A DNA stretch of 64,000 bases from Gemmatimonadetes bacterium SCN 70-22 (lineage in GTDB: Bacteria; Gemmatimonadota; Gemmatimonadetes; Gemmatimonadales; Gemmatimonadaceae). Made by a program: the position numbers and the translations under genes. The notes beneath the pieces were generated by a model that saw nothing but the letters and a program-made list of their open reading frames with translations, ran no database searches and was not told the DNA's origin. The DNA lies in assembly GCA_001724275.1 (NCBI GenBank), contig MEDZ01000029.1, positions 1 through 64,000 on the forward strand, written 5' to 3'. Each line of letters opens with the position of its first letter. Within the stretch, counting starts at the first letter, position 1. Positions 1 to 64,000 of the stretch are shown one piece after another.

Positions 1-56
1 GCGAGGGCGGCGAGGAGGAGCGGGGCGAGGCGGGAGAGCGTCGGGAGGAGATGCAT
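1..56 (-). CDS. Exported protein, 5' end only (cut by window edge)
   Basis: Reading leftward from an ATG at 54-56, the 18 complete codons give a start rich in Leu and Ala (MHLLPTLSRLAPLLLAAL), which looks like the beginning of a Sec signal peptide. The rest lies outside the window, so no function can be given. No clear Shine-Dalgarno precedes the ATG, which is true of several secreted-protein genes here. The 259 bp between this start and the next gene at 316 would hold two divergent promoters. A start further upstream cannot be excluded. Confidence 0.5.
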   Translation of the reverse strand, partial: MHLLPTLSRLAPLLLAAL

Positions 57-315
57 GGCGGGTGTTGGGGGGAGTGCCCCCGTTGTAGGCCCGGCGACAG
101 CGTGCGACGTCGAAGCGGGCGTGCTCCAGCGAGAGGACAAGCGACCCCATCGGCTGGATTCAGGTCCCCTGGCGAAAGAGCGGTAGTCGAACCCCGACAA
201 GTGGGAGTCGTAGAACTCATCACCAGCGGGGTGCCTGCAGCGGCTCTAGTACTCTAGTGACTACGGAACCGACGAGCTACCGTACCATCATTCCTCACGT
301 GACCCCAACCGAGCC

Positions 316-738
316 ATGCTTCATTCCATCCTCATCCTGCTCTCCTTCATGGCCGGTGAGTCGTCAAGCCCCGTGCTCCGCGCACCCCCGACCGGATGCA
401 GGGTAGCCGATTCAACCTCCGTGCGCGTAATCGACTACGTCCAGAAGCTACTGGAGTCCACCGAGCCAGCCGATGACGCTCTTCGGCGGGCACTTGAATT
501 GACGAACGTCTCCGCCGCGCAGGTTTCGCTCGTCACGACGGCCAAGGACTGCACCAAGGCGGGCGGTGCGCTCGACGAAGCGGCTGGCGTTTCGGGTTCT
601 GGTAGGAGCGTGTATCTCATCAGGGCCGGTACGGAGCGGTTCTTTGTCTACGATCCGGACTCGGACGCGGGCGAGTATCGGCCTCTGTACGTCTTGGACG
701 CGAAGTTCGTCATCCTTCGCGCTCTACTCGTGTGGTGA
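316..738 (+). CDS. Small secreted protein of unknown function
   Basis: This encodes 140 residues. I do not recognise a family. The first 15 to 20 residues (MLHSILILLSFMAGES) are hydrophobic and suit a short signal peptide or anchor. The mature part has two Cys (one near residue 28, one near 77), a charged middle segment that could form a helix (VRVIDYVQKLLEST), and a C-terminal stretch with alternating hydrophobics (RFFVYDPDSDAGEYRPLYVLDAKFV without gaps in pattern). Base composition is less GC-rich than in the neighbours, and codons such as AAT, GTA and TTG are more common, which could mean recent acquisition. No Shine-Dalgarno is evident. It is followed by a remnant region and then by the antiporter gene on the opposite strand. 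The single long frame and the leader support a real gene. Confidence 0.6.
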   Translation: MLHSILILLSFMAGESSSPVLRAPPTGCRVADSTSVRVIDYVQKLLESTEPADDALRRALELTNVSAAQVSLVTTAKDCTKAGGALDEAAGVSGSGRSVYLIRAGTERFFVYDPDSDAGEYRPLYVLDAKFVILRALLVW

Positions 739-843
739 GGAGTTGCGCCATCCGGATGGTCTCGGAGCAGCGTTCGGAGCGCAGCGAGCCAGCTCGGCCT
801 TTCTCGAGAACTCGCGAGTCGGACGCTGCGATTCGCAGCACGG

Positions 844-1086
844 TCACAGTGTCGGCGCGGGATCACTGAGCGCCGTCACGAACCCATCCGGCTCGTCCAG
901 GTGCAACCCCAGGCGCCGCACGCTGCGCAAGATCCCTCCCGGCGTCCGCATCCACGCGCACGGCCCCTCGCCCGATGGCCACGTGATCGGCCACGTGATC
1001 GGCCACGATCCAGGCCAGCGTCCCCACGCCCGCGACCGTGAGTCCCCATGCCAGTACAGGGTGGCGGGGGGATGGGATGTCAGCAA
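844..1086 (-). pseudogene. Probable frameshifted remnant of a small membrane protein
   Basis: The 739-1122 gap holds no clear intact gene, but two minus frames look protein-like in succession. One frame (about 965-1060) reads PVLAWGLTVAGVGTLAWIVADH, which resembles a membrane segment. The next frame (about 865-955) reads RTPGGILRSVRRLGLHLDEPDGFVTAL, which resembles the end of a small globular domain. A single shift near 955-965 would join them. A direct duplication of GGCCACGTGATC occurs at 976-1004 inside the first part. This is an inference from texture only; the 80-residue open frame in this strand could instead be chance. Confidence 0.25.
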
Positions 1087-1122
1087 CCGGCCTTCACGAC
1101 GTCCGGCATGCGCCGGTCCCCT

Positions 1123-2853
1123 TCAGCTCAGCACCACTCCCACTGCCTGTTCCTCACGCCGCTGACTCTCCACGATCTCCATGGCGCGCTCCGACATCGC
1201 GTCGGCCAGCTCGTTCTCCCCCAGGAATACGTGCCGCGCGTGCCCTCCCCGAACCAGCTCGTCCTCCTCGTCGCTGTGCACGCGGACAAGGGTCTCCATC
1301 TGCGGCCGGAGCGTGAGCGCGGTCTCGAGCATCTGTCGCGCGCGCACGGCGTCCGGAATGGCGATGACGAGCATGCACGCCCGCGCCACGTGCGCCTGGA
1401 CCAGCACCATCGGCTCCGACGCATCCCCCGCGACCGCGGGAATCCCGCGCGCACGCAGCCGCTCGACGATCTCGCGATTCTCTTCGGCCACGACGATCGG
1501 GATGCGCCTGGCCAGGAGCGACTCACCGATGCGCGAGCCGACGCGTCCGTAGCCGACGATGAGGACATGTCCCGTGAGGTGCGCTTCGTGCACCGTGGCC
1601 GGAATCTCGGCCAGCGGATCGTCGGCGCGTTCCATGGCCTGAGCGAGCGTCGACTTCGACCGAATCCACCGCTGCGCCGGCTCGATGGCGTTGAAGACGA
1701 GCGGATTGAGGGCGATGGAGATGAGCGCCCCGGCGAGGACGAGGTTCTGTCCCTCCTGCGGGAGGAGTCCCAGCGACACGCCGAGGCTGGCGAGGATGAA
1801 GGAGAACTCGCCGATCTGTGCCAGGCTCGCCGAGACGGTGAGCGCCGTGTTGAGCGGATAGCGAAAGGCGAGGACGATGAGGAAGGCGGCCATCGTCTTG
1901 CCGACCATGATGATTCCGACGACGGTGAGGACGTGGAGCGGTTCACGGATCAGCATCATCGGGTCGAACAGCATTCCGACCGAGACGAAGAACAGCACCG
2001 AGAATGCGTCGCGCAGCGGGAGCGACTCGTCGGCTGCACGGTGGCTCAGCGACGACTCGCGAAGGACCATCCCCGCCACGAAGGCCCCGAGTGCAAAGGA
2101 GACACCGAACAGCACGGATGCGGCATAGGCAATGCCGACCGCGGCGGCGATCACGCACAGCGTGAACAGCTCGCGAGAGCCGGTGCGCGCCACCTGCCAG
2201 AGCAGCCAGGGAAAGAGTCGCTTGCCGACGACGACCATCAGGACGACGAACGCCACCACCTTGCCCAGCGTGATGGCCAGCGAGGCGAGGGCACCGGCCT
2301 GGGGGGCCACCGCGGCGACGGTCCCCCCGAGCGACGGGGCGAGGGCAGGGAGGAGGACCAGGGCGAGGACGCACGCCAGGTCCTCGACCACCAGCCACCC
2401 CACGGCGATATGGCCGTTGTGCGTGTCCAGGACGCCGCGCGCCTCCAGGGCGCGGAGGAGGACGACCGTGCTGGCGCACGATAGGGCCAGGCCGAAGACG
2501 AGGCCCTCTCCCACGGTCCACCCCCACAGCTCGGCGACCCCCCATCCCAGCAGGGTGGCCACGGTGATCTGCACCAGCGCCCCCGGGAGGGCGATGCGCC
2601 GCACCTGGAGCAGGTCGCCCAGCGAGAAATGCAGCCCCACGCCGAACATCAGGAGCATGACGCCGATCTCCGCCAGCTGCTGTGCGAGGGCCACGTCGGC
2701 GTCGAAACCCGGCGTCGCCGGCCCGATGAGGATCCCGGCCACCAGGTACCCCACGAGAGCGGGGAGCTTCAGGCGTACCGCCAGGAAGCCGAGGATGAGG
2801 GCAAGCCCCAGCCCCGCGGCGATCATGGAGATCAGCCCGATATCATGCTCCAT
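1123..2853 (-). CDS. ybaL: YbaL-type K+/H+ antiporter (CPA2) with TrkA-N domain
   Basis: This encodes 576 residues, close to the usual 560-580 for YbaL/KefB-like proteins. Residues 1 to about 390 form a hydrophobic Na+/H+-exchanger domain with the family run LVGYLVAGILIGPATPGF near the N-terminus, the phrase LLMFGVGLHFS and the phrase ASTVVLLRALE. Residues of about 425 to 545 form a cytoplasmic RCK/TrkA-N domain starting with the nucleotide-binding loop GYGRVGSRIG. A TrkA-C domain is not evident, as in E. coli YbaL. The start is chosen at ATG 2851-2853 because GGAGGA at 2863-2868 on this strand lies 9 nt upstream; a GTG three codons earlier would sit directly on that ribosome site. The family exchanges K+ or a similar cation for H+ across the inner membrane, gated through the nucleotide-binding domain. 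Confidence 0.95.
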   Translation of the reverse strand: MEHDIGLISMIAAGLGLALILGFLAVRLKLPALVGYLVAGILIGPATPGFDADVALAQQLAEIGVMLLMFGVGLHFSLGDLLQVRRIALPGALVQITVATLLGWGVAELWGWTVGEGLVFGLALSCASTVVLLRALEARGVLDTHNGHIAVGWLVVEDLACVLALVLLPALAPSLGGTVAAVAPQAGALASLAITLGKVVAFVVLMVVVGKRLFPWLLWQVARTGSRELFTLCVIAAAVGIAYAASVLFGVSFALGAFVAGMVLRESSLSHRAADESLPLRDAFSVLFFVSVGMLFDPMMLIREPLHVLTVVGIIMVGKTMAAFLIVLAFRYPLNTALTVSASLAQIGEFSFILASLGVSLGLLPQEGQNLVLAGALISIALNPLVFNAIEPAQRWIRSKSTLAQAMERADDPLAEIPATVHEAHLTGHVLIVGYGRVGSRIGESLLARRIPIVVAEENREIVERLRARGIPAVAGDASEPMVLVQAHVARACMLVIAIPDAVRARQMLETALTLRPQMETLVRVHSDEEDELVRGGHARHVFLGENELADAMSERAMEIVESQRREEQAVGVVLS

Positions 2854-2892
2854 CCGCGTCACTCCTCCGTGTAATGGTGTGGTCGCCCGGCG

Positions 2893-4110
2893 CTACCGTG
2901 GCCACCCCTGCTGTGGGAGCCCGCCGGTGATCCGCAGGGCGTTGGCGAAGTACACCTTCTTCAGCACCGCATCGGGGAGGTCGATCCCGTACAGCTTCCA
3001 CTTCGCGTGGTAGTCGCGGTAGTAGTCGAAGTAGTCGTCGCGCGTCTCGAAGACGCGCCAGTAGTACGGGTACTCGACGGGCTGGAACGAGTCCTTGCCG
3101 AAGAGGACCCGGTCCTGGAACCGCACGAAGAAGTCGTGCGCGGCCCGCGGCTGGCGTCCGATGTCGTACAGGACGGCACCCACCTCGGTGTACACGTTAG
3201 GCATCGCCTCCAGCATCCTGGCCAGGCGCCCGAGGTCGTTGGCGTGCCAGCCCATGTGGGCGATCACGAAGGTCGTCTTCGGGTGACGGCGGAGCAGGTT
3301 GTCGCGCTCCGTCATCAACTCCTCGAAGCTCGGATACTGCCCGGCGGGATAACGCCGTCCGGGGAAGAGGGCGAGCTCCAGCCACCGCTCGTTGTTGTAG
3401 TCGATGGGCTGCCAGAACTCCTGCGGATCGGCGGTGTGGATGAAGACGGGGATCCTGAGGCGCGCCGCCGCTTCCCAGACCGGGTCCAGCTCCGGGTCGT
3501 CGATGCGGAGGCGAGACCCGTCTGCCTTGCGCGTCGAGAGGCCGAGCCCCTTCCCGATCTCACCGACCCCCACGGCACCGGCGGCGACGTCGGCTTCCAG
3601 CTGGGCGACCGCCTTCTGCGCCCACCCGGGCCCCACGTTCCGGAAGTCGATCCCGGCGAGGATGCGGACGCGATCCTTCATGCGCGGCGATGCCCGCACC
3701 AGCGCGAGCTGCCGCTTGAGCGCCTCGCCCGACACGTTGTTGGCGGCGACGATCACGCGCACGTTGAGCGAATCGAGCGCATCGCCGAGCTGCTCCAGCC
3801 CGTCGGCCGAGCCGAGCTGCGACGTCGGGTGCCCATGAAAGTCGATGGCGGGGAACTTCGCCCTCGTGACGAGGTGGGCCGGGGCGACGAGGGTGGAGCG
3901 CGGGCGGTAGTCCAGGATGCTGGGGGGCTCCATGGTCGGCGCCTGGCAGTTGCCTGGTCGCACCTCGGTCATCCCGGGCGGGCACGCCTCGCCCGGCTTG
4001 ATGGCCGCGCCGCGCCCTCCCTCCCCCGCCCCGCGCACTTGTGCGGAGGCAGCTGACGGGAGGGAGGCGAGGAGGGCGGTGAGGGCGGCGAGAACGAGGT
4101 GATGGCGCAT
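2893..4110 (-). CDS. Exported amidohydrolase of the amidohydro-rel (COG2159) type
   Basis: This encodes 405 residues. A Sec signal (about 1-23, ending SAASA-Q) is followed by a TIM-barrel metal hydrolase. The expected metal and catalytic residues are visible: H-x-H in DFHGHPTS near residue 91, His in VFIHTADP near 223, His in VIAHMGW near 284 and Asp in LFGKDS near 337. Family members hydrolyse amides or decarboxylate small aromatic acids; the substrate cannot be told. The ATG at 4108-4110 has GGAG about 8 nt upstream and yields the leader, so longer upstream readings are rejected. It lies 39 bp upstream of the antiporter gene and 100 bp downstream of the SDR gene, all on one strand, so co-transcription is possible. 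Confidence 0.88.
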   Translation of the reverse strand: MRHHLVLAALTALLASLPSAASAQVRGAGEGGRGAAIKPGEACPPGMTEVRPGNCQAPTMEPPSILDYRPRSTLVAPAHLVTRAKFPAIDFHGHPTSQLGSADGLEQLGDALDSLNVRVIVAANNVSGEALKRQLALVRASPRMKDRVRILAGIDFRNVGPGWAQKAVAQLEADVAAGAVGVGEIGKGLGLSTRKADGSRLRIDDPELDPVWEAAARLRIPVFIHTADPQEFWQPIDYNNERWLELALFPGRRYPAGQYPSFEELMTERDNLLRRHPKTTFVIAHMGWHANDLGRLARMLEAMPNVYTEVGAVLYDIGRQPRAAHDFFVRFQDRVLFGKDSFQPVEYPYYWRVFETRDDYFDYYRDYHAKWKLYGIDLPDAVLKKVYFANALRITGGLPQQGWPR

Positions 4111-4210
4111 GGAGGCTCCGGACGGCGTGAAGTGGGAAATCTGTACGCCGACACCATCGGCGGGTATTGCGCGGGAGACCGAGGCCGCGCGGCATGCGCC
4201 GTGACGAGGG

Positions 4211-5326
4211 TCAGCGCCCTCGCGCCTTCCAGTCCGCCAGTGCCTTCGCCTCGCGCTCGGGCGTGATGGTGAAGCCGGGCTTGTCGCGCCGCGCCTGCGG
4301 GACGGTCTGCCACCAGGCCAGCGTATCGCGCACCGTCCCGTCGAGGGGGCGAAAGGCCAGGCCGGCGGAGATGGCCCTGGCATTGCTGATCGACGTGTGC
4401 CCGAGGTTGTTGCCGCGCAGCATGATCCAGGGCACCGACGACTGGATGCCATGCGCCGCCAGGAAGTCGTAGTCGTCGATCCAGGTCAGGGTCGACGACG
4501 AGCCGAGGGCGCGCATCGCGATGTCGAGGAAGCCCGAGATCGTGAGCGTGTCACGAGGGCCGGCCGCATTGTAGATGCCACCCCGCCGATCCTCGACGAG
4601 CTTCACCATGAATGCCACCAAGTCGCGGACGTCGATGACCTGCACGGGATCGTCCTTGTGCCCGGGGGCGAGCGTCTCGCCACCACGCGCGAGGCGCTGG
4701 GGCCAGTACGGGAAGCGGTCCGTCGTGTCGCCAGGGCCCACGATGTACGTCGGGCGCACCACGATGGCCCGGTCGCCGAAGGCGTCCTGCGTGACGCGTT
4801 CGCACTGGGCCTTGCGCACGCCGTAGTTCTCGGAGCCGTCGTTGGGATCGGTGAACTCCAGCCGCACGGGGTCGGATTCGGCCAGGCCGCGTCGGAGGTA
4901 GGGGTAGTAGACGCCGGTCGAGGAGGTGAACAGGTAGCTCCCCACGGCCCCCTTCAGCAGCGTGGTCGACATTTGGACCCACTCGGGATTGGTGGCCGAG
5001 TCGTCGATGACCGCATCCCACGACTTTCCCTCGAGCGCCCCTAACTGCCCATTGCGATCGCCGATGAGGTGCACGACGCCGGCGGGCAGGTCCGCCTGCC
5101 GGCGCCCGCGCGTGAAGATGGTGACCTGGTGCCCGCGCTCGACCGCCTGACGGACCAGGTGCGGACCGATGAAGCCCGTGCCGCCGAGAATCAGGAGGCG
5201 CATCGGCGCGACCGGGGACGGCGGCGTGATGAGTTGCGGCGCGGCCTCGGCCAGCACTCGGCGGCCGAGCAGGAGGGCACCGCCGGCGGCGGACGCGCGA
5301 AGGAGGAACGAGCGACGGGAGGACAT
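4211..5326 (-). CDS. NAD-dependent epimerase/dehydratase (extended SDR) with Tat signal
   Basis: This encodes 371 residues. The start is a twin-arginine leader (SSRRSFLL at 2-9, then a hydrophobic stretch to about residue 25). The enzyme begins near residue 42 with the Rossmann loop GGTGFIG at 48-54. The extended-SDR active site is visible: SSTG at 135-138 and the YxxxK pair Tyr168/Lys172. Substrates of this family are usually NDP-sugars or similar; here none can be assigned. Export of a nucleotide-dependent oxidoreductase through Tat implies that it folds with its cofactor before transport, as known for glucose-fructose oxidoreductase. It sits upstream of the exported amidohydrolase on the same strand, which suggests a shared periplasmic role. 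Confidence 0.88.
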   Translation of the reverse strand: MSSRRSFLLRASAAGGALLLGRRVLAEAAPQLITPPSPVAPMRLLILGGTGFIGPHLVRQAVERGHQVTIFTRGRRQADLPAGVVHLIGDRNGQLGALEGKSWDAVIDDSATNPEWVQMSTTLLKGAVGSYLFTSSTGVYYPYLRRGLAESDPVRLEFTDPNDGSENYGVRKAQCERVTQDAFGDRAIVVRPTYIVGPGDTTDRFPYWPQRLARGGETLAPGHKDDPVQVIDVRDLVAFMVKLVEDRRGGIYNAAGPRDTLTISGFLDIAMRALGSSSTLTWIDDYDFLAAHGIQSSVPWIMLRGNNLGHTSISNARAISAGLAFRPLDGTVRDTLAWWQTVPQARRDKPGFTITPEREAKALADWKARGR

Positions 5327-5514
5327 CGAGGCGACGGTGAGAGTGGTGCTGGCGCGTGGCAGCGGCGCCGGGTGCCGTTCACGTGAGCGTAGGTGAGCCT
5401 ATCCTCATGCCGGCTCCATCCGCAATGCCTTCCGTCGGCCTCGTCGGCGGGAGTGTCGCCCCACTGGAATTCGGGGCAGTGCGGCGCGGTGCACGGCCCG
5501 TAGATTGCCCTCCC

Positions 5515-7734
5515 ATGCGCGCTCCTCCCCCCTGCATTCTCCTCGCGTTGGCGTTGCTCGTCACGATCCCCGTGGCGGGTACCGCCCAGCGGTCACCGGC
5601 AGGCGCAACGCCTCCCGGTGCCGCGTCGGCTGCGCCGTCGGTCTACGGCACCTCGCGCGCCATCCAGCTCGACGGAAGGCTCGACGAGCCCGAGTGGGCG
5701 CAGGCCGACTCCATCACCGACTTCCACCAGAAGGAACCCACGGAGGGGGGAACGCCGTCGGTGCGCACCGTGGTGCGCCTGCTGGCCACCCCGGAGGGGC
5801 TCGCGGTCGGATGGTGGTGCTACGACGACGAGCCGGCCGCGATCAGGCGCACACAGCTGCGGCGCGATGCCGCGCTCCGCTCCGACGACTACGTCAGCAT
5901 GATGGTCGACGGACTCTCCGACAAGCGAAGTGCCTTCTACTTCCGGACCAATTCGAACGGTTCGCTGTGGGACGGCGACCACGTGACCACCGAGGACGGC
6001 AACGAGGAGTGGGACGGGATCTGGGACGCGCGCACGCAGATCACCGATTTCGGCTGGACGGCCGAGGTCTTCATCCCCTGGGCGACGCTGCGCTACCGGC
6101 GCGACGTGACGTCGATGAACATGAACTTCCGGCGCTTCCTCCCGCGCACCAACGAGGAATTGCTCTGGCGCGCCTGGCGGCGCACGGAAGGGCTGCGATT
6201 CCTCGAGCGCGGCGGGACGGTGACCGGCTTCAAGGCGCTGCCGCGGCGCGCCATCGCCGAGTTCCGGCCGTACGTCCTGGGCGAGGCGCGCCCTCCCGAG
6301 CGTCGCTTCGGCAGCGACGGGACCGACACGGTGGTGGCCGGCGCGCTCGAGCGCGGCGACATCGGGCTCGACGTGAAGATCCCCGTCTCCGGGACGCTCA
6401 CCGCCGACCTCACCGTGCGCCCCGACTTCGCGCAGTCCGAGGTGGACCGCCAGATCGTCAATCTCACGCGCTTCCCGCTCTTCTTCCCCGAGCGACGGAC
6501 GTTCTTCACCGAGGGGGCGGCGATCTTCGCGTTCGGGCGCGAGCAACAGACGCAGCTCTTCTATTCGCGTCGCATCGGGTTGGGGAGCGACGGCACTCCG
6601 GTCACCATCCCGCTGGGCGGGCGCATGCAGGGGCGCGCCGGGAACTACCAGGTCGGGCTCCTCGCCGTGGCCACCGGCGGGCGTGAGGATTCCCGCGACT
6701 TCGTGGCCCGCGTGAAGCGCGACGTGCTGGGGCGCGGCTACGTCGGTGCGATGTCGACCCTGTCGGACCGGCCAGCGCGCCCAGGGGCGCTGAACGGCGG
6801 GGTCGACTTCAACTTCCCGTTCTTCGTCGGCGCCGGGCGGGACAACTTCATCCTCTCGGGGAACGCCGCCTGGAGTCGTGACAGCACGGGCGGCGCCACG
6901 GGGGCGCACTATCGCGTCGTGATCGACTACCCCAACGATCACGCGGACATCGTGACCCGCTTCGACCGGGTGGATGCCGGCTTCGACCCGGCGCTCGGCT
7001 TCGTGCAGCAGCGTGGCATCTATCGCTGGGGCGGCTCGACGGCCATCACGCCGCGCCCGCGCAATGCGCGGCTCGTCAGGCGGTACGAGTTCAACCTCCT
7101 CAATTACGACGTGGTGTGGCGTCTCGACCGCACGATGGACAACGCCTCGTTCACCACGCGCCCCTTCGGGGTGCAGTTCCAGAGCGGCGATCGGGTGGAG
7201 GTGAACCTGATCCGGCGTTTCGACGCCCCGGGTGTCGACTTCGAGATCGCCCCGGGCATCGCCGTCCCCGCCGGCGGCTACTGGTGGAACCGCGTCGAGG
7301 CGCGCTACCAGGGGGCGAACGTGCGCACCTGGTCGGTGGATGCCACGGCCTCCACGGGCGACTTCTACGACGGCAGGCGCCACGACCTCTCGTTCACCGG
7401 GCGCCTGCGCTACCAGCCGCACCTCGAGTTCTCGCTGGAGTACGAGCGGAACGACATCGCGCTCCCGGCGGGGGCGTTCGTCGCGAATACCGTGCGCTTT
7501 CGCGGCGACTACGCGGTCTCGCCGCGCCTGACGTTCACCGCCTTCGCGCAGGGTGACGACCGGACCGACCGCGCGGCGCTCAACCTGCGCATGCGCTGGA
7601 CCCAGTCGCCGGGGTCGGACCTCTATGTCGTCTGGAACTCCGTCTGGCCCACGTTGCTGGAGCGGAGCTTCATCATCGACCGGCCACAGAGCGGGGCGCT
7701 GGTGGTGAAGTACGTGCGGTTCTTCCGGCAGTAG
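5515..7734 (+). CDS. DUF5916 outer-membrane protein with CBM9-like domain
   Basis: This encodes 739 residues. A signal peptide (about 1-24, ending AGTA-Q) precedes a carbohydrate-binding family 9-like beta-sandwich (about 35-200), recognisable from IQLDGRLDEPEWAQAD and the WTAEVFIPW phrase. Residues from about 260 to the end have alternating hydrophobic/polar strands and many aromatic and Arg residues, ending in a Phe-rich tail (VKYVRFFRQ), as expected for a C-terminal beta-barrel. The phrase FPLFFPERRTFFTEGA is typical of DUF5916. The role of this family is unsettled; proteolysis or ligand uptake at the outer membrane has been suggested. The start ATG 5515 is chosen because it starts the leader. 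TAGATT at 5501-5506 could be a -10 element just upstream. The gene is divergent from the SDR gene. Confidence 0.85.
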   Translation: MRAPPPCILLALALLVTIPVAGTAQRSPAGATPPGAASAAPSVYGTSRAIQLDGRLDEPEWAQADSITDFHQKEPTEGGTPSVRTVVRLLATPEGLAVGWWCYDDEPAAIRRTQLRRDAALRSDDYVSMMVDGLSDKRSAFYFRTNSNGSLWDGDHVTTEDGNEEWDGIWDARTQITDFGWTAEVFIPWATLRYRRDVTSMNMNFRRFLPRTNEELLWRAWRRTEGLRFLERGGTVTGFKALPRRAIAEFRPYVLGEARPPERRFGSDGTDTVVAGALERGDIGLDVKIPVSGTLTADLTVRPDFAQSEVDRQIVNLTRFPLFFPERRTFFTEGAAIFAFGREQQTQLFYSRRIGLGSDGTPVTIPLGGRMQGRAGNYQVGLLAVATGGREDSRDFVARVKRDVLGRGYVGAMSTLSDRPARPGALNGGVDFNFPFFVGAGRDNFILSGNAAWSRDSTGGATGAHYRVVIDYPNDHADIVTRFDRVDAGFDPALGFVQQRGIYRWGGSTAITPRPRNARLVRRYEFNLLNYDVVWRLDRTMDNASFTTRPFGVQFQSGDRVEVNLIRRFDAPGVDFEIAPGIAVPAGGYWWNRVEARYQGANVRTWSVDATASTGDFYDGRRHDLSFTGRLRYQPHLEFSLEYERNDIALPAGAFVANTVRFRGDYAVSPRLTFTAFAQGDDRTDRAALNLRMRWTQSPGSDLYVVWNSVWPTLLERSFIIDRPQSGALVVKYVRFFRQ

Positions 7735-7888
7735 CCCGCGCGGCGCAACACATCACATCGGTGCGCCGTGCGGCACCGCCGCCGGCATGGGCGCGGCGAG
7801 GGGGGGTGCGGAATTCACTCTTGCGAGCGCGCGGCACGCGGGCCAACATCGGCGGGCTTCGCACGCATTCACCATCTCGCCCCGTATC

Positions 7889-10800
7889 ATGCCTGCCACT
7901 CCCGGTTCGACGCACCCTCGCGCCGCGCGTCTCCGCGCCACACGCGTCGGTGCGGCCCACGCGACGGCGCTCGCCCTCGCCGCGCTCGCGCTCCCGTCCA
8001 CCGCCGCTTCGCAGCGCGCCCCGGCCGCCGCGCCGCGTTCCAGCGTCGACACGTCAGCGCTCGCCCGCCTCACCTTCCGCTCCATCGGCCCGGCCAACAT
8101 GATGGGGCGGTCGACCGACGTCGAGGGGGTCCCGGGCAACGCGAACGTCGTCTACGTGGGAACGGCAGCTGGCGGTCTCTGGAAGACCACCAACGGCGGA
8201 ACGACCTGGTCACCGCTGTTCGAAAAGCAGCCGACGCTCTCCATCGGCGACCTGGCGCTCGAGCCCGGGAACCCCGACGTCATCTACGTGGGCACCGGCG
8301 AGGCCAACGCCCGCAATTCGGTCTCGTTCGGGCGCGGGATGTACAAGTCGACCGACGGTGGGCGTTCGTGGCGCTTCATCGGCCTCGGCGACACCCGCCA
8401 CATCGCCCGCGTCATGGTGAGCCCCGCCGACACGCGCACCGTCTTCGCCTGCGCCGCGGGACACATGGGAGGGCCCAACGCCGAGCGCGGCGTCTTCGTC
8501 TCGCGTGACGCGGGCGTCACCTGGAGCAAGACGCTCTTCGTCGACGACCGCCATGGCTGCGCCGACCTGGACATCGACCCGCGGAACCCGAACATCGTCT
8601 ACGCGGTCATGTGGCTCTTCGACCGCAAGCAGTGGAACTTCACCTCGGGCTCGGAGCAGGGCGGGATCTTCAAGTCGGTGGATGGCGGCGCCACCTGGAC
8701 GAAGCTCGGTGGAGGGCTCCCGAAGCTCCTCGGCCGCGTCGGCGTCAAGGTGGCGCCGTCGTCGCCCAACGTCGTCTATGCCATCGCGGAATCGAAGGAG
8801 GGTTTCGTCTGGCGCAGCGACAACTTCGGCGAGACCTGGCGCAAGACCAGCGATGACGCCCGCACGATCTGCCGCGGGTTCTACTACGCCGATCTCCGCG
8901 TCGACCCGCAGAACCCCGAACGCCTGTATTCGATCGCCTGCAACCTCTCCGTCTCCATCGACGGCGGGCGCAACTTCCGGCCGATCGCCCAGACCGTGCA
9001 CGGTGACCACCATTCGCTCTGGATCGACCCCACCGATCCGGCGCGCATCTGGAACACCAACGACGGCGGCATCGCCGAATCGCGCGACCAGGGGGCCTCG
9101 TGGCGCTTCCCGAACCACTTCCCGCTGGCCCAGTTCTACCAGCTGCACGCCGACAACCGCGAACCGTTCTACCACGTGGGCGGCGGGCTGCAGGACAACG
9201 GCAACTGGGTCGGCCCCAGCCGCACGCGCGACCCGTTAGGCATCCTGGTCGACGACTGGAACCTGGTGAGCTACGGTGACGGCTACTACCAGACGTCGCA
9301 TCCCGACGACCCCGACTTCATCATCACCGACTCGCAGGGCGGGATGATCTGGCGCACGCAGATGCGCACCCGCGAGCAGGAGGACATCTCGCCGCAGCCG
9401 CGGCGCAACGACGGCGGGCCGGTCAACGACCTCAAGTACCGCTTCAACTGGAACGCCCCCATCGTCGCCTCGCCGCACGACGGCAAGGTGGTGTACTTCG
9501 GCTCGCAGGTCCTGTTCCGTTCGAAGGACTTCGGCGCCTCCTGGCAGGCCATCTCCCCCGACCTCTCGAAGAACGACACCACGCGCCACGGGTGGGCCGG
9601 CGGCCCGGCCATGCTCGAGGCGACCACCGCCGAGTACTACAACACCATCTACTCCATCGCCGAGTCGCCGGTGCAGAAGGGGCTCATCTGGGCCGGACTC
9701 GACGACGGGAACCTGCACGTCACGCGGGATGACGGCGCCACCTGGACGCGCGTCGACCGCAACGTCCCGGGCGTGGGCCCCGAGGCGGTCGTGTCGCACG
9801 TGGAAGCGAGCCGCACGGCGGCGTGCACGGCCTACGCCACCTTCGAGCGCAAGTTCATGGACGACCTCAAGCCGTACGTCTTCCGGACGACGGATTGCGG
9901 CGCCACCTGGACGAACATCGCCGGCAACCTCCCGGATGGTGCCTATCTGCAGGTGCTGCGCGAGGATCCGAAGAACCCGAGCGTCCTCTACGCCGGGACC
10001 GAGACGGGGCTCTACGTCAGCGTCACGGGGGGCAACGACTGGTTCCGGCTGGGCGGCAACCTCCCGCCGATCCCCGTGCACGAGGTGATCGTCCACGCAC
10101 GCGAGAACGACCTCATCGTCGCCACGCACGCCCGCGGCGTCTGGATCCTCGACGACGCCTCGGCCATCCAGGAGCTGGCCGCAGCGGCGGCAAGGCCGGC
10201 GCACCTCTTCTCGATGCGCACGGCGACCCGGTTCGCCACCAAGCAGGCGAAGGGGTCGCTCGGCGATGCGCTCTTCATGGGTCCGAACCCGCCGTACGGC
10301 GCGATCATCCGCTATCACCTCCGCACGCCCCCGGCGGCCGGGACGGCGGTGAAGGTCGAGATTCTCGACGGGGGGTCGAAGGTGATCCGGACGCTGGCGC
10401 GCGTCCCCCGCGAGGCGGGCATCAACACCACCTCGTGGGACCTCGGGTACGAGCCGGCGCGTCCGCGGCGCGCCCCCGCCCCGTCGACGGGCGCCGAGGA
10501 CTTCGAGGCGGTGGCCTCGCGGCTGTTCGGCGCGCCGAGCGGGCCGCGCGCCCTCCCCGGGCGCTACACGGTGCGGCTGACGGTGGGGAACGAGACCTTC
10601 GAGCAGCCCCTCACCGTGCGCGTCGATCCCACGTCCAACACGTCGATCGAGGCGCTGCGGCAGCAGTTTGCCGTCGCCAGCGAGCTGCGCGACCTCCTCT
10701 CGCTGGCCAACGACACGCTGCGCGCGCTCGATGGCCGCAAGGCCGAGTTGGAGGCGAAGCGGCGCGCGGCGCTCGCCATTCCCGAAGGAGCGGGCGCGGC

Positions 10801-11056
10801 GGCCGCGCGCGCCATCGGCACCGAGCTGGCGGAGGTGGATTCGCTCCTCGACATCCTCGCCAAGCCGTCCACCGCGCCCCAGTGGACCGGGGGGCCGCGC
10901 GTCAGCGAACGGATCGGCGCGCTCCTGCGCAACATCGGACAGGGGAACCAGGCACCGACCGGCGAGCAGCAGAAGCTCGGGAAGGAGCTGGCCATCGAGC
11001 TGCGCGACGCGCTCGAGCGCGTGCGGAAGTACCTCGGGCGCTTCACGACGATGTGA
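7889..11056 (+). CDS. Secreted BNR/VPS10-type multi-propeller protein
   Basis: This encodes 1,055 residues. A long Ala-rich leader (to about residue 41) is followed by BNR/Asp-box repeats with the S/T-x-D-x-G-x-x-W pattern, for example TTNGGTTW, STDGGRSW, SRDAGVTW, SVDGGATW, TRDDGATW and TTDCGATW. They span about residues 60-790 and would fold as one or two sortilin-like beta-propellers. A C-terminal part of about 250 residues holds a beta-sandwich-like segment and a helical region (SELRDLLSLANDTLRALDG). Such proteins are often labelled glycosyl hydrolase or exo-sialidase, but I see no sialidase Arg triad or FRIP motif, so the enzymatic label is unsupported. It is a paralogue of the product of 25758-29207. 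The start at 7889 gives the best leader; an in-frame start lies at 7787. Confidence 0.85.
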   Translation: MPATPGSTHPRAARLRATRVGAAHATALALAALALPSTAASQRAPAAAPRSSVDTSALARLTFRSIGPANMMGRSTDVEGVPGNANVVYVGTAAGGLWKTTNGGTTWSPLFEKQPTLSIGDLALEPGNPDVIYVGTGEANARNSVSFGRGMYKSTDGGRSWRFIGLGDTRHIARVMVSPADTRTVFACAAGHMGGPNAERGVFVSRDAGVTWSKTLFVDDRHGCADLDIDPRNPNIVYAVMWLFDRKQWNFTSGSEQGGIFKSVDGGATWTKLGGGLPKLLGRVGVKVAPSSPNVVYAIAESKEGFVWRSDNFGETWRKTSDDARTICRGFYYADLRVDPQNPERLYSIACNLSVSIDGGRNFRPIAQTVHGDHHSLWIDPTDPARIWNTNDGGIAESRDQGASWRFPNHFPLAQFYQLHADNREPFYHVGGGLQDNGNWVGPSRTRDPLGILVDDWNLVSYGDGYYQTSHPDDPDFIITDSQGGMIWRTQMRTREQEDISPQPRRNDGGPVNDLKYRFNWNAPIVASPHDGKVVYFGSQVLFRSKDFGASWQAISPDLSKNDTTRHGWAGGPAMLEATTAEYYNTIYSIAESPVQKGLIWAGLDDGNLHVTRDDGATWTRVDRNVPGVGPEAVVSHVEASRTAACTAYATFERKFMDDLKPYVFRTTDCGATWTNIAGNLPDGAYLQVLREDPKNPSVLYAGTETGLYVSVTGGNDWFRLGGNLPPIPVHEVIVHARENDLIVATHARGVWILDDASAIQELAAAAARPAHLFSMRTATRFATKQAKGSLGDALFMGPNPPYGAIIRYHLRTPPAAGTAVKVEILDGGSKVIRTLARVPREAGINTTSWDLGYEPARPRRAPAPSTGAEDFEAVASRLFGAPSGPRALPGRYTVRLTVGNETFEQPLTVRVDPTSNTSIEALRQQFAVASELRDLLSLANDTLRALDGRKAELEAKRRAALAIPEGAGAAAARAIGTELAEVDSLLDILAKPSTAPQWTGGPRVSERIGALLRNIGQGNQAPTGEQQKLGKELAIELRDALERVRKYLGRFTTM

Positions 11057-11138
11057 GCGATTCCTGCCCCCGCCCTTGACGCCCGCGCCCGCGAAGCGGA
11101 GCGTCTCCCCGCTCCCTCACTCTCTCGGAGGCACCATC

Positions 11139-11498
11139 ATGGAACGCAACGCGCTCACGAAGGCGATGGGGATGGGGACGGTCCTGCAGGGGTTGATGGT
11201 GATCATCGGGCACTTCGTCCCGTCGTTGCAGCAGGCGGGACTCTTCCCCATCGGCGGCACGATCCTCGGCCTCGTCACCGGATGGCTCGCCGGGAAGGAG
11301 ATGCCGGGCGCCGCCATGGGGAAGCTGGCCACCAACGGCGGGATCGCGGGGGCGGGGGCCGGCATCCTCGGGAGCCTCATCTCCACCGCCCTCGGTGACG
11401 TGCCGGTCGGCAACCTCGGCATCGCCGGCGGGAGCACGCTGGTCGCGGGAGCGATCGGCGCGCTCCTGACCCAGGTCATGGGGAAGAAGTCCGCATAG
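11139..11498 (+). CDS. Small glycine-zipper membrane protein
   Basis: This encodes 119 residues with GGAGG about 8 nt before the ATG (11129-11133). The protein is almost entirely hydrophobic with many small residues: three to four membrane segments, including LQGLMVIIGHFVPSLQ, GGTILGLVTGWLAGKE, GAGAGILGSLISTALG and GGSTLVAGAIGALLTQVMG. GxxxG-like spacing suggests close helix packing and oligomers. The C-terminus is a short basic tail (GKKSA). I do not recognise a named family. It lies 82 bp after the BNR/VPS10 gene on the same strand and just before a strong hairpin, so it is probably the last gene of that transcript. Confidence 0.75.
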   Translation: MERNALTKAMGMGTVLQGLMVIIGHFVPSLQQAGLFPIGGTILGLVTGWLAGKEMPGAAMGKLATNGGIAGAGAGILGSLISTALGDVPVGNLGIAGGSTLVAGAIGALLTQVMGKKSA

Positions 11499-11528
11499 CG
11501 GGACGTGCTTGACGAGTCGCATCCTGCG

Positions 11529-11569
11529 CGACGGGGAGTTGGAGGAGACGATCCTCCGACTCCCCGTCG
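11529..11569 (+). terminator. Strong hairpin after the glycine-zipper gene
   Basis: CGACGGGGAGT at 11529-11539 pairs with ACTCCCCGTCG at 11559-11569, and GGAGGA at 11541-11546 pairs with TCCTCC at 11552-11557. A U-G wobble lies between the two blocks. This gives an 18-bp stem with a 5-nt loop. No U-run follows, so it may act as a processing or stabilising 3' end rather than a classical intrinsic terminator. Confidence 0.7.
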
Positions 11570-11758
11570 TCGCGTCGGGTAGCGGTCCCGTGCCGCCGTC
11601 GCGCGCACCCCACCCTCGCGCCCGGGCCAGAGACCTCCAATGCGCAGCATCCCGGGCAACGTGGGCGAGGCCGCCGCCCTACCCCTCACCGGGTCGCGCG
11701 GTCAACTTCGATCGGTTCCGGCCCCCGAACCGACCTCCCTGCAACGACGCTTCCGCAC

Positions 11759-13462
11759 ATGACCCGCCACTCGCGATCCGTTCCAGGATCCGCGCTGCGC
11801 GCGATCGCAGCGCTCACCACCGTTGCCATTGCCGCGCTCCCGCTCGTGCCGCCGGCGCTGGCGGCACAGCCCCCGAGCCTTCGACCCGACGTGATGGGGA
11901 TGCAGGGCGCCCTGACCTCCGACCACGCGCTGGCCACCGCCGCTGGCGCCGACGTCCTCAGGCGCGGCGGCAACGCCGTCGACGCCGCGATCGCGATGGC
12001 CGGCGTGCTGGCCGTGGTGCGCCCGCACATGAACGGCGTCGGCGGGGACAACTTCCTCCTCATCCGCATGGCGAAAACGGGGAAGGTCTACGCGCTCAAC
12101 GGCTCCGGGCGGGCGGGGAGCCGCGCGACACCGGCGTTCTTCGCCCAGAAGGGGATGACGCACGTTCCGGGGTCGGGGATCCTCTCCGTCTCGGTCCCCG
12201 GCGCGGTGCAGGCGTGGGACGACGCGCTGCGGCGATTCGGGACGACGACGCTGCGCCAGGCGCTCCAGCCGGCCATTCGTTATGCGGAACAGGGGTTTCC
12301 CGTCTCGACCCGCCTATCGCTCGACATCGCGGCCGAGGTGAAGAAGGTTGCCGCCGACAGCGCGATGGCGCATACGTTCCTGGTCAACGGTGAAGCGCCC
12401 GCCCCTGGGACGCTCCTGGTCCAGCGCGAGCTCGGCCGGACGCTGCGCGCCATTGCAACTGGCGGGGCGCGCGCCTTCTACCAGGGAGCCACCGCGCGCC
12501 GGATCGCCGACTTCATGGAGCATGAGGGAGGGCTGCTCACGGCGACCGACCTCGCCAACCACCGCGCCACCTGGCAGGAGCCCATCAGCACGACCTACCT
12601 GGGCAAGCAGGTCCTCGCCTTCCCGCCCAACACCCAGGGGGCCACCTTCCTCGAGATGCTCAACCTCGCCGAGCTGAGCGACCTCTCGGCGATGGGGCGG
12701 ACCAGTGCCGACTACGTCCACACGATGGTCGAAGGGGCCAAGCTGGCCTACGCCGATCGCGACCGCTACATCGCCGACCCCGCCTTCGCCGACGTCCCGG
12801 TGGCGCGACTCATCTCGAAGGAATACGCGCGCGAGCTGGGCCAGCGCATCAGGCGTGACACCATCGCCGCCTCCTCGGCGGGCGACGGCACGCGCGACGG
12901 CAACGGCGACACGGTCTACCTCACGGTCATCGACAAGGATGGCAATGCCGTCTCGATGATCCAGTCGCTCTTCGCGTCGTTCGGGAGCGGGCGCATGGTG
13001 CCGGAGACCGGGATCGTGCTGCACAACCGCGGCGCCCTGTTCTCGCTCGAGCCCTCGCACCCCAACATCATCGCCCCCGGCAAGCGCCCGTTCCACACGC
13101 TGAGCCCAGCCATGGCGCTCAACGAGGACGGCTCGCTCTTCGCCACCTTCGGCACGCCGGGCGGTGACGGACAGCCGCAGACGCTCATCCAGATCCTCAA
13201 CAACGTACTGCGCTTCGGGATGACGCCGCAGCAAGCCGTGGAGGCGCCGCGCTGGCGGATCTTTGGCGGCGGGCGCCTGGGGGTTGAGCCCGGCCTGCGC
13301 GACGAGGTGCGCGCCGAGCTCGGGCGCCGCGGGCAACGCGTCACCGTGCAGCCTCCGAGCGCCGAGTTCGGCGGAGCGCAGATGATCGTCATCGACCCGC
13401 GCTCGAAGGCGCGCATGGTGGGGTCGGACTACCGTCGCGAGGCGTACGGACTGGCCTGGTAG
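11759..13462 (+). CDS. ggt: Gamma-glutamyltransferase family protein
   Basis: This encodes 567 residues, the usual size of a GGT proenzyme. A signal peptide (about 1-36, ending ALAA-Q) suggests periplasmic location. Family landmarks are TSDHALATAAGADVLRRGGN near the N-terminus and HMNGVGGDNF. The autocatalytic nucleophile is expected at Thr385 in GDTVYLTVID, which aligns with the TTHxSVVD cleavage site. The downstream phrases GSGRMVPETGIVLHN and RPFHTLSPAM match the small subunit. The His after the catalytic Thr pair in typical enzymes is replaced here, so this could be a divergent member acting on another gamma-glutamyl or N-acyl substrate. No Shine-Dalgarno precedes the ATG. In context it fits recovery of Glu, Cys and Gly from external peptides. 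Confidence 0.88.
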   Translation: MTRHSRSVPGSALRAIAALTTVAIAALPLVPPALAAQPPSLRPDVMGMQGALTSDHALATAAGADVLRRGGNAVDAAIAMAGVLAVVRPHMNGVGGDNFLLIRMAKTGKVYALNGSGRAGSRATPAFFAQKGMTHVPGSGILSVSVPGAVQAWDDALRRFGTTTLRQALQPAIRYAEQGFPVSTRLSLDIAAEVKKVAADSAMAHTFLVNGEAPAPGTLLVQRELGRTLRAIATGGARAFYQGATARRIADFMEHEGGLLTATDLANHRATWQEPISTTYLGKQVLAFPPNTQGATFLEMLNLAELSDLSAMGRTSADYVHTMVEGAKLAYADRDRYIADPAFADVPVARLISKEYARELGQRIRRDTIAASSAGDGTRDGNGDTVYLTVIDKDGNAVSMIQSLFASFGSGRMVPETGIVLHNRGALFSLEPSHPNIIAPGKRPFHTLSPAMALNEDGSLFATFGTPGGDGQPQTLIQILNNVLRFGMTPQQAVEAPRWRIFGGGRLGVEPGLRDEVRAELGRRGQRVTVQPPSAEFGGAQMIVIDPRSKARMVGSDYRREAYGLAW

Positions 13463-13464
13463 GA

Positions 13465-13501
13465 GTGGCCGAGGCGGAGGGAGCGCACACACCTCGGCCA
13501 C
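13465..13501. terminator. Hairpin between convergent genes
   Basis: GTGGCCGAGG at 13465-13474 pairs perfectly with CCTCGGCCAC at 13492-13501 around a 17-nt loop. It starts 2 nt after the stop codon of the gamma-glutamyltransferase gene and lies between convergent genes, so it could end transcription from either side. Confidence 0.5.
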
Positions 13502-13634
13502 CCCTGCGGGGGCGTGCGCACCGTTCGCGATGCGCCCGCCCCCGTTGTTGTGTCGTCAGGCGATCGACGCATGACCGTCGGCGCACCGGCTCCCTTCGCC
13601 GATCCTGCGCCGACGTCCGTGTGCGAGTTGTCTC

Positions 13635-14273
13635 CTAGTGCTGGGCGTGCCCTACCATCTTCGGCGCCCCCTCGGCGAACGAATAACCCGTCTTGGGACA
13701 CTTGAGGGTGGGATTCGTCGGCGAGAAGAGCCCGGCCGGGTTGTCCTTCCACAGCCAGACGTGCAGGTCGTAGTGGTGCAGCGCCGTCGGCATGAGCGGC
13801 TTGTGTCCCTCCATCGGCCCCTCGAGCGACTTCCCGAAGATCTTCGGTGCGCCATCCTTGGCCAGGTCGGCCGGCATGAACCACTCCGCAGCGACCAACC
13901 TCAGCTTGTCGTCGCTCGTCGGTTCGTAGATCAGCACCTGCGGCTGCTTGGGGTCGAGCTTGGGGCCGACAGCCTGCGGATTGAGGAAGTGCACCCCCAT
14001 CCCCCCCGCCTTGTACTGCATCGTCCCCTCCGACGCACCCTTGGGATACTCGATGCAGCCGAGCAGCGACATGTAACCGTCGTGCACGGCCATGATGGGA
14101 TCCTTGTACTTGTCGAGTGCGGTGCGAACCTGGGCAAGCTCGGGGGTGAGCGATGCCGCACCCGAGCCTTGTGCCAGCGCCACCTGAAGGGGAAGCGCCA
14201 GGACGAGCGTGATGCCCAGGGCGTGCCGAGCGATGCCGGCAGCTCGCGCCTGGAGCGACGATGCATACTGCAT
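13635..14273 (-). CDS. Conserved secreted protein of unknown function (His-rich core)
   Basis: This encodes 212 residues. The leader extends to about residue 35 (ALPLQVALA-Q). The mature protein has features I associate with an unnamed secreted family: YKDPIMAVHDGY, GMGVHFLNP, DPKQPQVLIYEP, LRLVAAEWFMP, then HHYDLHVWLWKDNPAGLF, ending with CPKTGYSF. Several His residues (VHDGY, GVHFLNP, LHHYDLHVW) are spaced so that they could bind a metal. Two Cys (in LLGCIEY and LKCPKTG) could form a disulfide. No enzymatic assignment is justified. The gene is downstream of the acyltransferase on the same strand (75 bp gap) and convergent with the gamma-glutamyltransferase gene. Confidence 0.8.
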   Translation of the reverse strand: MQYASSLQARAAGIARHALGITLVLALPLQVALAQGSGAASLTPELAQVRTALDKYKDPIMAVHDGYMSLLGCIEYPKGASEGTMQYKAGGMGVHFLNPQAVGPKLDPKQPQVLIYEPTSDDKLRLVAAEWFMPADLAKDGAPKIFGKSLEGPMEGHKPLMPTALHHYDLHVWLWKDNPAGLFSPTNPTLKCPKTGYSFAEGAPKMVGHAQH

Positions 14274-14348
14274 GAGCGTACGCCTCGCTATGAGGGGGGG
14301 CTACAGTCTGCATCCATTTAGGGTGCAGGTCAATGGAGGGGGGAGAGT

Positions 14349-15587
14349 TTACCCTGATTTTGCGCCGCCCCACGCGCCGAGCCCGCTATTCTCCCCCGCT
14401 CCTCCCCCACCCAGCTGCGCGTCAGCGCTTCGATCTCCGTGCCGAAGCGCTCCTCCCAGACGGACGAGCGTCGCGCTCGCTCCCTGGCGCGAGGCGGGCG
14501 TCATCCCGAACAGCCACCGCACCCACCGGAAGGGGCGCACGAGAGTCTCGTACAGGGCGAGCGTCAGCGCGAGCGACACGACGCTCGTGAAGAGGAACTT
14601 GGCCAGCACGGTCTCGTTCGTCTGGACCACGTAGTAGGCGACGACGACGATGACGGTCTGGTGGAGGATGTAGAAGGGGTACGACGCATCGCGCGTCCAG
14701 TGCAGGATGGGGTGATCGCGATCGAGCCACCGCTTGCCATAGCCCAGGATGGCCATGACCCAGCACCAGGCGTGCGCCGCGAGGAGCGCCAGGTACACGA
14801 TCCGCGCCGCCGAGTCGCCGCTCGGCGGCGTGGCGCCGTTCCAGCGCACGCCATTGATGACGAGGAGACCGAGGAGCGCCATGGTGAAGGCCCCCCGACG
14901 GCCGCCCTCGATTCGCGCCCAGACGGCAGGGTCGTTGCCGATGATCCAGCCGGTGGCGAAGTACAGGAAGTAGACCAGGAACATCGCGCCGTCGTCCACG
15001 ATGTTCTGCGCCCCGCTGAATCGCTGGATGAGGAGCGCGTACGCGGCGACGATCGGGAGGGCAAACAGGTGCACGCCGGTGCGCGCCAGGAGCGAGCGGA
15101 GTGCCGTGAGCATGGCCGCCCCTCGCGGCGTACGCACGAAGGCGATCGCCGGGGCGAGGATGACGCTGTAGAGGAAGAGATAGAAGATGAACCAGAGGTG
15201 GTGGTAGCTCGTGTCGCCCGACGGGTAGGGGGCGAATCGCAGCGTGCGTGGCCAGAAGGCCAGGAACGATCCGCTGAACGCCCCGTCGGCCAGCCGCTCG
15301 TAGTAGACCTGCGGCGGGACGATGACGAGGATCCCGAACGAGAGCGGGACGAGGAGCCGCACGGCGCGGTCGCGCAGGAAGGCGCCGGTCGGGCGGCGGC
15401 GCAGCACGAAGTGGGCGGCGATGCCGGCGATGACGAAGAGGAGCGCCATCCGGAAGCGCGAGACGAAGAAGTTGGCCTCGAGCAGGAGGCTGCTCGTCTG
15501 CGCATTGCGGATGTGCCAGTCCCACTCGGTCACGTACGGCATGGCCGAGTGGAAGAAGAGGAGGGCGAGGATCGCGATGGCCCGCAA
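14349..15587 (-). CDS. Acyltransferase family 3 membrane protein
   Basis: This encodes 412 residues if read from TTG 15587. About ten membrane segments and the family phrases AILALLFFHSAMPY, LFVIAGIAAHFVLRRR, HHLWFIFYLFLYS and ASYPFYILHQTVIV place it in acyltransferase_3, integral enzymes that O-acylate sugars, glucans or lipids. The last 45 residues are a Gly/Ser-rich hydrophilic tail. The start is odd. The family normally begins with a few residues and then DxLRAIAIL; here TWNWLRAIAIL is open in frame, but no ATG, GTG or TTG lies between the upstream TGA and the TTG that encodes the Leu of that motif. Either translation starts at this TTG, leaving M-R-A-I-A-I, or the N-terminus has been lost. 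Confidence 0.8.
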   Translation of the reverse strand: MRAIAILALLFFHSAMPYVTEWDWHIRNAQTSSLLLEANFFVSRFRMALLFVIAGIAAHFVLRRRPTGAFLRDRAVRLLVPLSFGILVIVPPQVYYERLADGAFSGSFLAFWPRTLRFAPYPSGDTSYHHLWFIFYLFLYSVILAPAIAFVRTPRGAAMLTALRSLLARTGVHLFALPIVAAYALLIQRFSGAQNIVDDGAMFLVYFLYFATGWIIGNDPAVWARIEGGRRGAFTMALLGLLVINGVRWNGATPPSGDSAARIVYLALLAAHAWCWVMAILGYGKRWLDRDHPILHWTRDASYPFYILHQTVIVVVAYYVVQTNETVLAKFLFTSVVSLALTLALYETLVRPFRWVRWLFGMTPASRQGASATLVRLGGALRHGDRSADAQLGGGGAGENSGLGAWGGAKSG

Positions 15588-15755
15588 CCAGTTCCAGGTC
15601 GTGACGGCGCGAGGGCGTTGGTGCGGCTTGGCTCACGGGGCGACTCCAATGGCGTGTCGCCCGTACGTTGGCCGGGCTTGCACCTCGCGGTCCACGAGGT
15701 GGGGACCGGCGGGAGTGCGCCGGGACGAGCGGGACGCGCCGTGCTCCCCGCGGCG

Positions 15756-16514
15756 CTACCCGATCTCGAAACGGTCGTCGTCGCGCGAGCGGTAGCGCCG
15801 GCTCCAGACGAGCGTCTCGCCCGAGTGCATCACCACGTGCCGGTCGCCGTGCGACCACGCGTGGACCTCGCGGACCGCCTCGATCCGCACCAGCTGCGAG
15901 CGATTGATGCGCAGGAAGCGAGCCGGGTCGAGGCGGGCCTCGAGCGCGTTGAGCGTGGTCCGCAGCGTGAAGCGATGGGCGGCGGCGTGGAGGGTGACGT
16001 AGTTGCGGTCCGACTCCGCCCAGTCGATCCGCTCCACCGGGAGGAAGACGCTCCTGTTCCCGTGCTCCACGAGGAGGTGGCGCAGCGGGGACCGGACGGG
16101 GGCGACATCCGCCAGGACACGTTCGAGCGCGCCACCATCGCCGGCGCGCGCCCCGGCGAGGCGCGCGCGCACGCGCTCGAGCGCGGACTGCAGCCGTTCG
16201 GGCGTGTAGGGCTTGAGGACGTAGTCGAGCGCCTCAACCTCGAACGCGCGGACGGCATGCTCGTCGAATGCCGTGACGAAGACCGTCACGGGCATCTCGG
16301 CGGCCCCGATCGCGGACACGACGTCGAAGCCGTCGCCCTCGGGCATCTGGATGTCGAGGAAGACGACGTCGGGGGAAAGCTCGCGGATCGCATCGACCGC
16401 GGCGGCGCCGGACTTGGCCTCGCCGACCACCTCCACGTCGGACGCCTCGCGCAGGAGCATCCGCAGCCGCTTGCGCGCCGGCGCCTCGTCGTCGACCACG
16501 AGAACCCGCATCAT
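15756..16514 (-). CDS. LytTR-type response regulator
   Basis: This encodes 252 residues. An N-terminal receiver domain (3-120) shows the acidic pair in VVDDEAPAR, the phospho-acceptor Asp54 in VFLDIQMP, the Thr of VTAFDEHA and the Lys of VLKPYTP. A LytTR DNA-binding domain fills about 145-250 (IDWAESDRNYVTLH, FLRINRSQLV). The start at 16512-16514 gives the 4-bp ATGA overlap with the stop of the upstream sensor kinase gene, the sign of a coupled pair; an in-frame ATG directly after is possible. Targets are unknown. LytTR regulators often control export or cell-surface genes. Confidence 0.92.
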   Translation of the reverse strand: MMRVLVVDDEAPARKRLRMLLREASDVEVVGEAKSGAAAVDAIRELSPDVVFLDIQMPEGDGFDVVSAIGAAEMPVTVFVTAFDEHAVRAFEVEALDYVLKPYTPERLQSALERVRARLAGARAGDGGALERVLADVAPVRSPLRHLLVEHGNRSVFLPVERIDWAESDRNYVTLHAAAHRFTLRTTLNALEARLDPARFLRINRSQLVRIEAVREVHAWSHGDRHVVMHSGETLVWSRRYRSRDDDRFEIG

Positions 16515-17617
16515 GCGTCCGTCACCTGCAGGGGGAGGGTGAGGCGCACCCGCCATCCGCCGCCGGCCGGCCCCGCCTCGCACGAGGCGGCCTGGCCGTA
16601 CAGCAGCCGCAAGCGCTCGCTCATGGCGCGCAGCCCGAGCCCGCTCCCGGGGTGTGGCGGCGCCGTTCCGTCCCCGTCATCCCACACCTCGAGCGTGAGG
16701 GCGTCGCCCGCTTGCCGGGCGGTCACGCGAATGGTGCCCCGGCCCAGCCGCTCCACCCGACCGTGCCGCACGGCGTTCTCGACGAGGGGCTGCAGCACGA
16801 AGACCGGCACCCGCGCCGCGGCGCACGGCTCCGGGATGTCGAAGGTCACCTCCAGCCGGTCGCCGAACCGCGCGTGTTGCAGCTGTACGTACCGCCTGGC
16901 AATCGCGACCTCCTCGCGCAGGGAGACCTGGTCGCTCCGGTGCGCGCGGAGCGAGGCGCGCAGGAGCTCCGACAGCTCGCCCAGCATGGTGTCGGCCCGA
17001 CGGGGATCGTCGTACATCGTGGCCGACACCGTGTTGAGCGCATTGAACAGGAAGTGTGGTTGCAGCTGCAGGCGCAACGACGTGAGCTGCGCCTCGGCCA
17101 GGGAGCGTTGCAGCTCCACCTCGCGCCGCTCGCGCTCGGTGGCCTGCCACCAGAACCGCCAGAGCTCGACGCTCACCACGAAGAGGGCGAAGTAGAACAG
17201 GTCGTTCGGCATCTCGTGCCCGATCGCCAGCACCAGCGACGTGACGCCGTAGTCGCGCGGCGGCACCCCCAGCACCGGGTAGACGAGCCAGCGCAGCGTC
17301 TCCATCCCCACGGTGCGCGCCACGGAATAGCCGACGAACAGGGCGACGAGGGGGGCAAGGCTGCGTCGCCAGCGCCCCTCGCCCAGCGGCCATCGCGCCG
17401 CCCCCCAGGCCACGATGCCGAGGAGCGCGAGCGCGACGACCGCCGCCGTCCCCTCGTCGACCAGCCGGCGAGCGAAGGTTCCGTGGTCCCCCTCCTGCAG
17501 GTCGCCCAGCGTCGCATACACGGCGATGAGGAAGGCGCGCACGAGGACGACCGTCGCCACCCACAGGGCGACACGGCTGGCGCGGGGGCGCGGCGGGAGG
17601 CGGTCGAACAGGCCCAT
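16511..17617 (-). CDS. LytS-like sensor histidine kinase (HisKA_7TM-free, His_kinase family)
   Basis: This encodes 368 residues. Four to five membrane segments fill about 15-155, followed by a short coiled coil (TERERREVELQRSLAEAQLTSL in pattern). The phospho-accepting His188 lies in LQPHFLFNALN, the mark of the LytS/YehU class. A C-terminal ATPase domain has the N-box VLQPLVENAVRHG and the G-box GSGLGLRAMSERL. No periplasmic ligand domain is visible, so the membrane part itself probably senses. The gene overlaps the regulator gene by ATGA. The start at 17617 keeps the first membrane segment and avoids a long low-complexity extension. A second pair of the same design occurs at 41102-42891. 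Confidence 0.9.
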   Translation of the reverse strand: MGLFDRLPPRPRASRVALWVATVVLVRAFLIAVYATLGDLQEGDHGTFARRLVDEGTAAVVALALLGIVAWGAARWPLGEGRWRRSLAPLVALFVGYSVARTVGMETLRWLVYPVLGVPPRDYGVTSLVLAIGHEMPNDLFYFALFVVSVELWRFWWQATERERREVELQRSLAEAQLTSLRLQLQPHFLFNALNTVSATMYDDPRRADTMLGELSELLRASLRAHRSDQVSLREEVAIARRYVQLQHARFGDRLEVTFDIPEPCAAARVPVFVLQPLVENAVRHGRVERLGRGTIRVTARQAGDALTLEVWDDGDGTAPPHPGSGLGLRAMSERLRLLYGQAASCEAGPAGGGWRVRLTLPLQVTDA

Positions 17618-17871
17618 GCGGGAGACGCTAACCAGCGCCGCGGTGCGCGGCCACCCGGCGAGGGACGAGCGGGACGTCGGGGGGACCGACGGGACGTCGA
17701 ACGCGCCGTCCACCGCCTGACGCCGCGCGAGGGGCACGGCGGGTGACGGCGCGCGTGACCGCGCGTGGCGGCGCGCCCTGCCCCACCACCGCGACGCCTT
17801 GCCCGTACGCTGTACGCCCCTCACCTTGGCCGGCACGCCGCACGCCCTCAGCTGCAACAGGAGACGCATCG

Positions 17872-19614
17872 ATGCCTCACCCGATCACTCGCCACCTCAC
17901 GCCCCTCCTCGTGGCGTCGCTCGCCCTTGGCGCCGCGCCGGCGGCGGCGCAGGGGCCCACCTCGGCCGACCAGCGCCTGCGCGCCATCTACAACGCCGAG
18001 TGGGAGTGGCGGCAGAAGGAGATGGGGCGCGACCTGCCGGGGTTTCCGCGCGTCGACGCCGCCTCGCAGCAGGCGCGCCTCGCCTACTGGACCCGGGCGC
18101 TGGCCCGGCTCGACTCCATCCCCTACGACCAGCTCTCGCCCGAGGAAAAGGTCAACGCCGAGGTCTTCCGCTACTCGATTCGCGGCATGGTGGACGACAT
18201 CCGATTCAAGTCGTACGAGGCCCCGTTCAACAGCGACACCTTCTTCTGGACGAGCTTCACCCCGCGCCAGGGGTTCCAGCGGCGGGACGAGTACGACCGC
18301 TACCTGGCGCGGCTGCGCGACGTGCCGCGCCACTTCGACGAGCAGGTCACCAACATGCGCGCCGGGCTGGCCCGCGGCTTCACCGTGCCGCGAGTCGCCG
18401 TCGAGGGGCGCGACAAGACGATCGAGCCCTACGTGAAGGGCGACACCACCAACCCGTTGTACCTCCCGTTCCTGCAGATGCCGGCGTCGATCCCCGCCGA
18501 CCAGCAGGCGGCACTCCGGGCTGAGGCGATGGGAGTCGTGCGCGACGTGGTCGCCCCCGCCTATGCGCGGCTCCTGGCGATGATCCGCAACGAGTACCTC
18601 CCCCGGGCCCGCACCACCCTGGCCGCCACCGCCATGCCCGACGGCGCGGCGTACTACCAGGCGATGATCGAGAAGTTCACCACGCTCCGGCTGACCCCGC
18701 AGCAGATCCACGAGCAGGGGCTTGCCGAGGTGGCGCGCATCCGCGAGGAGATGACCTCCACGATGCGTCGTGCCGGCTTCACCGGGTCGCTGCAGGAGTT
18801 CATGACCTTCCTGCGGACCGATCCCCAGTTCTACGCCAGGACGCCGCGCGAGCTCCTGTCGTACTCGGCGTACGTGAGCAAGAAGGCCGACTACAAGCTC
18901 AAGGAGACCATCGGGTACCTGCCCCGCTACCGCCACGGGATCATCCCGGTCCCCGACGCCATCGCCCCGATCTACACCGGGGGACGCGGCGGGCTGGATG
19001 CCTGCATGATGAACACGTACAACCTCCCGGCGCGTCCGCTCTACACGCTGCCTGCGCTCACGTTGCACGAGTGCACCCCCGGCCACTCGTTCCAGGCCGC
19101 GCTGGCGCGGGAGGGGCCGCCGCGCCCCGCCTTCCGCAACGCCACCTCGTTCTCTGGGTACGGTGAGGGGTGGGGGCTCTACACGGAGTGGCTGGGGACC
19201 GAGATGGGGATCTACGAGACGCCGTACGAGGACTTCGGCCGCCTCACCTACGAGATGTGGCGCGCCGCACGGCTGGTGATCGACACCGGGATCCACCACT
19301 ACGGGTGGACGCGCCAGCAGGCCATCGACTTCCTCGAGGCGAACGCCGCGCTGTCGGAGCACGAGATCACGACCGAGGTCGACCGCTACATCGCGTGGCC
19401 GGGGCAGGCGCTGGCGTACAAGCTGGGGGAGATGCAGATCCGCCGGCACCGGCGCGAAGCGGAGGCGGCGTTAGGCTCGGCCTTCGACCAGCGTCCCTTC
19501 CACGATGCCATCCTGGCGCTCGGGTCGGTCCCGCTCCCCGTGCTGGAGGCGCGGATGAAGCAGTTCATCGCCGACGGAGGAAGGAACCCGGCGGTCGTGC
19601 CGAACGAACCGTAG
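17872..19614 (+). CDS. Secreted DUF885 metallopeptidase-like protein
   Basis: This encodes 580 residues. AGGAGA lies 7 nt before the ATG, and a signal peptide (about 1-24, ending AAAA-Q) follows. The key motif is HECTPGH, with His399, Glu400 and His405, in place of the common HEAIPGH of DUF885. Downstream, GEGWGLYTEWLG and EMWRAARLVIDTGIH supply the usual third ligand Glu and a helical support region. The family is thought to be zinc carboxypeptidase-like, but few members have been tested. It is divergent from the LytS/LytTR operon and 254 bp away. It ends at a shared hairpin with the convergent thioesterase gene. Confidence 0.88.
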   Translation: MPHPITRHLTPLLVASLALGAAPAAAQGPTSADQRLRAIYNAEWEWRQKEMGRDLPGFPRVDAASQQARLAYWTRALARLDSIPYDQLSPEEKVNAEVFRYSIRGMVDDIRFKSYEAPFNSDTFFWTSFTPRQGFQRRDEYDRYLARLRDVPRHFDEQVTNMRAGLARGFTVPRVAVEGRDKTIEPYVKGDTTNPLYLPFLQMPASIPADQQAALRAEAMGVVRDVVAPAYARLLAMIRNEYLPRARTTLAATAMPDGAAYYQAMIEKFTTLRLTPQQIHEQGLAEVARIREEMTSTMRRAGFTGSLQEFMTFLRTDPQFYARTPRELLSYSAYVSKKADYKLKETIGYLPRYRHGIIPVPDAIAPIYTGGRGGLDACMMNTYNLPARPLYTLPALTLHECTPGHSFQAALAREGPPRPAFRNATSFSGYGEGWGLYTEWLGTEMGIYETPYEDFGRLTYEMWRAARLVIDTGIHHYGWTRQQAIDFLEANAALSEHEITTEVDRYIAWPGQALAYKLGEMQIRRHRREAEAALGSAFDQRPFHDAILALGSVPLPVLEARMKQFIADGGRNPAVVPNEP

Positions 19615-19627
19615 GGCGCCCCGTCCT

Positions 19628-20098
19628 TCAGCTCCCGGCGCCGGCCATGTGCGCCGGGAGCCGCACGGCGACCACCCGTCCCCGCGCGCATTCCACGCCG
19701 GCCGCCGTCACGCGCGACGTCACCACCACCTTGCGCTCCCCGACCTCCTCGGCGCGGGAATTCAGGACCAGCTCGACCCCGATCGGCGTCGGCGCGACGT
19801 AGTCCACGTGCAGCGAGGCCGTGACGAAGCGGCGCGTCTCGTCGCGTCCTGGTATCTCGCCAGCTGCAACCATCGAGGCGCCGGCCGCCGTCGCCATGGA
19901 GTGGCAGTCGATGAGCGAGGCGATCAGCCCGCCATACACGTACCCCGGCATGGACAGATGGTAGGGGGCCGGCGTGAAGCGGGCGATGCACTCGCCACCC
20001 TGCCACGCGCTCTTCACGTGGAGGCCGTGCGCGTTCAGGCGACCGCACCCGTGACAGTGCGAGTAGTCGTCGGGATAGAGATCCTGGAGGAAGGGCAT
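19628..20098 (-). CDS. PaaI-like hotdog-fold thioesterase
   Basis: This encodes 156 residues, the typical size. The N-terminus carries CHGCG (Cys15, Cys18), which is frequent in this thioesterase subgroup. The central helix region reads GYVYGGLIASLIDCHSMATA, matching the acyl-CoA binding signature in which the Gly-Gly and Asp are conserved. The last strands (VTASLHVDYVAPTPIG and ERKVVVTSRVTAAG) complete the hotdog fold. A cytoplasmic acyl-CoA hydrolase role is expected; the acyl chain is unknown. The start at 20098 is preferred over longer readings because those add only low-complexity sequence. The 3' end is built into a hairpin (see 19631-19661). Confidence 0.85.
   Translation of the reverse strand: MPFLQDLYPDDYSHCHGCGRLNAHGLHVKSAWQGGECIARFTPAPYHLSMPGYVYGGLIASLIDCHSMATAAGASMVAAGEIPGRDETRRFVTASLHVDYVAPTPIGVELVLNSRAEEVGERKVVVTSRVTAAGVECARGRVVAVRLPAHMAGAGS
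19631..19661. terminator. Hairpin covering the thioesterase 3' end
   Basis: GCTCCCGGCGC at 19631-19641 pairs perfectly with GCGCCGGGAGC at 19651-19661 around a 9-nt loop. It starts 17 nt after the stop of the DUF885 gene on plus. It also encodes the last codons of the minus-strand thioesterase, directly before its stop at 19628-19630. It could serve the plus transcript as terminator. Confidence 0.6.
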
Positions 20099-20247
20099 CG
20101 GCAGGAGGGAGGTGGTGGAACCGGCGGTGACGGAGGGAGGGAGATGATCGTCATGGAAGACCCGGTCAGCGACGGAATATAGTCCGCGGGCATCGGCGGT
20201 CCCCGACCGGGATTCGTGAGCGAAGTCCCATACCCTCACCGGAGTCC

Positions 20248-22059
20248 ATGCGCCGTCCCTCCCGACCACGGACCACGAAGGCCGCCACCCGCGCCGCCGC
20301 TCCCGCAGAGCCGTCTCCCGAGTACTTGCGGGCACTCTACGATCGCACGACGCTCGGCATCGCCCTGCTCGACCATGCCGGGGCCATCGTGCACGCGAAC
20401 GCGGCCCTCACCCTCCTGATCGGACAGGAGCCCTCGGCCGTCGCGGGGAGCGTGCTCGCCAACTTCTGCCCGCCGGAGGATGCCGAGCTGGTGCGGGCGC
20501 GGTCGAGCCTCGCGCACGGCGCGCAGGGAGCGGCGTCGCTCGAGGCGCGATTCGTGCGCCCCGACGGATCGATCCTCTGGGGATTGCTGACCATCTCGCC
20601 GGCCGACGTCGACGAGCGGGTCCGGTTTACCGCCATCCTGCAGGACCTCACGGAGCGCAAGGCCCACGAGGCACGCCTGGTGCACCAGGCGTACCATGAC
20701 CCACTCACCTCCCTTGCGAATCGCGAGCTGTTTCGCGATCGCGTCTCGCACGCCATTACCTCCCGCGAGCGCGACCCGAGCACGCTCGCCGTGATGTTCC
20801 TCGACCTCGATCACTTCAAGAACATCAACGACACGCAGGGGCACTCGGTGGGTGACCGCATGCTGCAAGTCGTCGCCCGCCGGTTGAAGAATGCGACGCG
20901 CGGGTGCGACACGGTCGCGCGGCTTGGCGGCGACGAGTTCGCGATCCTGGTGGAGCACGTCGACGCCCGCTCCGGCGCCGAGACCGTGGCCGAGCGGGTC
21001 GTGGCGGCGTTGCGGGAGCCGATCACCATCGACGGCACGCGAGCCCTCATCACCGGCGGGAGCATCGGGATCGCCGTGTACACGGGGAGCGAGACGACGG
21101 ACGAGCTCCTGCGCAATGCCGACGTCGCGATGTACGAGTCGAAGCTGCACGCGCCGGGGCGATGGGTCGTGTTCGACCCGTCCATGCACACCGCGCTCAT
21201 CGAGCGGGTCACCCTCGAGGCGGACCTTCGCCAGGCCCTCGAGCGCAGCCAGCTCCTGGAGCGTCCGCGGCTGGAAGAAACCGGGGTGTACCGCGCGTAC
21301 GAGCCCCGGCCAGCCGCATCGACGGAGTTCGCCGTCGCCTACCAGCCCATCGTGGACCTGATGACCGGACAGGTGTCGGGAGTCGAGGCGCTGGCGCGAT
21401 GGACGCACCCCCAGCGCGGTGAGGTGTCGCCCGAGGTCTTCATCCCCACCGCCGAGCAGTGCGGGCTCATCGCCGTGCTCGGCCGCTGGGTCCTGCGCGA
21501 GGCGTGTCGCCAGGGCGCCGCATGGAACAGGGATCGCGCGGGCCCGGCCATCACGGTGACGGTGAACCTGTCCGCGAACCAGCTGGCGCACGACGGGCTG
21601 GTGAGCGAGCTGGAATCGATCCTCCATGAGACAGGGCTCGAGCCGCGGAACCTCATCCTCGAGATCACCGAGTCCGCCATCATGCAGAACGCCGAGGCCA
21701 CCCTGGCGCGCCTGCAGCGAATCAAGCAGCTCGGCGTCGGCCTGGCGATCGATGACTTCGGAACGGGCTACTCGTCGCTCTCCTACCTGCAGCGCTTCCC
21801 GGTCGACGTGGTGAAGATCGACCGGGTGTTCACCAGTCGGCTGCGCACGAACGGGGATGGCGCAGAGGTGATCCGCACGATCCTTGCGCTCGCCGAGCTG
21901 CTGGACCTGCGCACAATCGCCGAGGGAGTCGAGGAGGTGTCGCAGCTGGACGAGCTGCGGGCCCTGGGGTGCAATGCCGTGCAGGGCTTCCTGTACGGGC
22001 GGCCGCTGGCCGCCAGCGAGGTCGAGCAGCTCATCGGCGCCAGCGCCGCGCCGCGTTAG
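20248..22059 (+). CDS. PAS-GGDEF-EAL cyclic-di-GMP protein
   Basis: This encodes 603 residues. A basic N-terminal tail is followed by a PAS domain (about 28-140), a GGDEF domain (about 150-320) with an intact active site GGDEF at 227-231, and an EAL domain (about 345-595). The EAL motif is intact in GVEALARW near 378, and the catalytic loop reads DDFGTGYSSLSYL. A second conserved region reads ITESAIMQN. Both synthesis and breakdown of c-di-GMP are therefore chemically possible. No membrane segment is present, so the PAS domain would sense a cytoplasmic signal. The gene stands alone between a divergent thioesterase gene and a convergent HPF-like gene. Its stop codon TAG lies in a GTTAGG word. 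Confidence 0.95.
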   Translation: MRRPSRPRTTKAATRAAAPAEPSPEYLRALYDRTTLGIALLDHAGAIVHANAALTLLIGQEPSAVAGSVLANFCPPEDAELVRARSSLAHGAQGAASLEARFVRPDGSILWGLLTISPADVDERVRFTAILQDLTERKAHEARLVHQAYHDPLTSLANRELFRDRVSHAITSRERDPSTLAVMFLDLDHFKNINDTQGHSVGDRMLQVVARRLKNATRGCDTVARLGGDEFAILVEHVDARSGAETVAERVVAALREPITIDGTRALITGGSIGIAVYTGSETTDELLRNADVAMYESKLHAPGRWVVFDPSMHTALIERVTLEADLRQALERSQLLERPRLEETGVYRAYEPRPAASTEFAVAYQPIVDLMTGQVSGVEALARWTHPQRGEVSPEVFIPTAEQCGLIAVLGRWVLREACRQGAAWNRDRAGPAITVTVNLSANQLAHDGLVSELESILHETGLEPRNLILEITESAIMQNAEATLARLQRIKQLGVGLAIDDFGTGYSSLSYLQRFPVDVVKIDRVFTSRLRTNGDGAEVIRTILALAELLDLRTIAEGVEEVSQLDELRALGCNAVQGFLYGRPLAASEVEQLIGASAAPR

Positions 22060-22072
22060 GCGGCGGGGGCAG

Positions 22073-22531
22073 TCAGCGGCGACGGCGGGCCTTCTTCGAC
22101 GCCGCCGGCTTCTTCTCGAGCGCGCGCCTGACCGCGCGCTCCCCGCTCGCGATGGCCCCGTCGAAGGCAGCGCGCGGGGTGCGCGCCTGCCAGGTCACGA
22201 CGACGTCGGGGGCATTCCGCAGCACGACCTTGATCCGGCACTCGAACGTCGGCGCCCCCGTGGGTCCCGAGACGTCGTCGAAGCGGATGCTCGCGCGCGT
22301 GATCCACATCCCGAACTTCGCCAGCTTGAAGCGGGCGCGCTCCCGTGCGTACTCGCGGTCGAACGACTCCAGCTCGAACCCCAGCGCGCGCACATGCAGC
22401 GGGGTATCGGTCGTGGTCGTGACGCCGAGCGCCCGCTTGACGGCCTTCGGCGTATGCTCGGCGAATGACGCGCGCCGTTCCCGGCGCTGTCGTTCGGCTT
22501 TCGAATCCGTTCCGCGACGCGTGGCGCCCAT
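22073..22531 (-). CDS. HPF/RaiA-like ribosome-associated protein
   Basis: This encodes 152 residues, with GGAGG about 6 nt before the ATG at 22531. The core (about 50-140) follows the beta-alpha-beta-beta-beta-alpha order of ribosome hibernation factors. It includes ITRASIRFDDVSGPTGAPTF, VVLRNAPDVVVTWQA and a last helix AAFDGAIASGERAVRRALEK. Both ends are strongly basic: KAERQRRERRASF at the start and a Lys/Arg tail (KKARRRR) at the end, which suits rRNA contact. By analogy, the protein would bind the 30S decoding region in stationary phase. The sequence is far from classical HPF, so it may have a related but different RNA target. Confidence 0.7.
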   Translation of the reverse strand: MGATRRGTDSKAERQRRERRASFAEHTPKAVKRALGVTTTTDTPLHVRALGFELESFDREYARERARFKLAKFGMWITRASIRFDDVSGPTGAPTFECRIKVVLRNAPDVVVTWQARTPRAAFDGAIASGERAVRRALEKKPAASKKARRRR

Positions 22532-22695
22532 GGCGAGCCTCCGTTCAGGGGTGATGGTGTGAGGCAAGATGGCACTCGAATGGGCCAGCGGGGAGCGCGG
22601 AATCCCCTACCCGGGAGTGCGGCTTGGCCCTCCCGACCGGGCGCGGTGCACATCGAAGCGGACAGCGACGACAGGGCGCGCACCCACCTCCCCGT

Positions 22696-22703
22696 GAGGA
22701 GGG
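22696..22703 (+). promoter_or_regulatory. Strong Shine-Dalgarno before an alternative peptidase start
   Basis: GAGGAGGG lies 4 nt before an ATG at 22708 that is in frame with the M28 peptidase gene. Use of that ATG would add 23 hydrophilic residues in front of the signal peptide, which would weaken export. The site competes with the preferred ATG at 22777. Confidence 0.4.
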
Positions 22704-22776
22704 TCTCATGGCCAGCGTCGTGATCGGCTTGCGCGTTGTTGACGACGACCATCTCGTTCACCACCGAGCGCATCCG

Positions 22777-24129
22777 ATGAAGCCCACGTCACTGCTGTTC
22801 GCCCTGCTCGCCCTGGCTCCCGGTGCAGCCGCCCTCGCCCAGGCGGCCCCGCGTCCCGACGCCGACCCGCGCATCGAGAAGATCGTCGCCGGGGTCTCGC
22901 CGGAGCGGCTGCGCGCGATCGTCACCAGGCTGGAATCGTTCGGGACACGCTCGACGCTCTCCGACACGCTCTCCAGCACGAGGGGCATCGGCGCGGCCCG
23001 TCGCTGGATTCACGACGAGTTCCGGCGCTCGTCACCCAGGCTGCAGGTGTCATTCGATCGCCACCCGGTGGCCCAACAGGGGCGCATCACGCGTGACGTC
23101 GATGTGGTGAACGTCATGGCGGTCCTTCCCGGGCGCTCGCCGCGGCGCGTGTACATCTCCGGCCACTACGACACCGTGAACCTCCGGGCCGCCATGGCCG
23201 CCGCGCGCGCGGCGGCGCCCGGGCAGGCGTCCCAGCCCAACCATGACGTCGACGCCCCCGGCGCCAACGACGATGGAAGCGGGACCGCCCTCACGATGGA
23301 GCTCGCGCGTGTCTTCGCCGAGAGCGGAATCGAGTTCGACGCGACGCTCGTCTTCATCGCCTGGGCCGGCGAGGAGCAGGGGCTGATCGGCTCGATGGCC
23401 CACGCCTCGGCACTCGCCGACGCCAAGGGGGTCGTCGAGGCCAACTTCAACAACGACATCGTCGGCAACTCGCTCGGCGGCAACGGGATCCTCGACGGCG
23501 AGAGCGTCAAGGTGTACTCGCTCGGCCCCGAGGACTCGAAGTCGCGCTCGCTGGCCCGATACGTCGCGCGCATCGCCCCGGTATACGTCCCGTCGCACCG
23601 CGTGCGCCTGATGGCGCGCGAGGATCGCTTCGGGCGCGGCAGCGACCATTCGTCGTTCACGGCCAACGCCTTCCCGGCGGTGGTTTTTCGTGAGGCCAAC
23701 GAGAACTTCCGCCGCCAGCACTCGGGCGATGACAAGATCGAGGGGATGGATTTCGCGTACCTGGCGCAGAACGCGCGCGTGAACGCCGCGGCCGCAGCCT
23801 CCGTGGCGCTCGCCCCCCCCGCCCCGGTCGTGGTGGGCGACCGGGGACAGGCGCTCATCGGGCGCGGCGCGGCGGGATACGATGCCGACCTGCGGTGGGT
23901 GGCCTCCCCCGGCGCGGTGGCGTACCGCATCTACTGGCGCGACGCGTGGGCCAACGACTGGCAGCACGCGCAGGTGGTCGGGAACGTGACGCAGTACGTC
24001 CTTCCTAACGTCAACATCGACGACGTCGTGTTGGGGGTGGCGGCCATCGGCGGCGACGGACACGAGAGCCTGGTGAGCGCGTACGTGTCGCCCAATCGGC
24101 CGATGCAGCGCGTCAAGCTGTCACGCTAG
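22777..24129 (+). CDS. Secreted M28-family zinc peptidase with FN3-like C-terminus
   Basis: This encodes 450 residues from ATG 22777. The leader covers about 1-22 (ALAPGAAALA-Q). The two-zinc M28 ligands are all visible: His130 in GHYDT, Asp165 in GANDDGSG, the pair Glu199/Glu200 in AGEEQG, Asp227 in NNDIVGN and His315 in QHSGDD. Residues of about 355-440 look like a fibronectin type III domain (LRWVASPGAVAYRIYWRD to VAAIGGDGHESLVS). M28 enzymes are aminopeptidases or glutamate carboxypeptidases; here an exported aminopeptidase is likely. An in-frame ATG at 22708 has a better ribosome site but gives a poor leader, so the start is not certain. Confidence 0.9.
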   Translation: MKPTSLLFALLALAPGAAALAQAAPRPDADPRIEKIVAGVSPERLRAIVTRLESFGTRSTLSDTLSSTRGIGAARRWIHDEFRRSSPRLQVSFDRHPVAQQGRITRDVDVVNVMAVLPGRSPRRVYISGHYDTVNLRAAMAAARAAAPGQASQPNHDVDAPGANDDGSGTALTMELARVFAESGIEFDATLVFIAWAGEEQGLIGSMAHASALADAKGVVEANFNNDIVGNSLGGNGILDGESVKVYSLGPEDSKSRSLARYVARIAPVYVPSHRVRLMAREDRFGRGSDHSSFTANAFPAVVFREANENFRRQHSGDDKIEGMDFAYLAQNARVNAAAAASVALAPPAPVVVGDRGQALIGRGAAGYDADLRWVASPGAVAYRIYWRDAWANDWQHAQVVGNVTQYVLPNVNIDDVVLGVAAIGGDGHESLVSAYVSPNRPMQRVKLSR

Positions 24130-24180
24130 GGCGGACGCGATCCGCACCGGCCCCTCACCCTGTCATTCGGAGTGCTTGCC

Positions 24181-25080
24181 ATGACGCCCCAGGACGCCCG
24201 CACGATCATCGCGCTCGCCGTGCTCGCCGGCAATGCGGACGGCACGCTCGGCCAGGAGGAGCGCATCAGCATCATCTCGGCGGCGGAGCATCTCGGCCTG
24301 GCGGAGGGCGATCCCGTGGTGCGCGGGGTGCTGCATGGCGGTGGCGACGTGGCCCAGCTCGCGCACGCGCTCTCCAGTGACGAGGCGCGCGTGGCGGCGT
24401 ATGACGTGGCCGCCGCCGTCTGCCACGCCGATGGCGCACCCAACGCGCAGGAGTCGGCCTTCCTGGCCGCGCTCTCGCGCGAGCTCGGTGCCGTCGCCGC
24501 CTCGCCCGATGCGGCCGCCGTCATGAGCGCCGTCGCGCAGGCCGCCTCGATCCCGCCCCACCAGGGGGCGGGCGGCGACCTGGACGCCTTTATCCTCGAC
24601 CAGGCGATGCTGGCGGGCGCCGCCGAGCTCCTCCCGCATCGCTTCTCGGCGATGGCGATCCTGCCGCTGCAACTGCGGATGGTTTACCAGATCGGGCAGC
24701 GGAACGGGCAGCAGTTCGACATGGCGCAGGCCAAGGACCTCGTCGCCGTTCTCGGGATCGGGGCGATGGGGCACGCACTGGAGGGGGTCGTGCGCGGCGT
24801 GCTCGGGAGCGTGGGACGCGGGGTCCTGGGCGGATTGTTAGGCTCGGCGACCGGCGCGGCCGCCGGCGTCGCCGTGACGTTCGCCACGACGTACGCCCTC
24901 GGCCACGCCGCCCAGCAGTACTATGCGCAGGGGCGTACGCTGGGCACGGCCGACCTCAGGGCGCTGTTCGCGCGCTTCCAGGGCGAGGCGAACACCGTCT
25001 TTCCGCGCGTGGAGTCCCGTATCCGCGAGCTGGCCGCAGGGAGCAGCCTGGAGTCGATGCTCGGGGGACTGTTGCGCTAG
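24181..25080 (+). CDS. TerB-like / DUF697 fusion protein
   Basis: This encodes 299 residues, with CGGAG placed 9 nt before the ATG. The N-terminal 110 residues form a TerB-like helical domain with its two acidic loops (GNADGTLGQEERISI and HADGAPNAQESAFLA), which in TerB bind metal. The C-terminal half is DUF697: PLQLRMVYQIGQRNGQ, then AKDLVAVLGIGAMGHALEGV, a Gly-rich membrane-like stretch of about 45 residues (VLGGLLGSATGAAAGVAVTFATTYALG) and a final amphipathic helix. DUF697 proteins are linked to small GTPases and membrane stress. The 51-bp gap after the M28 gene allows co-transcription. The exact role is unknown. Confidence 0.8.
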   Translation: MTPQDARTIIALAVLAGNADGTLGQEERISIISAAEHLGLAEGDPVVRGVLHGGGDVAQLAHALSSDEARVAAYDVAAAVCHADGAPNAQESAFLAALSRELGAVAASPDAAAVMSAVAQAASIPPHQGAGGDLDAFILDQAMLAGAAELLPHRFSAMAILPLQLRMVYQIGQRNGQQFDMAQAKDLVAVLGIGAMGHALEGVVRGVLGSVGRGVLGGLLGSATGAAAGVAVTFATTYALGHAAQQYYAQGRTLGTADLRALFARFQGEANTVFPRVESRIRELAAGSSLESMLGGLLR

Positions 25081-25202
25081 CCAACGCCTGGTGCGGCGGC
25101 CGGCTGCTGGGTCAGACTTCCCATGCCGCGGGGAGGGGGCGGTGCGACAATGAAAGTGACGGCGAGTCCCTCGCCGTCACCCATCGCCTTCTCCTCACGG
25201 CC

Positions 25203-25718
25203 ATGCATTCCGAACTCGTCCTCCTCCGTCTCGTCCACGTGCTCGGCGGGATCGCGTGGGCCGGCTCCGCGCTCTTCCTCACCGTGTTCCTCGGCCCTGC
25301 GCTCGCGGCGTCGGGGCCCAACGCGGGACCGGTGATGGCGCAGCTCAAGGCGCGGCGCCTGGTGGCCTTCATGCCCACGGTCGCGCTCCTCACGATCCTG
25401 TCCGGATTGCGCCTGATGTGGATCCTCTCCGGCGGCTTTTCCATGGGCTATTTCACGACGCCGCATGGCTTGGCCTTCGGCGTGGCCGGTGCGACCGCGA
25501 TCATCGGCTTCTTCTTCGCGATGCTCGTGCTGCGCCCCACGCAGGAGCGCATGGCGCAGCTGGCGCAGGCGATGGTGAAGGCCGCGGAGGAGCAGCGCGC
25601 GACGATCGCCAGCGAGCTGGCGCTCATGCGCCGTCGCAACGAGCTGGCGAGCATGGCATCGCTCGTGATGCTCGTGATCGGCGCCGGGGGGATGGCGGTG
25701 GCGCGGTACCTGGGGTGA
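25203..25718 (+). CDS. Four-helix integral membrane protein (CopD/DUF2269-like)
   Basis: This encodes 171 residues. Four membrane segments are visible: LLRLVHVLGGIAWAGSALFLTVF, LVAFMPTVALLTILSGLRLMW, GLAFGVAGATAIIGFFFAMLV and SLVMLVIGAGGMAVARYL. The His in the first segment (RLVHVLGG) and the pattern HVLGGIAWAG resemble CopD/DUF2269-type proteins, in which such a His may bind heme or copper. A charged helix (QERMAQLAQAMVKAAEEQR) lies between segments three and four. The assignment is by resemblance only. It ends 40 bp before the convergent BNR/VPS10 gene. Confidence 0.78.
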   Translation: MHSELVLLRLVHVLGGIAWAGSALFLTVFLGPALAASGPNAGPVMAQLKARRLVAFMPTVALLTILSGLRLMWILSGGFSMGYFTTPHGLAFGVAGATAIIGFFFAMLVLRPTQERMAQLAQAMVKAAEEQRATIASELALMRRRNELASMASLVMLVIGAGGMAVARYLG

Positions 25719-25757
25719 TGCCGGCGGGCGGTGTCCCGTCCGCCGTGGCTCGCCCCG

Positions 25758-28700
25758 TCAGTCGGGCACGTTCATCGTCACCCCGTTGGCGGCGAGCGTG
25801 CGGCTCATCGCGCGCGCCCGCTCCAGGAAGGTGCGCGCCTGCGTCATCGCCGTGGCCAGTTCCGCGCGCGTGTCGTTCACCTGCCGCATCGTCCCCGCGG
25901 TGGGGAGCTCCCAGATGCCTTGCAGCTGCGCCTTCAGCATCCCGAGGCGCCCGAGGACGTTGGCCGCCAGCGCCGCCTGCGCCGCCGCCCCACCGCCGAA
26001 GCCGCCCCCCGTGGCGGCGGGGACGCCGAAGCGGGCCCGCACCGAGTCGAACTGCTGCCGGAACTCGCGCCATTCCGTCTTGACGTTCGCCGGTGCCGTG
26101 CTCGAGTCCACCTTCGGGGCGACCTTCATGACCTCGTCGTACAGCGCGGCCAGGGGACGCGCCGCCTCGACCCCGCGCCGGTGGGACTCGTGGAGGTCGG
26201 CGACGATGGCGTTGTAGCGCGCGCGGTCGCCACCCGTCAGCTGCACGGCCGGGTCCATCGTGAGGCGCAGCGGCTTGGCGTCCAGCACGCGCCCGCCGGC
26301 GACGAGGGAGACCGTGTATGTCCCCGGGACGACCAGCGGCCCCTGGTACTGGGCGGCGGCGCCGAAGCCGAAGCCGCCGCCGGGGCCACCGCCACCGGCG
26401 GCCGTCGTGTCGGGGGGCGGGCACGGACTCGCGGCCTTGTAGCCGACCGGCGGGAGCGCCTCCGGCACGCCGGGAATGGGGCGCTGGCGGCCCCCGGGGC
26501 CGCCCTGCGCGCCCGCACCGCCCTGACCCCCCGTGCGCCGGACGGGGAGCGGCGCGATCGGCTCGACGCGCTGGTCCCAGCACATCGTCTGGAGCCCGGC
26601 GGCGTTGCGACTGGCGGGAATCGCCAGCTCGCGGACCACGCGCCCGCTCCCATCGGCGATGCGCAGCCTGGGGCTGTCGAGCGGCGCCTTGAGGTACAGC
26701 GGCAACACCGCCTCCGCCGGCGGGTTCTCGCCCGTGAAGAACTGGTGCCCCCAGAACTCGTCGTTGCGGTCGTCCTTGTACTTCCACTGCAGGGTGAAGC
26801 CCGGCGTGACCAGCTTCGCCGCCGCGTCGCGGATCGATGCGTACTCCTGGATCGGCTCCAAATGGTCGAGGATCCATAGCGCGCGCCCGTGCGTCGCCAC
26901 CAGCAGCGCATTGTCGCGCGGATGGATCGTGAGCTCATCCACGCGCACCGTGGGAAGGTTGGCCTTGAGGCGTCGCCAGCTGGCCCCGCGGTCGAGCGAG
27001 AGGAAGATCCCCGTCTCGGTGCCGACGTAGAGCACGTCGCGGTTGCGCGTGTCCTCGGTGAGGGTGCGCACGTTCTCGCCGCGGAGCCCGTTCACGATGG
27101 GACGGAACGTCGCCCCGAAGTCACGGCTCACCCAGACGTACGGCTCGTAGTCGTTCTCCCGGTGGTTGTCGACGGTGACGTACACCGTCGCCGCATCGAA
27201 ACGCGACGGGACCACCTCGGACACGAAGGCGTTGCCCGAGGGGAAACCGGGGAGGTTCCGCGTGACGTCCTGCCACGAGCGCCCCCCATCGCGCGACACC
27301 TGCACGACCCCATCGTCGGTCCCCGCATAGTACACCCCCGCCTGGCGAGGCGATTCGGCGAAGGCGACGATCGTCGGCCACTGCGAGATCCCATCGTTCT
27401 TCGCGATCGTGATGTCCTTCCCCGCGAGCCCCATCGTCACGATGGAATCGCGGTTCACGTTCTTCGTGAGGTCGGGGCTGATCGCCTCCCACGAGTCGCC
27501 GCGGTCGCGCGAGCGGAAGACGCGATTGGCCGCCGCCAGCAGCGTCCCCGGGTCGTTGGGCGAGTGCATGAGCGGCGTGTCCCAATGGAAGCGGTATTGC
27601 TCCCCCTTGGCCGCGTTGACCACGTTGAACGGCGTGGGACGGATGCTGCGCATCTCGCCCGTGACCGTGTTGCGCCGGATGATGTTCCCGTCCTGCGACT
27701 CGGTGTAGACGATCTTCGGGTCGCGCAGGTCGGGGATGGCGACGAACCCGTCGCCGCCGAGGATCTGGAACCAGTCGTGGTTCACGATCCCGCGCGACAG
27801 CCGCGAGGCGCTGGGGCCGCACCAGTTGTAGTTGTCCTGCATCCCGCCGCACACGTTGTACGGGATCTGCAGGTCGTAGCTCACGTGATAGAAGAGCCCG
27901 ACCGGGAGGTTGGGGATGAAGGTCCACGTGCGGCTCATGTCGTACGACACGGCGAGTCCGCCGTCGTTGCCGATGAGGACGTGGTCGGGATTGCGCGGGT
28001 CGATCCAGATGGCGTGGACGTCGTCGTGCGTGACGAGCGCGGCGTCGGTCTCGAAGGTGCGCCCACCGTCCACGGACATGTGCAACCCGACGCCGCCCAG
28101 GTAGATGCGCTCGGGGCTCGTGGGGTCGATGCGCAGCTGCGAGAAGTACATGGGGCGCGGGTTCGTCGCCGACATCTTGCGCCACGTCTGGCCGCCATCG
28201 TCGGAGCGGTAGATCCCCATCGCCGTCGTATCGGGGCCCGGGCGACGCCCGGACGCCGCGCCGCCAGCTGCAGCCGCCATCCCGCCTCCCGGCGCCCCCC
28301 CGCCGGGACCGCCGGTCGCCGGTCCTTCCACCAGGGCGTAGACGATCCGGGAGCTCTGCCGGTAGATGTCGAGCGCGATGCGCCCCAGCGGCCCTGCCGG
28401 GAGCCCGTTCCCCGAGAGCTTCGTCCACGTGTCGCCGCCGTCGGTCGAGCGCCAGATGGCGCTCCCCGGGCCGCCGCCGTTCATGCAGCACGCGGTGCGC
28501 CGGCGCTGGTACGACGAGGCATACAGGACGTTGGGCTCGGAGAGCGAGATCGCGAGGTCGTTGGCCCCCGTGTCGTCGTCCAGGACGAGGACCTGCTTCC
28601 ACGTCTTCCCGCCATCGGTCGTCTTGTAGATCCCGCGTTCGCCCCCGGGCCCGAAGAGCGGCCCCGTCGCCGCAACGAGGACGACGTCGTTGTTGGCGGG

Positions 28701-29207
28701 ATGGATGACGATGCGATTGATGTGCTTCGACTGCGCGAGCCCCATCCGCGTGAAGGTCTTCCCGCCATCCGTCGACTTCCAGACCCCGCCTCCCCACGAG
28801 GTGCTCTGGCGATTGTTCGACTCGCCCGCCCCCACCCAGACCAGGTCGGGGTTGATCTGCGACACGGCGACGTCGCCGATGGCGATCAGCCCCTGGTCCT
28901 GGAACAGGGGCTCGAAGGTGGCCCCGTTGCTCGTCGTCTTCCACACCCCGCCGTGGGCGGTCCCCACGTAGTAGACGGCGGGGTTGGCCTCGTACACCGC
29001 CACATCCGCGATCCGGCCCGACATCGTGGCTGGGCCGATGGAGCGGAAGTGCAGGCCTTCGAACTCCTCGGCGACCTGTCCCTGCGATTGGGCGAGGGCG
29101 TCCGGCGCGAGGACGACGATCGACGCGATCAGACCCGACGCGAGGAGACTCGACGCGAGCGCTCCGAGCCGGGGGAGCGGGAGCGTGGGGCGAGAGGGGA
29201 GGCGCAT
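25758..29207 (-). CDS. Secreted BNR/VPS10-type multi-propeller protein (second copy)
   Basis: This encodes 1,149 residues with a leader to about residue 39 (DALA-Q). At least eleven Asp-box repeats occur, such as STDGGKTF, TTDGGKTW, STDGGDTW, SDDGGQTW, SVDGGRTF and SRDGGRSW. They span about residues 60-800 and suggest two propellers. Three Gly/Pro/Ala-rich insertions (near 300, 905 and 940) are low-complexity linkers absent from the copy at 7889-11056. The C-terminal region again ends with a helical segment (DRARYNAIVADLHESHRRGVEAA). Shared opening (FRSIGPA, then NVVYVGTA or AVYYVGTA, then GGLWKTT or GGVWKTT) shows that the two genes are paralogues. No catalytic residues of a known hydrolase are seen. 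Confidence 0.85.
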   Translation of the reverse strand: MRLPSRPTLPLPRLGALASSLLASGLIASIVVLAPDALAQSQGQVAEEFEGLHFRSIGPATMSGRIADVAVYEANPAVYYVGTAHGGVWKTTSNGATFEPLFQDQGLIAIGDVAVSQINPDLVWVGAGESNNRQSTSWGGGVWKSTDGGKTFTRMGLAQSKHINRIVIHPANNDVVLVAATGPLFGPGGERGIYKTTDGGKTWKQVLVLDDDTGANDLAISLSEPNVLYASSYQRRRTACCMNGGGPGSAIWRSTDGGDTWTKLSGNGLPAGPLGRIALDIYRQSSRIVYALVEGPATGGPGGGAPGGGMAAAAGGAASGRRPGPDTTAMGIYRSDDGGQTWRKMSATNPRPMYFSQLRIDPTSPERIYLGGVGLHMSVDGGRTFETDAALVTHDDVHAIWIDPRNPDHVLIGNDGGLAVSYDMSRTWTFIPNLPVGLFYHVSYDLQIPYNVCGGMQDNYNWCGPSASRLSRGIVNHDWFQILGGDGFVAIPDLRDPKIVYTESQDGNIIRRNTVTGEMRSIRPTPFNVVNAAKGEQYRFHWDTPLMHSPNDPGTLLAAANRVFRSRDRGDSWEAISPDLTKNVNRDSIVTMGLAGKDITIAKNDGISQWPTIVAFAESPRQAGVYYAGTDDGVVQVSRDGGRSWQDVTRNLPGFPSGNAFVSEVVPSRFDAATVYVTVDNHRENDYEPYVWVSRDFGATFRPIVNGLRGENVRTLTEDTRNRDVLYVGTETGIFLSLDRGASWRRLKANLPTVRVDELTIHPRDNALLVATHGRALWILDHLEPIQEYASIRDAAAKLVTPGFTLQWKYKDDRNDEFWGHQFFTGENPPAEAVLPLYLKAPLDSPRLRIADGSGRVVRELAIPASRNAAGLQTMCWDQRVEPIAPLPVRRTGGQGGAGAQGGPGGRQRPIPGVPEALPPVGYKAASPCPPPDTTAAGGGGPGGGFGFGAAAQYQGPLVVPGTYTVSLVAGGRVLDAKPLRLTMDPAVQLTGGDRARYNAIVADLHESHRRGVEAARPLAALYDEVMKVAPKVDSSTAPANVKTEWREFRQQFDSVRARFGVPAATGGGFGGGAAAQAALAANVLGRLGMLKAQLQGIWELPTAGTMRQVNDTRAELATAMTQARTFLERARAMSRTLAANGVTMNVPD

Positions 29208-29446
29208 CGCTGGAAGCGTGACGAATGAGGGGAGAGGGGAAGCGAGGACGTTGCATCCCGTACGCGCGCCGCGCCAGCGCCGGTCGATTCGTCTTGTGGA
29301 TTCCTTCTCCCCCGGGGCGACGATGGTCCCGGGACCTCCCGTTGGCCATCGACGCGCTCCAGCTTATCTCCCGGTCGTCCCCTGCGCCGAGCGTCCCGCC
29401 GCCGCAGGTGGCGACGCCGGCCGTCCCCCTCGCCAAGGAGCGCACC

Positions 29447-30010
29447 ATGAACGCCCGCCTCTTCATCCTCGCCGCTGCGCTGGCCACCTCGTTCCCCGTC
29501 GCTGGTGCGCGCGCCCAGGGTGCGCCGAGCGCCCCGAGCTGGATGGGCGAGATGCACCGTGACGTCAATCAGGCGCAACAGAAGATGATCGCCCTCGCCA
29601 ACGCCATCCCCGAGAGCGCCTACGACTGGCGCCCGAGCCCGGGGACACGGTCGGTGCGCGAGGTGTTCCTGCACGTCGCCTCGGACAACTACTTCATCCC
29701 GATCGCCATGGGCAAGCCCGCACCGGAGTCGAGCGGGATCACGAGCGACATGAAGTCGGTGGCGGCGTACGAGCAGCGCAAGCTGGCCAAGGCGCAGATC
29801 GTCGCCGAGCTCGAGGCGTCGTACAAGCACCTGCACCAGGGGATGGGGCTCACCACCGACGCCAACGCCACCGAGACGATCAAGTTCTTCGGGCAGGACT
29901 GGACGCGGATGCGCGCCATGACGCTGACGGTCACCCACCTGCACGAGCACCTGGGGCAGATGATCGCCTACGCGCGCAGCAACAACGTGGTGCCTCCCTG
30001 GAGCAAGTAG
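29447..30010 (+). CDS. Exported DinB-like (DUF664-type) metal-binding protein
   Basis: This encodes 187 residues. AAGGAG lies 7 nt before the ATG. The leader covers about 1-23 (VAGARA-Q). The rest is the four-helix DinB/YfiT fold with its three expected metal ligands: the His in EVFLHVASDNYF and two His in VTHLHEHLGQMIAYARSNNVVPPWS. That last phrase is a firm family mark. DinB-fold proteins are often thiol-dependent transferases or hydrolases; a secreted version has no established role. The gene is divergent from the BNR/VPS10 gene (239 bp gap) and 27 bp ahead of the serine hydrolase gene, so the two are probably co-transcribed. Confidence 0.88.
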   Translation: MNARLFILAAALATSFPVAGARAQGAPSAPSWMGEMHRDVNQAQQKMIALANAIPESAYDWRPSPGTRSVREVFLHVASDNYFIPIAMGKPAPESSGITSDMKSVAAYEQRKLAKAQIVAELEASYKHLHQGMGLTTDANATETIKFFGQDWTRMRAMTLTVTHLHEHLGQMIAYARSNNVVPPWSK

Positions 30011-30037
30011 CCGAGCCTCCTCCTGCTGCGCCCTCGC

Positions 30038-31483
30038 ATGCCCCGCACGCGCCCGTTCGCCGCCGTCGCCGTCCTCCTCGCGAGCAGCGCGTTGCAGCTC
30101 GCCGCGCAGGCACCGGCCCCACGCCTCGCCCCCGCGACGGCGGCGGCCATCGACTCCCTGTTCACCCCCATGTCGCACGCCGGCTCCCCCGGCTGCGCCG
30201 TGGGGGTGTTCCAGGATGGCAGCATCACCTTCGCACGCGGCTACGGCTTTGCCAACCTCAATCACGACGTCCCCATCACCCCGGCGACGCGCTTCACGGT
30301 GGGGTCGGTCTCCAAGCAGTTCACCGCCGCCGCGATCGCCCTCCTGGTGCGCGCCGGCAAGCTCTCGCTCGACGACGACGTGCGGACGTTCATTCCCGAG
30401 ATGGAGGATTTCGGCACGCCGGTGAAGGTGCGGCACCTCGTGCACCACACGAGCGGGCTGCGCGACTTCTGGGAGCTGGTGGGGCTGGCCGGCGTGCGCT
30501 ACGACGACGGCTACACCTCCGACGACATGCTCGCCCTCGCCGCCAGGCAGAAGGGGCTCAACTTCGCGCCCGGCTCCGGGTACCGCTACAGCAACACGGG
30601 ATACCTGGCGCTGGGCGTCATCGTGCAGCGCGTCACGGGGCAGTCGCTGCGGCGCTTTGCCGACTCGGCGCTCTTCCAGCCGTTAGGCATGCAGCAGACG
30701 ATGTTCCTCGACGACCACACCGAGGTGGTCCCCGGGCGGGCAATGGCCTACGCCCCGCGCGGCGACGGGTGGCGCATCGACGTCTGGAACAACGACATCG
30801 TCGGACAGGGCGGGATCGTGACCTCGCTGGCCGACCTGCAGAAGTGGGACGAGAACTTCTACTCGGGGAAGGTCGGCGGCCCGGAGTTCCTGGCGCTGAT
30901 GCACCAGGTGGAGCCGCTCACCTCCGGCGCACCCAACCGGTATGCCTTCGGGATCACGGTGGGCTCGTACCGCGGGCAGAAGCTGGTGGAGCACACCGGC
31001 TCCACCGGCGGCTATCGCGCGGCGCTGTTCCGATTCCCCGACCAGCACACGTCGTTCGCGATGCTGTGCAACCGCAGCACGACCAACACGTCGCAGCTCT
31101 CGCTCCGCATGGCCGACGTGGTGCTGCGCGGGTCGTTGGGGGCGCCGACGGCGCGCGAGACGGCGGCCGGCGAGGAACGCGCCGCCGGGCGCACGGCGGG
31201 CCCCGCGCGCCCGGGCGAGCACCCGGCGATCGCGGGGCGCTACGCCAGCCCGGAGCTGATGGGAGCCGTGTACGAGGTGACGCAGGCACCTGACGGGTCC
31301 TTGCAGCTGAGGCGGCCGCGCGCCGCCGCGGTGGCGCTGTCACCGCTCGGGCCGGCCCTCTCCTACGCCGCCGGCGAGTCCCTCACGCTCACCTTCGACA
31401 CGCCCGTGAAGGGACGGTCCCCCGGCTTCCGCCTCGACGCCGATCGCGTGCAGCACATCCGGTTCGAACGCGTGGTGCGCTGA
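30038..31483 (+). CDS. Exported beta-lactamase-like serine hydrolase (class C/S12)
   Basis: This encodes 481 residues with a leader to about residue 24 (LQLAA-Q). The active-site triad of the penicillin-recognising fold is intact: Ser90-x-x-Lys93 in GSVSKQF, Tyr184-x-Asn186 in YSNTGY and His319-Thr-Gly in EHTGSTGGY. Residues of about 400-480 form a separate C-terminal domain of the DUF3471 kind (YASPELMGAVYEV and following). Members include D-aminopeptidases, esterases and muropeptide enzymes. With the amidase downstream and peptidases nearby, D-amino-acid or peptide hydrolysis is the likeliest job, but beta-lactam hydrolysis cannot be ruled out from sequence. Confidence 0.92.
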   Translation: MPRTRPFAAVAVLLASSALQLAAQAPAPRLAPATAAAIDSLFTPMSHAGSPGCAVGVFQDGSITFARGYGFANLNHDVPITPATRFTVGSVSKQFTAAAIALLVRAGKLSLDDDVRTFIPEMEDFGTPVKVRHLVHHTSGLRDFWELVGLAGVRYDDGYTSDDMLALAARQKGLNFAPGSGYRYSNTGYLALGVIVQRVTGQSLRRFADSALFQPLGMQQTMFLDDHTEVVPGRAMAYAPRGDGWRIDVWNNDIVGQGGIVTSLADLQKWDENFYSGKVGGPEFLALMHQVEPLTSGAPNRYAFGITVGSYRGQKLVEHTGSTGGYRAALFRFPDQHTSFAMLCNRSTTNTSQLSLRMADVVLRGSLGAPTARETAAGEERAAGRTAGPARPGEHPAIAGRYASPELMGAVYEVTQAPDGSLQLRRPRAAAVALSPLGPALSYAAGESLTLTFDTPVKGRSPGFRLDADRVQHIRFERVVR

Positions 31484-31538
31484 GCGCGCCCTCGCGAGAC
31501 ACACACCCGACCATCGCCAACGACGGACCCACCCTTCC

Positions 31539-33413
31539 GTGCACTCACCCGACGAACTCCTCGAGCAGATGGAGGCGGAGCTGGCCGCCTCCGACTTCGG
31601 ACTCCCCGCCGCCGAGGGAAGCTGGACCGGCGCCCGCGACATCGACCGCCGTCACTTCATGTTCGTTTCGCTGGTCACCGCCGCGGCGAGCACGCTGGGT
31701 GCTGCCACTGCGCTCCGCGCGCAGGAGGAAACGGCCGGCGCCGCCCCGGCGCGCCCGGCCGCGCCAACACAGCCGCAGGCGCTGCAGCCGCCGCAGGCGC
31801 TGCAGCCGCCGCAGCCGCAACAACCGCCGCTCCCGCTCGGCAACGGCGAGGCGCCCGCGCTCCAGTTCCAGCCATACCCCGCGGGGACGGGCGCCCTCAT
31901 GGAGCGGCTCGCGCGCGAACGCGGGCGCGCGGCATTCGACCGGGCGGTGTTCGAGGTGCCGAAGTGGACGGGGCCCGTCCCCACCTCGCCCGACGACCTG
32001 GCCTTCCTCCCCGCGCACCGCCTGGCCGCACTGCTCCGGGCGAGGCGGGTCACGTCGTTGCAACTGACGGAGCTGTACCTGTCGCGCCTCGAGCGCCTCA
32101 ACCCGACGCTCAACTGCGTGGTGACGCTCATGGCCGACCAGGCGCGCGCCGAGGCGCGCCGGGCCGATGCCGAGATCGCGGCCGGGAAGTGGCGCGGGCC
32201 GCTGCACGGGATCCCGTACGGGGTGAAGGACCTCTTCTCGACGAAGGGGGTCCCCACGACCTGGGGGGCCGCCGACTTCAAGGACCGCGTCATCGACGAG
32301 GACGCGGAGATCGTCATCCGGCTGCGCCAGGCGGGGGCGGTCCTGGTGGCCAAGCTCTCCACCGGGCTCTTCGCCCAGAACGATTGGTGGTTCGGCGGGC
32401 GCACGAACAACCCGTGGAACCTCTCGCAGGGGTCGAGCGGATCGTCGGCGGGGCCGGCCTCGGCGGTCGCCGCCGGCTGCGTCGCCTTCGCCATCGGGAC
32501 GGAGACGCAGGGGTCGATCGTCTCCCCCGCGGTGCGCTGCGGAATCTCGGCGCTGCGCCCCACCTTCGGGCGCGTCTCGCGGCACGGCGGGATGGTGCTG
32601 GCCTGGTCGCAGGATCGCGTGGGGCCGATGTGCCGCACCGCCGAGGACTGCGCGATGGTCTTCAGCGTGCTGCATGGCGTGGACGAGAAGGACCCGTCGA
32701 CGGTGACGACACCGTTCGCCTTCGATCGCCGGGTCGCGCTGGCGTCGCTGCGCATCGGCGTCGACCCCAACGCGCCGAAGGAGCTGGTGGCGAAGCTGCG
32801 CGAGCTGGGGATGACCCCGCGCGAGATCGGCCCGCGGCCGGCAATCCCGGGGATGCAGGGGGGCGGGCTCGGCGTGGAGTACGCGGCGGCCTTCGATGCC
32901 TACGTGCAGCGCAAGGCGAAGGAGACGGGGCTCGACCTCGACAACCTCCCGCCGCTCCCGGCGCCGGGGACCCCGCCGGCGGCACCGGCGTCCAACGCCT
33001 CCCCCGCCAGCCCCATGGCCCCCGCCGACTGGAACCCGCGCTTCGTCAACGGGCGCCGGACGCGCGGCTTCGACTTCCTCCAGGTGCAACGCCGCCGCTA
33101 CGCGATGATCGTGAAGTGGGGCGAGTTCATGCGCGACCTGGACATGTTCATCGCCGCGCCGATGGCCGACGTCGCGGCGAACGCCCAGACGGGGCACCCC
33201 TGCGTCGTCCTGCCCTACAAGTTCGACGTCCCCCCCGTCGCGCAGTTCGGGCAGCGTCCCCCCGCCGACACCACGCCGCCGGCGCCCACGCTCGCCCCCC
33301 AGCCCGTCTGCGCCACGATCATCGGCGCGCTCTACGCCGACGACCGGATCCTCTCCGTGGCGCACCAGTTCCAACTGGCGACCGACTTCCACGCGCGGCG
33401 CCCGGCGCTGTAG
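31539..33413 (+). CDS. Amidase-signature hydrolase with internal Tat-like leader
   Basis: This encodes 624 residues from GTG 31539. The amidase triad is present: Lys230 in YGVKDLF, the cis-Ser within GSSGSSAG (299-303) and the nucleophile Ser326 in GTETQGSIVSP. Unusually, about 36 acidic residues come first, then RRHFMFVSLVTAAAST, a twin-arginine-like export signal. A Pro/Gln-rich linker with the repeat QALQPPQ follows (about 75-105). A second Pro/Ala-rich insert lies near 475-495. The family hydrolyses amides, including indoleacetamide and peptide amides. The 55-bp gap to the serine hydrolase gene suggests a shared transcript. A start inside the leader cannot be excluded. Confidence 0.88.
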   Translation: MHSPDELLEQMEAELAASDFGLPAAEGSWTGARDIDRRHFMFVSLVTAAASTLGAATALRAQEETAGAAPARPAAPTQPQALQPPQALQPPQPQQPPLPLGNGEAPALQFQPYPAGTGALMERLARERGRAAFDRAVFEVPKWTGPVPTSPDDLAFLPAHRLAALLRARRVTSLQLTELYLSRLERLNPTLNCVVTLMADQARAEARRADAEIAAGKWRGPLHGIPYGVKDLFSTKGVPTTWGAADFKDRVIDEDAEIVIRLRQAGAVLVAKLSTGLFAQNDWWFGGRTNNPWNLSQGSSGSSAGPASAVAAGCVAFAIGTETQGSIVSPAVRCGISALRPTFGRVSRHGGMVLAWSQDRVGPMCRTAEDCAMVFSVLHGVDEKDPSTVTTPFAFDRRVALASLRIGVDPNAPKELVAKLRELGMTPREIGPRPAIPGMQGGGLGVEYAAAFDAYVQRKAKETGLDLDNLPPLPAPGTPPAAPASNASPASPMAPADWNPRFVNGRRTRGFDFLQVQRRRYAMIVKWGEFMRDLDMFIAAPMADVAANAQTGHPCVVLPYKFDVPPVAQFGQRPPADTTPPAPTLAPQPVCATIIGALYADDRILSVAHQFQLATDFHARRPAL

Positions 33414-33480
33414 CCGGCGGCGCGGGGGAGCGCATGCCCTGACGTGTCGGGGAGGTGACGTATCGGGGAGGTGCCGCCGG
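33414..33480. repeat. Hairpin arms enclosing a 16-bp direct repeat
   Basis: CCGGCGGC at 33414-33421 pairs with GCCGCCGG at 33473-33480. Between them TGACGT, then G or A, then TCGGGGAGGTG occurs twice in tandem (about 33440-33472). The element lies between the convergent amidase and lipoprotein genes, so it may form a 3' structure. Confidence 0.4.
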
Positions 33481-33498
33481 GCCGGCCCAGGCTCCCCC

Positions 33499-33999
33499 TC
33501 ATCGGCACACCACCTCCCACCGCTTGGGCTCGAACGTCGTCCCCGACACCGGGTCGTAGCGGTACGTCCCGTTCATCACCAGGTGGAAGTCCGGTGCCGC
33601 CGTCGCCGACACCACACGGAAGATGGCCACCTGGTCGGATTCGGAGGCGCCGGTGCTCGTCTGCATTACGTAGTCGCTGTTGGAGACCTGCAGGTGGCGA
33701 TACGTGAGCCCCGTCGACGTCCCCGTGCCGGAAAGGTTGCCGTTGAGGTGCGACTTGATGCGCAGCACGTCGACACTCCCCCAGATGCGCGTAGTGACGT
33801 TCAGCGATCCGCGCACGGCGAGCGTCTCGCTGATGCACGGCCCCGCAACCGTGATGTCGATGGGGACGCGCTGCACGGTCACCTCGACCGGAGCCCCGAG
33901 CCCCGCGAGGAGGGCGGGCGTGTCGACCGGCACCGTGGGGAGCGAATCCTGGCATGCGGCAAGCAGCAGGGCGAGTCCGGTGAGTACGATGCGGCGCAT
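33499..33999 (-). CDS. Predicted lipoprotein of unknown function
   Basis: This encodes 166 residues. A classic lipobox LLAAC places the lipidated Cys at position 16, followed by QDS, so outer-membrane sorting is plausible because Asp is not at position +2. The mature part is Ser/Thr-rich and beta-rich, with VTVQRVPIDITVAGPC, SLNVTTRIWGS, YRHLQVSNSDYVMQTSTG and a final CR. Two more Cys (GPC and VVCR) may form a disulfide. I do not recognise a family. It stands alone, convergent with the amidase gene, with 177 bp of gene-free sequence upstream. Confidence 0.78.
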   Translation of the reverse strand: MRRIVLTGLALLLAACQDSLPTVPVDTPALLAGLGAPVEVTVQRVPIDITVAGPCISETLAVRGSLNVTTRIWGSVDVLRIKSHLNGNLSGTGTSTGLTYRHLQVSNSDYVMQTSTGASESDQVAIFRVVSATAAPDFHLVMNGTYRYDPVSGTTFEPKRWEVVCR

Positions 34000-34176
34000 G
34001 GGGTCTCGGTTCAGGGGTCCGGTGGTGAAGGTCGGCGGTGCACCCGAAGGCGCAGCGCCAGACCTTAACGCCTACTCAAGAATCGCACCATACGGGTGCA
34101 ACCGGGCCCAGCCGCAACGCCCGTCGAGCGCCGCGGCCGGGCGATCACGGCCACCGCGCCGCGTACGAGGATCGCA

Positions 34177-36594
34177 TCAGGGCCACGGGAGCGGGATCAC
34201 GGCGAACCGCGAACGGGCGGCGGGATCGTCCTCCCCGGCGAAGTAGCGGGCAATCTCGCGCCGGGCGCTGGCCCGCAGCGCCTGGTCGCCGACGCTCCCC
34301 CCGCTCATGGCCGCCATCCGGGCGTCGAGTTGCTGCAGCTGCCACTCCGCCGCCTGGCGCACCTCGGCGAGCGCCTGCTTGTCACCCGCGCGGTCGAGCA
34401 GCGTGTTGAGCACGACGCGCTGTACCGTGCGCCGCAGCACCTGCGCCGCCGGCTCCCCGTCAGGCGCAGCCCCCCACGTGCGGTCGACGACCGTCTTCAG
34501 CACCTCGTCCAGGGTGGGGAGCCCGCGGTCACGCGCGGCGAACTGCGCCACGCGCGCCAGCCGCTCGCGATGCAGCACCCCCTCGATCACCTCGGTGGCC
34601 AGCCCGCCGGCCAGCGAGATCTGGTCGAAGGCGGGGCCTCCCGCCGACCCGATCCACTCGAACGACTGGTCGCCGCCGTAGGGGACGGGGGGGATGAGCC
34701 TCATCACGCGCTCCGGGACCTGCAGCTCCGCGGGCTCGAGGGCGTCGAGCGCCATCCGCAGCGCCCGGCGCTGCGACTCGGCGGGGAGGATGGTCGTCGG
34801 TGCCTGCCCGTCACCGCGCATCGCATAACGATAGTCCATCCCGCCCACGTACTTCACCAGCCCTTCCAGCGAATAGCGGTGATGCAGGTAGACGTGCGCG
34901 AAGCGCATGTTGAGCAGATACATCGGCTCGCCGGGCTCGAGGGCGCGCTCGTCGAACTTGTCGATGGCGATGCGGCGCACCGTGCTCGTCCGCTCGACGG
35001 CGTCGAACATCGTCTTCCCCTCGACCCAGCGCGTCACCTCGGGGATCGATCCCGTCGCATCGGCATCCTGGTCGGCGACGAAGCGAACGTCGCGATCGAG
35101 CATCTCCTTGATGATCTTCGCGAGTCCCGCCCGCTCGCTCGCCGCGTCCGGGTACCAGGTGTGACCGTAGCGGATGGCCAGCGAGTCCCACGCCCCGGCA
35201 AACGGCGCATAGGCCTGGCGCAGGTCGAGGGTGCCGCGCGCGTCCACCGTGATGAGCGGGAAGGGATAGTCCATCACGCTCGACCGTCCCTGGGTGTGGG
35301 CGATGTAGTTGTGCGACATCCCCAGCGTGTGGCCGATCTCGTGCGCCACATGCTGGCGGCGCCGCATCATCGCGAAGTCCTCGGCGCTCACATTGAGCCC
35401 CGACGGCCCTGCCGCCGGGACGAGCCCTGCATAGATGTTGTAGTCGACCAGGGAGCGCCAGGCGTCCATGCGGACCACCGTCCGGAGGATCTCGCCGGTG
35501 CGCGGGTCACCGAGCGACGGCCCCACGCTCGGTCCGGGAAGGTTGCGATGCACCCAGTAGATCATGTTGTAGCGTGCATCCATCGGGTCGGCCCCGGCCG
35601 GGAGGTCGCGCACCTGGAAGGCGTTCTTCCACCCAGCCCCCTCGAAGACCTTGTTCCACCACATCCCCCCCTCGCGGAACGCCGAGCGGTAGGGTTCGGG
35701 GATGGCGGGGTCGAGGTAGTAGACGATCGGCTGCACCGGCTCCGTGAGCTGGCCGCGCAGGTAGGCGGCCGGGTCCTTCGGCACCAGGCGCCAGCGCGCC
35801 GCATAGCCGGCGCGATAGGTCCCGTCCAATCCCTGCCCGAAGTCGTTGAACTGCTGCCCGAAGAGCCCCGCGCGCGAGTCGGCCTGGCGAGGGCGGAACC
35901 CCTGCGTGTCGGGGAGGGCCACCAGCGAGTGGTGCACCTCGAAGGTCGGCGAGGCGGCATCGGGGGCGGCGCGGCGCAGCGCGAAGCCGGGATTGTCCAC
36001 CGCGAAGGTCAGGACGGCGTGGATCTCCGTGTTGCGCGGGAACGCCCTGGTGCGCGAGGGGTCGATCCAGCTGCGATTGGCGTCCACTCGCCCGTTCCCC
36101 TGCTGCGAACGCCTGATGCTCTCGGCGATGCCGTACGTGTCGCTCAGGAAGAGCGCGGTCGCGTCGGCGACCAGGACGCCGTTTGCCTCCGACTCGATGG
36201 GGAAGGCGGCGACCACGGTGGTCGGGAACGCCTCGGCGGCGCCCCGCTGTCCGGCAGGGTCGGCGCCTAACGCGCGCGCCTGGTAGTTGTCGCGCACCAT
36301 CACCACGCGCTTGCCGCGGCGCTCCAGCCGCACCACCACGCTCGCCCCGGTCTGCCCGCGGTCGAGCCCGAGCGCCGGGACGCCCGCGCCCGTCGCCAGG
36401 ACGCTCTGGTGCAGGAAATCCTTCCCCAGCCGCTCGGGGGTGATCTCGAGGAGGACCTTGTTGCGGTCCTGGTCGACGCGGACGCCGATGAACGGAGCGT
36501 CGGCGCCCCCCTGGGCCAGGGCGTGGCGAGCGGGCGCGACGGCCATCAGGGCGATCGCGAGGAAGACGTGGAGTCGGCGTGTCGAGCGTGGCAT
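34177..36594 (-). CDS. Exported zinc metalloprotease of the DUF5117/DUF5118 type
   Basis: This encodes 805 residues. The leader is about 1-28 (ARHALA-Q). The zinc site is the extended HExxHxxGxxH form, with His418, Glu419, His422 and His428 in HEIGHTLGMSHN, followed by the Met turn SVMDYPFP. This is the metzincin arrangement. The N-terminal 230 residues are beta-rich (DUF5118/5117: VLLEITPERLGKDFLHQ, then DGTYRAGYAARWRL). The C-terminal 250 residues are helical. Homologues are large secreted proteases of Bacteroidota and Gemmatimonadota. The start at 36594 is chosen because earlier in-frame starts precede low-complexity sequence. It is divergent from the small ORF and polymerase gene. Confidence 0.9.
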   Translation of the reverse strand: MPRSTRRLHVFLAIALMAVAPARHALAQGGADAPFIGVRVDQDRNKVLLEITPERLGKDFLHQSVLATGAGVPALGLDRGQTGASVVVRLERRGKRVVMVRDNYQARALGADPAGQRGAAEAFPTTVVAAFPIESEANGVLVADATALFLSDTYGIAESIRRSQQGNGRVDANRSWIDPSRTRAFPRNTEIHAVLTFAVDNPGFALRRAAPDAASPTFEVHHSLVALPDTQGFRPRQADSRAGLFGQQFNDFGQGLDGTYRAGYAARWRLVPKDPAAYLRGQLTEPVQPIVYYLDPAIPEPYRSAFREGGMWWNKVFEGAGWKNAFQVRDLPAGADPMDARYNMIYWVHRNLPGPSVGPSLGDPRTGEILRTVVRMDAWRSLVDYNIYAGLVPAAGPSGLNVSAEDFAMMRRRQHVAHEIGHTLGMSHNYIAHTQGRSSVMDYPFPLITVDARGTLDLRQAYAPFAGAWDSLAIRYGHTWYPDAASERAGLAKIIKEMLDRDVRFVADQDADATGSIPEVTRWVEGKTMFDAVERTSTVRRIAIDKFDERALEPGEPMYLLNMRFAHVYLHHRYSLEGLVKYVGGMDYRYAMRGDGQAPTTILPAESQRRALRMALDALEPAELQVPERVMRLIPPVPYGGDQSFEWIGSAGGPAFDQISLAGGLATEVIEGVLHRERLARVAQFAARDRGLPTLDEVLKTVVDRTWGAAPDGEPAAQVLRRTVQRVVLNTLLDRAGDKQALAEVRQAAEWQLQQLDARMAAMSGGSVGDQALRASARREIARYFAGEDDPAARSRFAVIPLPWP

Positions 36595-36770
36595 GGGAGC
36601 GACGGTGGCGGCGACCGGAGCCGCGTTCTCGGGATGTGGCATCGTGGCGCGGAACCTCGAACGCCGGGACGATGCCTGGGATAAAGTGCTGGCGTGTCGC
36701 GCCATCGGCCAGCGGTGGCGCGCGCATTCCCGCACCATACATTCGGAGTCCATTCCGCCGCTTCCTCGCC

Positions 36771-36956
36771 ATGCCGCACTTCCGGACCGCCGCGCTGCGC
36801 GGTGCGCTCGTCGCCGCCACGGTCGCGGCACCCGCCTCCGCCCAGCCGCCGCGCGTCGAGGGGAGCGGCGAACGCGCAGGCGTTCGCCATCCCACCGTGT
36901 GCACCTTGGGCCACCGCACCCCCTTCGGCGGCGATGACGGGGCGACGAGCGAGTGA
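36771..36956 (+). CDS. Tiny secreted ORF overlapping the polymerase start
   Basis: This encodes 61 residues. The first 25 (MPHFRTAALRGALVAATVAA then PASA-Q) are a good Sec leader. The 36-residue remainder (PPRVEGSGERAGVRHP, then TVCTLGHRTPFGGDDGATSE in sequence) is polar with one Cys and no recognisable fold. Its TGA overlaps the GTG start of the polymerase gene as GTGA, so translation could be coupled. No clear Shine-Dalgarno precedes the ATG. It might be the truncated 5' part of an old secreted-protein gene that now serves as a leader cistron. The rest of 36595-36952 holds no other feature I can support. Confidence 0.4.
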   Translation: MPHFRTAALRGALVAATVAAPASAQPPRVEGSGERAGVRHPTVCTLGHRTPFGGDDGATSE

Positions 36957-39355
36957 CTCGATCGCGCGACGACTGGTTGTGGGGATGGGATGACACGCCG
37001 GGCATCGTCTCGGTGTGGGGCGAGGCCGACGGGCGCATCACGCTCTGGCGCCGACTGCCCGACGGCGGCGAACTGGTGCGCGAATCGGTGGCCTTTCGAC
37101 CGTGGCTCCTCGTTTCCCACCTGGAGGACGTGCGCCACCTGGGCGACCGGCTCGTCCCGTCGGGCGGCGCGATTCCGCGCCGGGGGCGCGGGCCCGATGC
37201 GGTGACGTGGCGCGAACTGGACGGCGCGGGTGAGCTGCGCTACCTGCTGCGCGCCCGGAGCCTGGCGACGCTGACGAACGCGGTGCTGCACGGAGCGTCC
37301 AGGCGCCTGGGGCATCCCCTGCGACACGTGCGCGAACTGGGGGACGGGGCGTTGCTCCTCCTCCCGCCCGAGGAGCAATACCTGGTGGCGACGGGGCGCA
37401 GCTACTTTCGCGACCTCCCGTTCGAGCGGCTGCAACGCCTGCAGGTGGACCTGGAGACGACGGGACTCGACCCGGGACGCGACCGGATCTTCATGGCCGC
37501 GGTGCGGCTGCCGTCAGGGGCAACGAGGCTGCTCGAGGCGCCGACGGTCGACGACGCCGGCGAGGCGGCGCTCATCCGGCAGCTGGTGGCGACGATCGCC
37601 GCCGCCGACCCCGACGTCATCGAGAACCACAACCTGCACGGTTTCGACCTCCCCTTCCTGGCCGAGCGCTCGCGGAGACTTCGCGTCCCGTTGGCGCTGG
37701 GGCGCATCGGCGCCCCGGGCCTTCGCGAGCGGGCGGCCATGCGCGGCGCCATGGCCAGCGGCGCCGCGGCAGGCGGTGCCACCCGGCAGCGCATCCGGTA
37801 CGTGATTCCCGGGCGCGAGCTCATCGACACGCTCGACGCCGTCCGGCGGCACGACTTCTCGTCGCGCGACCTGCCGGGCCACGGCCTCAAGGCGGTGGCC
37901 CGGCATTTCGGGCTGGCGCGCGACGACCGGGTGGAGATCCGGGGCGACCGCATCTTCGCCGTCTACCAGCAGGACCCCGGCCGAGTGCGTCGTTATGCGG
38001 CCAGCGATGTCGAGGAGGTCGAGGGGCTCGCCCGCCTCCTGGGCGGGGCGGCCTTCGCCCTCGCCCGCATGGTGCCGCGCCGATACGAGCGCGTGGCCGA
38101 CGCGGGTGCCGCCACCGGCGTCATCGATCCGCTCCTGGTGCGCGCCTACCTGCGCGCCGGCGTGGCCCTCCCGGCGCATGCGCCGGCGTCGCCCATCGAG
38201 CACACCGGCGCCGCGTTGCACCTGTTCGCCGCCGGGGTCGCCCATCGCGTGGTCAAGGCCGACGTGGCCTCGCTGTACCCGTCGCTCATGCGCGCCTATC
38301 GCATCGGCCCGGCGCGCGACCACCTGCGGGCGCTCCTCACCCTCGTCGACGCCCTCGTGACCCAGCGACTGGAGGCCAAGGCCCTGGCGCGGCAGGCCCC
38401 GGCCGGGTCGGCCGAACGCTTCACCCACGAGGCGGTATCGGCGGCGATGAAGATCGTCGTCAACTCCGCCTACGGATACCTTGCGGCTGGCGGAGGCCTG
38501 ACCCGGTTTGCCGACGTGCGGGCGGCCAACGAGGTCACGCGGCGGGGGCGCGAGCTGCTCGAGCTCCTGTGCCGCGAGCTGGCGGCGCGCGGCGTCACCC
38601 TCCTCGAGGCCGACACCGACGGCGTCTACTTCGCCGTCCCCGAGGGATGGCGCGAGGACGACGAGCGGCGCGTGGTCGCCGAGGTCGCCGCCCTCCTCCC
38701 GCCACGCGTGCAGCTGGAGTTCGAGGGGCGCTACGCCGCCATGCTCTCGCACGAACCCAAGAACTACGCCCTCCTCACCTACGCCGGGACGCTCCACCTG
38801 CGCGGGGTCGCCTTCCGCTCGAGCCGTACCGAGCCCTTCGCCATGGACTTCCTGCGACGTGCCATCGCGGCGCTGCTTCGCGGCGACGTCGAGGGGGTGC
38901 GCGCCGAGTACCTGTCGACGGCGGCGCGCCTGCGTGAGCGCCGGTACGAGACACGCGAGGTGTCGTCCCGCGTCCGCCTCACCAAGTCGCCCGCCGAGTA
39001 CCACGCCGTGCGTGACCGGCGGCGCGAACTGGCGTACGAGGCGATGCTCGCCAGCGGGCGTGCGACCTGGAACGTGGGCGAGCGCGTGCGGATCTATCGC
39101 ACCGCCACGGGACACGGGGGCGTGGTACGCGAGCACGACGCCGACGAGCACGCCCCTCCCGACCCGCGCGACTACGACGTGGCGCACTACCAGCGCCTGC
39201 TGCGCGAGACGTATGCGGCGCGGCTCGCGCGCGCCTTCACCCCCGGCGACTTCGCCACGGTCTTCGCCGACCCCGAGCAGCCGTCGCTGTGGAGCGGCGC
39301 ACTGGCTGGGGTGCGCCCGATGTTGGCGCCGGTGCGACCGGCACGCGCATACTAG
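36953..39355 (+). CDS. polB: Family B DNA polymerase with 3'-5' exonuclease domain
   Basis: This encodes 800 residues from GTG 36953. The exonuclease domain is intact: ExoI Asp166/Glu168 in DLETTG, ExoII Asp232 in NHNLHGFD and ExoIII Tyr348/Asp352 in YAASD. The polymerase domain has motif A Asp437 in KADVASLYPS, motif B Lys500/Asn504/Tyr507-Gly508 in KIVVNSAYG, motif C Asp554/Asp556 in ADTDGVYF and the KxY element in PKNYALLTY. All catalytic residues are therefore present. The length resembles E. coli Pol II and archaeal PolB. No helicase, terminal protein, primase, Cas1 or repeat termini adjoin it, so it looks chromosomal, perhaps for repair or lesion bypass. The start overlaps a tiny ORF by GTGA. 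Confidence 0.92.
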   Translation: MTRSRDDWLWGWDDTPGIVSVWGEADGRITLWRRLPDGGELVRESVAFRPWLLVSHLEDVRHLGDRLVPSGGAIPRRGRGPDAVTWRELDGAGELRYLLRARSLATLTNAVLHGASRRLGHPLRHVRELGDGALLLLPPEEQYLVATGRSYFRDLPFERLQRLQVDLETTGLDPGRDRIFMAAVRLPSGATRLLEAPTVDDAGEAALIRQLVATIAAADPDVIENHNLHGFDLPFLAERSRRLRVPLALGRIGAPGLRERAAMRGAMASGAAAGGATRQRIRYVIPGRELIDTLDAVRRHDFSSRDLPGHGLKAVARHFGLARDDRVEIRGDRIFAVYQQDPGRVRRYAASDVEEVEGLARLLGGAAFALARMVPRRYERVADAGAATGVIDPLLVRAYLRAGVALPAHAPASPIEHTGAALHLFAAGVAHRVVKADVASLYPSLMRAYRIGPARDHLRALLTLVDALVTQRLEAKALARQAPAGSAERFTHEAVSAAMKIVVNSAYGYLAAGGGLTRFADVRAANEVTRRGRELLELLCRELAARGVTLLEADTDGVYFAVPEGWREDDERRVVAEVAALLPPRVQLEFEGRYAAMLSHEPKNYALLTYAGTLHLRGVAFRSSRTEPFAMDFLRRAIAALLRGDVEGVRAEYLSTAARLRERRYETREVSSRVRLTKSPAEYHAVRDRRRELAYEAMLASGRATWNVGERVRIYRTATGHGGVVREHDADEHAPPDPRDYDVAHYQRLLRETYAARLARAFTPGDFATVFADPEQPSLWSGALAGVRPMLAPVRPARAY

Positions 39356-39413
39356 CCCGTGCCGGCGCACGGCACACGTCACGGTTCCGGCGCTCCCACC
39401 CTCGACCCGACGG

Positions 39414-39497
39414 GCCGCCTCACGCGGTGCCTCACGCGGTGCCTGGCGCGGTGCCTCACGCAATGTCTCACGCGGTGCCTCACGTGGTGCCTAACGT
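39414..39497. repeat. 12-bp tandem repeat, seven units
   Basis: The unit GGTGCCTCACGC repeats seven times from 39414 to 39497; three units are exact or one mismatch away and the others differ at two to four positions. The last unit reads GGTGCCTAACGT and contains the stop codon of the minus-strand gene at 39491. Read on the minus strand in that gene's frame, each unit encodes Ala-Pro-Arg-Glu. Confidence 0.9.
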
Positions 39498-40999
39498 GGC
39501 GCGGGGACGAACTCCGTCCACGCGATCGCCGGCCGCGCCTGGACGGAGAAGAGCGAATCGACCGGCAACCCCTCGCGCGCCACCGCCCGCCGCAGCTCGA
39601 TCGCCGGCGTCCGGAAGTACCCCTTCTGCTGGCGGTCGGCGAAGACGAGGTCCGAGCCGTACAGCAGCTTGTGCCCGGGGAAATACGCCATCACCATCCG
39701 CTCCGCGTACGCCCCCCCGACGGGATGGAGCTCGATCCGGTTGGTCCCCGTCCCGATCACGGTCCTGCGGTTGACGGGGATGAACCGCGGCGCGCGCGGC
39801 GCGCGCTGCAGGCGATCGGGATGCGAGGCGTGCGACGACTTCACCACCCGCGTCAGGAACGGGATGCTGCGCGCGTGGACGTAGATGGGGATGCCGCGCG
39901 CCACCGCCTCGCGCACCCCACCCACGTGCGCCCACGGATCCGACGACATCACGATCGCCTTCACCGGGAGCGCCGGATACTTCGCCGCGAGGTAGTCGAG
40001 CACCTGGCCCAGGTACCGTCCCGTGAGGTGCGCCTCGAACAGGATGATCCCGTCGTCCTGGCGCACGGCCGTCATCGTCCAGAAGTCGCGCATCCGGATG
40101 ATCCCCTCGCGCAGCTCCTCCGGCTCGCCGCGACTTCCGAAGGCGAAGTTGGGGGGGCTGTTGCGCGCGTTGTCACGGTACAGGGCGCGCAGCGAGTCCG
40201 AGACGACGAAGAGGCCGGCCGGCAGCTCGGCCGCCTCCAGGGCGACGGTCGCGATGGTCATGTCGCGCAGCAGCTCGCCGTCGAGCGTGACGCGGTACTG
40301 ATGGGGCCACCACACCTCGCCGGCTTCCGCCGTCCAGTTGTCGTAGTCCGCGCGCAGGCGCACGTCGCCGAAGGGGGCGCGGCGGAAGTCGTGCGCGAAC
40401 TCGCCATGCAGCTCCACCGCCACCGGCAGGTGCGAGTCGCGCGAGAGCTCGATCGACATCCGCCGCCCCTCCCACGGGAACGACACGACGTCGTGCACCA
40501 CCCCGTGCCGCACCACGGGGCGCTCGAGCCGGAGCGCGGCGGATGCCGCCGCCAGCTGCAGCGCGCGGTCGGGATGCATCGCCACGTACGCCGACAGGTC
40601 GTCGTGGAACATCGGGAGCGCGGGCATCTCGTTCGTCCCCTGCCTGAGGGTCACGACGCTGTCGGTCAGGAGGGTGATGCGCTCGGGCGAGTTCCCGGCG
40701 GCGCCCAGCGATACCTCGGTGCGCCGCAGGCGGGTGCCGCCCGCCGGCCGGAGCTCGGTGAAGCGGCTGTAGGACACGCGCCAGGGCCCCTCGGGGCGCT
40801 CGGCGTTGCCGATCATGTACTCGTGCATGACGCCCGTCGTGGCCACGGCGCGGGCCTGGGCAATCGCCTCGCCCCCGATGGCCGCCTGCGCCTGGCGGAC
40901 CAGTGCGGCGGCATCGGCGCGCTGCGCGACGGCGCCTCGGGAAACGGCAGCAGACGCGGCGATGACGGCCGCGGCGAAGATCAGTCGGTGGCGGTGCAT
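39491..40999 (-). CDS. Metallo-beta-lactamase-like secreted protein with degraded metal site
   Basis: This encodes 502 residues with a leader to about residue 25 (SRGAVA-Q). Residues 30-300 are a beta-rich region resembling lipoprotein-carrier folds (IATVALEAAELPAGLFVV). Residues of about 310-500 have the order of an MBL domain: IILFEAHLTG, then KAIVMSSDPWAHVGGVREAVARGIPIYVHA (350s), then AYFPGHKLLYGSDLVF. The normal HxHxDHxGG motif is replaced by SSDPWAHVGG (Ser352 to Gly361), which keeps only the last His and the Gly pair. Zinc hydrolysis is therefore doubtful. The C-terminus ends in Ala-Pro-Arg at a stop inside a tandem repeat. Confidence 0.8.
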   Translation of the reverse strand: MHRHRLIFAAAVIAASAAVSRGAVAQRADAAALVRQAQAAIGGEAIAQARAVATTGVMHEYMIGNAERPEGPWRVSYSRFTELRPAGGTRLRRTEVSLGAAGNSPERITLLTDSVVTLRQGTNEMPALPMFHDDLSAYVAMHPDRALQLAAASAALRLERPVVRHGVVHDVVSFPWEGRRMSIELSRDSHLPVAVELHGEFAHDFRRAPFGDVRLRADYDNWTAEAGEVWWPHQYRVTLDGELLRDMTIATVALEAAELPAGLFVVSDSLRALYRDNARNSPPNFAFGSRGEPEELREGIIRMRDFWTMTAVRQDDGIILFEAHLTGRYLGQVLDYLAAKYPALPVKAIVMSSDPWAHVGGVREAVARGIPIYVHARSIPFLTRVVKSSHASHPDRLQRAPRAPRFIPVNRRTVIGTGTNRIELHPVGGAYAERMVMAYFPGHKLLYGSDLVFADRQQKGYFRTPAIELRRAVAREGLPVDSLFSVQARPAIAWTEFVPAPR

Positions 41000-41101
41000 G
41001 GCTCCTCGGGGTTGGGCACGCGCAACCTACGCCCTCCGGTTCCCGCGGATGCACGCCGTGTCGCGAACGGTCGATGCCGTGTCGCGAACGGCCGGCGTGG
41101 C

Positions 41102-41815
41102 TCAGCCGATCGCGCGCGCGCGGAGGGCCGCGTCCACGTCGTCCCAGCGGCGCCGGCTCACCGGGATCGCCGCCCCGCCCGCCAGCTGCAGCTCGCGCTT
41201 GCCGCCCGGACGCACCCGCACCGCCATCACCCGGTCGAGGCGCACGATGTAGCCGCGGTGCACGCGCACGAAGCGCGCATCCAGCTCGCGCTCGAGCGCC
41301 TCGAGCGCCCGCCTGACGAGAAGCTTCCTCCCCCCGGCGTGCACCGCCGCGTACACGTCATCGGCCTCGATATAGTCCACCTCGTCGAGCCGCACGATCA
41401 CGTCGCGGTCGCGCACGCGCGCCACCAGGTGGCGCCCGGGGCGCGTCGCCTCCGCGCCGAGCCGCTCGCGCACCCGGGCCACCGCGCGATCGAGCCGATC
41501 CTGCACCACCGGCTTGGTGATGTAGTCCACGGGCTCCGCGTCGTAGGCGGGGAGCGCGAACGCCTCGTACGCGGTCACGAAGACGACCAGGGGGCGCCCC
41601 GCCTCACGCCCCGCGGCCAGCTCCAGCCCGCTCATGCCCGGCATGCGGATGTCGAGGAAGACGACGTCCGGCGCATCCGTCGCCATCCACGCGCGCGCCT
41701 CGACCGCATCGCCGCACTCGGCGATCACCTCCACGTCGGGGTGCGCGGCCAGGAGCTGCCGCATGGCCCGGCGCGAGAGCGGCTCGTCGTCGACGACGAG
41801 GGCGCGGATCGTCAT
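41102..41815 (-). CDS. LytTR-type response regulator (second pair)
   Basis: This encodes 237 residues. The receiver domain (2-120) has the acidic pair in VVDDEPLSRR, the phospho-acceptor Asp in VVFLDIRMPGMSG and the Lys in YITKPVVQ. The LytTR domain (about 135-235) has VDYIEADDVYAAVH and FVRVHRGYIVRLD, the usual DNA-contact core. Start ATG 41813-41815 overlaps the kinase stop as ATGA. The gene is followed by 102 bp before the MBL-like gene on the same strand. Confidence 0.92.
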   Translation of the reverse strand: MTIRALVVDDEPLSRRAMRQLLAAHPDVEVIAECGDAVEARAWMATDAPDVVFLDIRMPGMSGLELAAGREAGRPLVVFVTAYEAFALPAYDAEPVDYITKPVVQDRLDRAVARVRERLGAEATRPGRHLVARVRDRDVIVRLDEVDYIEADDVYAAVHAGGRKLLVRRALEALERELDARFVRVHRGYIVRLDRVMAVRVRPGGKRELQLAGGAAIPVSRRRWDDVDAALRARAIG

Positions 41816-42891
41816 GCGCCGCGCCGGAAGGGGAGGGTGACGGTGGCCACTGCCCCCGTTCCCCCCGGCGGCGTCGCCAGCGTGAGGGTCCCGCCCGCGC
41901 CGTACAAGCGCTGCAATCGCGCCCGCGTATTGGCGACCCCGACCCCGGTCCCTCCCGCCGTCGCCGAGACCGCCGGGCCGTCGTTGGCCACCACGAGCCG
42001 AAGAGTGTCGCCCTCCGCGCACGCCGAGATGCGCACCGTCCCTCCCGCGCGCGCCTGGCTCACGCCGTGCTTGATCGCGTTCTCCACCAGGGGCTGCAGC
42101 ACGAACGTCGGCACCGGGGCCGACCCCAGGTCGTCGGGGACCTCGATCGCGACCCGCAGCCGGTCGCCCAGGCGCAACTGCTCGATGTCGAGGTAGCGCC
42201 CGATGAACGCCAGCTCCTGCGCCAGCGTCACCTCGTGCGCGGGGTCGCGCAGCGCGCCGCGCAGGAGGTCGCTCAGCTGCGCCAGCGCGCGCACGGCCTC
42301 GTCGTTGGACCGGTCGCGGATGAGCGCCATCACCGCGTTGAGGGCGTTGAAGAGGAAGTGTGGCTGCAGCTGCATGCGGAGGGCGTGCACCTGCGCCTCG
42401 CTCAGCTGCGCCTCGAGCCGTGCCGCGTCGCGCTCGCGCTCGCGCAGTTCGAGCGTCGCGAAGAGCAGGTAGCCGATGGCGAGGATCCCGAAGTAGGCCA
42501 CGACGCTGGCCGGGAGCCCCCCCAGGAACCAGTTGCGGACCGAGACGGGGAACGAGTACGGCGAGGGGCGCAGGACGTGGTTGACGGCGGCGTTGACCAC
42601 GGCCACCAGCGCGGCGCAGGCCGTCGCCGACAGCAGGTGTAACGCCGCCGCCGCCGGACGCACCGGACGACAGGCGCGCCAGCGGCTTCCCAGCCGCAGG
42701 ACCACGGGCGTCAGGAGCGCCCACGCATACCATCCGGGCGCCTGCGTCAGGAAGGCCCGCGCGAACGACAGCGGGCGCGCCCCCATGCGCGAGAAGACGA
42801 CCGTCTCGATCGTCGCCAGCAGGGCCGGGATCGACCAGAGGGCGACGAGGAGGGAAAGCGACGGGCGGGGGACGGGCGACGAGGGGGGCAT
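41812..42891 (-). CDS. LytS-like sensor histidine kinase (second pair)
   Basis: This encodes 359 residues. About four membrane segments lie between 12 and 150 (SLLVALWSIPALLATIE, WYAWALLTPVVLRLG, LHLLSATACAALVAVVN and VVAYFGILAIGYLLFA). A coiled coil (LELRERERDAARLEAQLSEA in pattern) leads into the phospho-accepting His in LQPHFLFNALNAV. The ATPase domain has the N-box VLQPLVENAIKHG and a G-box GTGVGVANTRARL. The layout matches the kinase at 16511-17617, so the two systems are probably paralogues with different inputs. The kinase is transcribed first and overlaps its regulator by 4 bp. Confidence 0.9.
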   Translation of the reverse strand: MPPSSPVPRPSLSLLVALWSIPALLATIETVVFSRMGARPLSFARAFLTQAPGWYAWALLTPVVLRLGSRWRACRPVRPAAAALHLLSATACAALVAVVNAAVNHVLRPSPYSFPVSVRNWFLGGLPASVVAYFGILAIGYLLFATLELRERERDAARLEAQLSEAQVHALRMQLQPHFLFNALNAVMALIRDRSNDEAVRALAQLSDLLRGALRDPAHEVTLAQELAFIGRYLDIEQLRLGDRLRVAIEVPDDLGSAPVPTFVLQPLVENAIKHGVSQARAGGTVRISACAEGDTLRLVVANDGPAVSATAGGTGVGVANTRARLQRLYGAGGTLTLATPPGGTGAVATVTLPFRRGA

Positions 42892-42965
42892 GGCTCGTGA
42901 AGGTGAAGGTGTACTTCACGAGCCCCGCCACCTCAAGGTGTCCCGCCCCCGGCAGGCACGGCGGG

Positions 42966-44534
42966 CTACCGGCCGTCGGAGAGCCGGACCCGCTCCACCC
43001 GGCGCGTCCTCGCTGCCGAGTTATAGACCTCGAGGCTCACGACATCACCAGGGGTGAGCCCGGCGAGCGCCTTGCGGACGTCGTCGCGCGTGCGCGTCGG
43101 GACGCCGTTCACGCTCAGCAGCACGTCGACCCCGTTGTCGGAGGGCGCCAGCAGGTGCGACTCGGCGTCGCTCCCGGGCTCGATCCCGGTCACCACGAGC
43201 CCGCCGACGTCGCTCGGCAGCTGCAAGTCGTCGCCGGCGCGCGCGTCGCTCGTCGGCGCCACCGTGATCCCGAGCCGGGTCTCGCCCTCGGAGCGTTCCA
43301 CCCCCTCGTCACGCCCGTTCTTCGTGGCCTCGTCGGCCTTGGCGACCGCCTCGCCCATCCGGGCCAGCGTCACCCGGACCCAGCGGCGCTCACCCCCCTT
43401 GCGCCTGACGTCCAGCACCACGACATCGCCCGGGGCATGGAAGCCGACCCGCTCCTGCAGCTGGGCCACATAGTCCACCGGCGTGTTGTCGACGCCGACG
43501 ATCAGGTCCCCCTCCCGCAGCCCCGCGCGCGCCGCGGCCGACCCCGGCGCCGGCGGCGAGGCCACCACCACCCCCTGCGGATGGTCGAGCCCCGCCCACC
43601 GCGCATCGTTCGCATCGCTATTGCGCACCTGCACCCCGAGCGCTGCGCGCTCCACGTGGCCGTGGTCCATCAGCTGTTGCATCACCTTGCGCGCCAGGTC
43701 GATGGGGACGGCGAAGCCGTAGCCGGTGTAGTAGCCCGTCCCGCTCGCGATGGCGCTGTTGATCCCGATCACGCGCCCCCGCAGGTCCACCAGCGGCCCG
43801 CCGGAGTTCCCGGGGTTGATGGCGGCATCGGTCTGGATGAAGTCCTGGATGGAGCGGTCGTTGCTGTTGGGGAGGCGGAGCGAGCGTCCCTTGGCGCTCA
43901 CGATCCCCTCGGTCACCGTGAAGGTCAGCTCCTCGCCCAGCGGGTTGCCGACGGCCAGGACGGTTTCGCCCACCTGCGCCGAGTCGCTCGTCCCGAGCTC
44001 GGCCGGGACCAGGTCGTCAGCCGCAATCTTGAGCAGCGCCACGTCGGTCTCGCTGTCCACGCCGACGATGGTGGCCGGGAACTCGCGCCGGTCCAGCAGC
44101 CGCACGCGCACGCGCGTGGCCCCGTTGACCACGTGCGCATTGGTCAGGATGTGGCCGTCGGTCGAGACCACGAACCCCGACCCCGAGGCGCGGGCGCGCT
44201 CCACCCGTGGCGCCGGCGCCCGCTCGCCGTTCATGGGCGGCAATCCGAAGAAGCGGCGGAACTCCGGCGGGATCGCCCCGTCGACCACGGGGACCGGGGA
44301 TGACGCCGGGACGTCGGCCGTGATGTAGACGACACTCGGCTTGACGCTCGCCGCCGCGGCGACGACCGCGTCGCTGAGGGCGACCGCCGCCGGGAGGTCG
44401 CGCGGCGACGCCGCGGCCGGGAGGGCCGTTGCATGCAACTGACGGCTCGGGGCAAGCGTCAACGCCCCTGCCGCGCCCAGGACGATCCCCCCGGTCGCGA
44501 CCAGGAAGACGGGGTGGGTGAAGAATCGTGACAT
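42966..44534 (-). CDS. htrA: Do/DegP-like serine protease with two PDZ domains
   Basis: This encodes 522 residues with GGAG about 9 nt before the ATG. A single N-terminal membrane segment (FLVATGGIVLGAAGALTLA) may anchor the protein or be cleaved. The chymotrypsin-like triad is intact: His134 in TNAHVV, Asp164 in TDVALLKI and Ser244 in NPGNSGGPL. Two PDZ domains follow (about 320-405 and 430-515), the first with GSAAARAGLREGDLIVGVDN. A charged spacer with many Glu and Lys (DEATKNGRDEGVERSEGET in pattern) separates them. The expected role is periplasmic protein quality control. It is divergent from the Ser/Thr kinase gene. Confidence 0.94.
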   Translation of the reverse strand: MSRFFTHPVFLVATGGIVLGAAGALTLAPSRQLHATALPAAASPRDLPAAVALSDAVVAAAASVKPSVVYITADVPASSPVPVVDGAIPPEFRRFFGLPPMNGERAPAPRVERARASGSGFVVSTDGHILTNAHVVNGATRVRVRLLDRREFPATIVGVDSETDVALLKIAADDLVPAELGTSDSAQVGETVLAVGNPLGEELTFTVTEGIVSAKGRSLRLPNSNDRSIQDFIQTDAAINPGNSGGPLVDLRGRVIGINSAIASGTGYYTGYGFAVPIDLARKVMQQLMDHGHVERAALGVQVRNSDANDARWAGLDHPQGVVVASPPAPGSAAARAGLREGDLIVGVDNTPVDYVAQLQERVGFHAPGDVVVLDVRRKGGERRWVRVTLARMGEAVAKADEATKNGRDEGVERSEGETRLGITVAPTSDARAGDDLQLPSDVGGLVVTGIEPGSDAESHLLAPSDNGVDVLLSVNGVPTRTRDDVRKALAGLTPGDVVSLEVYNSAARTRRVERVRLSDGR

Positions 44535-44752
44535 GGTTGCGCTCCGTCGTTTGGGACTGGAGGGGCGGCGGTGACCGCCACCCCCACAGCGTCCAATCTC
44601 CCACCCCACCCCTTACGCCCTCGTTAACGCCCCGCCGTCGCCGGTGCCGCGTTAATCGTCACGACAGGAACCTCGGCGATGATTCACCCGGGTGCCGTTG
44701 GCCGCGACGTCGTCCACCTCCCCCCGCCGTCCCCTTGGATCGTTCCGCTCTC

Positions 44753-46249
44753 GTGACATCGCCGGATAGCGCGGGCATCACCACAACGCAAACCGACGCG
44801 GTCCCCATCGGCATGCGCGCCGACCCCGCGCTCGTCGAGCGCGGCCTCGTGGTCGAGGGAGTCCTCGGCGCCGGGGGACACTCGGTCGTCTATCGCGCGC
44901 GCGACGAGCGCCACGCGCGCGAGGTGGCCCTCAAGGTCCTCCGCGAGGAATCGCGCCTGGAGAGCGCGGCCGAGCGCTTCGCGCAGGAGATCAGGGTCGC
45001 CGCCGGGCTGCGCCATCCGCACATCCTCCCGCTCTACGACTCGGGCGTGCTCGCCGACGGCCGCCCGTTCGCGGTGATGCCCGTCGCGCACGGCGAGCCG
45101 CTCCGCGCGGTGATCGACCGCGGTCCGGTCCCGCTGGGCGAGGCCCTTCGCCTCGTGCACGAGGTCGGCGAGGCGCTCACGTACCTGCACGAGCGCGGTT
45201 GGGTGCATCGCGACGTGAAGCCGGAGAACATCCTCGTCGAGTCGGGGCACGCCGTCCTCACCGACTTCGGGATCAGCGCGCCGGTCGACTCCATCACGCG
45301 GCGCAGCTCGCCGCAGCACGTGGCAAGCCTGTGGAACGCCCAGCGGTTCACCTCCGTGGGGAGCGTGGTCGGGACCCTCCCGTACGTGGGGCCGGAAAGC
45401 CTGTTCGGCGATGCCCCGGTGCACCCGCGCAGCGACGTCTACGCGCTGGGGATGGTCCTCTACGAGATGCTCGCCGGACACCTCCCCTTCACCGCCGAGT
45501 CGGCGGCAACACTCCTGAGCCAGCGCCTCGAGCATCCGCTTCCGCCGATGGCCGGGATGCGGGACGACGTCACCGCCGAACTGGATGCGGTGATCGCCCG
45601 CGCGACGCAGGCCGATCCGGAGCAGCGATTCGCGAGCATCGGCGCCTTCGTGGCGGCCCTGGATGCCCTTCCCACGCCGGGGGGCCTCGCGGCGCGAGCG
45701 GTGCGGAGGCGCACCCTCGTCGCCCTCGTCCTCGCGGTGCTGGCCATCGCCGTCGGCACCTGGCGGGTGCTGGCCCCCGTGTACCTCGACCCCGACCGCG
45801 TCGTCGTCGCCGACCTCTCCAACGACACCGGCGACCCGGTGCTCACCCCTATCGGGACGGTCGCCGGCGACCTCATCACCGCGGCGCTGTCGCGCGAGCA
45901 GGGGCTGGAGGTCATCAACGCCACCATGTCGTTAGGCTCGCGCCAGCGCCCGCGCCTCCCGGCCGCCGATTCCACGCTGCAGCGCGCCACGCGCGCGTTG
46001 GTGGAACGGGCGCACGCCGGGCTTGCCGTCACCGGGGCGTATTATCGGGAGGGGGGGCAGCTCGCCCTCCTCGCCGAGCTGATCGACACCCGGGCCGGCG
46101 AGGTCATCGGCGCGATCGGCCCCATCGCCGCCAGCCCCACCGCCCCCGAGCGCGGTCTGCGGATCCTGGCCGACAGCGTCGTGGCGATGGTGAAACGGCG
46201 CGGGAGCGCCCGGGTGCCCGCCTTGCCTACGGCCGCACCCCCGCGTTGA
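44753..46249 (+). CDS. Membrane Ser/Thr protein kinase with FlgO/TolB-like extracellular part
   Basis: This encodes 498 residues if GTG 44753 is the start; an in-frame TTG at 44735 and ATG at 44813 are alternatives, and none has a clear ribosome site. The kinase domain has the Gly loop GAGGHSVVY, Lys61 in VALKVL, the catalytic Asp154 in HRDVKPEN and the metal Asp171 in DFGIS. An unusual insertion of about 20 residues lies between DFG and the VGPES element, which replaces the usual APE. One membrane segment (LVALVLAVLAIAVGTWRVL) separates it from a region of about 150 residues (VVVADLSNDTGDPVLTPIG onward) like the FlgO/TolB N-domain. The signal bound outside is unknown. Its 3' end overlaps the convergent gene by 23 bp. 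Confidence 0.88.
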   Translation: MTSPDSAGITTTQTDAVPIGMRADPALVERGLVVEGVLGAGGHSVVYRARDERHAREVALKVLREESRLESAAERFAQEIRVAAGLRHPHILPLYDSGVLADGRPFAVMPVAHGEPLRAVIDRGPVPLGEALRLVHEVGEALTYLHERGWVHRDVKPENILVESGHAVLTDFGISAPVDSITRRSSPQHVASLWNAQRFTSVGSVVGTLPYVGPESLFGDAPVHPRSDVYALGMVLYEMLAGHLPFTAESAATLLSQRLEHPLPPMAGMRDDVTAELDAVIARATQADPEQRFASIGAFVAALDALPTPGGLAARAVRRRTLVALVLAVLAIAVGTWRVLAPVYLDPDRVVVADLSNDTGDPVLTPIGTVAGDLITAALSREQGLEVINATMSLGSRQRPRLPAADSTLQRATRALVERAHAGLAVTGAYYREGGQLALLAELIDTRAGEVIGAIGPIAASPTAPERGLRILADSVVAMVKRRGSARVPALPTAAPPR

Positions 46250-49200
46250 CCTGCGGCGCCGGTTGGCGCCAGGGTTGCGGCGGGAGCGAGCGCTGCCGCG
46301 GCCACACCTCGTCGAGCGTGTTCCCGTCATACAGCCGCCCGTTCCGCATCACCTGACGCACCGTGTTGCTGTTGCGGATGCTGGCCAGCGGGTCGCCGTC
46401 GAGGACGAGGAGGTCGGCGAGCTTCCCCGGCTCCAGCGACCCCAGGTCCCGGTCGAGCCCCAGCGCCTCGGCCCCCATGATGGTCGCGACCCGGAGCGCG
46501 TCGTGGTTGGACAGCCCGCCCGATGCCACCGTCCAGAGCTCCCAGTGGTAGCCGAGTCCTTGCAGCTGGCCGTGGCTCCCGATCCCCGCCTTTCCGCCAG
46601 CCGCAATCAGGTCGCGGATGACCCCGGCGTGCTCCTGGAAGTGGTACTCCTCGTCGAGGAACCACCCGGCCGGCCCCGGTGAGCCGCCGGCCCCCTGCCC
46701 GCGGCGTCGCGTCTTCGCATCGAGGTCGTCGTCGGGCGTGAAGCGGCGCAGCTTGACGTCCTTGTTGGGGTTCTCCTTGGTGTAGTAGTAGTTCTCCGCC
46801 CACGGTCCGCCGTACGTCACCAACAGGGTCGGCGTGGAGACGGTCCCCGACGCGGCGAAGAGCGCGAGGACGTCGTCGAACAGCGGGGTGATGGGGAGGT
46901 TGTGCTCCACGCCCGGGTAGCCGTCGATCGCCATCGTGATGTTGGTGCGGTACGCCAGCCCCGCCTCGGTGGTGGGCATCAGCCGCAGCTCCCGGGCCGC
47001 CATCATGATCCACTGCCGTACCTGGCGGTTCCCCGCCCCGTACATCTTGATCGTCTTGGTGTCGTAGTACTCGCTGTAGCGCTTCAGGACGTTCCGCGCC
47101 TGCTCCAGCGACCGGATGCGCTCCGCCGCGAAGACCCCCGGGCCGGTGGAGTAGATCCGCGGCCCCACCAGCTCCCCGGTCGACACGCGGTCGGCATAGC
47201 TCAGGACATCGGTCGTCCCCGTCTGCGGATCGCGCGTCGTCGTGACCCCGTACGCCAGGTTGGCGAGGAGCGCCCACGGCTGCGCCGTGTGGATGTCGGG
47301 TGAATGGCGGAAGTGCGCGTGCGTGTCCACGAAGCCGGGGATGATCACCTTCCCCGTGACGTCGATGATGCGGGCGCCCTGCGGGACCTCAACGCTGCCA
47401 CGCTTCCCCACGGCCGCGATGCGATTGTCGCGCACCACCACGTCGGCGTCCTCGATCACCTCGTGCCCCTTCATGGTGATCGCCCTGGCGCCGCGCAGCA
47501 CGACCGAGCCGCGCGGGATGTCGCGGGTCCCGGTCACGCGGATCCGCACCTCCGTCGGCTTGTAGGTGGCGACGCTGTCTCGCGCCACACCGCGCCGAGC
47601 GCTGTCTCCCGCTGCCGGCGCCGGCGTCGCTCCCGCCGCTCGCCGCGCGGCACGCACCGAGTCGTCGAAGGCCCTCGCGCGGTCGAGGTCGTACGTCACC
47701 AGCGCATTCCCGATCGACCAGTGCACCACGCGCCCGTTCGCCTGCCACGCCGGGAACTCCCCGCCGATGTCGGAGAGGCGTCGCACCGGCGTCGGCGCGT
47801 TGTCCGGGGTCGCCACCGAGATGACCGGGACCTGCCCTCCTACCACGGGGACCGTCACGACGTAGAAGTCGGCCCCCACCTGCGCCAGCGCCAGGTCGCC
47901 CCGCGGCGCCATCCGCACCGTGCTGGCGTTAGGCGGATTGGGGGCGCCGGGCTGCCCCTGGCCCGTCACCCGCACGTGCTGCCGCAGGTCGGTGCCGTCC
48001 CACCGGAACGAGACCAGCCCCTGGCTCCCGCCGTACGCGAAGATGCGCGTCGCGTCGCTGGTGAAGTGGGGATCGCCCAACCCGCCGGCGGCGCGGACGC
48101 GCGTCACCGCGCCCCCCTCGGCAGGGATCCAGACGAAGCGCGCCGCCTGGCCCCCGCCAAAGCGCTGCAGCGTCTCGCGCAGCTCGCGCGCATCGGCCTG
48201 CATCGCCACGATGCGCGCCCCGTCAGGCGACCATTGCGTCGCGTAGTACGTCGCCGCCTCGCGCGTGAGGCGCACCGGCTGCGCGCGTCCGTCGGCGCGC
48301 ACCTTGTAGAGGTGTCCGCCGTCATTCGACCACGTCACGTACGCCACCCACTGGCCATCCGGCGACCACGCCGGGTGATACTCCCCCTCGCTGCCCCTGG
48401 TGATCCGGCGCGGCTCGCCGCTGGGGAGGTCCATGACGTACAGGTCGCCCAACGCGGAGAAGGCGACGCGCTTCCCGTCGGGGGAGGGGACGGCGTCGCG
48501 AATCTGCGAGGCGACGAGGGTCGGGGTGTCGTCGATCGGGTACTGGAACTTCACCTCCGGCCCGATCGCCACGTCGACTTCGGCGCTGAACGGGATGCGA
48601 GCCGCCGCGCTCCCATCCACCGGGACGCGCCAGATCTCGCCGCCGTAGCTGATCACGATCGCCGTGCCGTCCGGGGTGAAGTCGTAGCCCGGCAGGGCGT
48701 CGGTCTCGAGCATCGCCTCCTGGTTGTCACGCTGGATCGGGTAGGCGAGCCAGCGCTCCTCACCCGTGGCCAGGTCGCGGATCCTCAGCCCGGTCTTCTC
48801 CTCGTAGCGGCTCCCGTACGCGAGCCATTTCCCGTCAGGTGAAATCGCCGGGCGGAAGGCCGAGCCGTAGCGCGCGGTCATCGTCGTCGCCGTCCCCAGC
48901 TCACGGTCCCATGTGGCCAGCTGGTACTGGGGGAAGATCGCGTTGTACGTCCAGGTCCCCTGGCGCGTGGCGTACCACATGTGGCGCCCGTCCGGGGTGA
49001 AGGTCGCCCCGATCGCCGCCATCGGGGCGGGGTCGCGGATCACCTGGATCCCGGCCCCGCCGTCCACGTGGTAGAGGAAGAGCTTGGGCGCCCCGCCAGC
49101 GACCGACCGCGTCACCGCGACGTACTTCCCGTCGGGGGTCCACTCGGGCGAGACGTACAGGTCGTCGGACGTCTTCGACAGCTGCACCGTGTCGCGCCCG

Positions 49201-49646
49201 TCGGCCGACATCACCCAGAGGTTGTTCCCCCCGCTGCGATCGCTGATGAAGGCGATGCGCTGGCCATCGGGACTCCAGCGCGGCTGCGCGTCGTGCGCCA
49301 TCCCGCTCGTCAGGCGGGTCGCTCCCCCGCCCGCGATGGGGAGCGCATAGAGGTCGCCGAGGAGGTCGAAGACGATGCGCTGGCCATCGGGGCTCACGTC
49401 CACCGACATCCACGACCCCTTCGTGGTGGTGAGCCGCAGGCGGCGCGCCTCCTCCAGCGGGAGCGCGGCGCGGCTGGCCGGCCGGGCGGGTGCCTGCGCG
49501 AGCGCGGAAGCGATGGGGAGCGCGAGGGCGAGCGCTGGGGCGACCGCGAGGGTGTGCGCGACGACGCGCGCGAGGGCGTGCGCGACGGCGCGCGTGAGGG
49601 CGACTGCGTGCGCCAGGCGCGACGCGGAGGGAGCGGAGCGCGACAT
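46227..49646 (-). CDS. Secreted TolB-propeller / amidohydrolase fusion
   Basis: This encodes 1,139 residues. The leader is unusually long and Ala-rich (about 1-51) and comes partly from a 24-bp DNA repeat. Residues 65-640 contain WD40-like/TolB repeats (VSPDGQRIVF, WSPDGQRIAF, FTPDGRHMWY, ISPDGKWLAY, WSPDGQWVAY). Residues of about 690-1115 are an imidazolonepropionase-like amidohydrolase with the first metal pair HxH in GFVDTHAHFRHSP, later His in GVEHNLPI and GIGSHGQLQG, and the final GSLEPGKLADLLVLDGDPL. Such fusions are thought to degrade cyclic amides or dipeptides at the cell surface; the propeller may gate access. A partial homologue ends the window. The gene lies between two Ser/Thr kinase genes. 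Confidence 0.92.
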   Translation of the reverse strand: MSRSAPSASRLAHAVALTRAVAHALARVVAHTLAVAPALALALPIASALAQAPARPASRAALPLEEARRLRLTTTKGSWMSVDVSPDGQRIVFDLLGDLYALPIAGGGATRLTSGMAHDAQPRWSPDGQRIAFISDRSGGNNLWVMSADGRDTVQLSKTSDDLYVSPEWTPDGKYVAVTRSVAGGAPKLFLYHVDGGAGIQVIRDPAPMAAIGATFTPDGRHMWYATRQGTWTYNAIFPQYQLATWDRELGTATTMTARYGSAFRPAISPDGKWLAYGSRYEEKTGLRIRDLATGEERWLAYPIQRDNQEAMLETDALPGYDFTPDGTAIVISYGGEIWRVPVDGSAAARIPFSAEVDVAIGPEVKFQYPIDDTPTLVASQIRDAVPSPDGKRVAFSALGDLYVMDLPSGEPRRITRGSEGEYHPAWSPDGQWVAYVTWSNDGGHLYKVRADGRAQPVRLTREAATYYATQWSPDGARIVAMQADARELRETLQRFGGGQAARFVWIPAEGGAVTRVRAAGGLGDPHFTSDATRIFAYGGSQGLVSFRWDGTDLRQHVRVTGQGQPGAPNPPNASTVRMAPRGDLALAQVGADFYVVTVPVVGGQVPVISVATPDNAPTPVRRLSDIGGEFPAWQANGRVVHWSIGNALVTYDLDRARAFDDSVRAARRAAGATPAPAAGDSARRGVARDSVATYKPTEVRIRVTGTRDIPRGSVVLRGARAITMKGHEVIEDADVVVRDNRIAAVGKRGSVEVPQGARIIDVTGKVIIPGFVDTHAHFRHSPDIHTAQPWALLANLAYGVTTTRDPQTGTTDVLSYADRVSTGELVGPRIYSTGPGVFAAERIRSLEQARNVLKRYSEYYDTKTIKMYGAGNRQVRQWIMMAARELRLMPTTEAGLAYRTNITMAIDGYPGVEHNLPITPLFDDVLALFAASGTVSTPTLLVTYGGPWAENYYYTKENPNKDVKLRRFTPDDDLDAKTRRRGQGAGGSPGPAGWFLDEEYHFQEHAGVIRDLIAAGGKAGIGSHGQLQGLGYHWELWTVASGGLSNHDALRVATIMGAEALGLDRDLGSLEPGKLADLLVLDGDPLASIRNSNTVRQVMRNGRLYDGNTLDEVWPRQRSLPPQPWRQPAPQVNAGVRP
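49546..49617. repeat. 24-bp imperfect tandem repeat inside a signal peptide
   Basis: A 24-bp unit starting GCGAGGG at 49546, 49570 and, degenerate, 49594 lies within the leader of the propeller/amidohydrolase gene. The first two copies differ at two positions. Each copy encodes eight residues such as ARVVAHTL or ARAVAHAL, so expansion lengthens the leader in frame. Confidence 0.7.
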
Positions 49647-49765
49647 GTGCGATCGAGAGACGAGATGGTCATCGCCCCGTCAGCGGGGCGCGGGGAACAT
49701 CGCCCGGTACCCCGGTGCGCGCCAGCCGACGCGGGGCCGGCCGCCCCCCGCGCGCCGCGGCGACC

Positions 49766-52240
49766 TCACATCGTGCGATCGCCGTACACGAGCGCACGGT
49801 TGGCCTCATGCTGCCGCTTCAGCCCGGCCATGAGCGTCTCGTACTCGGCCACTCCCTGGAGCCCCTTCAGACTCGGGTCGTCGCGAAAGAGGGGATAGTT
49901 CGGCATCCCGTTCTCCGCCGTGCGGCGTAGCCACGCCACCGCCTCCTTCGCATGGCCGAGCCTCGCATAGGCACAGGCGATGGTGAACTGCGAGTGGTGA
50001 GAATGCGACCGGCTCGCGGGATTCAGCGTGGCCGCGCGCACGGCCACCAGCGCCTCGTCGCGCCGTCCTAACGATGCAAGCGCCAGGGCGCGGGCCGCGG
50101 CACGGTCGGCGGTCTCCGGCCCCTGCGCTGCCAGCGCCGAATCGAGGACGGCCATGGCCTCCGTGGGCCGGCCAGCACCCGTCAGCACCACCGCCTTCTC
50201 CCACACGAAACCGCCCAGGTAGGGCATGCGCGCATAGACGGCGAGCGCCGAGTCGAACTTCTGCTCGTACCACAGGACGCGCGCCACGCGCGGCCGGCTG
50301 AAGCCCACGCAGCGCGTCGAGTCGTCACAGCCGTCGCGCGGGTCGAGCGAGAGGCTGGCCTCCAGCTCCTCGCGCGCCTTCCCGGTAAAGCCGTAGTGGA
50401 AATAGAGTGAACCGAGCCCGTTGTGTCCCTCCACCAGACTCGGCTCGAGGGCCAGCGCATGCCGCACGTCGGAGAGCGCCTCGGCGAAGTGCCACCCCCG
50501 CACCGCGTTCCACTCGAGGTCGTGGCGCGCCTTCCAGGCGTTGGCCACGCTCGAGTCGATGCCTAACGCGATGGCGATGGCGCGCTCCGCCTGGTCGAGC
50601 CGCGAGGCCGGCGCGTCGTAGAGGAAGACCGTGCTGACGAGCGTCGAGGCCAGCAGCGCCCACGCGCGGGCGAAGGTGGAGTCGAGGCGCACGGCCTGGG
50701 TCAGGCTGGCGATGATCGAGTCCGCCTGGGCCGGCCGCTCGAGTCCGCCCCGCGCGCGCGCCTGGGCGCGCGCCTTGAGATAGGCGTCGTACGCATCCGG
50801 GTTCGTCGTGGGGGGGCGCTCGAGCGTCCGCGACTCGCGCTCGGCGAGCTGGATCCGGAGCACCCCGGCCACCTTGCGCGCCACCTCCGACTGGACCTGG
50901 AAGACGTCACGCGCCGTGTGATCGTACGCCTGGCTCCACTTCGCCTCCTCGCTGGCGGGGTCGACGAGCCGCACGCGCACGCGGATCGCCTCACCCGACT
51001 TCTGCACGTCGCCATCGACGAGAGCATCGATCCGCAGGATCGTCCCGATTTCGCGCGCCCCCTTCGCACTCGCCTGCAGCGACGCCACCGACGCCTGGTC
51101 GATGACACGCACCCCTCCCAGGTTGGCGAGCGCGGAGGCGACGTCGGCGGTGAGCCCGTCGGCCAGGTAGCGATCGCTCGCATCTCCACCAATCTGCCGA
51201 AAGGGGAGCACCGCGAGGCGGATCGCGTCGGCCGTGCCACGAGGGCGCGCCACGCTCGTGCCGTCCGTCGCCGGGCGCGCCCGCCACATCGGCAGCTGCA
51301 GTGCCAGGAGCGCCGCGACGCCGAGGACTCCCGCACTGACGGCGAGTGACCATCGACGCGGGCGCGCGATGCCCGCGCTGGCGCCCGCGCCTGTCCCCTC
51401 GCGCTGCAGCGCCGTGACGAATTCCGCCGTGCTCGCCTGGCGATCGGCCGGCGTCGTCGCCAGCGCGCGTCGCAGCGCCGCATCCACGCCCTCGGGAATG
51501 GCGGGACGGATGACGCGGAGCGACGGGGCCGGCTGTGACAGTCGTCGCGCCATCACCGCCTGGACGGTAGGGCCGGTGAAGGGAGGCTCTCCTGCCAGCA
51601 TCTCGTACGCCACCGACGCCAGCGCGTACAGGTCGCTTCGCGCGTCGATGTCGCGCTCACCGGCCGACTGCTCGGGACTCATGTAGGCCGGTGTTCCGAG
51701 GGCGAGCCCGCTCGCCGTGAGTCGGTCATTCGTATCGCTCAGGGCGCGCGCGATCCCGAAATCCGTGACGAGGGCATGTCCGGACGCGAGCAGGATGTTC
51801 TCCGGCTTGATGTCGCGATGAACGATCCCCCGCTCGTGCGCATGGCCGAGTGCGGCGGCGACTTCGGCCGTGATTTGTAGAGCCTCGTCGAGCGGAAGTT
51901 GGCGCTCGCGATCGAGTCGTGCGCGCAGCGTCTCCCCCTCCACCAGCGGCATCGTGTACCACAGCAGTCCCCCCGTCACGCCCGAATCGAGGAGGGGGAG
52001 GATGTTCGGGTGCACGAGGCGTGAAGCGACGCGAATCTCCCGTTCGAATCGCTCGATGCCGGTCGCCGCGCTGAGCTCGGGGCGCAGCACCTTGAGCGCG
52101 ACGGCTCGATCACGCTGCGCGTCGCGCGCCCTGTAGACGATCGCCATTCCGCCGGCGCCGAGCTCGCTCTCGATCTCATAGCGACCCGCGAGGCCAGCGC
52201 GTAACCCCCGGGAGGGGTCCGGCTGTTCGCTCGTGCTCAT
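49766..52240 (-). CDS. Ser/Thr protein kinase with TolB-like and TPR regions
   Basis: This encodes 824 residues. The kinase domain (about 20-280) is complete: Gly loop GAGGMAIVYRA, Lys50 in VALKVL, catalytic Asp143 in HRDIKPEN, DFGIARAL and the SPEQ element replacing APE. A membrane segment lies near 315 (LAVSAGVLGVAALLALQL). Residues 345-480 form a TolB/FlgO-like domain (IRLAVLPFRQIGGDASDRYLADG, VDGDVQKSGEAIRVRVRLVDP). From about 490 to 800 there are TPR-like repeats (LKARAQARARGGLERP, HALALEPSLVEGHNGLGSLYFHYG, SALAAQGPETADRAAARALALASLG). The kinase would act inside and the TPR part outside the membrane, a layout common in Gemmatimonadota and Acidobacteriota. The start at 52240 avoids a low-complexity extension. 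Confidence 0.92.
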   Translation of the reverse strand: MSTSEQPDPSRGLRAGLAGRYEIESELGAGGMAIVYRARDAQRDRAVALKVLRPELSAATGIERFEREIRVASRLVHPNILPLLDSGVTGGLLWYTMPLVEGETLRARLDRERQLPLDEALQITAEVAAALGHAHERGIVHRDIKPENILLASGHALVTDFGIARALSDTNDRLTASGLALGTPAYMSPEQSAGERDIDARSDLYALASVAYEMLAGEPPFTGPTVQAVMARRLSQPAPSLRVIRPAIPEGVDAALRRALATTPADRQASTAEFVTALQREGTGAGASAGIARPRRWSLAVSAGVLGVAALLALQLPMWRARPATDGTSVARPRGTADAIRLAVLPFRQIGGDASDRYLADGLTADVASALANLGGVRVIDQASVASLQASAKGAREIGTILRIDALVDGDVQKSGEAIRVRVRLVDPASEEAKWSQAYDHTARDVFQVQSEVARKVAGVLRIQLAERESRTLERPPTTNPDAYDAYLKARAQARARGGLERPAQADSIIASLTQAVRLDSTFARAWALLASTLVSTVFLYDAPASRLDQAERAIAIALGIDSSVANAWKARHDLEWNAVRGWHFAEALSDVRHALALEPSLVEGHNGLGSLYFHYGFTGKAREELEASLSLDPRDGCDDSTRCVGFSRPRVARVLWYEQKFDSALAVYARMPYLGGFVWEKAVVLTGAGRPTEAMAVLDSALAAQGPETADRAAARALALASLGRRDEALVAVRAATLNPASRSHSHHSQFTIACAYARLGHAKEAVAWLRRTAENGMPNYPLFRDDPSLKGLQGVAEYETLMAGLKRQHEANRALVYGDRTM

Positions 52241-52379
52241 CGGCTTGACGCTCGCTCCCCCTCCCGTGCCCCACAAGGGGGCGCTGCGCGTGCCCAGTCT
52301 GCGTGCACCGGAAGCGGCTCTGCCCGCCAGGCGTTCACCCGGGGAGCATCGGCCCCGCCAAGCGCGCCCCGCGCTTCAC

Positions 52380-52766
52380 TCAGTCGATCGCCGCTCCCAA
52401 GTCAGCGAGGAGCGTCCGCAGGATCGACCGATGACAATGCGATTCGTCCTCGCAGTAACACCCCACCGAGAAGTTCGTCGCGTGGGACAGCGTCGCCAGG
52501 AGCGCCAGGTCGTGACGCGCGGCCGGCTGCGACATCTCCGATCGGTACTTCCGCGCGAAGGCGGACCACTGCGCCGGTGTGGTCGCCGACTGCGCGAGCT
52601 TCATCGTCTCCAGGCTCGGCGCCAGGTTGGGGAACCAGACGTCGTACCAGTCCTGCGACGCGAACCGGTCCTTGGGAACGCCACGGGGGGGGCGCCTCAC
52701 CGTGCCGATGCGCACTCCCTCTTTGGGGTGGCGCGGGGTGCCGAGGCGGACGATGCGGATGGGCAT
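52380..52766 (-). CDS. DUF488 family protein
   Basis: This encodes 128 residues. The family marks are the opening IRIVRLGTPR, the phrase PKDRFASQDWYDVWFPNLAPS and the closing CYCEDESHCHRSIL, in which two Cys and two His are placed like a metal or nucleotide site. DUF488 proteins are small cytoplasmic proteins of unknown function, often near stress or restriction genes. An upstream palindrome (52797-52816) could be its operator. It lies 139 bp from the kinase gene start and 43 bp from the stop of the hybrid kinase gene, all on the minus strand. Confidence 0.82.
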   Translation of the reverse strand: MPIRIVRLGTPRHPKEGVRIGTVRRPPRGVPKDRFASQDWYDVWFPNLAPSLETMKLAQSATTPAQWSAFARKYRSEMSQPAARHDLALLATLSHATNFSVGCYCEDESHCHRSILRTLLADLGAAID

Positions 52767-52796
52767 GAGCTGGACTCCGGGTGAAACGTGACTCTC

Positions 52797-52816
52797 CGTA
52801 CTTACATGTTAGTACG
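52797..52816. promoter_or_regulatory. Near-perfect 20-bp palindrome between minus-strand genes
   Basis: CGTACTTACATGTTAGTACG at 52797-52816 is its own reverse complement except for one mismatched pair of T bases (positions 7 and 14). It is AT-rich for this genome. It covers the TAA stop of the response-regulator/kinase gene and lies 31 bp upstream of the DUF488 start. It could be an operator for DUF488 or a short terminator. Confidence 0.45.
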
Positions 52817-53987
52817 TGGGAGGCGCCACCAGCGGCAATGAGAAACGGAACGTCGCCCCGGCGCCCGGCGTCGACTGGGCGCTCAGCTCGCCGCCATGCG
52901 CCTCCACGATGCCGCGCGCGATCCAGAGCCCGAGCCCCGCGCCATGCCCGTCGCGTGTCCCGTCGCGGCGCGCGCCGGTCCAGAACGCGGTGAACAGGTG
53001 CGGCACTTCGTCGGCGGCGAACCCCGGCCCCGTGTCGGTGACCGACGAATGCAGCACGTCATCACGCACGGAAAAGTGCACCCGCACCGAGCCGCCGCGG
53101 GGCGTGAACTTCACGGCGTTCCCCACCAGGTTCGAGAGGAGCTGCACCACGCGCTCGTCATCGATCTCGGCCATCGCCTCGGCCGACGCCTCGTCGCCCA
53201 CGAAGGCGAGCGCCACCCCCGCCGACTCGGCCAGGGGGGAGAGCATCGTTCGGGCGCGCTCGAAGGTATCGCCCACGCGCCGGACCTCGCGAAGGATGCG
53301 CAGCCCGTCCCCCCGGATGGCCGAGGCATCCAGCAGGTCTTCCACCAGGCGCTGCATCGCGACCGCGTTGGCGTGGATCGTCGAGAGCGCCTTGCGCCCC
53401 CACGCCGCGTCGTCGTCGCCGGGGCGCTCGCCCGGGGCGAGCCCCTGCAGCATGAGCGTCTCCGCGTACATCGACACCACGGCCAGCGGGTTGCGCAGGT
53501 CGTGCGCCACCACGGCCAGCAGTCGCTCGCGTTCCCGTGTGGCCTCCTCCGCCTGCGCCCGTGCGCGGCGTTCCTCCAGGTGCAATACGCGCGTCTCGAG
53601 GAGGTTCTCCACGCGCAACAGGACTTCCGTGGCGTCGAACGGCTTGGTGACGAAGTCGCGTGCCCCGCGCGACAGGGCAAGGTCGCGCACCTCCGGCGTC
53701 ACGTCGGCGGTGAGGACGAGGACCGGGCGATAGTCGCCGGGGGGAGTGACGGTGCGCAGGTCGGCCAGGAGATCGAGCCCGTGGCGGTGCGGCATGTGCA
53801 GGTCGAGCAGGACCAGGTCCGGCGCATGCCGCTCGGCCAGCGGGAGCACCTCGCGTGCATCGTCGGTGCGCACCAGCCGCGAGTAGCCGGCCGACTCGAG
53901 GAGCCCCTCGAGCAGGTCGAGGTTCGCCTCCTCGTCGTCGACGAGGAGGATCGTGCACGCCGAAAGGCGGTGGCTCGTGGTGCTCAC
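52809..53987 (-). CDS. Receiver-histidine kinase hybrid
   Basis: This encodes 392 residues from GTG 53985-53987. The receiver comes first (10-130), with Asp62 in LVLLDLHMP, Thr in LTADVT and Lys in VTKPFD. A short coiled coil (HLEERRARAQAEEATRERE in pattern) leads to the HisKA H-box with His162 in VVAHDLRNPL. The ATPase domain has the N-box QLLSNLVGNAVKF and the G-box GHGAGLGLWIARG. No membrane segment is present. An N-terminal receiver suggests that another kinase controls this one, most likely the upstream gene, which overlaps it by GTGA. Confidence 0.92.
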   Translation of the reverse strand: MSTTSHRLSACTILLVDDEEANLDLLEGLLESAGYSRLVRTDDAREVLPLAERHAPDLVLLDLHMPHRHGLDLLADLRTVTPPGDYRPVLVLTADVTPEVRDLALSRGARDFVTKPFDATEVLLRVENLLETRVLHLEERRARAQAEEATRERERLLAVVAHDLRNPLAVVSMYAETLMLQGLAPGERPGDDDAAWGRKALSTIHANAVAMQRLVEDLLDASAIRGDGLRILREVRRVGDTFERARTMLSPLAESAGVALAFVGDEASAEAMAEIDDERVVQLLSNLVGNAVKFTPRGGSVRVHFSVRDDVLHSSVTDTGPGFAADEVPHLFTAFWTGARRDGTRDGHGAGLGLWIARGIVEAHGGELSAQSTPGAGATFRFSLPLVAPPTY

Positions 53988-56425
53988 CCCTGCCCCCCGG
54001 GGAGGAATCGGTCCACGACCTCGAGGAACTCACCGACGTCGAGCGGCTTCGTGAGGTAGGCGCTTGCCCCGGCCGCACGCAGCCGCTCCAGCGAGGCGCG
54101 GGTCGCGTCGGCGCTCACCACCACCACCGGGATGCCCGCCGTGCGCGGGTCGCTCCGGAGACGCCGCAGCACTTCCTCGCCGGCGATGTCCGGCAGGTGC
54201 AAATCGAGCAGGACCACGTCGGGGACGTGCTCGCGGGCGAGCTCGACCCCCAGCTGTCCCTGCAGCGCCGGGAGCGTCCGCCACCCGGGGCGCGCCTGGA
54301 GGATCGCCTCCACCAGGGTGAGGTTGGCGAGGTTGTCCTCGATGTACAGCAGCGTTGCCACGTCCTGCCCCGCCGCCGGGACGGGATAGGTCCCCGTGTC
54401 CTCGAAGCCGCGCACCGGGTCGCGCGCGCCATCGAGCTCGACGCGGAAGGTGCTCCCCTCGTCCGAGGTCGACTCGAGGGTGAGCTCCCCACCCATCGCC
54501 TCGCACAGCCGCTGCGACAGCGCCAGCCCCAGCCCCGTCCCCTCCACCTCCGTCTGCTCCGCGCCCAGCCGGGCGAACGGGGTAAAGAGCTGGTGCAGCT
54601 GGTCGTCCGGGATCCCGCGTCCCGTGTCGCGCACGCGGATCGCCCACCCCCCCTCCTCGACTGGCCCGCACTCCAGCTGCACCACGCCGTTGGGGCGGTT
54701 GTACTTGATGGCGTTGCTCAGGAGGTTGAGGATCACCTGCACCAGGCGCTGCCGATCGGCGTGGACGAAGGCGCCATCGGGGACCGTCCCTTCATGCAGC
54801 TGCACCTGGTGCTGCTGGGCCAGCGGGCGCACGAGACCGATGGTCTCGTGCAGCACGGCAGCAAGCGCCACCGGTTCCAGCGAGAAGCGCTCGCGCCCCG
54901 CCTCGATGCGCGAGATCTCCAGCACCTCGTTGATCAGCTGCAACAAGTGCCGCCCCGCCTTGAGGATGTGGTGAATCCCCTTGGCCTGCTGCGGCGACAT
55001 CTCGGCGCGGGTGGCCAGCTGGGCGAAGCCGAGGATCGAGTTGAGTGGCGTGCGCAGCTCGTGGCTCATGCGGCTCAGGAACTCGCTCTTGGCCCGGTTG
55101 GCGCGCTCCGCCTCCTCCTTGGCGCGGGCCAGCGCCTCGTCGGCCCGCACGCGATCGGTCACGTCGCGCCCGAAGGCGATGACGCCGTCGTCGGCGCTGG
55201 TGTTGGAAATCGTGCGCCCCACGTTCTCGAAGACGCGGTAGCTCCCGTCCCTGTGACGGATGCGGAAGGTCGTGGTGATGGGCTCGCCCGGATGCGCGAA
55301 GACCCACTGCAGATCGAGCATGATGCGCGCCACGTCGTCGGCGTGGAGGAGGTCGGAAGGGCGCGTCCCGAGGAGCTGCTCCGGGCGAAAGCCCAGGATG
55401 CGCATCGACGACGGAGCCACGTAGGTGAGCGCGCCCGTGATGTCGCACGTCATCACGAAATCCGCCGCGTTCTCGATGATGCGGCGAAAGTGCTCGTCCT
55501 GCCGCCGCAGCGCCTCCTGCGCCGCCGTGCGCTCGGCCACCTCCGTCGCCAGCGCCGCCGTCCGCTCGGCGACGCGGCGCTCCAGCTCCTCGTTGGCACG
55601 CCGCTGCGCCAGTTCGGCCTCCTTGCGCGCGCTGATATCGCGCGCGGCCGCCACCAGCCGCTCCTTCCCGCCGATGTTGATGCGCGTCAGGCGCATCTCC
55701 TCCCAGATGGGAGTCCCGCTCTTGTGGTATCCCATCCACTCGAAGCGCTGCGGCTCGCCGGCCGCCGCGCGCCGCGCGTACTCCCAGGCGCGCTCCTCGG
55801 TGAACCCCTGGTCGGCCGCCGTCAGCCCGGCCAGGCCGCGCACCTTCTGCTCCTCGGCGGTGTAGCCGTACAGCTCGACCGCCGCCTCGTTGAGCTCGAG
55901 CAGCTCGCCCGTCTCGATGTCGTGCACCCACATTGCGTCGAACGCGTAGCGAAAGAGCGAGCGGTACGCGTTCTCCGAGGCGCGCAGCGCCTGTTCGGTG
56001 GCACGCCGCTCGGTGATGTCGAGCGAGGTGCCGAGGACGCGCGTGTACCGCCCCTCGTCGTCCGCCACCAGGAGGGCGTGCGCCTGGAGCAGTCGAACCG
56101 CACCGTCGGGGCGAATGACGCGGAACTCCGCCGTCGCCGGCTCTCCCGGGACGAGCGCCGACATCCCTTCATCGACGAACGGGAGGTCGTCGGGGTGGAC
56201 CATCCCCCGGAACTGCTCGTGCGTGTGCGGTGCCGTCTCCGGGGTGACGCCGTGGATGCGGCACAGCTCGCGCGACCAGAAGATCCGGTCGGTGACGAGG
56301 TCGATCTCCCAGCTCCCGATCCCCGCGATCCGCTCGATGAGGTCCATGTGCGCGTCGCGCTCGCCCGTCGTGCGTGGCACGGGAGCACGCGCGGGATCGG
56401 GGGAGCGCTCGGGCGGGCGGGGCAT
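53984..56425 (-). CDS. Triple-PAS hybrid histidine kinase with C-terminal receiver
   Basis: This encodes 813 residues from ATG 56425. Domain order is PAS (about 28-145, ending TSLDITERRA), PAS (150-265, ending ARDISARKEA), a coiled coil, PAS (about 310-430, ending GRDVTDRVRA), HisKA with SEFLSRMSHELRTPLNS near 450, an ATPase domain with NLLSNAIKYN and GTGLGLALSQRL, and a receiver (about 685-808) with VVLLDLHLPDIAG and YLTKPLD. There is no membrane segment, so it senses inside the cell; the PAS cores lack obvious heme or flavin residues. The stop overlaps the next gene's GTG as GTGA, so phosphotransfer between the two proteins is likely. Region 56426-56680 upstream shows no gene. Confidence 0.92.
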   Translation of the reverse strand: MPRPPERSPDPARAPVPRTTGERDAHMDLIERIAGIGSWEIDLVTDRIFWSRELCRIHGVTPETAPHTHEQFRGMVHPDDLPFVDEGMSALVPGEPATAEFRVIRPDGAVRLLQAHALLVADDEGRYTRVLGTSLDITERRATEQALRASENAYRSLFRYAFDAMWVHDIETGELLELNEAAVELYGYTAEEQKVRGLAGLTAADQGFTEERAWEYARRAAAGEPQRFEWMGYHKSGTPIWEEMRLTRINIGGKERLVAAARDISARKEAELAQRRANEELERRVAERTAALATEVAERTAAQEALRRQDEHFRRIIENAADFVMTCDITGALTYVAPSSMRILGFRPEQLLGTRPSDLLHADDVARIMLDLQWVFAHPGEPITTTFRIRHRDGSYRVFENVGRTISNTSADDGVIAFGRDVTDRVRADEALARAKEEAERANRAKSEFLSRMSHELRTPLNSILGFAQLATRAEMSPQQAKGIHHILKAGRHLLQLINEVLEISRIEAGRERFSLEPVALAAVLHETIGLVRPLAQQHQVQLHEGTVPDGAFVHADRQRLVQVILNLLSNAIKYNRPNGVVQLECGPVEEGGWAIRVRDTGRGIPDDQLHQLFTPFARLGAEQTEVEGTGLGLALSQRLCEAMGGELTLESTSDEGSTFRVELDGARDPVRGFEDTGTYPVPAAGQDVATLLYIEDNLANLTLVEAILQARPGWRTLPALQGQLGVELAREHVPDVVLLDLHLPDIAGEEVLRRLRSDPRTAGIPVVVVSADATRASLERLRAAGASAYLTKPLDVGEFLEVVDRFLPGGQG

Positions 56426-56680
56426 GCGGGACGGAGCTGGGTGGCGGAACGCGGACGGGATGGAATCTGCGGACGATGTGCCGAGGATGGGAGGGACGAT
56501 GGAATCCTTCCGACCCGGCCTGGGTGTCTGCTTGCGGCCGCCCGGCACGCGGCAGCCCTCACCTTGGGGCTCCCGCGACAGGAGGGGGCGACGAGGCTGC
56601 GCGAATCCTGGCGGGTCGAGGGCGCCGCTCTGATCCACTAGCGAGCGCCAACAGCTTCGCGTCGCGCCCCCTCCCCGCTT

Positions 56681-57355
56681 TCAGCCCTGCGGATCCGCGG
56701 GCGAACCCGGCCGCTCCCAGAGTCGAAGCCCGCCGGGAAACGCATCGGCGTTCGATCCCAGGCGGGCGTGCGGGGGCAACGCGTGGAGCAGGCGCGCGTT
56801 GCCGCCGCCAAGCACCATGCTCTCGCACACCAGCGCGTCGTACATCAGTGTCGCGATCGTGTGGACGTGCCGTTCCCACCGCTTGCGCCCCATGCGCTCG
56901 CGTGCCGCGTCGCCCACGTAGTCCTCGTACGTGCCCTTCCGGTACGGCAGGTGCCCCAGCTCCAGCCCGACCGCCTGGCCATTGTCCACCAGCGCCGTCC
57001 CGAGGCCGGTCCCCAACCCCAGGAAGAGCATGCGCCCCCCGTTGTAGCTGCCAAGCGCCTGCATCACGGCGTCGTTGACCACACGAACGGGGCCCTCGAA
57101 GGCGGCGGCGAAGTCGAACCCGACCCACCCGTCGCCAAGGTTGACCGGCTCGCGCACGATCTCCCCATGCCGCACCGGCGCAGGGACGCCGATCGAGATC
57201 GCGTCGAACCGCCAGCGGGCCGTGGCCTCGCGCACCGCCGACACCAGCATCGGCGGAGTGAACGTCGGGCCGGTGTCGAGCTTCACCACTCCGGCGCGGC
57301 CGGATGCGCGCACCTTGACGTGCGTCCCGCCGACGTCGAGTACCAGCACCTTCAC
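56681..57355 (-). CDS. ROK-family sugar kinase (glucokinase-like)
   Basis: This encodes 224 residues from GTG 57353-57355, which overlaps the zwf stop as GTGA; an ATG five codons earlier (57370) would overlap by 19 bp. Motifs are the phosphate loop [28 protein letters not shown] and the second phosphate loop [13 protein letters not shown]. The zinc cysteine signature of classical ROK kinases is missing, and the protein is short (usually about 300), a form resembling polyphosphate glucokinases. With glucose-6-phosphate dehydrogenase upstream in the same operon and glucoamylase nearby, glucose phosphorylation by ATP or polyphosphate is the likely role. Confidence 0.85.
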
Positions 57356-58749
57356 GCCGGATTGCTCCATCCGCCCACGGCGGCGACGAGCGCGTCGGCG
57401 CTCGCCGGTCCCCAGCTCCCCTCGTCGTACAGCTCCGGCGAGTTTGTCCCCACGAGGAGGGGCTGGACCACCTGCCAGGCGGCCTCCACCGCGTCCTGGC
57501 GCGCGAAGAGCGTCGCGTCGCCGCGCATGGCATCGCCCAGCAGGCGCTCGTAGGCGTCCATCTCGTCGGCATCGCGCTGCCGCACGACCGACAGCTCGGT
57601 CCCCTGCCCGGCCATCCCTTCGCCCGGGCGCTTGGTGCTGGCGCCGAGGGCAATCACCACGTCGGGACCGAGCCGGAAACGGACGTAGTTCCCCATGCTG
57701 GGCGCCGCCTCGTGGAACACCACGTGGGGAGGGAGCTTGTACTCCACCACGACCTCGGTCGCGGTGAGCGCCATCGACTTCCCCGCCCGGATGAAGAACG
57801 GCACGTCGGCCCATCGCCACGAATCGACGTGCAACACGACGGCGGCGTACGTCGGCACCCGCGAATCGGCCGCCACCCCGGCCTCCTCGCGATATCCCCG
57901 GAACTGCCCCAGCACCGCCGCGGCCGGATCCAGCGGGCGAATGCTGCGCAGCACCTTGGCCTGCTCGTCACGCAGCGCCTCGCAGTACGAGCTGCTCGGC
58001 GGCTCCATGGCCAGGAAGCCCACCACCTGCAACAGGTGGTTCTGGATGACGTCGCGGACCACGCCGGTCTCCTCGTAGAACTTGCCGCGTCCGTTGACCC
58101 CGAACGACTCGGCCATCGTGATCTGCACGCTTTCCACGTACTGCCGGTTCCATGTAGGCTCGAGAAAGGCGTTGGCGAACCTGAAGTAGAGCAGGTTCTG
58201 CACCGCCTCCTTGCCCAGGTAGTGATCGATCCGGAAGATCGACGACTCGCCGAAGCGCGCGTGCAGCGTGGCGTTGAGCGCCTTGGCCGAGTCGAGATCC
58301 CGGCCGAACGGCTTCTCCAGGACCACGCGCGCGCCCGCGGCGCACGCGGCCCCCGCCAGCCCCTCGACGACCGCGGTGAAGAGCGACGGCGGAATGGCGA
58401 GGTAGTGCAGCGGGCGACGCGCATCCCCGAGCGCCACGCGCAGCTGCCGGTAGGTCTCGTCCTCACGATAGTCGCCCTGCACGTACGACAGGGCAGCAGC
58501 CAGCGTCGCGAACGCCGGTTCGTCGACCGCATCGACGTGCTGGGTCACGCTCGCGCGCGCCCGCGCCACGAGTTGCTGGCGCGTGAGGGGCGAGCTGGCG
58601 ACCCCCACCACCGGGACGTGCAGGACACCACGCCGCGCCATGTGGTACAGCGCCGGGAAGATCTTCTTGAACGCGAGGTCGCCGGTGATGCCGAAGAACA
58701 CCAGGGCATCGGACTCCACGGGTGACCCGTTCGACGAGCTGGCGCTCAT
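57352..58749 (-). CDS. zwf: Glucose-6-phosphate dehydrogenase
   Basis: This encodes 465 residues, slightly shorter than the usual 480-510. The nucleotide loop is [10 protein letters not shown] (from residue 20), with the substrate and base region RIDHYLGKE containing His176, and later phrases VLEKPFGRD and [14 protein letters not shown]. The start ATG 58747-58749 overlaps the gnd stop as ATGA. The enzyme oxidises glucose 6-phosphate to 6-phosphogluconolactone and makes NADPH. The order gnd, zwf, ROK kinase on one strand with pgl divergent suggests one regulated pathway unit. Confidence 0.96.
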
Positions 58750-59765
58750 GACGCCGGCTTCTCCAGGTGCCCGCCGAACTGGTAGCGCAGCGCGGAGAGG
58801 AGGCGGTTCTGGAAGTCGCCCTCGCCGCGCGAGGTGAACCGCTCGAAGAGCGCCGCCGAGAGCACGTGCACCGGCACCGCGAGATCGTTCGCGGCCGCGA
58901 GCGACCAGCGCCCCTCGCCCGAGTCGGAGACGCGCCCGCCGAATGCCGCCAGCTGCTTGTCGCCGGCCAGCGCCTGCGCCACGAGATCGAGGAGCCACGA
59001 GGGGATCACGCTCCCGCGCCGCCAGAGCTCGGCGATCTCGCCGACGTCGAACTCGTATCGATAGTGCTCGGGGTGGCGCAGCGGCGTCGTCTCGGCGTCG
59101 TGCTCGCGAGAATGCATGCCGGCATTGGCGTGCACCAGGAGGTTGAACCCCTCGGCGTACGCCGCCATCATCCCGTACTCGATGGCGTTGTGCACCATCT
59201 TCACGAAGTGCCCGGCGCCGGCGGGGCCGCAATGCAGGTACCCCTGGTGCGCCGTCAGCGCGGGATCGTTGGTGCGCCCGGGCGTCGGCGGCGCGGCGTC
59301 GGCGCCTGGCGCCAGCGTGACGAACAGCGGCTCGAGGCGGCGCACCACGTCCGTCTCGCCGCCGATCATGAGGCAGTAGCCGCGCTCGAGCCCGAAGACG
59401 CCGCCGCTGACCCCGCAATCCACGTAGTGCAGCCCGCGCTCGCGCAGGCGCGCGGAGCGGGCGATGTCGTCCTGGAAGAACGAGTTCCCGCCGTCCACGA
59501 CCGTATCGCCAGCTGCAAGGAGGGGCACCAGCTCGTCGATCGCGGCGTCGACGACGCCGGCGGGAACCATGAGCCACACCACGCGCGGGGGGGGCAGGGC
59601 CGCCACCAGCGCCTGCGCCGTCATCGCGCCGATTGCCCCATCGGCGGCGATCGCCTTCACGGCATCGGCCGACCGGTCGAAGGCCACGCAGCGATGGCCG
59701 GCGCGCCGCAGGCGACGGACCATGTTGGCCCCCATCCGGCCGAGTCCCACCATGCCGACATCCAT
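58746..59765 (-). CDS. gnd: 6-phosphogluconate dehydrogenase (short, GndA-like)
   Basis: This encodes 339 residues from ATG 59763-59765, with GGAGG about 6 nt upstream; a GTG directly before it is less likely. The nucleotide loop is GLGRMGANM, the cofactor strand runs to VAFDRSADA, and the active site has [20 protein letters not shown] and [14 protein letters not shown] with the catalytic Lys. It lacks the long C-terminal domain of the E. coli enzyme. Such short enzymes often prefer NAD. It is oxidative decarboxylation to ribulose 5-phosphate. The insertion near 160-178 ([18 protein letters not shown]) is unusual. First gene of the minus operon. Confidence 0.95.
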
Positions 59766-59858
59766 CACGCCCTCCGCGAAGCATGCCTGTTGGACGCAGA
59801 TGCTTTCTTTGCGTCGTCACCACTGCGCCGGTCGCGCTTCCTCAATGTATGCTTCGTC

Positions 59859-60599
59859 ATGCCAGCGCAACGGATCCGCATCGGAACGCGTGAATCCATT
59901 GCGGCGCAGCTGACGGATCAGGTCGCCAGTGATGCGCGCGCGGCCATCGCCGCGCGTGGGCGCTGCTCCCTGGCCATCCCCGGCGGCTCGGTGGCCGAGG
60001 TACTCGTCCCGCGCCTGGCGTCGCGCGATCTCCCGTGGGAGCGCGTGCACATCTTCTGGTGCGACGAACGGGGAGTGCCGCTCGACGACCCCGCCTCCAA
60101 CGCCGGCACCGCGATGCGCCGATGGGCCGGTACGCCCCTGGCACAGGGCGCGCGCGTGCACGTGATGGACGGGGGCGCCGCCGACCTCGAGGCGGCAGCA
60201 CGGAGCTACGAGCGCGCGCTCGTCGAAGGCGCGGGCGACCCCCCCGTGCTGGACCTGCTGGTGCTCGGCATCGGCGAGGATGGACACGTCGCCTCGCTCT
60301 TTCCGGGACACCCGGCATCGGCCGAAGCGCGGCAATGGGTGGTGCCGGTGCACGACGCCAGCAAGGCGCCGGCGCGACGCCTCACGCTCACCATGCCCGT
60401 CTTGCTCGGCGCGCGTCACGTCATCCTCGCCGCCTTCGGCGCGTCCAAGGCGGACGTCGTGCGCCGTTCGCTCGAGGGACCGGAGACGCCGTCGCCAGCT
60501 GCACACCTCGTGCGCGCGGCCCACCACCTGACGATCATGCTCGACGACGCCGCGGCGCGCGACGTCTCCCCCACACCTCGAGGCGCGGGCCATGAGTGA
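59859..60599 (+). CDS. pgl: 6-phosphogluconolactonase
   Basis: This encodes 246 residues, the normal size. Motifs are LAIPGGSVAEVL, HIFWCDERGVPLDDPASNAG, the catalytic-site loop GIGEDGHVASLFPGH and the closing region TLTMPVLLGARHVI. The enzyme hydrolyses 6-phosphogluconolactone, the product of zwf. The start at 59859 gives a sensible N-terminus (MPAQRIRIG). The 93-bp gap to the divergent gnd gene would hold both promoters, which allows joint control. The stop overlaps the glucoamylase start by 8 bp (ATGAGTGA). Confidence 0.94.
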   Translation: MPAQRIRIGTRESIAAQLTDQVASDARAAIAARGRCSLAIPGGSVAEVLVPRLASRDLPWERVHIFWCDERGVPLDDPASNAGTAMRRWAGTPLAQGARVHVMDGGAADLEAAARSYERALVEGAGDPPVLDLLVLGIGEDGHVASLFPGHPASAEARQWVVPVHDASKAPARRLTLTMPVLLGARHVILAAFGASKADVVRRSLEGPETPSPAAHLVRAAHHLTIMLDDAAARDVSPTPRGAGHE

Positions 60600-63057
60600 A
60601 GCCGATCGCCTGGCACCCGGATGGCCGGGGCTGGAGCCACGCTGGACCACCAGCGCCAAGAGCGCCGTCGGCACCGCGCTCGGCGACGGGTCGCGCGTGT
60701 GGTTCACCGCGAGTCACGGCATCCTGAATGAGCTGTACTATCCCGAGGTGGACACCGCCTGCCTCCGGGACGCCGGCTTCATGATCACGGCCCGGGACGG
60801 CTTCTTCTCCGAGGAAAAGCGCGACTGCGACCACGGGGTCGAGTGGCTGGCGCCGGGCGTCCCGGCGTTCCGCCTGCGCAATCGCTGCCGGCAGGGGCGC
60901 TACGAGATCGAGAAGCGCGTCTGTACCTCGACCGACTACGATGTGGTGCTGCAGCACGTGCGCTTCACGCCGCTCCATGGCGCGCTCGGCGACTACATCA
61001 TCACGCTCCTGCTGAGCCCCCACCTGGGCAATCACGGCGCGGGCAACACCGGATGGGTCGGTGCGTCCAAGGGCGAGCGCATCCTGTTCGCCCAGCGCGA
61101 TGGCCTGGCCCTCGCCGTGGCCTGCTCGCCGGGGTTCGGCAGGTGCACCGCCGGGTTCGCCGGCAGCCTCGATGCCTGGCACGACGTGCGCGCCAACGGG
61201 CGCCTCGTCGACTGCTTCGATCGTGCCGAGAACGGCAACATCGCGCTCGCCGCGGAGATCGAGATGCTCGGCGCCGTTGGGGAGTTCACCATCGCCATCG
61301 GCTTCGGCCGCGACGCCGAGACGGCCGCGCTGCACGCGCGCGCCTCGCTCCTGCGGAGCTACGACGAGAGCGAGCGCGCGTATGCCGCGCCGTGGCGGGC
61401 GTGGCAGGGGCAACTGCTCGCCCTGGACGAGGCACCGCCTGCCCCGGCGGGCGCCGCGCCGGCGGGCGGAACCGACAGCGGCGCCGCGCCGCGCCCGTTG
61501 TACCGCGCCAGCACGGCCGTCATGCGGACGCACATGTCCGTCGCCATGAACGGCGGCGCCATCGCCAGCCTGTCGGTGCCATGGGGGTCGAGCAAGGGCG
61601 ATGGCGACCTGGGGGGCTATCACCTGGTCTGGCCGCGCGACATGGTGGAGATGGCCGGCGGGCTGCTGGCCGCCGGTGCGCATCGTGAGATGCGCGACAT
61701 GCTGGGCTTCCTGGCCGTGTCGCAGGAGCCGGACGGGCACTGGCCGCAGAACATGTGGCTCAACGGCACCCCGTACTGGCACGGCGTGCAGCTGGACGAA
61801 GCCGCCTTCCCCATCCTGCTGGTGGACGGCGCGCGGCGCGCCGACGCCATCTGGGCCCGGGACGTGGCACGCTTCTGGGGCATGGTGCGCCGCGCCGCCT
61901 GCTTCGTCGCGATGCACGGCCCGGCCACCGACCAGGATCGCTGGGAGGAGGATGCCGGCTACTCCCCCTTCACGCTGGCCGTGACGATCGCCGCCTTGCT
62001 GGCCGCGGCCGAGCTGGCGGACGCGGCCGGCGAGCCGCTGCTGGCGGCCTACCTGCGCGACACCGCCGATGACTGGAATGCCGACATCGAGCGCTGGAGC
62101 TACGTCGAGGACACGCCGCTGAGCCGATCGTTAGGCGTGCAGGGCTACTACATTCGCATCGGCAACGCCAGGGGCGACGAAGAGGGATCGCCCACGCGCG
62201 GGGCCACGCCGGTCAAGAACCGGGCGGCCGGCCATGCCGAGATCGCGACCTATGCGATGGTCAGTGCCGACGCCCTGGCGCTGGTCCGGTTCGGCTTGCG
62301 CGATGCGCACGACCGCCGCGTGACCGACACCGTGCGCGTGATCGACGCGCTCCTGCGCGAGGAGACGGCCACGGGCCCCGCGTGGAAGCGCTACAACGAG
62401 GACGGCTACGGCGAGCACGAGGACGGAAGCCCGTTCGACGGGACGGGGGTCGGGCGTGGCTGGCCGTTGCTGGCCGGCGAGCGCGCGCACTACGAGCTGG
62501 CGGCCGGGCGCGTGGACGAGGCCGCGCGGCTGGCGGCGGTGATGCGCGCACAGACGAGTCCCGGCGGCATGCTCCCCGAGCAGGTGTGGGACGCCCCCGA
62601 CGTCGCACCACTCGAGCTGCGCAACGGGCATCCCACCGGCTCGGCGATGCCGCTGGTGTGGGCGCACGCCGAGTACGTGAAGCTGCTGCGCTCGTTGCGC
62701 GAGGGGCGGGTCCATGACTGCCCCCCGCAGGCGAGGGCACGCTACGTCGAGCGGGCGAACGTCCCGCGCGTCACCGGCTGGCGCGTCACGCGACGGGTGT
62801 CCCGGCTGCGTGCCGGGAGCGCGCTGCGCATCGACGCGCCGGAGCCGGTGCGCGTCCGCTGGACCGCCGATGCCTGGGCGACCTGTGCCGACGCCGAGTC
62901 GCAGGTCATCGCCCCCTCCGTGCACGTGGCGGAGCTGCCGACACAGCGGCTTGCAGCTGGAGCGGTGGTGGAGTTCGCGCTGTACTGGCCCGGCGGGGAT
63001 CGGTGGGAGGGGCGCAACTTCTCGGTAACCGTGGAAGGGGCGGCGCCCACGCCGTGA
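60592..63057 (+). CDS. GH15 glucoamylase (glucan 1,4-alpha-glucosidase)
   Basis: This encodes 821 residues. The N-terminal 270 residues match the bacterial glucodextranase-N domain (SHGILNELYYPEVDTACLRDAGF). The (alpha/alpha)6 catalytic barrel fills about 300-680. The general acid is Glu452 or Glu453 in RWEEDAGYSPFTL, and the general base is Glu663 in LPEQVWD; GSSKGDGDLGGYHLVWPRD is the substrate-site phrase. A C-terminal beta domain ends the protein. There is no signal peptide, so the enzyme works inside the cell, on glycogen or maltodextrins, and releases glucose for the adjacent ROK kinase and pentose-phosphate genes. The gene overlaps pgl by 8 bp. Confidence 0.95.
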   Translation: MSEADRLAPGWPGLEPRWTTSAKSAVGTALGDGSRVWFTASHGILNELYYPEVDTACLRDAGFMITARDGFFSEEKRDCDHGVEWLAPGVPAFRLRNRCRQGRYEIEKRVCTSTDYDVVLQHVRFTPLHGALGDYIITLLLSPHLGNHGAGNTGWVGASKGERILFAQRDGLALAVACSPGFGRCTAGFAGSLDAWHDVRANGRLVDCFDRAENGNIALAAEIEMLGAVGEFTIAIGFGRDAETAALHARASLLRSYDESERAYAAPWRAWQGQLLALDEAPPAPAGAAPAGGTDSGAAPRPLYRASTAVMRTHMSVAMNGGAIASLSVPWGSSKGDGDLGGYHLVWPRDMVEMAGGLLAAGAHREMRDMLGFLAVSQEPDGHWPQNMWLNGTPYWHGVQLDEAAFPILLVDGARRADAIWARDVARFWGMVRRAACFVAMHGPATDQDRWEEDAGYSPFTLAVTIAALLAAAELADAAGEPLLAAYLRDTADDWNADIERWSYVEDTPLSRSLGVQGYYIRIGNARGDEEGSPTRGATPVKNRAAGHAEIATYAMVSADALALVRFGLRDAHDRRVTDTVRVIDALLREETATGPAWKRYNEDGYGEHEDGSPFDGTGVGRGWPLLAGERAHYELAAGRVDEAARLAAVMRAQTSPGGMLPEQVWDAPDVAPLELRNGHPTGSAMPLVWAHAEYVKLLRSLREGRVHDCPPQARARYVERANVPRVTGWRVTRRVSRLRAGSALRIDAPEPVRVRWTADAWATCADAESQVIAPSVHVAELPTQRLAAGAVVEFALYWPGGDRWEGRNFSVTVEGAAPTP

Positions 63058-63080
63058 GCGGGGGCGCCGCCCCGGCTCAC
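63054..63080. terminator. Shared hairpin containing the stop codons of both convergent genes
   Basis: GTGAGC at 63054-63059 pairs with GCTCAC at 63075-63080, and GGGGC at 63061-63065 pairs with GCCCC at 63069-63073 around a 3-nt loop. One G-G mismatch separates the two stems. The outer arms hold the TGA of the glucoamylase gene (63055-63057) and, on the other strand, the TGA of the amidohydrolase gene (63077-63079). Confidence 0.7.
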
Positions 63081-64000
63081 GGCCGCCGCAGCGCCTCCAG
63101 CGCCTCCTTCTCGCGCACCCAGTATGGCTTGGGGAAGGCCCGCGCCGTCGGCCACACGCGATCGAGCGTCATCCCCTCGTACACCTCCCCATCCTTCACC
63201 ACGTACCGGATGTCCGTCGAGTTCCGGATGTTGTCGAGCGGGTTGGCGTTGAGGACGACGAGGTCGGCGAGCTTGCCCGCCTCGATCGACCCCAGGTCCT
63301 TCCCGTAGCCGATCGACTCCGCGCCGTGGATCGTCGCGATGCGCAGCGCCTCCATCGGCGTCATGTCGCCGCTCTGCAGCATCCACAGCTCCCAGTGCGC
63401 GCCGATCCCGTCCTGCTGCCCGTGCGACCCCAGCCCCGCGCGCCCGCCGGCCCGCACGATGTCGCGCACCCCGCGGGCGATGGCCGGGAAGTTGTAGTCT
63501 TCCTCCACGATGAGCGGGCGGCGGCGCGCCTGGCGCGTGAGGAGCTCGGCGGGGGTGAAGTAGGAGGTCTTGGGATCCTTGTCCAGCTCCGTGCGCGCGC
63601 GCCAGTAGCCGTCGCCGGCCGGCGCCCCGTATGCCACCACCAGCGTCGGGGTGTACGTGATGCGCGCATCGGCCAGTACCGTCACCACGTCCTTGTACAG
63701 CGGCACCTGCCCGATCGAGTGCTCCAGCGCGGTGTAGCCGTCGATCGCCATGGTGATGTCGGCCTTGAGGTCGGCCGCCCCCTCGTTGGTCGCATTGATC
63801 CCCTCGGCAATCGCCGCCTGCAGGATCCACTGCCGCTGGATGCGCCGCGGCTGCAGGTACTGCTTGAGCGAGTTGACTCCCTGCCCCTTGTAGCGGCGCA
63901 CGACGGCCAGCGCGTCGTCGTACGAGCGGATGGGCGTGTTGTTGCTGGTGAGGGGGAAGCCGGTGGCGTAGATGCGCGATCCCACCATCTCGCCCGCGTC
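63077..64000 (-). CDS. Amidohydrolase, C-terminal part (cut by window edge)
   Basis: The window holds the last 307 codons, and the frame stays open to position 64000. The sequence lines up with the C-terminal half of the propeller/amidohydrolase at 46227-49646: EMVGSRIYATGF, ITMAIDGYTALEHS, GLGSHGQQDGIGAHWELW, GAESIGYGKDLGSIEAGKLADLVVLNANPLDNIRNSTDIRYVV, broken here only by list commas, and DRVWP. It is therefore probably also the end of a propeller fusion with an exported N-terminus outside the window. His in ALEHS and GSHGQ are likely metal or substrate ligands. It converges on the glucoamylase gene across a shared hairpin. Confidence 0.92.
   Translation of the reverse strand, partial: DAGEMVGSRIYATGFPLTSNNTPIRSYDDALAVVRRYKGQGVNSLKQYLQPRRIQRQWILQAAIAEGINATNEGAADLKADITMAIDGYTALEHSIGQVPLYKDVVTVLADARITYTPTLVVAYGAPAGDGYWRARTELDKDPKTSYFTPAELLTRQARRRPLIVEEDYNFPAIARGVRDIVRAGGRAGLGSHGQQDGIGAHWELWMLQSGDMTPMEALRIATIHGAESIGYGKDLGSIEAGKLADLVVLNANPLDNIRNSTDIRYVVKDGEVYEGMTLDRVWPTARAFPKPYWVREKEALEALRRP

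Follow-up and report, generated by a model that had tools for sequence, protein, structure and literature searches.

The bacterial family B DNA polymerase (PolB) group G3, or EpsilonN-like clade, was named in 2020 (Kazlauskas 2020; also Timinskas 2026) and has been linked in print to Pol epsilon, a replication enzyme of eukaryotes. A 2026 paper ranks it second in abundance among bacterial PolB groups and describes it as experimentally uncharacterised (PMC12926913). Published marks of the group are a Glu in motif C, common to PolEpsilonN/B10/G3 (PMC7544198), and intact exonuclease and polymerase sites together with a clamp motif (PMC12926913). Pol II-like enzymes are marked by GWN in Exo II (PMC7544198), and PolB2 (G2), of bacteria and archaea, is without the exonuclease site, has one Asp in motif C and is encoded in an iRadA-PPB2 operon.

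A complete family B polymerase gene

The window, a stretch of 64,000 nucleotides analysed here as a whole, contains an open frame that runs from a GTG at 36953 to a TAG ending at 39355 and encodes 800 amino acids. The protein has Pfam matches to DNA_pol_B (6.4e-11), RNase_H_2 (1.5e-8) and DNA_pol_B_exo1 (5.3e-8), all above cut-off, and matches phrog_262 at 1.7e-38. We aligned it with 50 rows from the other branch of G3, which are 27-36% identical to it. In these 51 rows the exonuclease residues D166, E168, N227, F231, D232, Y348 and D352 and the polymerase residues D437, K500, N504, Y507, G508, D554 and D556 are invariant, and the window protein has all the motifs expected of family B (Exo I-III, polymerase motifs A, B and C, and KxY):

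36953..39355, plus strand: polB, encoding an 800-aa family B DNA polymerase of apparent G3 / EpsilonN-like kind; GTG start, TAG stop
37442..37465, plus strand: Exo I region QVDLETTG (D166, E168); both residues invariant in 51 rows
37622..37660, plus strand: Exo II region ENHNLHGFDLPFL (N227, F231, D232); the tryptophan of GWN, a Pol II-like mark, is absent
37994..38008, plus strand: Exo III, Y348-x3-D352, DEDDy type; invariant in 51 rows
38261..38290, plus strand: polymerase motif A DVASLYPSLM (D437); D437, S440, L441, Y442 and P443 invariant in 51 rows
38366..38380, plus strand: fingers, R472-x3-K476; invariant in 51 rows
38450..38476, plus strand: motif B, K500-x3-N504-x2-Y507-G508; invariant in 51 rows
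38606..38623, plus strand: motif C, E552-A-D554-T-D556-G557; D554, T555, D556 and G557 invariant, E552 nearly so
38759..38767, plus strand: KxY motif, K603-N604-Y605; invariant in 51 rows

The Pfam matches and the invariant residues bear out the first-pass annotation, which had described a complete family B polymerase with its exonuclease and polymerase residues, and they suggest that the protein has both activities. A protein-primed or casposon PolB was rejected, as Pfam gave the three families above alone; no protein-primed family model is among the matches at E up to 1. The gene encodes the sole PolB detected in the assembly. Its GC2 and GC3 (0.52 and 0.91) match what is usual for the window's called genes, and its GC1 (0.79) is the highest among the window genes listed. 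PADLOC matches to the protein (homing endonuclease, DEDDh) fall on the polymerase core and the exonuclease.

Structure prediction returned a full-length PolB fold (pLDDT 85.9, pTM 0.83). With this model, the best Foldseek matches are archaeal PolBs (6isg, E 1.2e-32), and an archaeal PolB is also on top in VIA (Z 29.8, 685 residues, rmsd 3.5). Pol epsilon is absent among the 50 matches listed in either search, which counts as no evidence.

Placement among the bacterial PolB groups

Motif C of the window protein reads LLEADTDG, with the Glu that marks G3; its exonuclease and polymerase sites are intact in the 51-row alignment, and its C-terminus carries the beta-clamp-type sequence QPSLW. By these marks it appears to fit the bacterial G3 / EpsilonN-like PolBs, as a new member of a described group. 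This published group, which takes in such enzymes, was missed by the first-pass annotation (PMC7544198, PMC12926913). In a careful tree built without eukaryotic PolE sequences, the window subclade is supported at 100/100 and is sister to the other G3 branch (Chlorobi, Salinibacter phages) at 88/81, which is not strong; a larger quick tree left this relation without resolution. The subclade, G3 and the Nostoc-phage and Chroococcidiopsis rows together split from Pol II and B3 at 100/99. In a plain sequence search, P. abyssi PolB chains match at 1.5e-24, E. coli Pol II at 4.4e-13 and Pol epsilon at 0.0082; because archaeal PolB and Pol II far outscore Pol epsilon, the epsilon link depends on the Glu of motif C and on the published grouping.

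The other G3 branch resembles the window PolB in its exonuclease and polymerase architecture with an N-terminal part and in its intact active sites, and resembles the subclade in the motif C Glu, a C-terminal clamp-type motif and scattered bacterial occurrence; however, Chlorobi G3 polB has origin synteny and the window subclade does not. PolBs of Nostoc/Anabaena phages and a Chroococcidiopsis plasmid lie on the same side of the tree, away from Pol II and B3, but they branch outside G3 plus the window subclade and are 26-28% identical to the window protein over 55-60% of its length. PolB2 is likewise a family B enzyme of bacteria, but its exonuclease site is missing; it was rejected for the window protein, which retains its exonuclease and motif C residues and whose neighbours are other than iRadA-PPB2.

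An ordinary Pol II (G1) orthologue is an extremely improbable reading of the gene. NCBIfam Pol II models are its best named matches (6.2e-25), its Deinococcus homologues are termed Pol II in papers, and the E. coli and Salmonella enzymes share family B membership and DEDDy proofreading with it, the Salmonella row also ending in a clamp-type QLGLF. However, it scores 87.6 bits with the Pol II equivalog model, whose cut-off is 570, and the E. coli and Salmonella enzymes are only ~24-25% identical to the window PolB and occupy a separate branch. Exo II reads ENHN where Salmonella Pol II has GWN, and motif C reads DTDG after a Glu where Pol II has DTDS. Forcing Pol II into the subclade makes the tree 24.7 log units worse, a borderline result (p-AU 0.0498). 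The separate branch, the missing GWN and the score far under the Pol II cut-off thus support the earlier view that this is not a Pol II orthologue.

A clamp-type motif at the C-terminus

39278..39292, plus strand: beta-clamp-type pentapeptide QPSLW (Q776-W780), C-terminal; strict motif in 34 of 36 Gemmatimonadota loci

Under a pattern that was set after the tails had been inspected, the strict motif occurs at the C-terminus of these 34 phylum loci, against 0 occurrences in 25,766 body residues. The motif of the window subclade is Q-type (QxSLF/W), whereas no Q-type motif occurs within the final 75 residues of any of 79 full-length relatives from the other G3 branch, and the 20 tails listed mostly have an LF pair such as DLFGF. 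The window PolB may therefore bind the beta clamp via QPSLW, and docking of the Q-type peptide to the clamp is a testable prediction.

Deinococcus relatives and translesion synthesis

Two enzymes of radiation-resistant Deinococcus named PolB or DNA polymerase II (D. deserti Deide_1p00180 and D. gobiensis DGo_PC0151) fall in the same subclade as the window PolB; the locus tags were assigned from plasmid and length for D. deserti and from the plasmid name alone for D. gobiensis. These plasmid-encoded proteins are 47-48% identical to the window PolB over nearly the full length and carry a QPGLF clamp motif. They differ in being encoded on megaplasmids, compared with an 80-kb contig here, and in having been named Pol II in print. 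Since this Deinococcus 'Pol II' lies inside the window subclade, the published Deinococcus genetics bears on the subclade, and the placement ties G3 to mutant and transcript data and to tractable strains.

In D. deserti, polB is transcribed without UV induction, and a polB mutant retains UV mutagenesis; in D. gobiensis, polB is 2.0-fold up after UV. These observations bear on whether the window PolB could be a mutagenic translesion polymerase acting after damage, like Pol V, DnaE2 or PolB2, a reading that we regard as quite unlikely. It would accord with the D. gobiensis response, with the inclusion of D. deserti PolB among putative TLS polymerases (PMC2669436) and with the involvement of PolB2 and Pol II in TLS. 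Yet D. deserti without PolB shows unaffected UV mutagenesis, the exonuclease and motif C residues of the window PolB are intact, unlike those of PolB2, and its genome already has two IMS-domain (Y-family type) loci.

Genomic setting and upstream region

We scanned ten neighbouring genes, from 29225 to 46249. Eight have a Pfam match (DinB-fold, beta-lactamase-type, amidase, Met-zincin, LytTR regulator, histidine kinase, HtrA-type protease and Ser/Thr kinase) and two have none. No replication or mobile gene is among the ten, and no repair operon was seen around polB; for this span, the earlier description of an isolated polB was correct. A chromosomal setting is only presumptive: the window is part of a contig of 80,125 bases in a draft assembly of 84 contigs, and those Deinococcus relatives that were found lie on plasmids.

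The same-genus genome G001 keeps the left Met-zincin and a right-hand neighbour family, and the same-genus G002 does not. Otherwise no family recurs in the seven-gene vicinity of polB at more than 7 of the 25 loci compared, and the most frequent (at 7 and 6 loci) are broad kinase and permease families. A conserved operon was rejected, the flanks being common to G001 and not beyond. A further survey covered 69 genes of at least 100 aa adjoining polB at 36 loci; of 40 loci, gene calling missed polB in 2 (L198 and L209), and two others (L143 and L194) were also left out. Its most frequent Pfam family has 3 matches, and the 25 listed of the 84 adjacent-gene Pfam families include no phage gene.

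Upstream of polB lie the following:

36771..36956, plus strand: tiny 'secreted' ORF, judged not a gene; not kept upstream of polB in G001 and G002
36867..36888, no strand assigned: 64 bp upstream of the GTG, a perfect inverted repeat of 9 bp around a loop of 4 bases; -17.2 kcal/mol

The tiny ORF does overlap polB in a GTGA, previously put forward as a special feature together with the GTG start, but its best match, in G002 (40% over 30 residues, E 2.6e-4), is not upstream of polB, and the GTG start was judged not meaningful. The inverted repeat is possibly an operator or a leader hairpin. In 41 distinct polB upstream regions there is no clear shared dyad, and five simple patterns found no LexA-type site, on which ground SOS control of polB was rejected. 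The window's own genome has three LexA-domain matches, two of them strong; no LexA operator could be derived from the upstream regions of these two genes.

Distribution, probable horizontal transfer and proposed function

The subclade polB is present in 41 of 298 Gemmatimonadota genomes, in keeping with the patchy occurrence that had been expected of a family B polymerase; further members of the subclade are the Deinococcus megaplasmid copies and PolBs encoded on four IMG/VR contigs. The PolB distance between families f1 and f6 is 0.77, against 0.84 inside f1, whereas the corresponding rpoB distances are 2.00 and 0.46, the rpoB rows of f6 being partial and divergent. Across the rpoB set (30 genomes, less G054 and G254, which had no match, and G194, which was partial), PolB and rpoB distances give r = -0.07. 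PolB distances do not track rpoB distances, and therefore horizontal transfer of the subclade polB is likely; its direction and route are matters that we infer. AU tests on the PolB tree did not reject monophyly of f1 (p 0.54), of f2 (p 0.47) or of the pair {G134, G232} (p 0.71), and rejected {G000, G002, G030, G174} alone (p 0.007), a set chosen after viewing the trees. The subclade suggests a DNA polymerase gene acting as mobile cargo. The earlier idea of a lineage-specific repair polymerase is thus right as to a clade-specific, patchy gene, but the clade also has the Deinococcus plasmid and IMG/VR copies, and the repair role is only presumptive.

We think it probable that the window PolB belongs to the G3 / EpsilonN-like lineage and works outside replication as an accessory proofreading polymerase tethered to the clamp, encoded by a solitary, horizontally moving cargo gene in a subclade that also takes in Deinococcus megaplasmid genes. 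In this mechanism, the enzyme would attach to the beta sliding clamp by its C-terminal QPSLW peptide, extend the primer with its palm (D437, D554, D556) and remove misinserted ends with its DEDDy exonuclease (D166, E168, D232, D352). The enzyme would presumably serve repair or gap filling: accurate gap filling or synthesis restart in DNA repair, including double-strand-break repair, and not mutagenic bypass. Its gene would pass horizontally, as a solitary cargo, among genomes and plasmids. The Ku genes near polB described below speak for this reading; against it stand the lack of Ku in the window's own genome, the absence of a repair operon in the scanned span, the 41 upstream regions with no LexA-type match to the five patterns, the D. 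deserti gene uninduced by UV, the plain-search scores, the limited support for the sister relation to other G3, and the AU tests that leave f1 and f2 monophyly standing.

Association with Ku and LigD

Ku lies at most 4 kb from polB in at least 4 of the 41 genomes, from three genera, where ~0.09 would be expected; LigD adjoins Ku and polB in G019 (locus L154), and clustering places LigD homologues at polB loci L146 and L147. Ku is present in 30 of 41 polB-positive and 143 of 257 polB-negative genomes (p 0.04, uncorrected for kinship and taking both 298-genome sets as identical). An NHEJ/double-strand-break polymerase partnering Ku and LigD would produce such a pattern, but we find this distinctly unlikely: the window's own genome and 10 other polB-positive genomes are without Ku, the L154 LigD carries its own primase-polymerase domain, and the co-occurrence statistic ignores kinship. 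A wider form of the accessory-polymerase proposal, to which we give only modest weight as a rather unlikely extension, is that a roaming clamp-tethered EpsilonN-like polymerase constitutes an accessory double-strand-break/gap-repair pathway in larger-genome bacteria (Gemmatimonadota, Deinococcus megaplasmids and further bacteria), sometimes with Ku-LigD. If true, the first member of this pathway to have been studied genetically is the 'Pol II' of desert Deinococcus.

Phage-like contigs

The gene might instead be the replicase, present or past, of a mobile element, captured by a chromosome or still phage-carried; we consider this unlikely. The Deinococcus relatives are plasmid-borne, Salinibacter and Nostoc/Anabaena phages hold relatives of the wider G3, and polB is patchy and horizontally spread. 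On the four IMG/VR contigs, PolBs 64-67% identical to the window PolB, forming one clade within the Gemmatimonadota-type radiation, adjoin terminase genes; PHROGs matches named terminase, portal and capsid on contig L222, and on the other three these genes were recognised by similarity. Compared among the four contigs, PolB (82-87%) and terminase (79-84%) show similar levels of divergence, and parts of the spacer are common to them, as phage carriage predicts.

Against this reading stand the lack of mobile genes among the ten window neighbours, the varied adjacent genes of the 36 loci and the active site of polB, which is kept at 63-80% identity, so the gene is not decaying. In two of the four contigs (L222 and L223) the gene past polB is of ankyrin type, which Pfam confirms in L222 and not in the short L223 piece. 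We also surveyed related terminases, keeping 80 loci of 561 relatives: polB is upstream in 4 of the 29 loci with over 900 bp upstream, beside which three partial copies occur in loci with shorter upstream sequence. In 9 of the 14 polB-less loci listed (counted by eye), the small gene upstream of terL is directly preceded by an asparagine synthase gene, Pfam-confirmed in one, L286. A phage-borne polB was rejected on the far-side ankyrin-type gene and the 4 of 29 terminase loci; with the asparagine synthase loci, these make it more likely that the IMG/VR polB is a host gene flanking a phage-like cluster. The suggestion of an old capture from a mobile element thus keeps its likely horizontal spread and the plasmid-borne Deinococcus copies, but finds no mobile gene in the ten neighbours, and the phage-like contigs look like host DNA beside a phage-like cluster. 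The host may be acidobacterial, a guess from repeat and ankyrin types. Related terminases occur in the phylum in 6 of 298 genomes, all weak matches, and the repeat of the phage-like contigs has 1 match among the viral contigs searched.

A family B DNA polymerase with intact active sites

The ORF called by the first-pass annotation is real, and sequence, family and structure-chain matches identify it as a family B DNA polymerase; the 4.70-Mb assembly yielded no second PolB. The features discussed here are:

36953-39355, + strand: polB, 800-aa family B DNA polymerase (open ORF, family matches)
36867-36888: perfect 9-bp inverted repeat with a 4-base loop, just 5′ of polB

The exonuclease and polymerase residues, already described as complete in that annotation, are invariant across a 51-row alignment that includes distant relatives. 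AlphaFold predicts its fold with confidence (pLDDT 85.9, pTM 0.83); with this model, Foldseek matched the whole PolB structure 6isg (E 1.2e-32) and VIA also returned a whole-PolB match (Z 29.8, 685 residues, rmsd 3.5). Judged by sequence and model, PolB is an intact bifunctional enzyme.

Ten of the neighbours, reported as secreted hydrolases, were scanned: eight have matches, to hydrolase, protease, DinB-fold, two-component or kinase families, and the other two have no family match. The tiny upstream ORF is not preserved 5′ of polB in two same-genus genomes, and we therefore no longer count it or its GTGA overlap as features. The inverted repeat has no clear counterpart common to relatives' upstream regions.

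A G3-like subclade

According to Kazlauskas et al. 2020 (PMC7544198), bacterial main-cluster PolBs split into G1 (Pol II, marked by GWN in Exo II), G2 (PolB2, with a degenerate exonuclease) and G3 (EpsilonN-like, marked by a Glu in motif C). PolB2 is the subject of Timinskas et al. 2025 (PMC11791011); Timinskas et al. 2026 (PMC12926913) describe G3 as second in abundance and still uncharacterised. They attribute a clamp motif and intact active sites to it and report it from every Chlorobi species of their set. The window PolB reads ENHN in Exo II where G1 has GWN, and its motif C, LLEADTDG, carries the Glu of G3; its Pol II model score is far under the cut-off.

In a careful 27-row tree, six Gemmatimonadota-type and four Deinococcus plasmid rows form the subclade of the window PolB with 100/100 support, whose sister, at a non-decisive 88/81, is a branch with Chlorobi and Salinibacter phages. 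A 100/99 split sets both, with Nostoc phage and Chroococcidiopsis, opposite Pol II and archaeal B3. Long branches occur among these rows, and the deep order stays unsettled in a larger quick tree. The trees were built without eukaryotic Pol epsilon rows; in a plain sequence search, archaeal PolB and Pol II score well above Pol epsilon. Given the motif C Glu, the low Pol II score and the tree placement with its non-decisive sister support, we class the window PolB as G3-like and as part of a distinct subclade. We found no description of this subclade among the top-listed papers on bacterial and Gemmatimonadota PolB and on G3/Deinococcus links (most subscription papers and all supplements lay outside this search), so its sequences may already be in the hands of those who described G3.

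At Chlorobi loci (L056 3034-12236; L055, L063, L069 and others) G3 polB lies between mnmG and dciA-recF-dnaN-dnaA, adjoining the replication origin region (Pfam for L056); the mnmG family is close to polB in 30 of 80 loci and the dnaN family in 21. On the conjugative plasmid pCHRO.01 of Chroococcidiopsis thermalis (L044 1897-11120), PolB is accompanied by the plasmid's own dnaN, dnaX and holA.

A clamp-type motif at the C terminus

A strict clamp pattern, Q-x-[SDPATGL]-[ILMF]-[FW], defined after the tails had been inspected and sought in the final 70 residues, occurs at 34 of the 36 Gemmatimonadota loci covered, the window included; the exceptions read QLRLF and QLPLV. The pattern is absent from 25,766 residues of PolB protein bodies, and three of four Deinococcus PolBs carry QPGLF. 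In contrast, even a looser Q-type motif is missing from the final 75 residues of all 79 full-length proteins from the other G3 branch, and most of the 20 tails displayed contain LF pairs, e.g. DLFGF. A clamp-type peptide, putatively clamp-binding, is conserved in the window's subclade.

Distribution and probable mobility

A protein search detects polB in 41 of the phylum's 298 genomes, the window's own among them; these 41 span 19 of 119 genera and three families, a patchy distribution. PolB matches 17 plasmid records, ten from Deinococcus, nine of these full length at 43-48% identity. A scan of genome contigs confirmed at least 562 relatives; among the best 80, ordered by likeness to one Salinibacter phage protein, titles are mainly Bacteroidetes, Rhodothermales, Chlorobi, Ignavibacteria, Verrucomicrobia, Planctomycetes/Scalindua and Entotheonella. 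In the 30 family members with a completeness of 90% or more (six less complete ones, three with polB, excluded), median genome size is 4.7 Mb with polB (n=13) versus 3.6 Mb without (n=17; p 1.6e-4, kinship ignored).

Across 27 genomes, mean PolB distance is 0.77 between families f1 and f6 versus 0.84 inside f1, and the rpoB values are 2.00 versus 0.46; the two distances correlate at -0.07 overall and 0.31 inside f1. Because PolB is out of step with rpoB, these distances point to movement of polB between families. AU tests count against such transfer in that monophyly of f1 (p 0.54), of f2 (p 0.47) and of the pair G134 and G232 (p 0.71) is not rejected in the PolB tree; the rpoB-supported set G000, G002, G030 and G174, picked post hoc from the trees, is rejected (p 0.007). 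Synteny in same-genus genomes holds in part: both flanking families are shared with G001 but not both with G002. The commonest Pfam family among 69 polB-adjacent genes (36 loci) has three matches. We conclude that polB encodes a real, patchily distributed and probably mobile accessory polymerase.

Could polB be the present or former replicase of a mobile element, captured or phage-carried? On four IMG/VR contigs, a PolB with 64-67% identity to the window PolB is encoded next to genes for terminase, portal and capsid, and phage carriage would account for the similar extent to which PolB and terminase diverge across them. However, their flanks look like host DNA and suggest a host gene beside a host-integrated phage-like cluster, so we do not take these contigs as proof of phage carriage. 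We regard the replicase reading as unlikely, though this parallel divergence and the weak Pol epsilon score make it slightly less so.

The head-tail gene cluster (terL-portal-MCP-tail) recurs on IMG/VR contigs (L221-L224, L240-L317), many of them 16-17 kb and beginning at or close to terL. To its left lie genes of host type, asparagine synthase for example, and the cluster resembles an integrated element or one of gene-transfer-agent-like kind.

Possible links to repair

We favour, with reasonable though not high confidence, an accessory proofreading repair polymerase tethered to the clamp, which would allow accurate gap filling during repair. Our confidence is slightly lowered by the weak Pol epsilon score and the parallel divergence of PolB and terminase. 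At least four of the 41 polB genomes (G015, G030, G019 and G127; search positions, Pfam) have a Ku gene no more than 4 kb from polB, against about 0.09 expected by a simple model. Provided that both counts draw on the same 298 genomes, Ku occurs in 30 of 41 genomes with polB versus 143 of 257 without (p 0.04, kinship ignored); it is absent from the window's own genome.

Published work on the Deinococcus homologues describes D. deserti polB as transcribed without UV induction (PMC2669436) and its mutant as retaining UV mutagenesis (PMC8072749). The mutant result speaks against mutagenic bypass as the principal role; here Deide_1p00180 (765 aa) is equated with DEIDE_RS13570 via plasmid and length. 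D. gobiensis polB rises 2.0-fold after UV (PMC3314630); here DGo_PC0151 is equated with the gene on plasmid P3 solely through its name, and a further partial homologue lies on another replicon of this species.

In the window's genome (G000 C4, C15, C65), the LexA DNA-binding domain is matched three times, twice strongly, and there are two Y-family-type IMS loci. In G030, the gene beside polB encodes a UvrD-type helicase that also has an RNase_T exonuclease domain (L147 11602-14472). On D. gobiensis plasmid P3, the gene immediately 5′ of polB encodes a Gam-family host-nuclease inhibitor (L039 5292-5954), and on Deinococcus aetherius pDAETH-2 (L042) polB sits among dinB, HU, NucS-domain, UvrD-helicase and ung genes in a repair-rich plasmid region.
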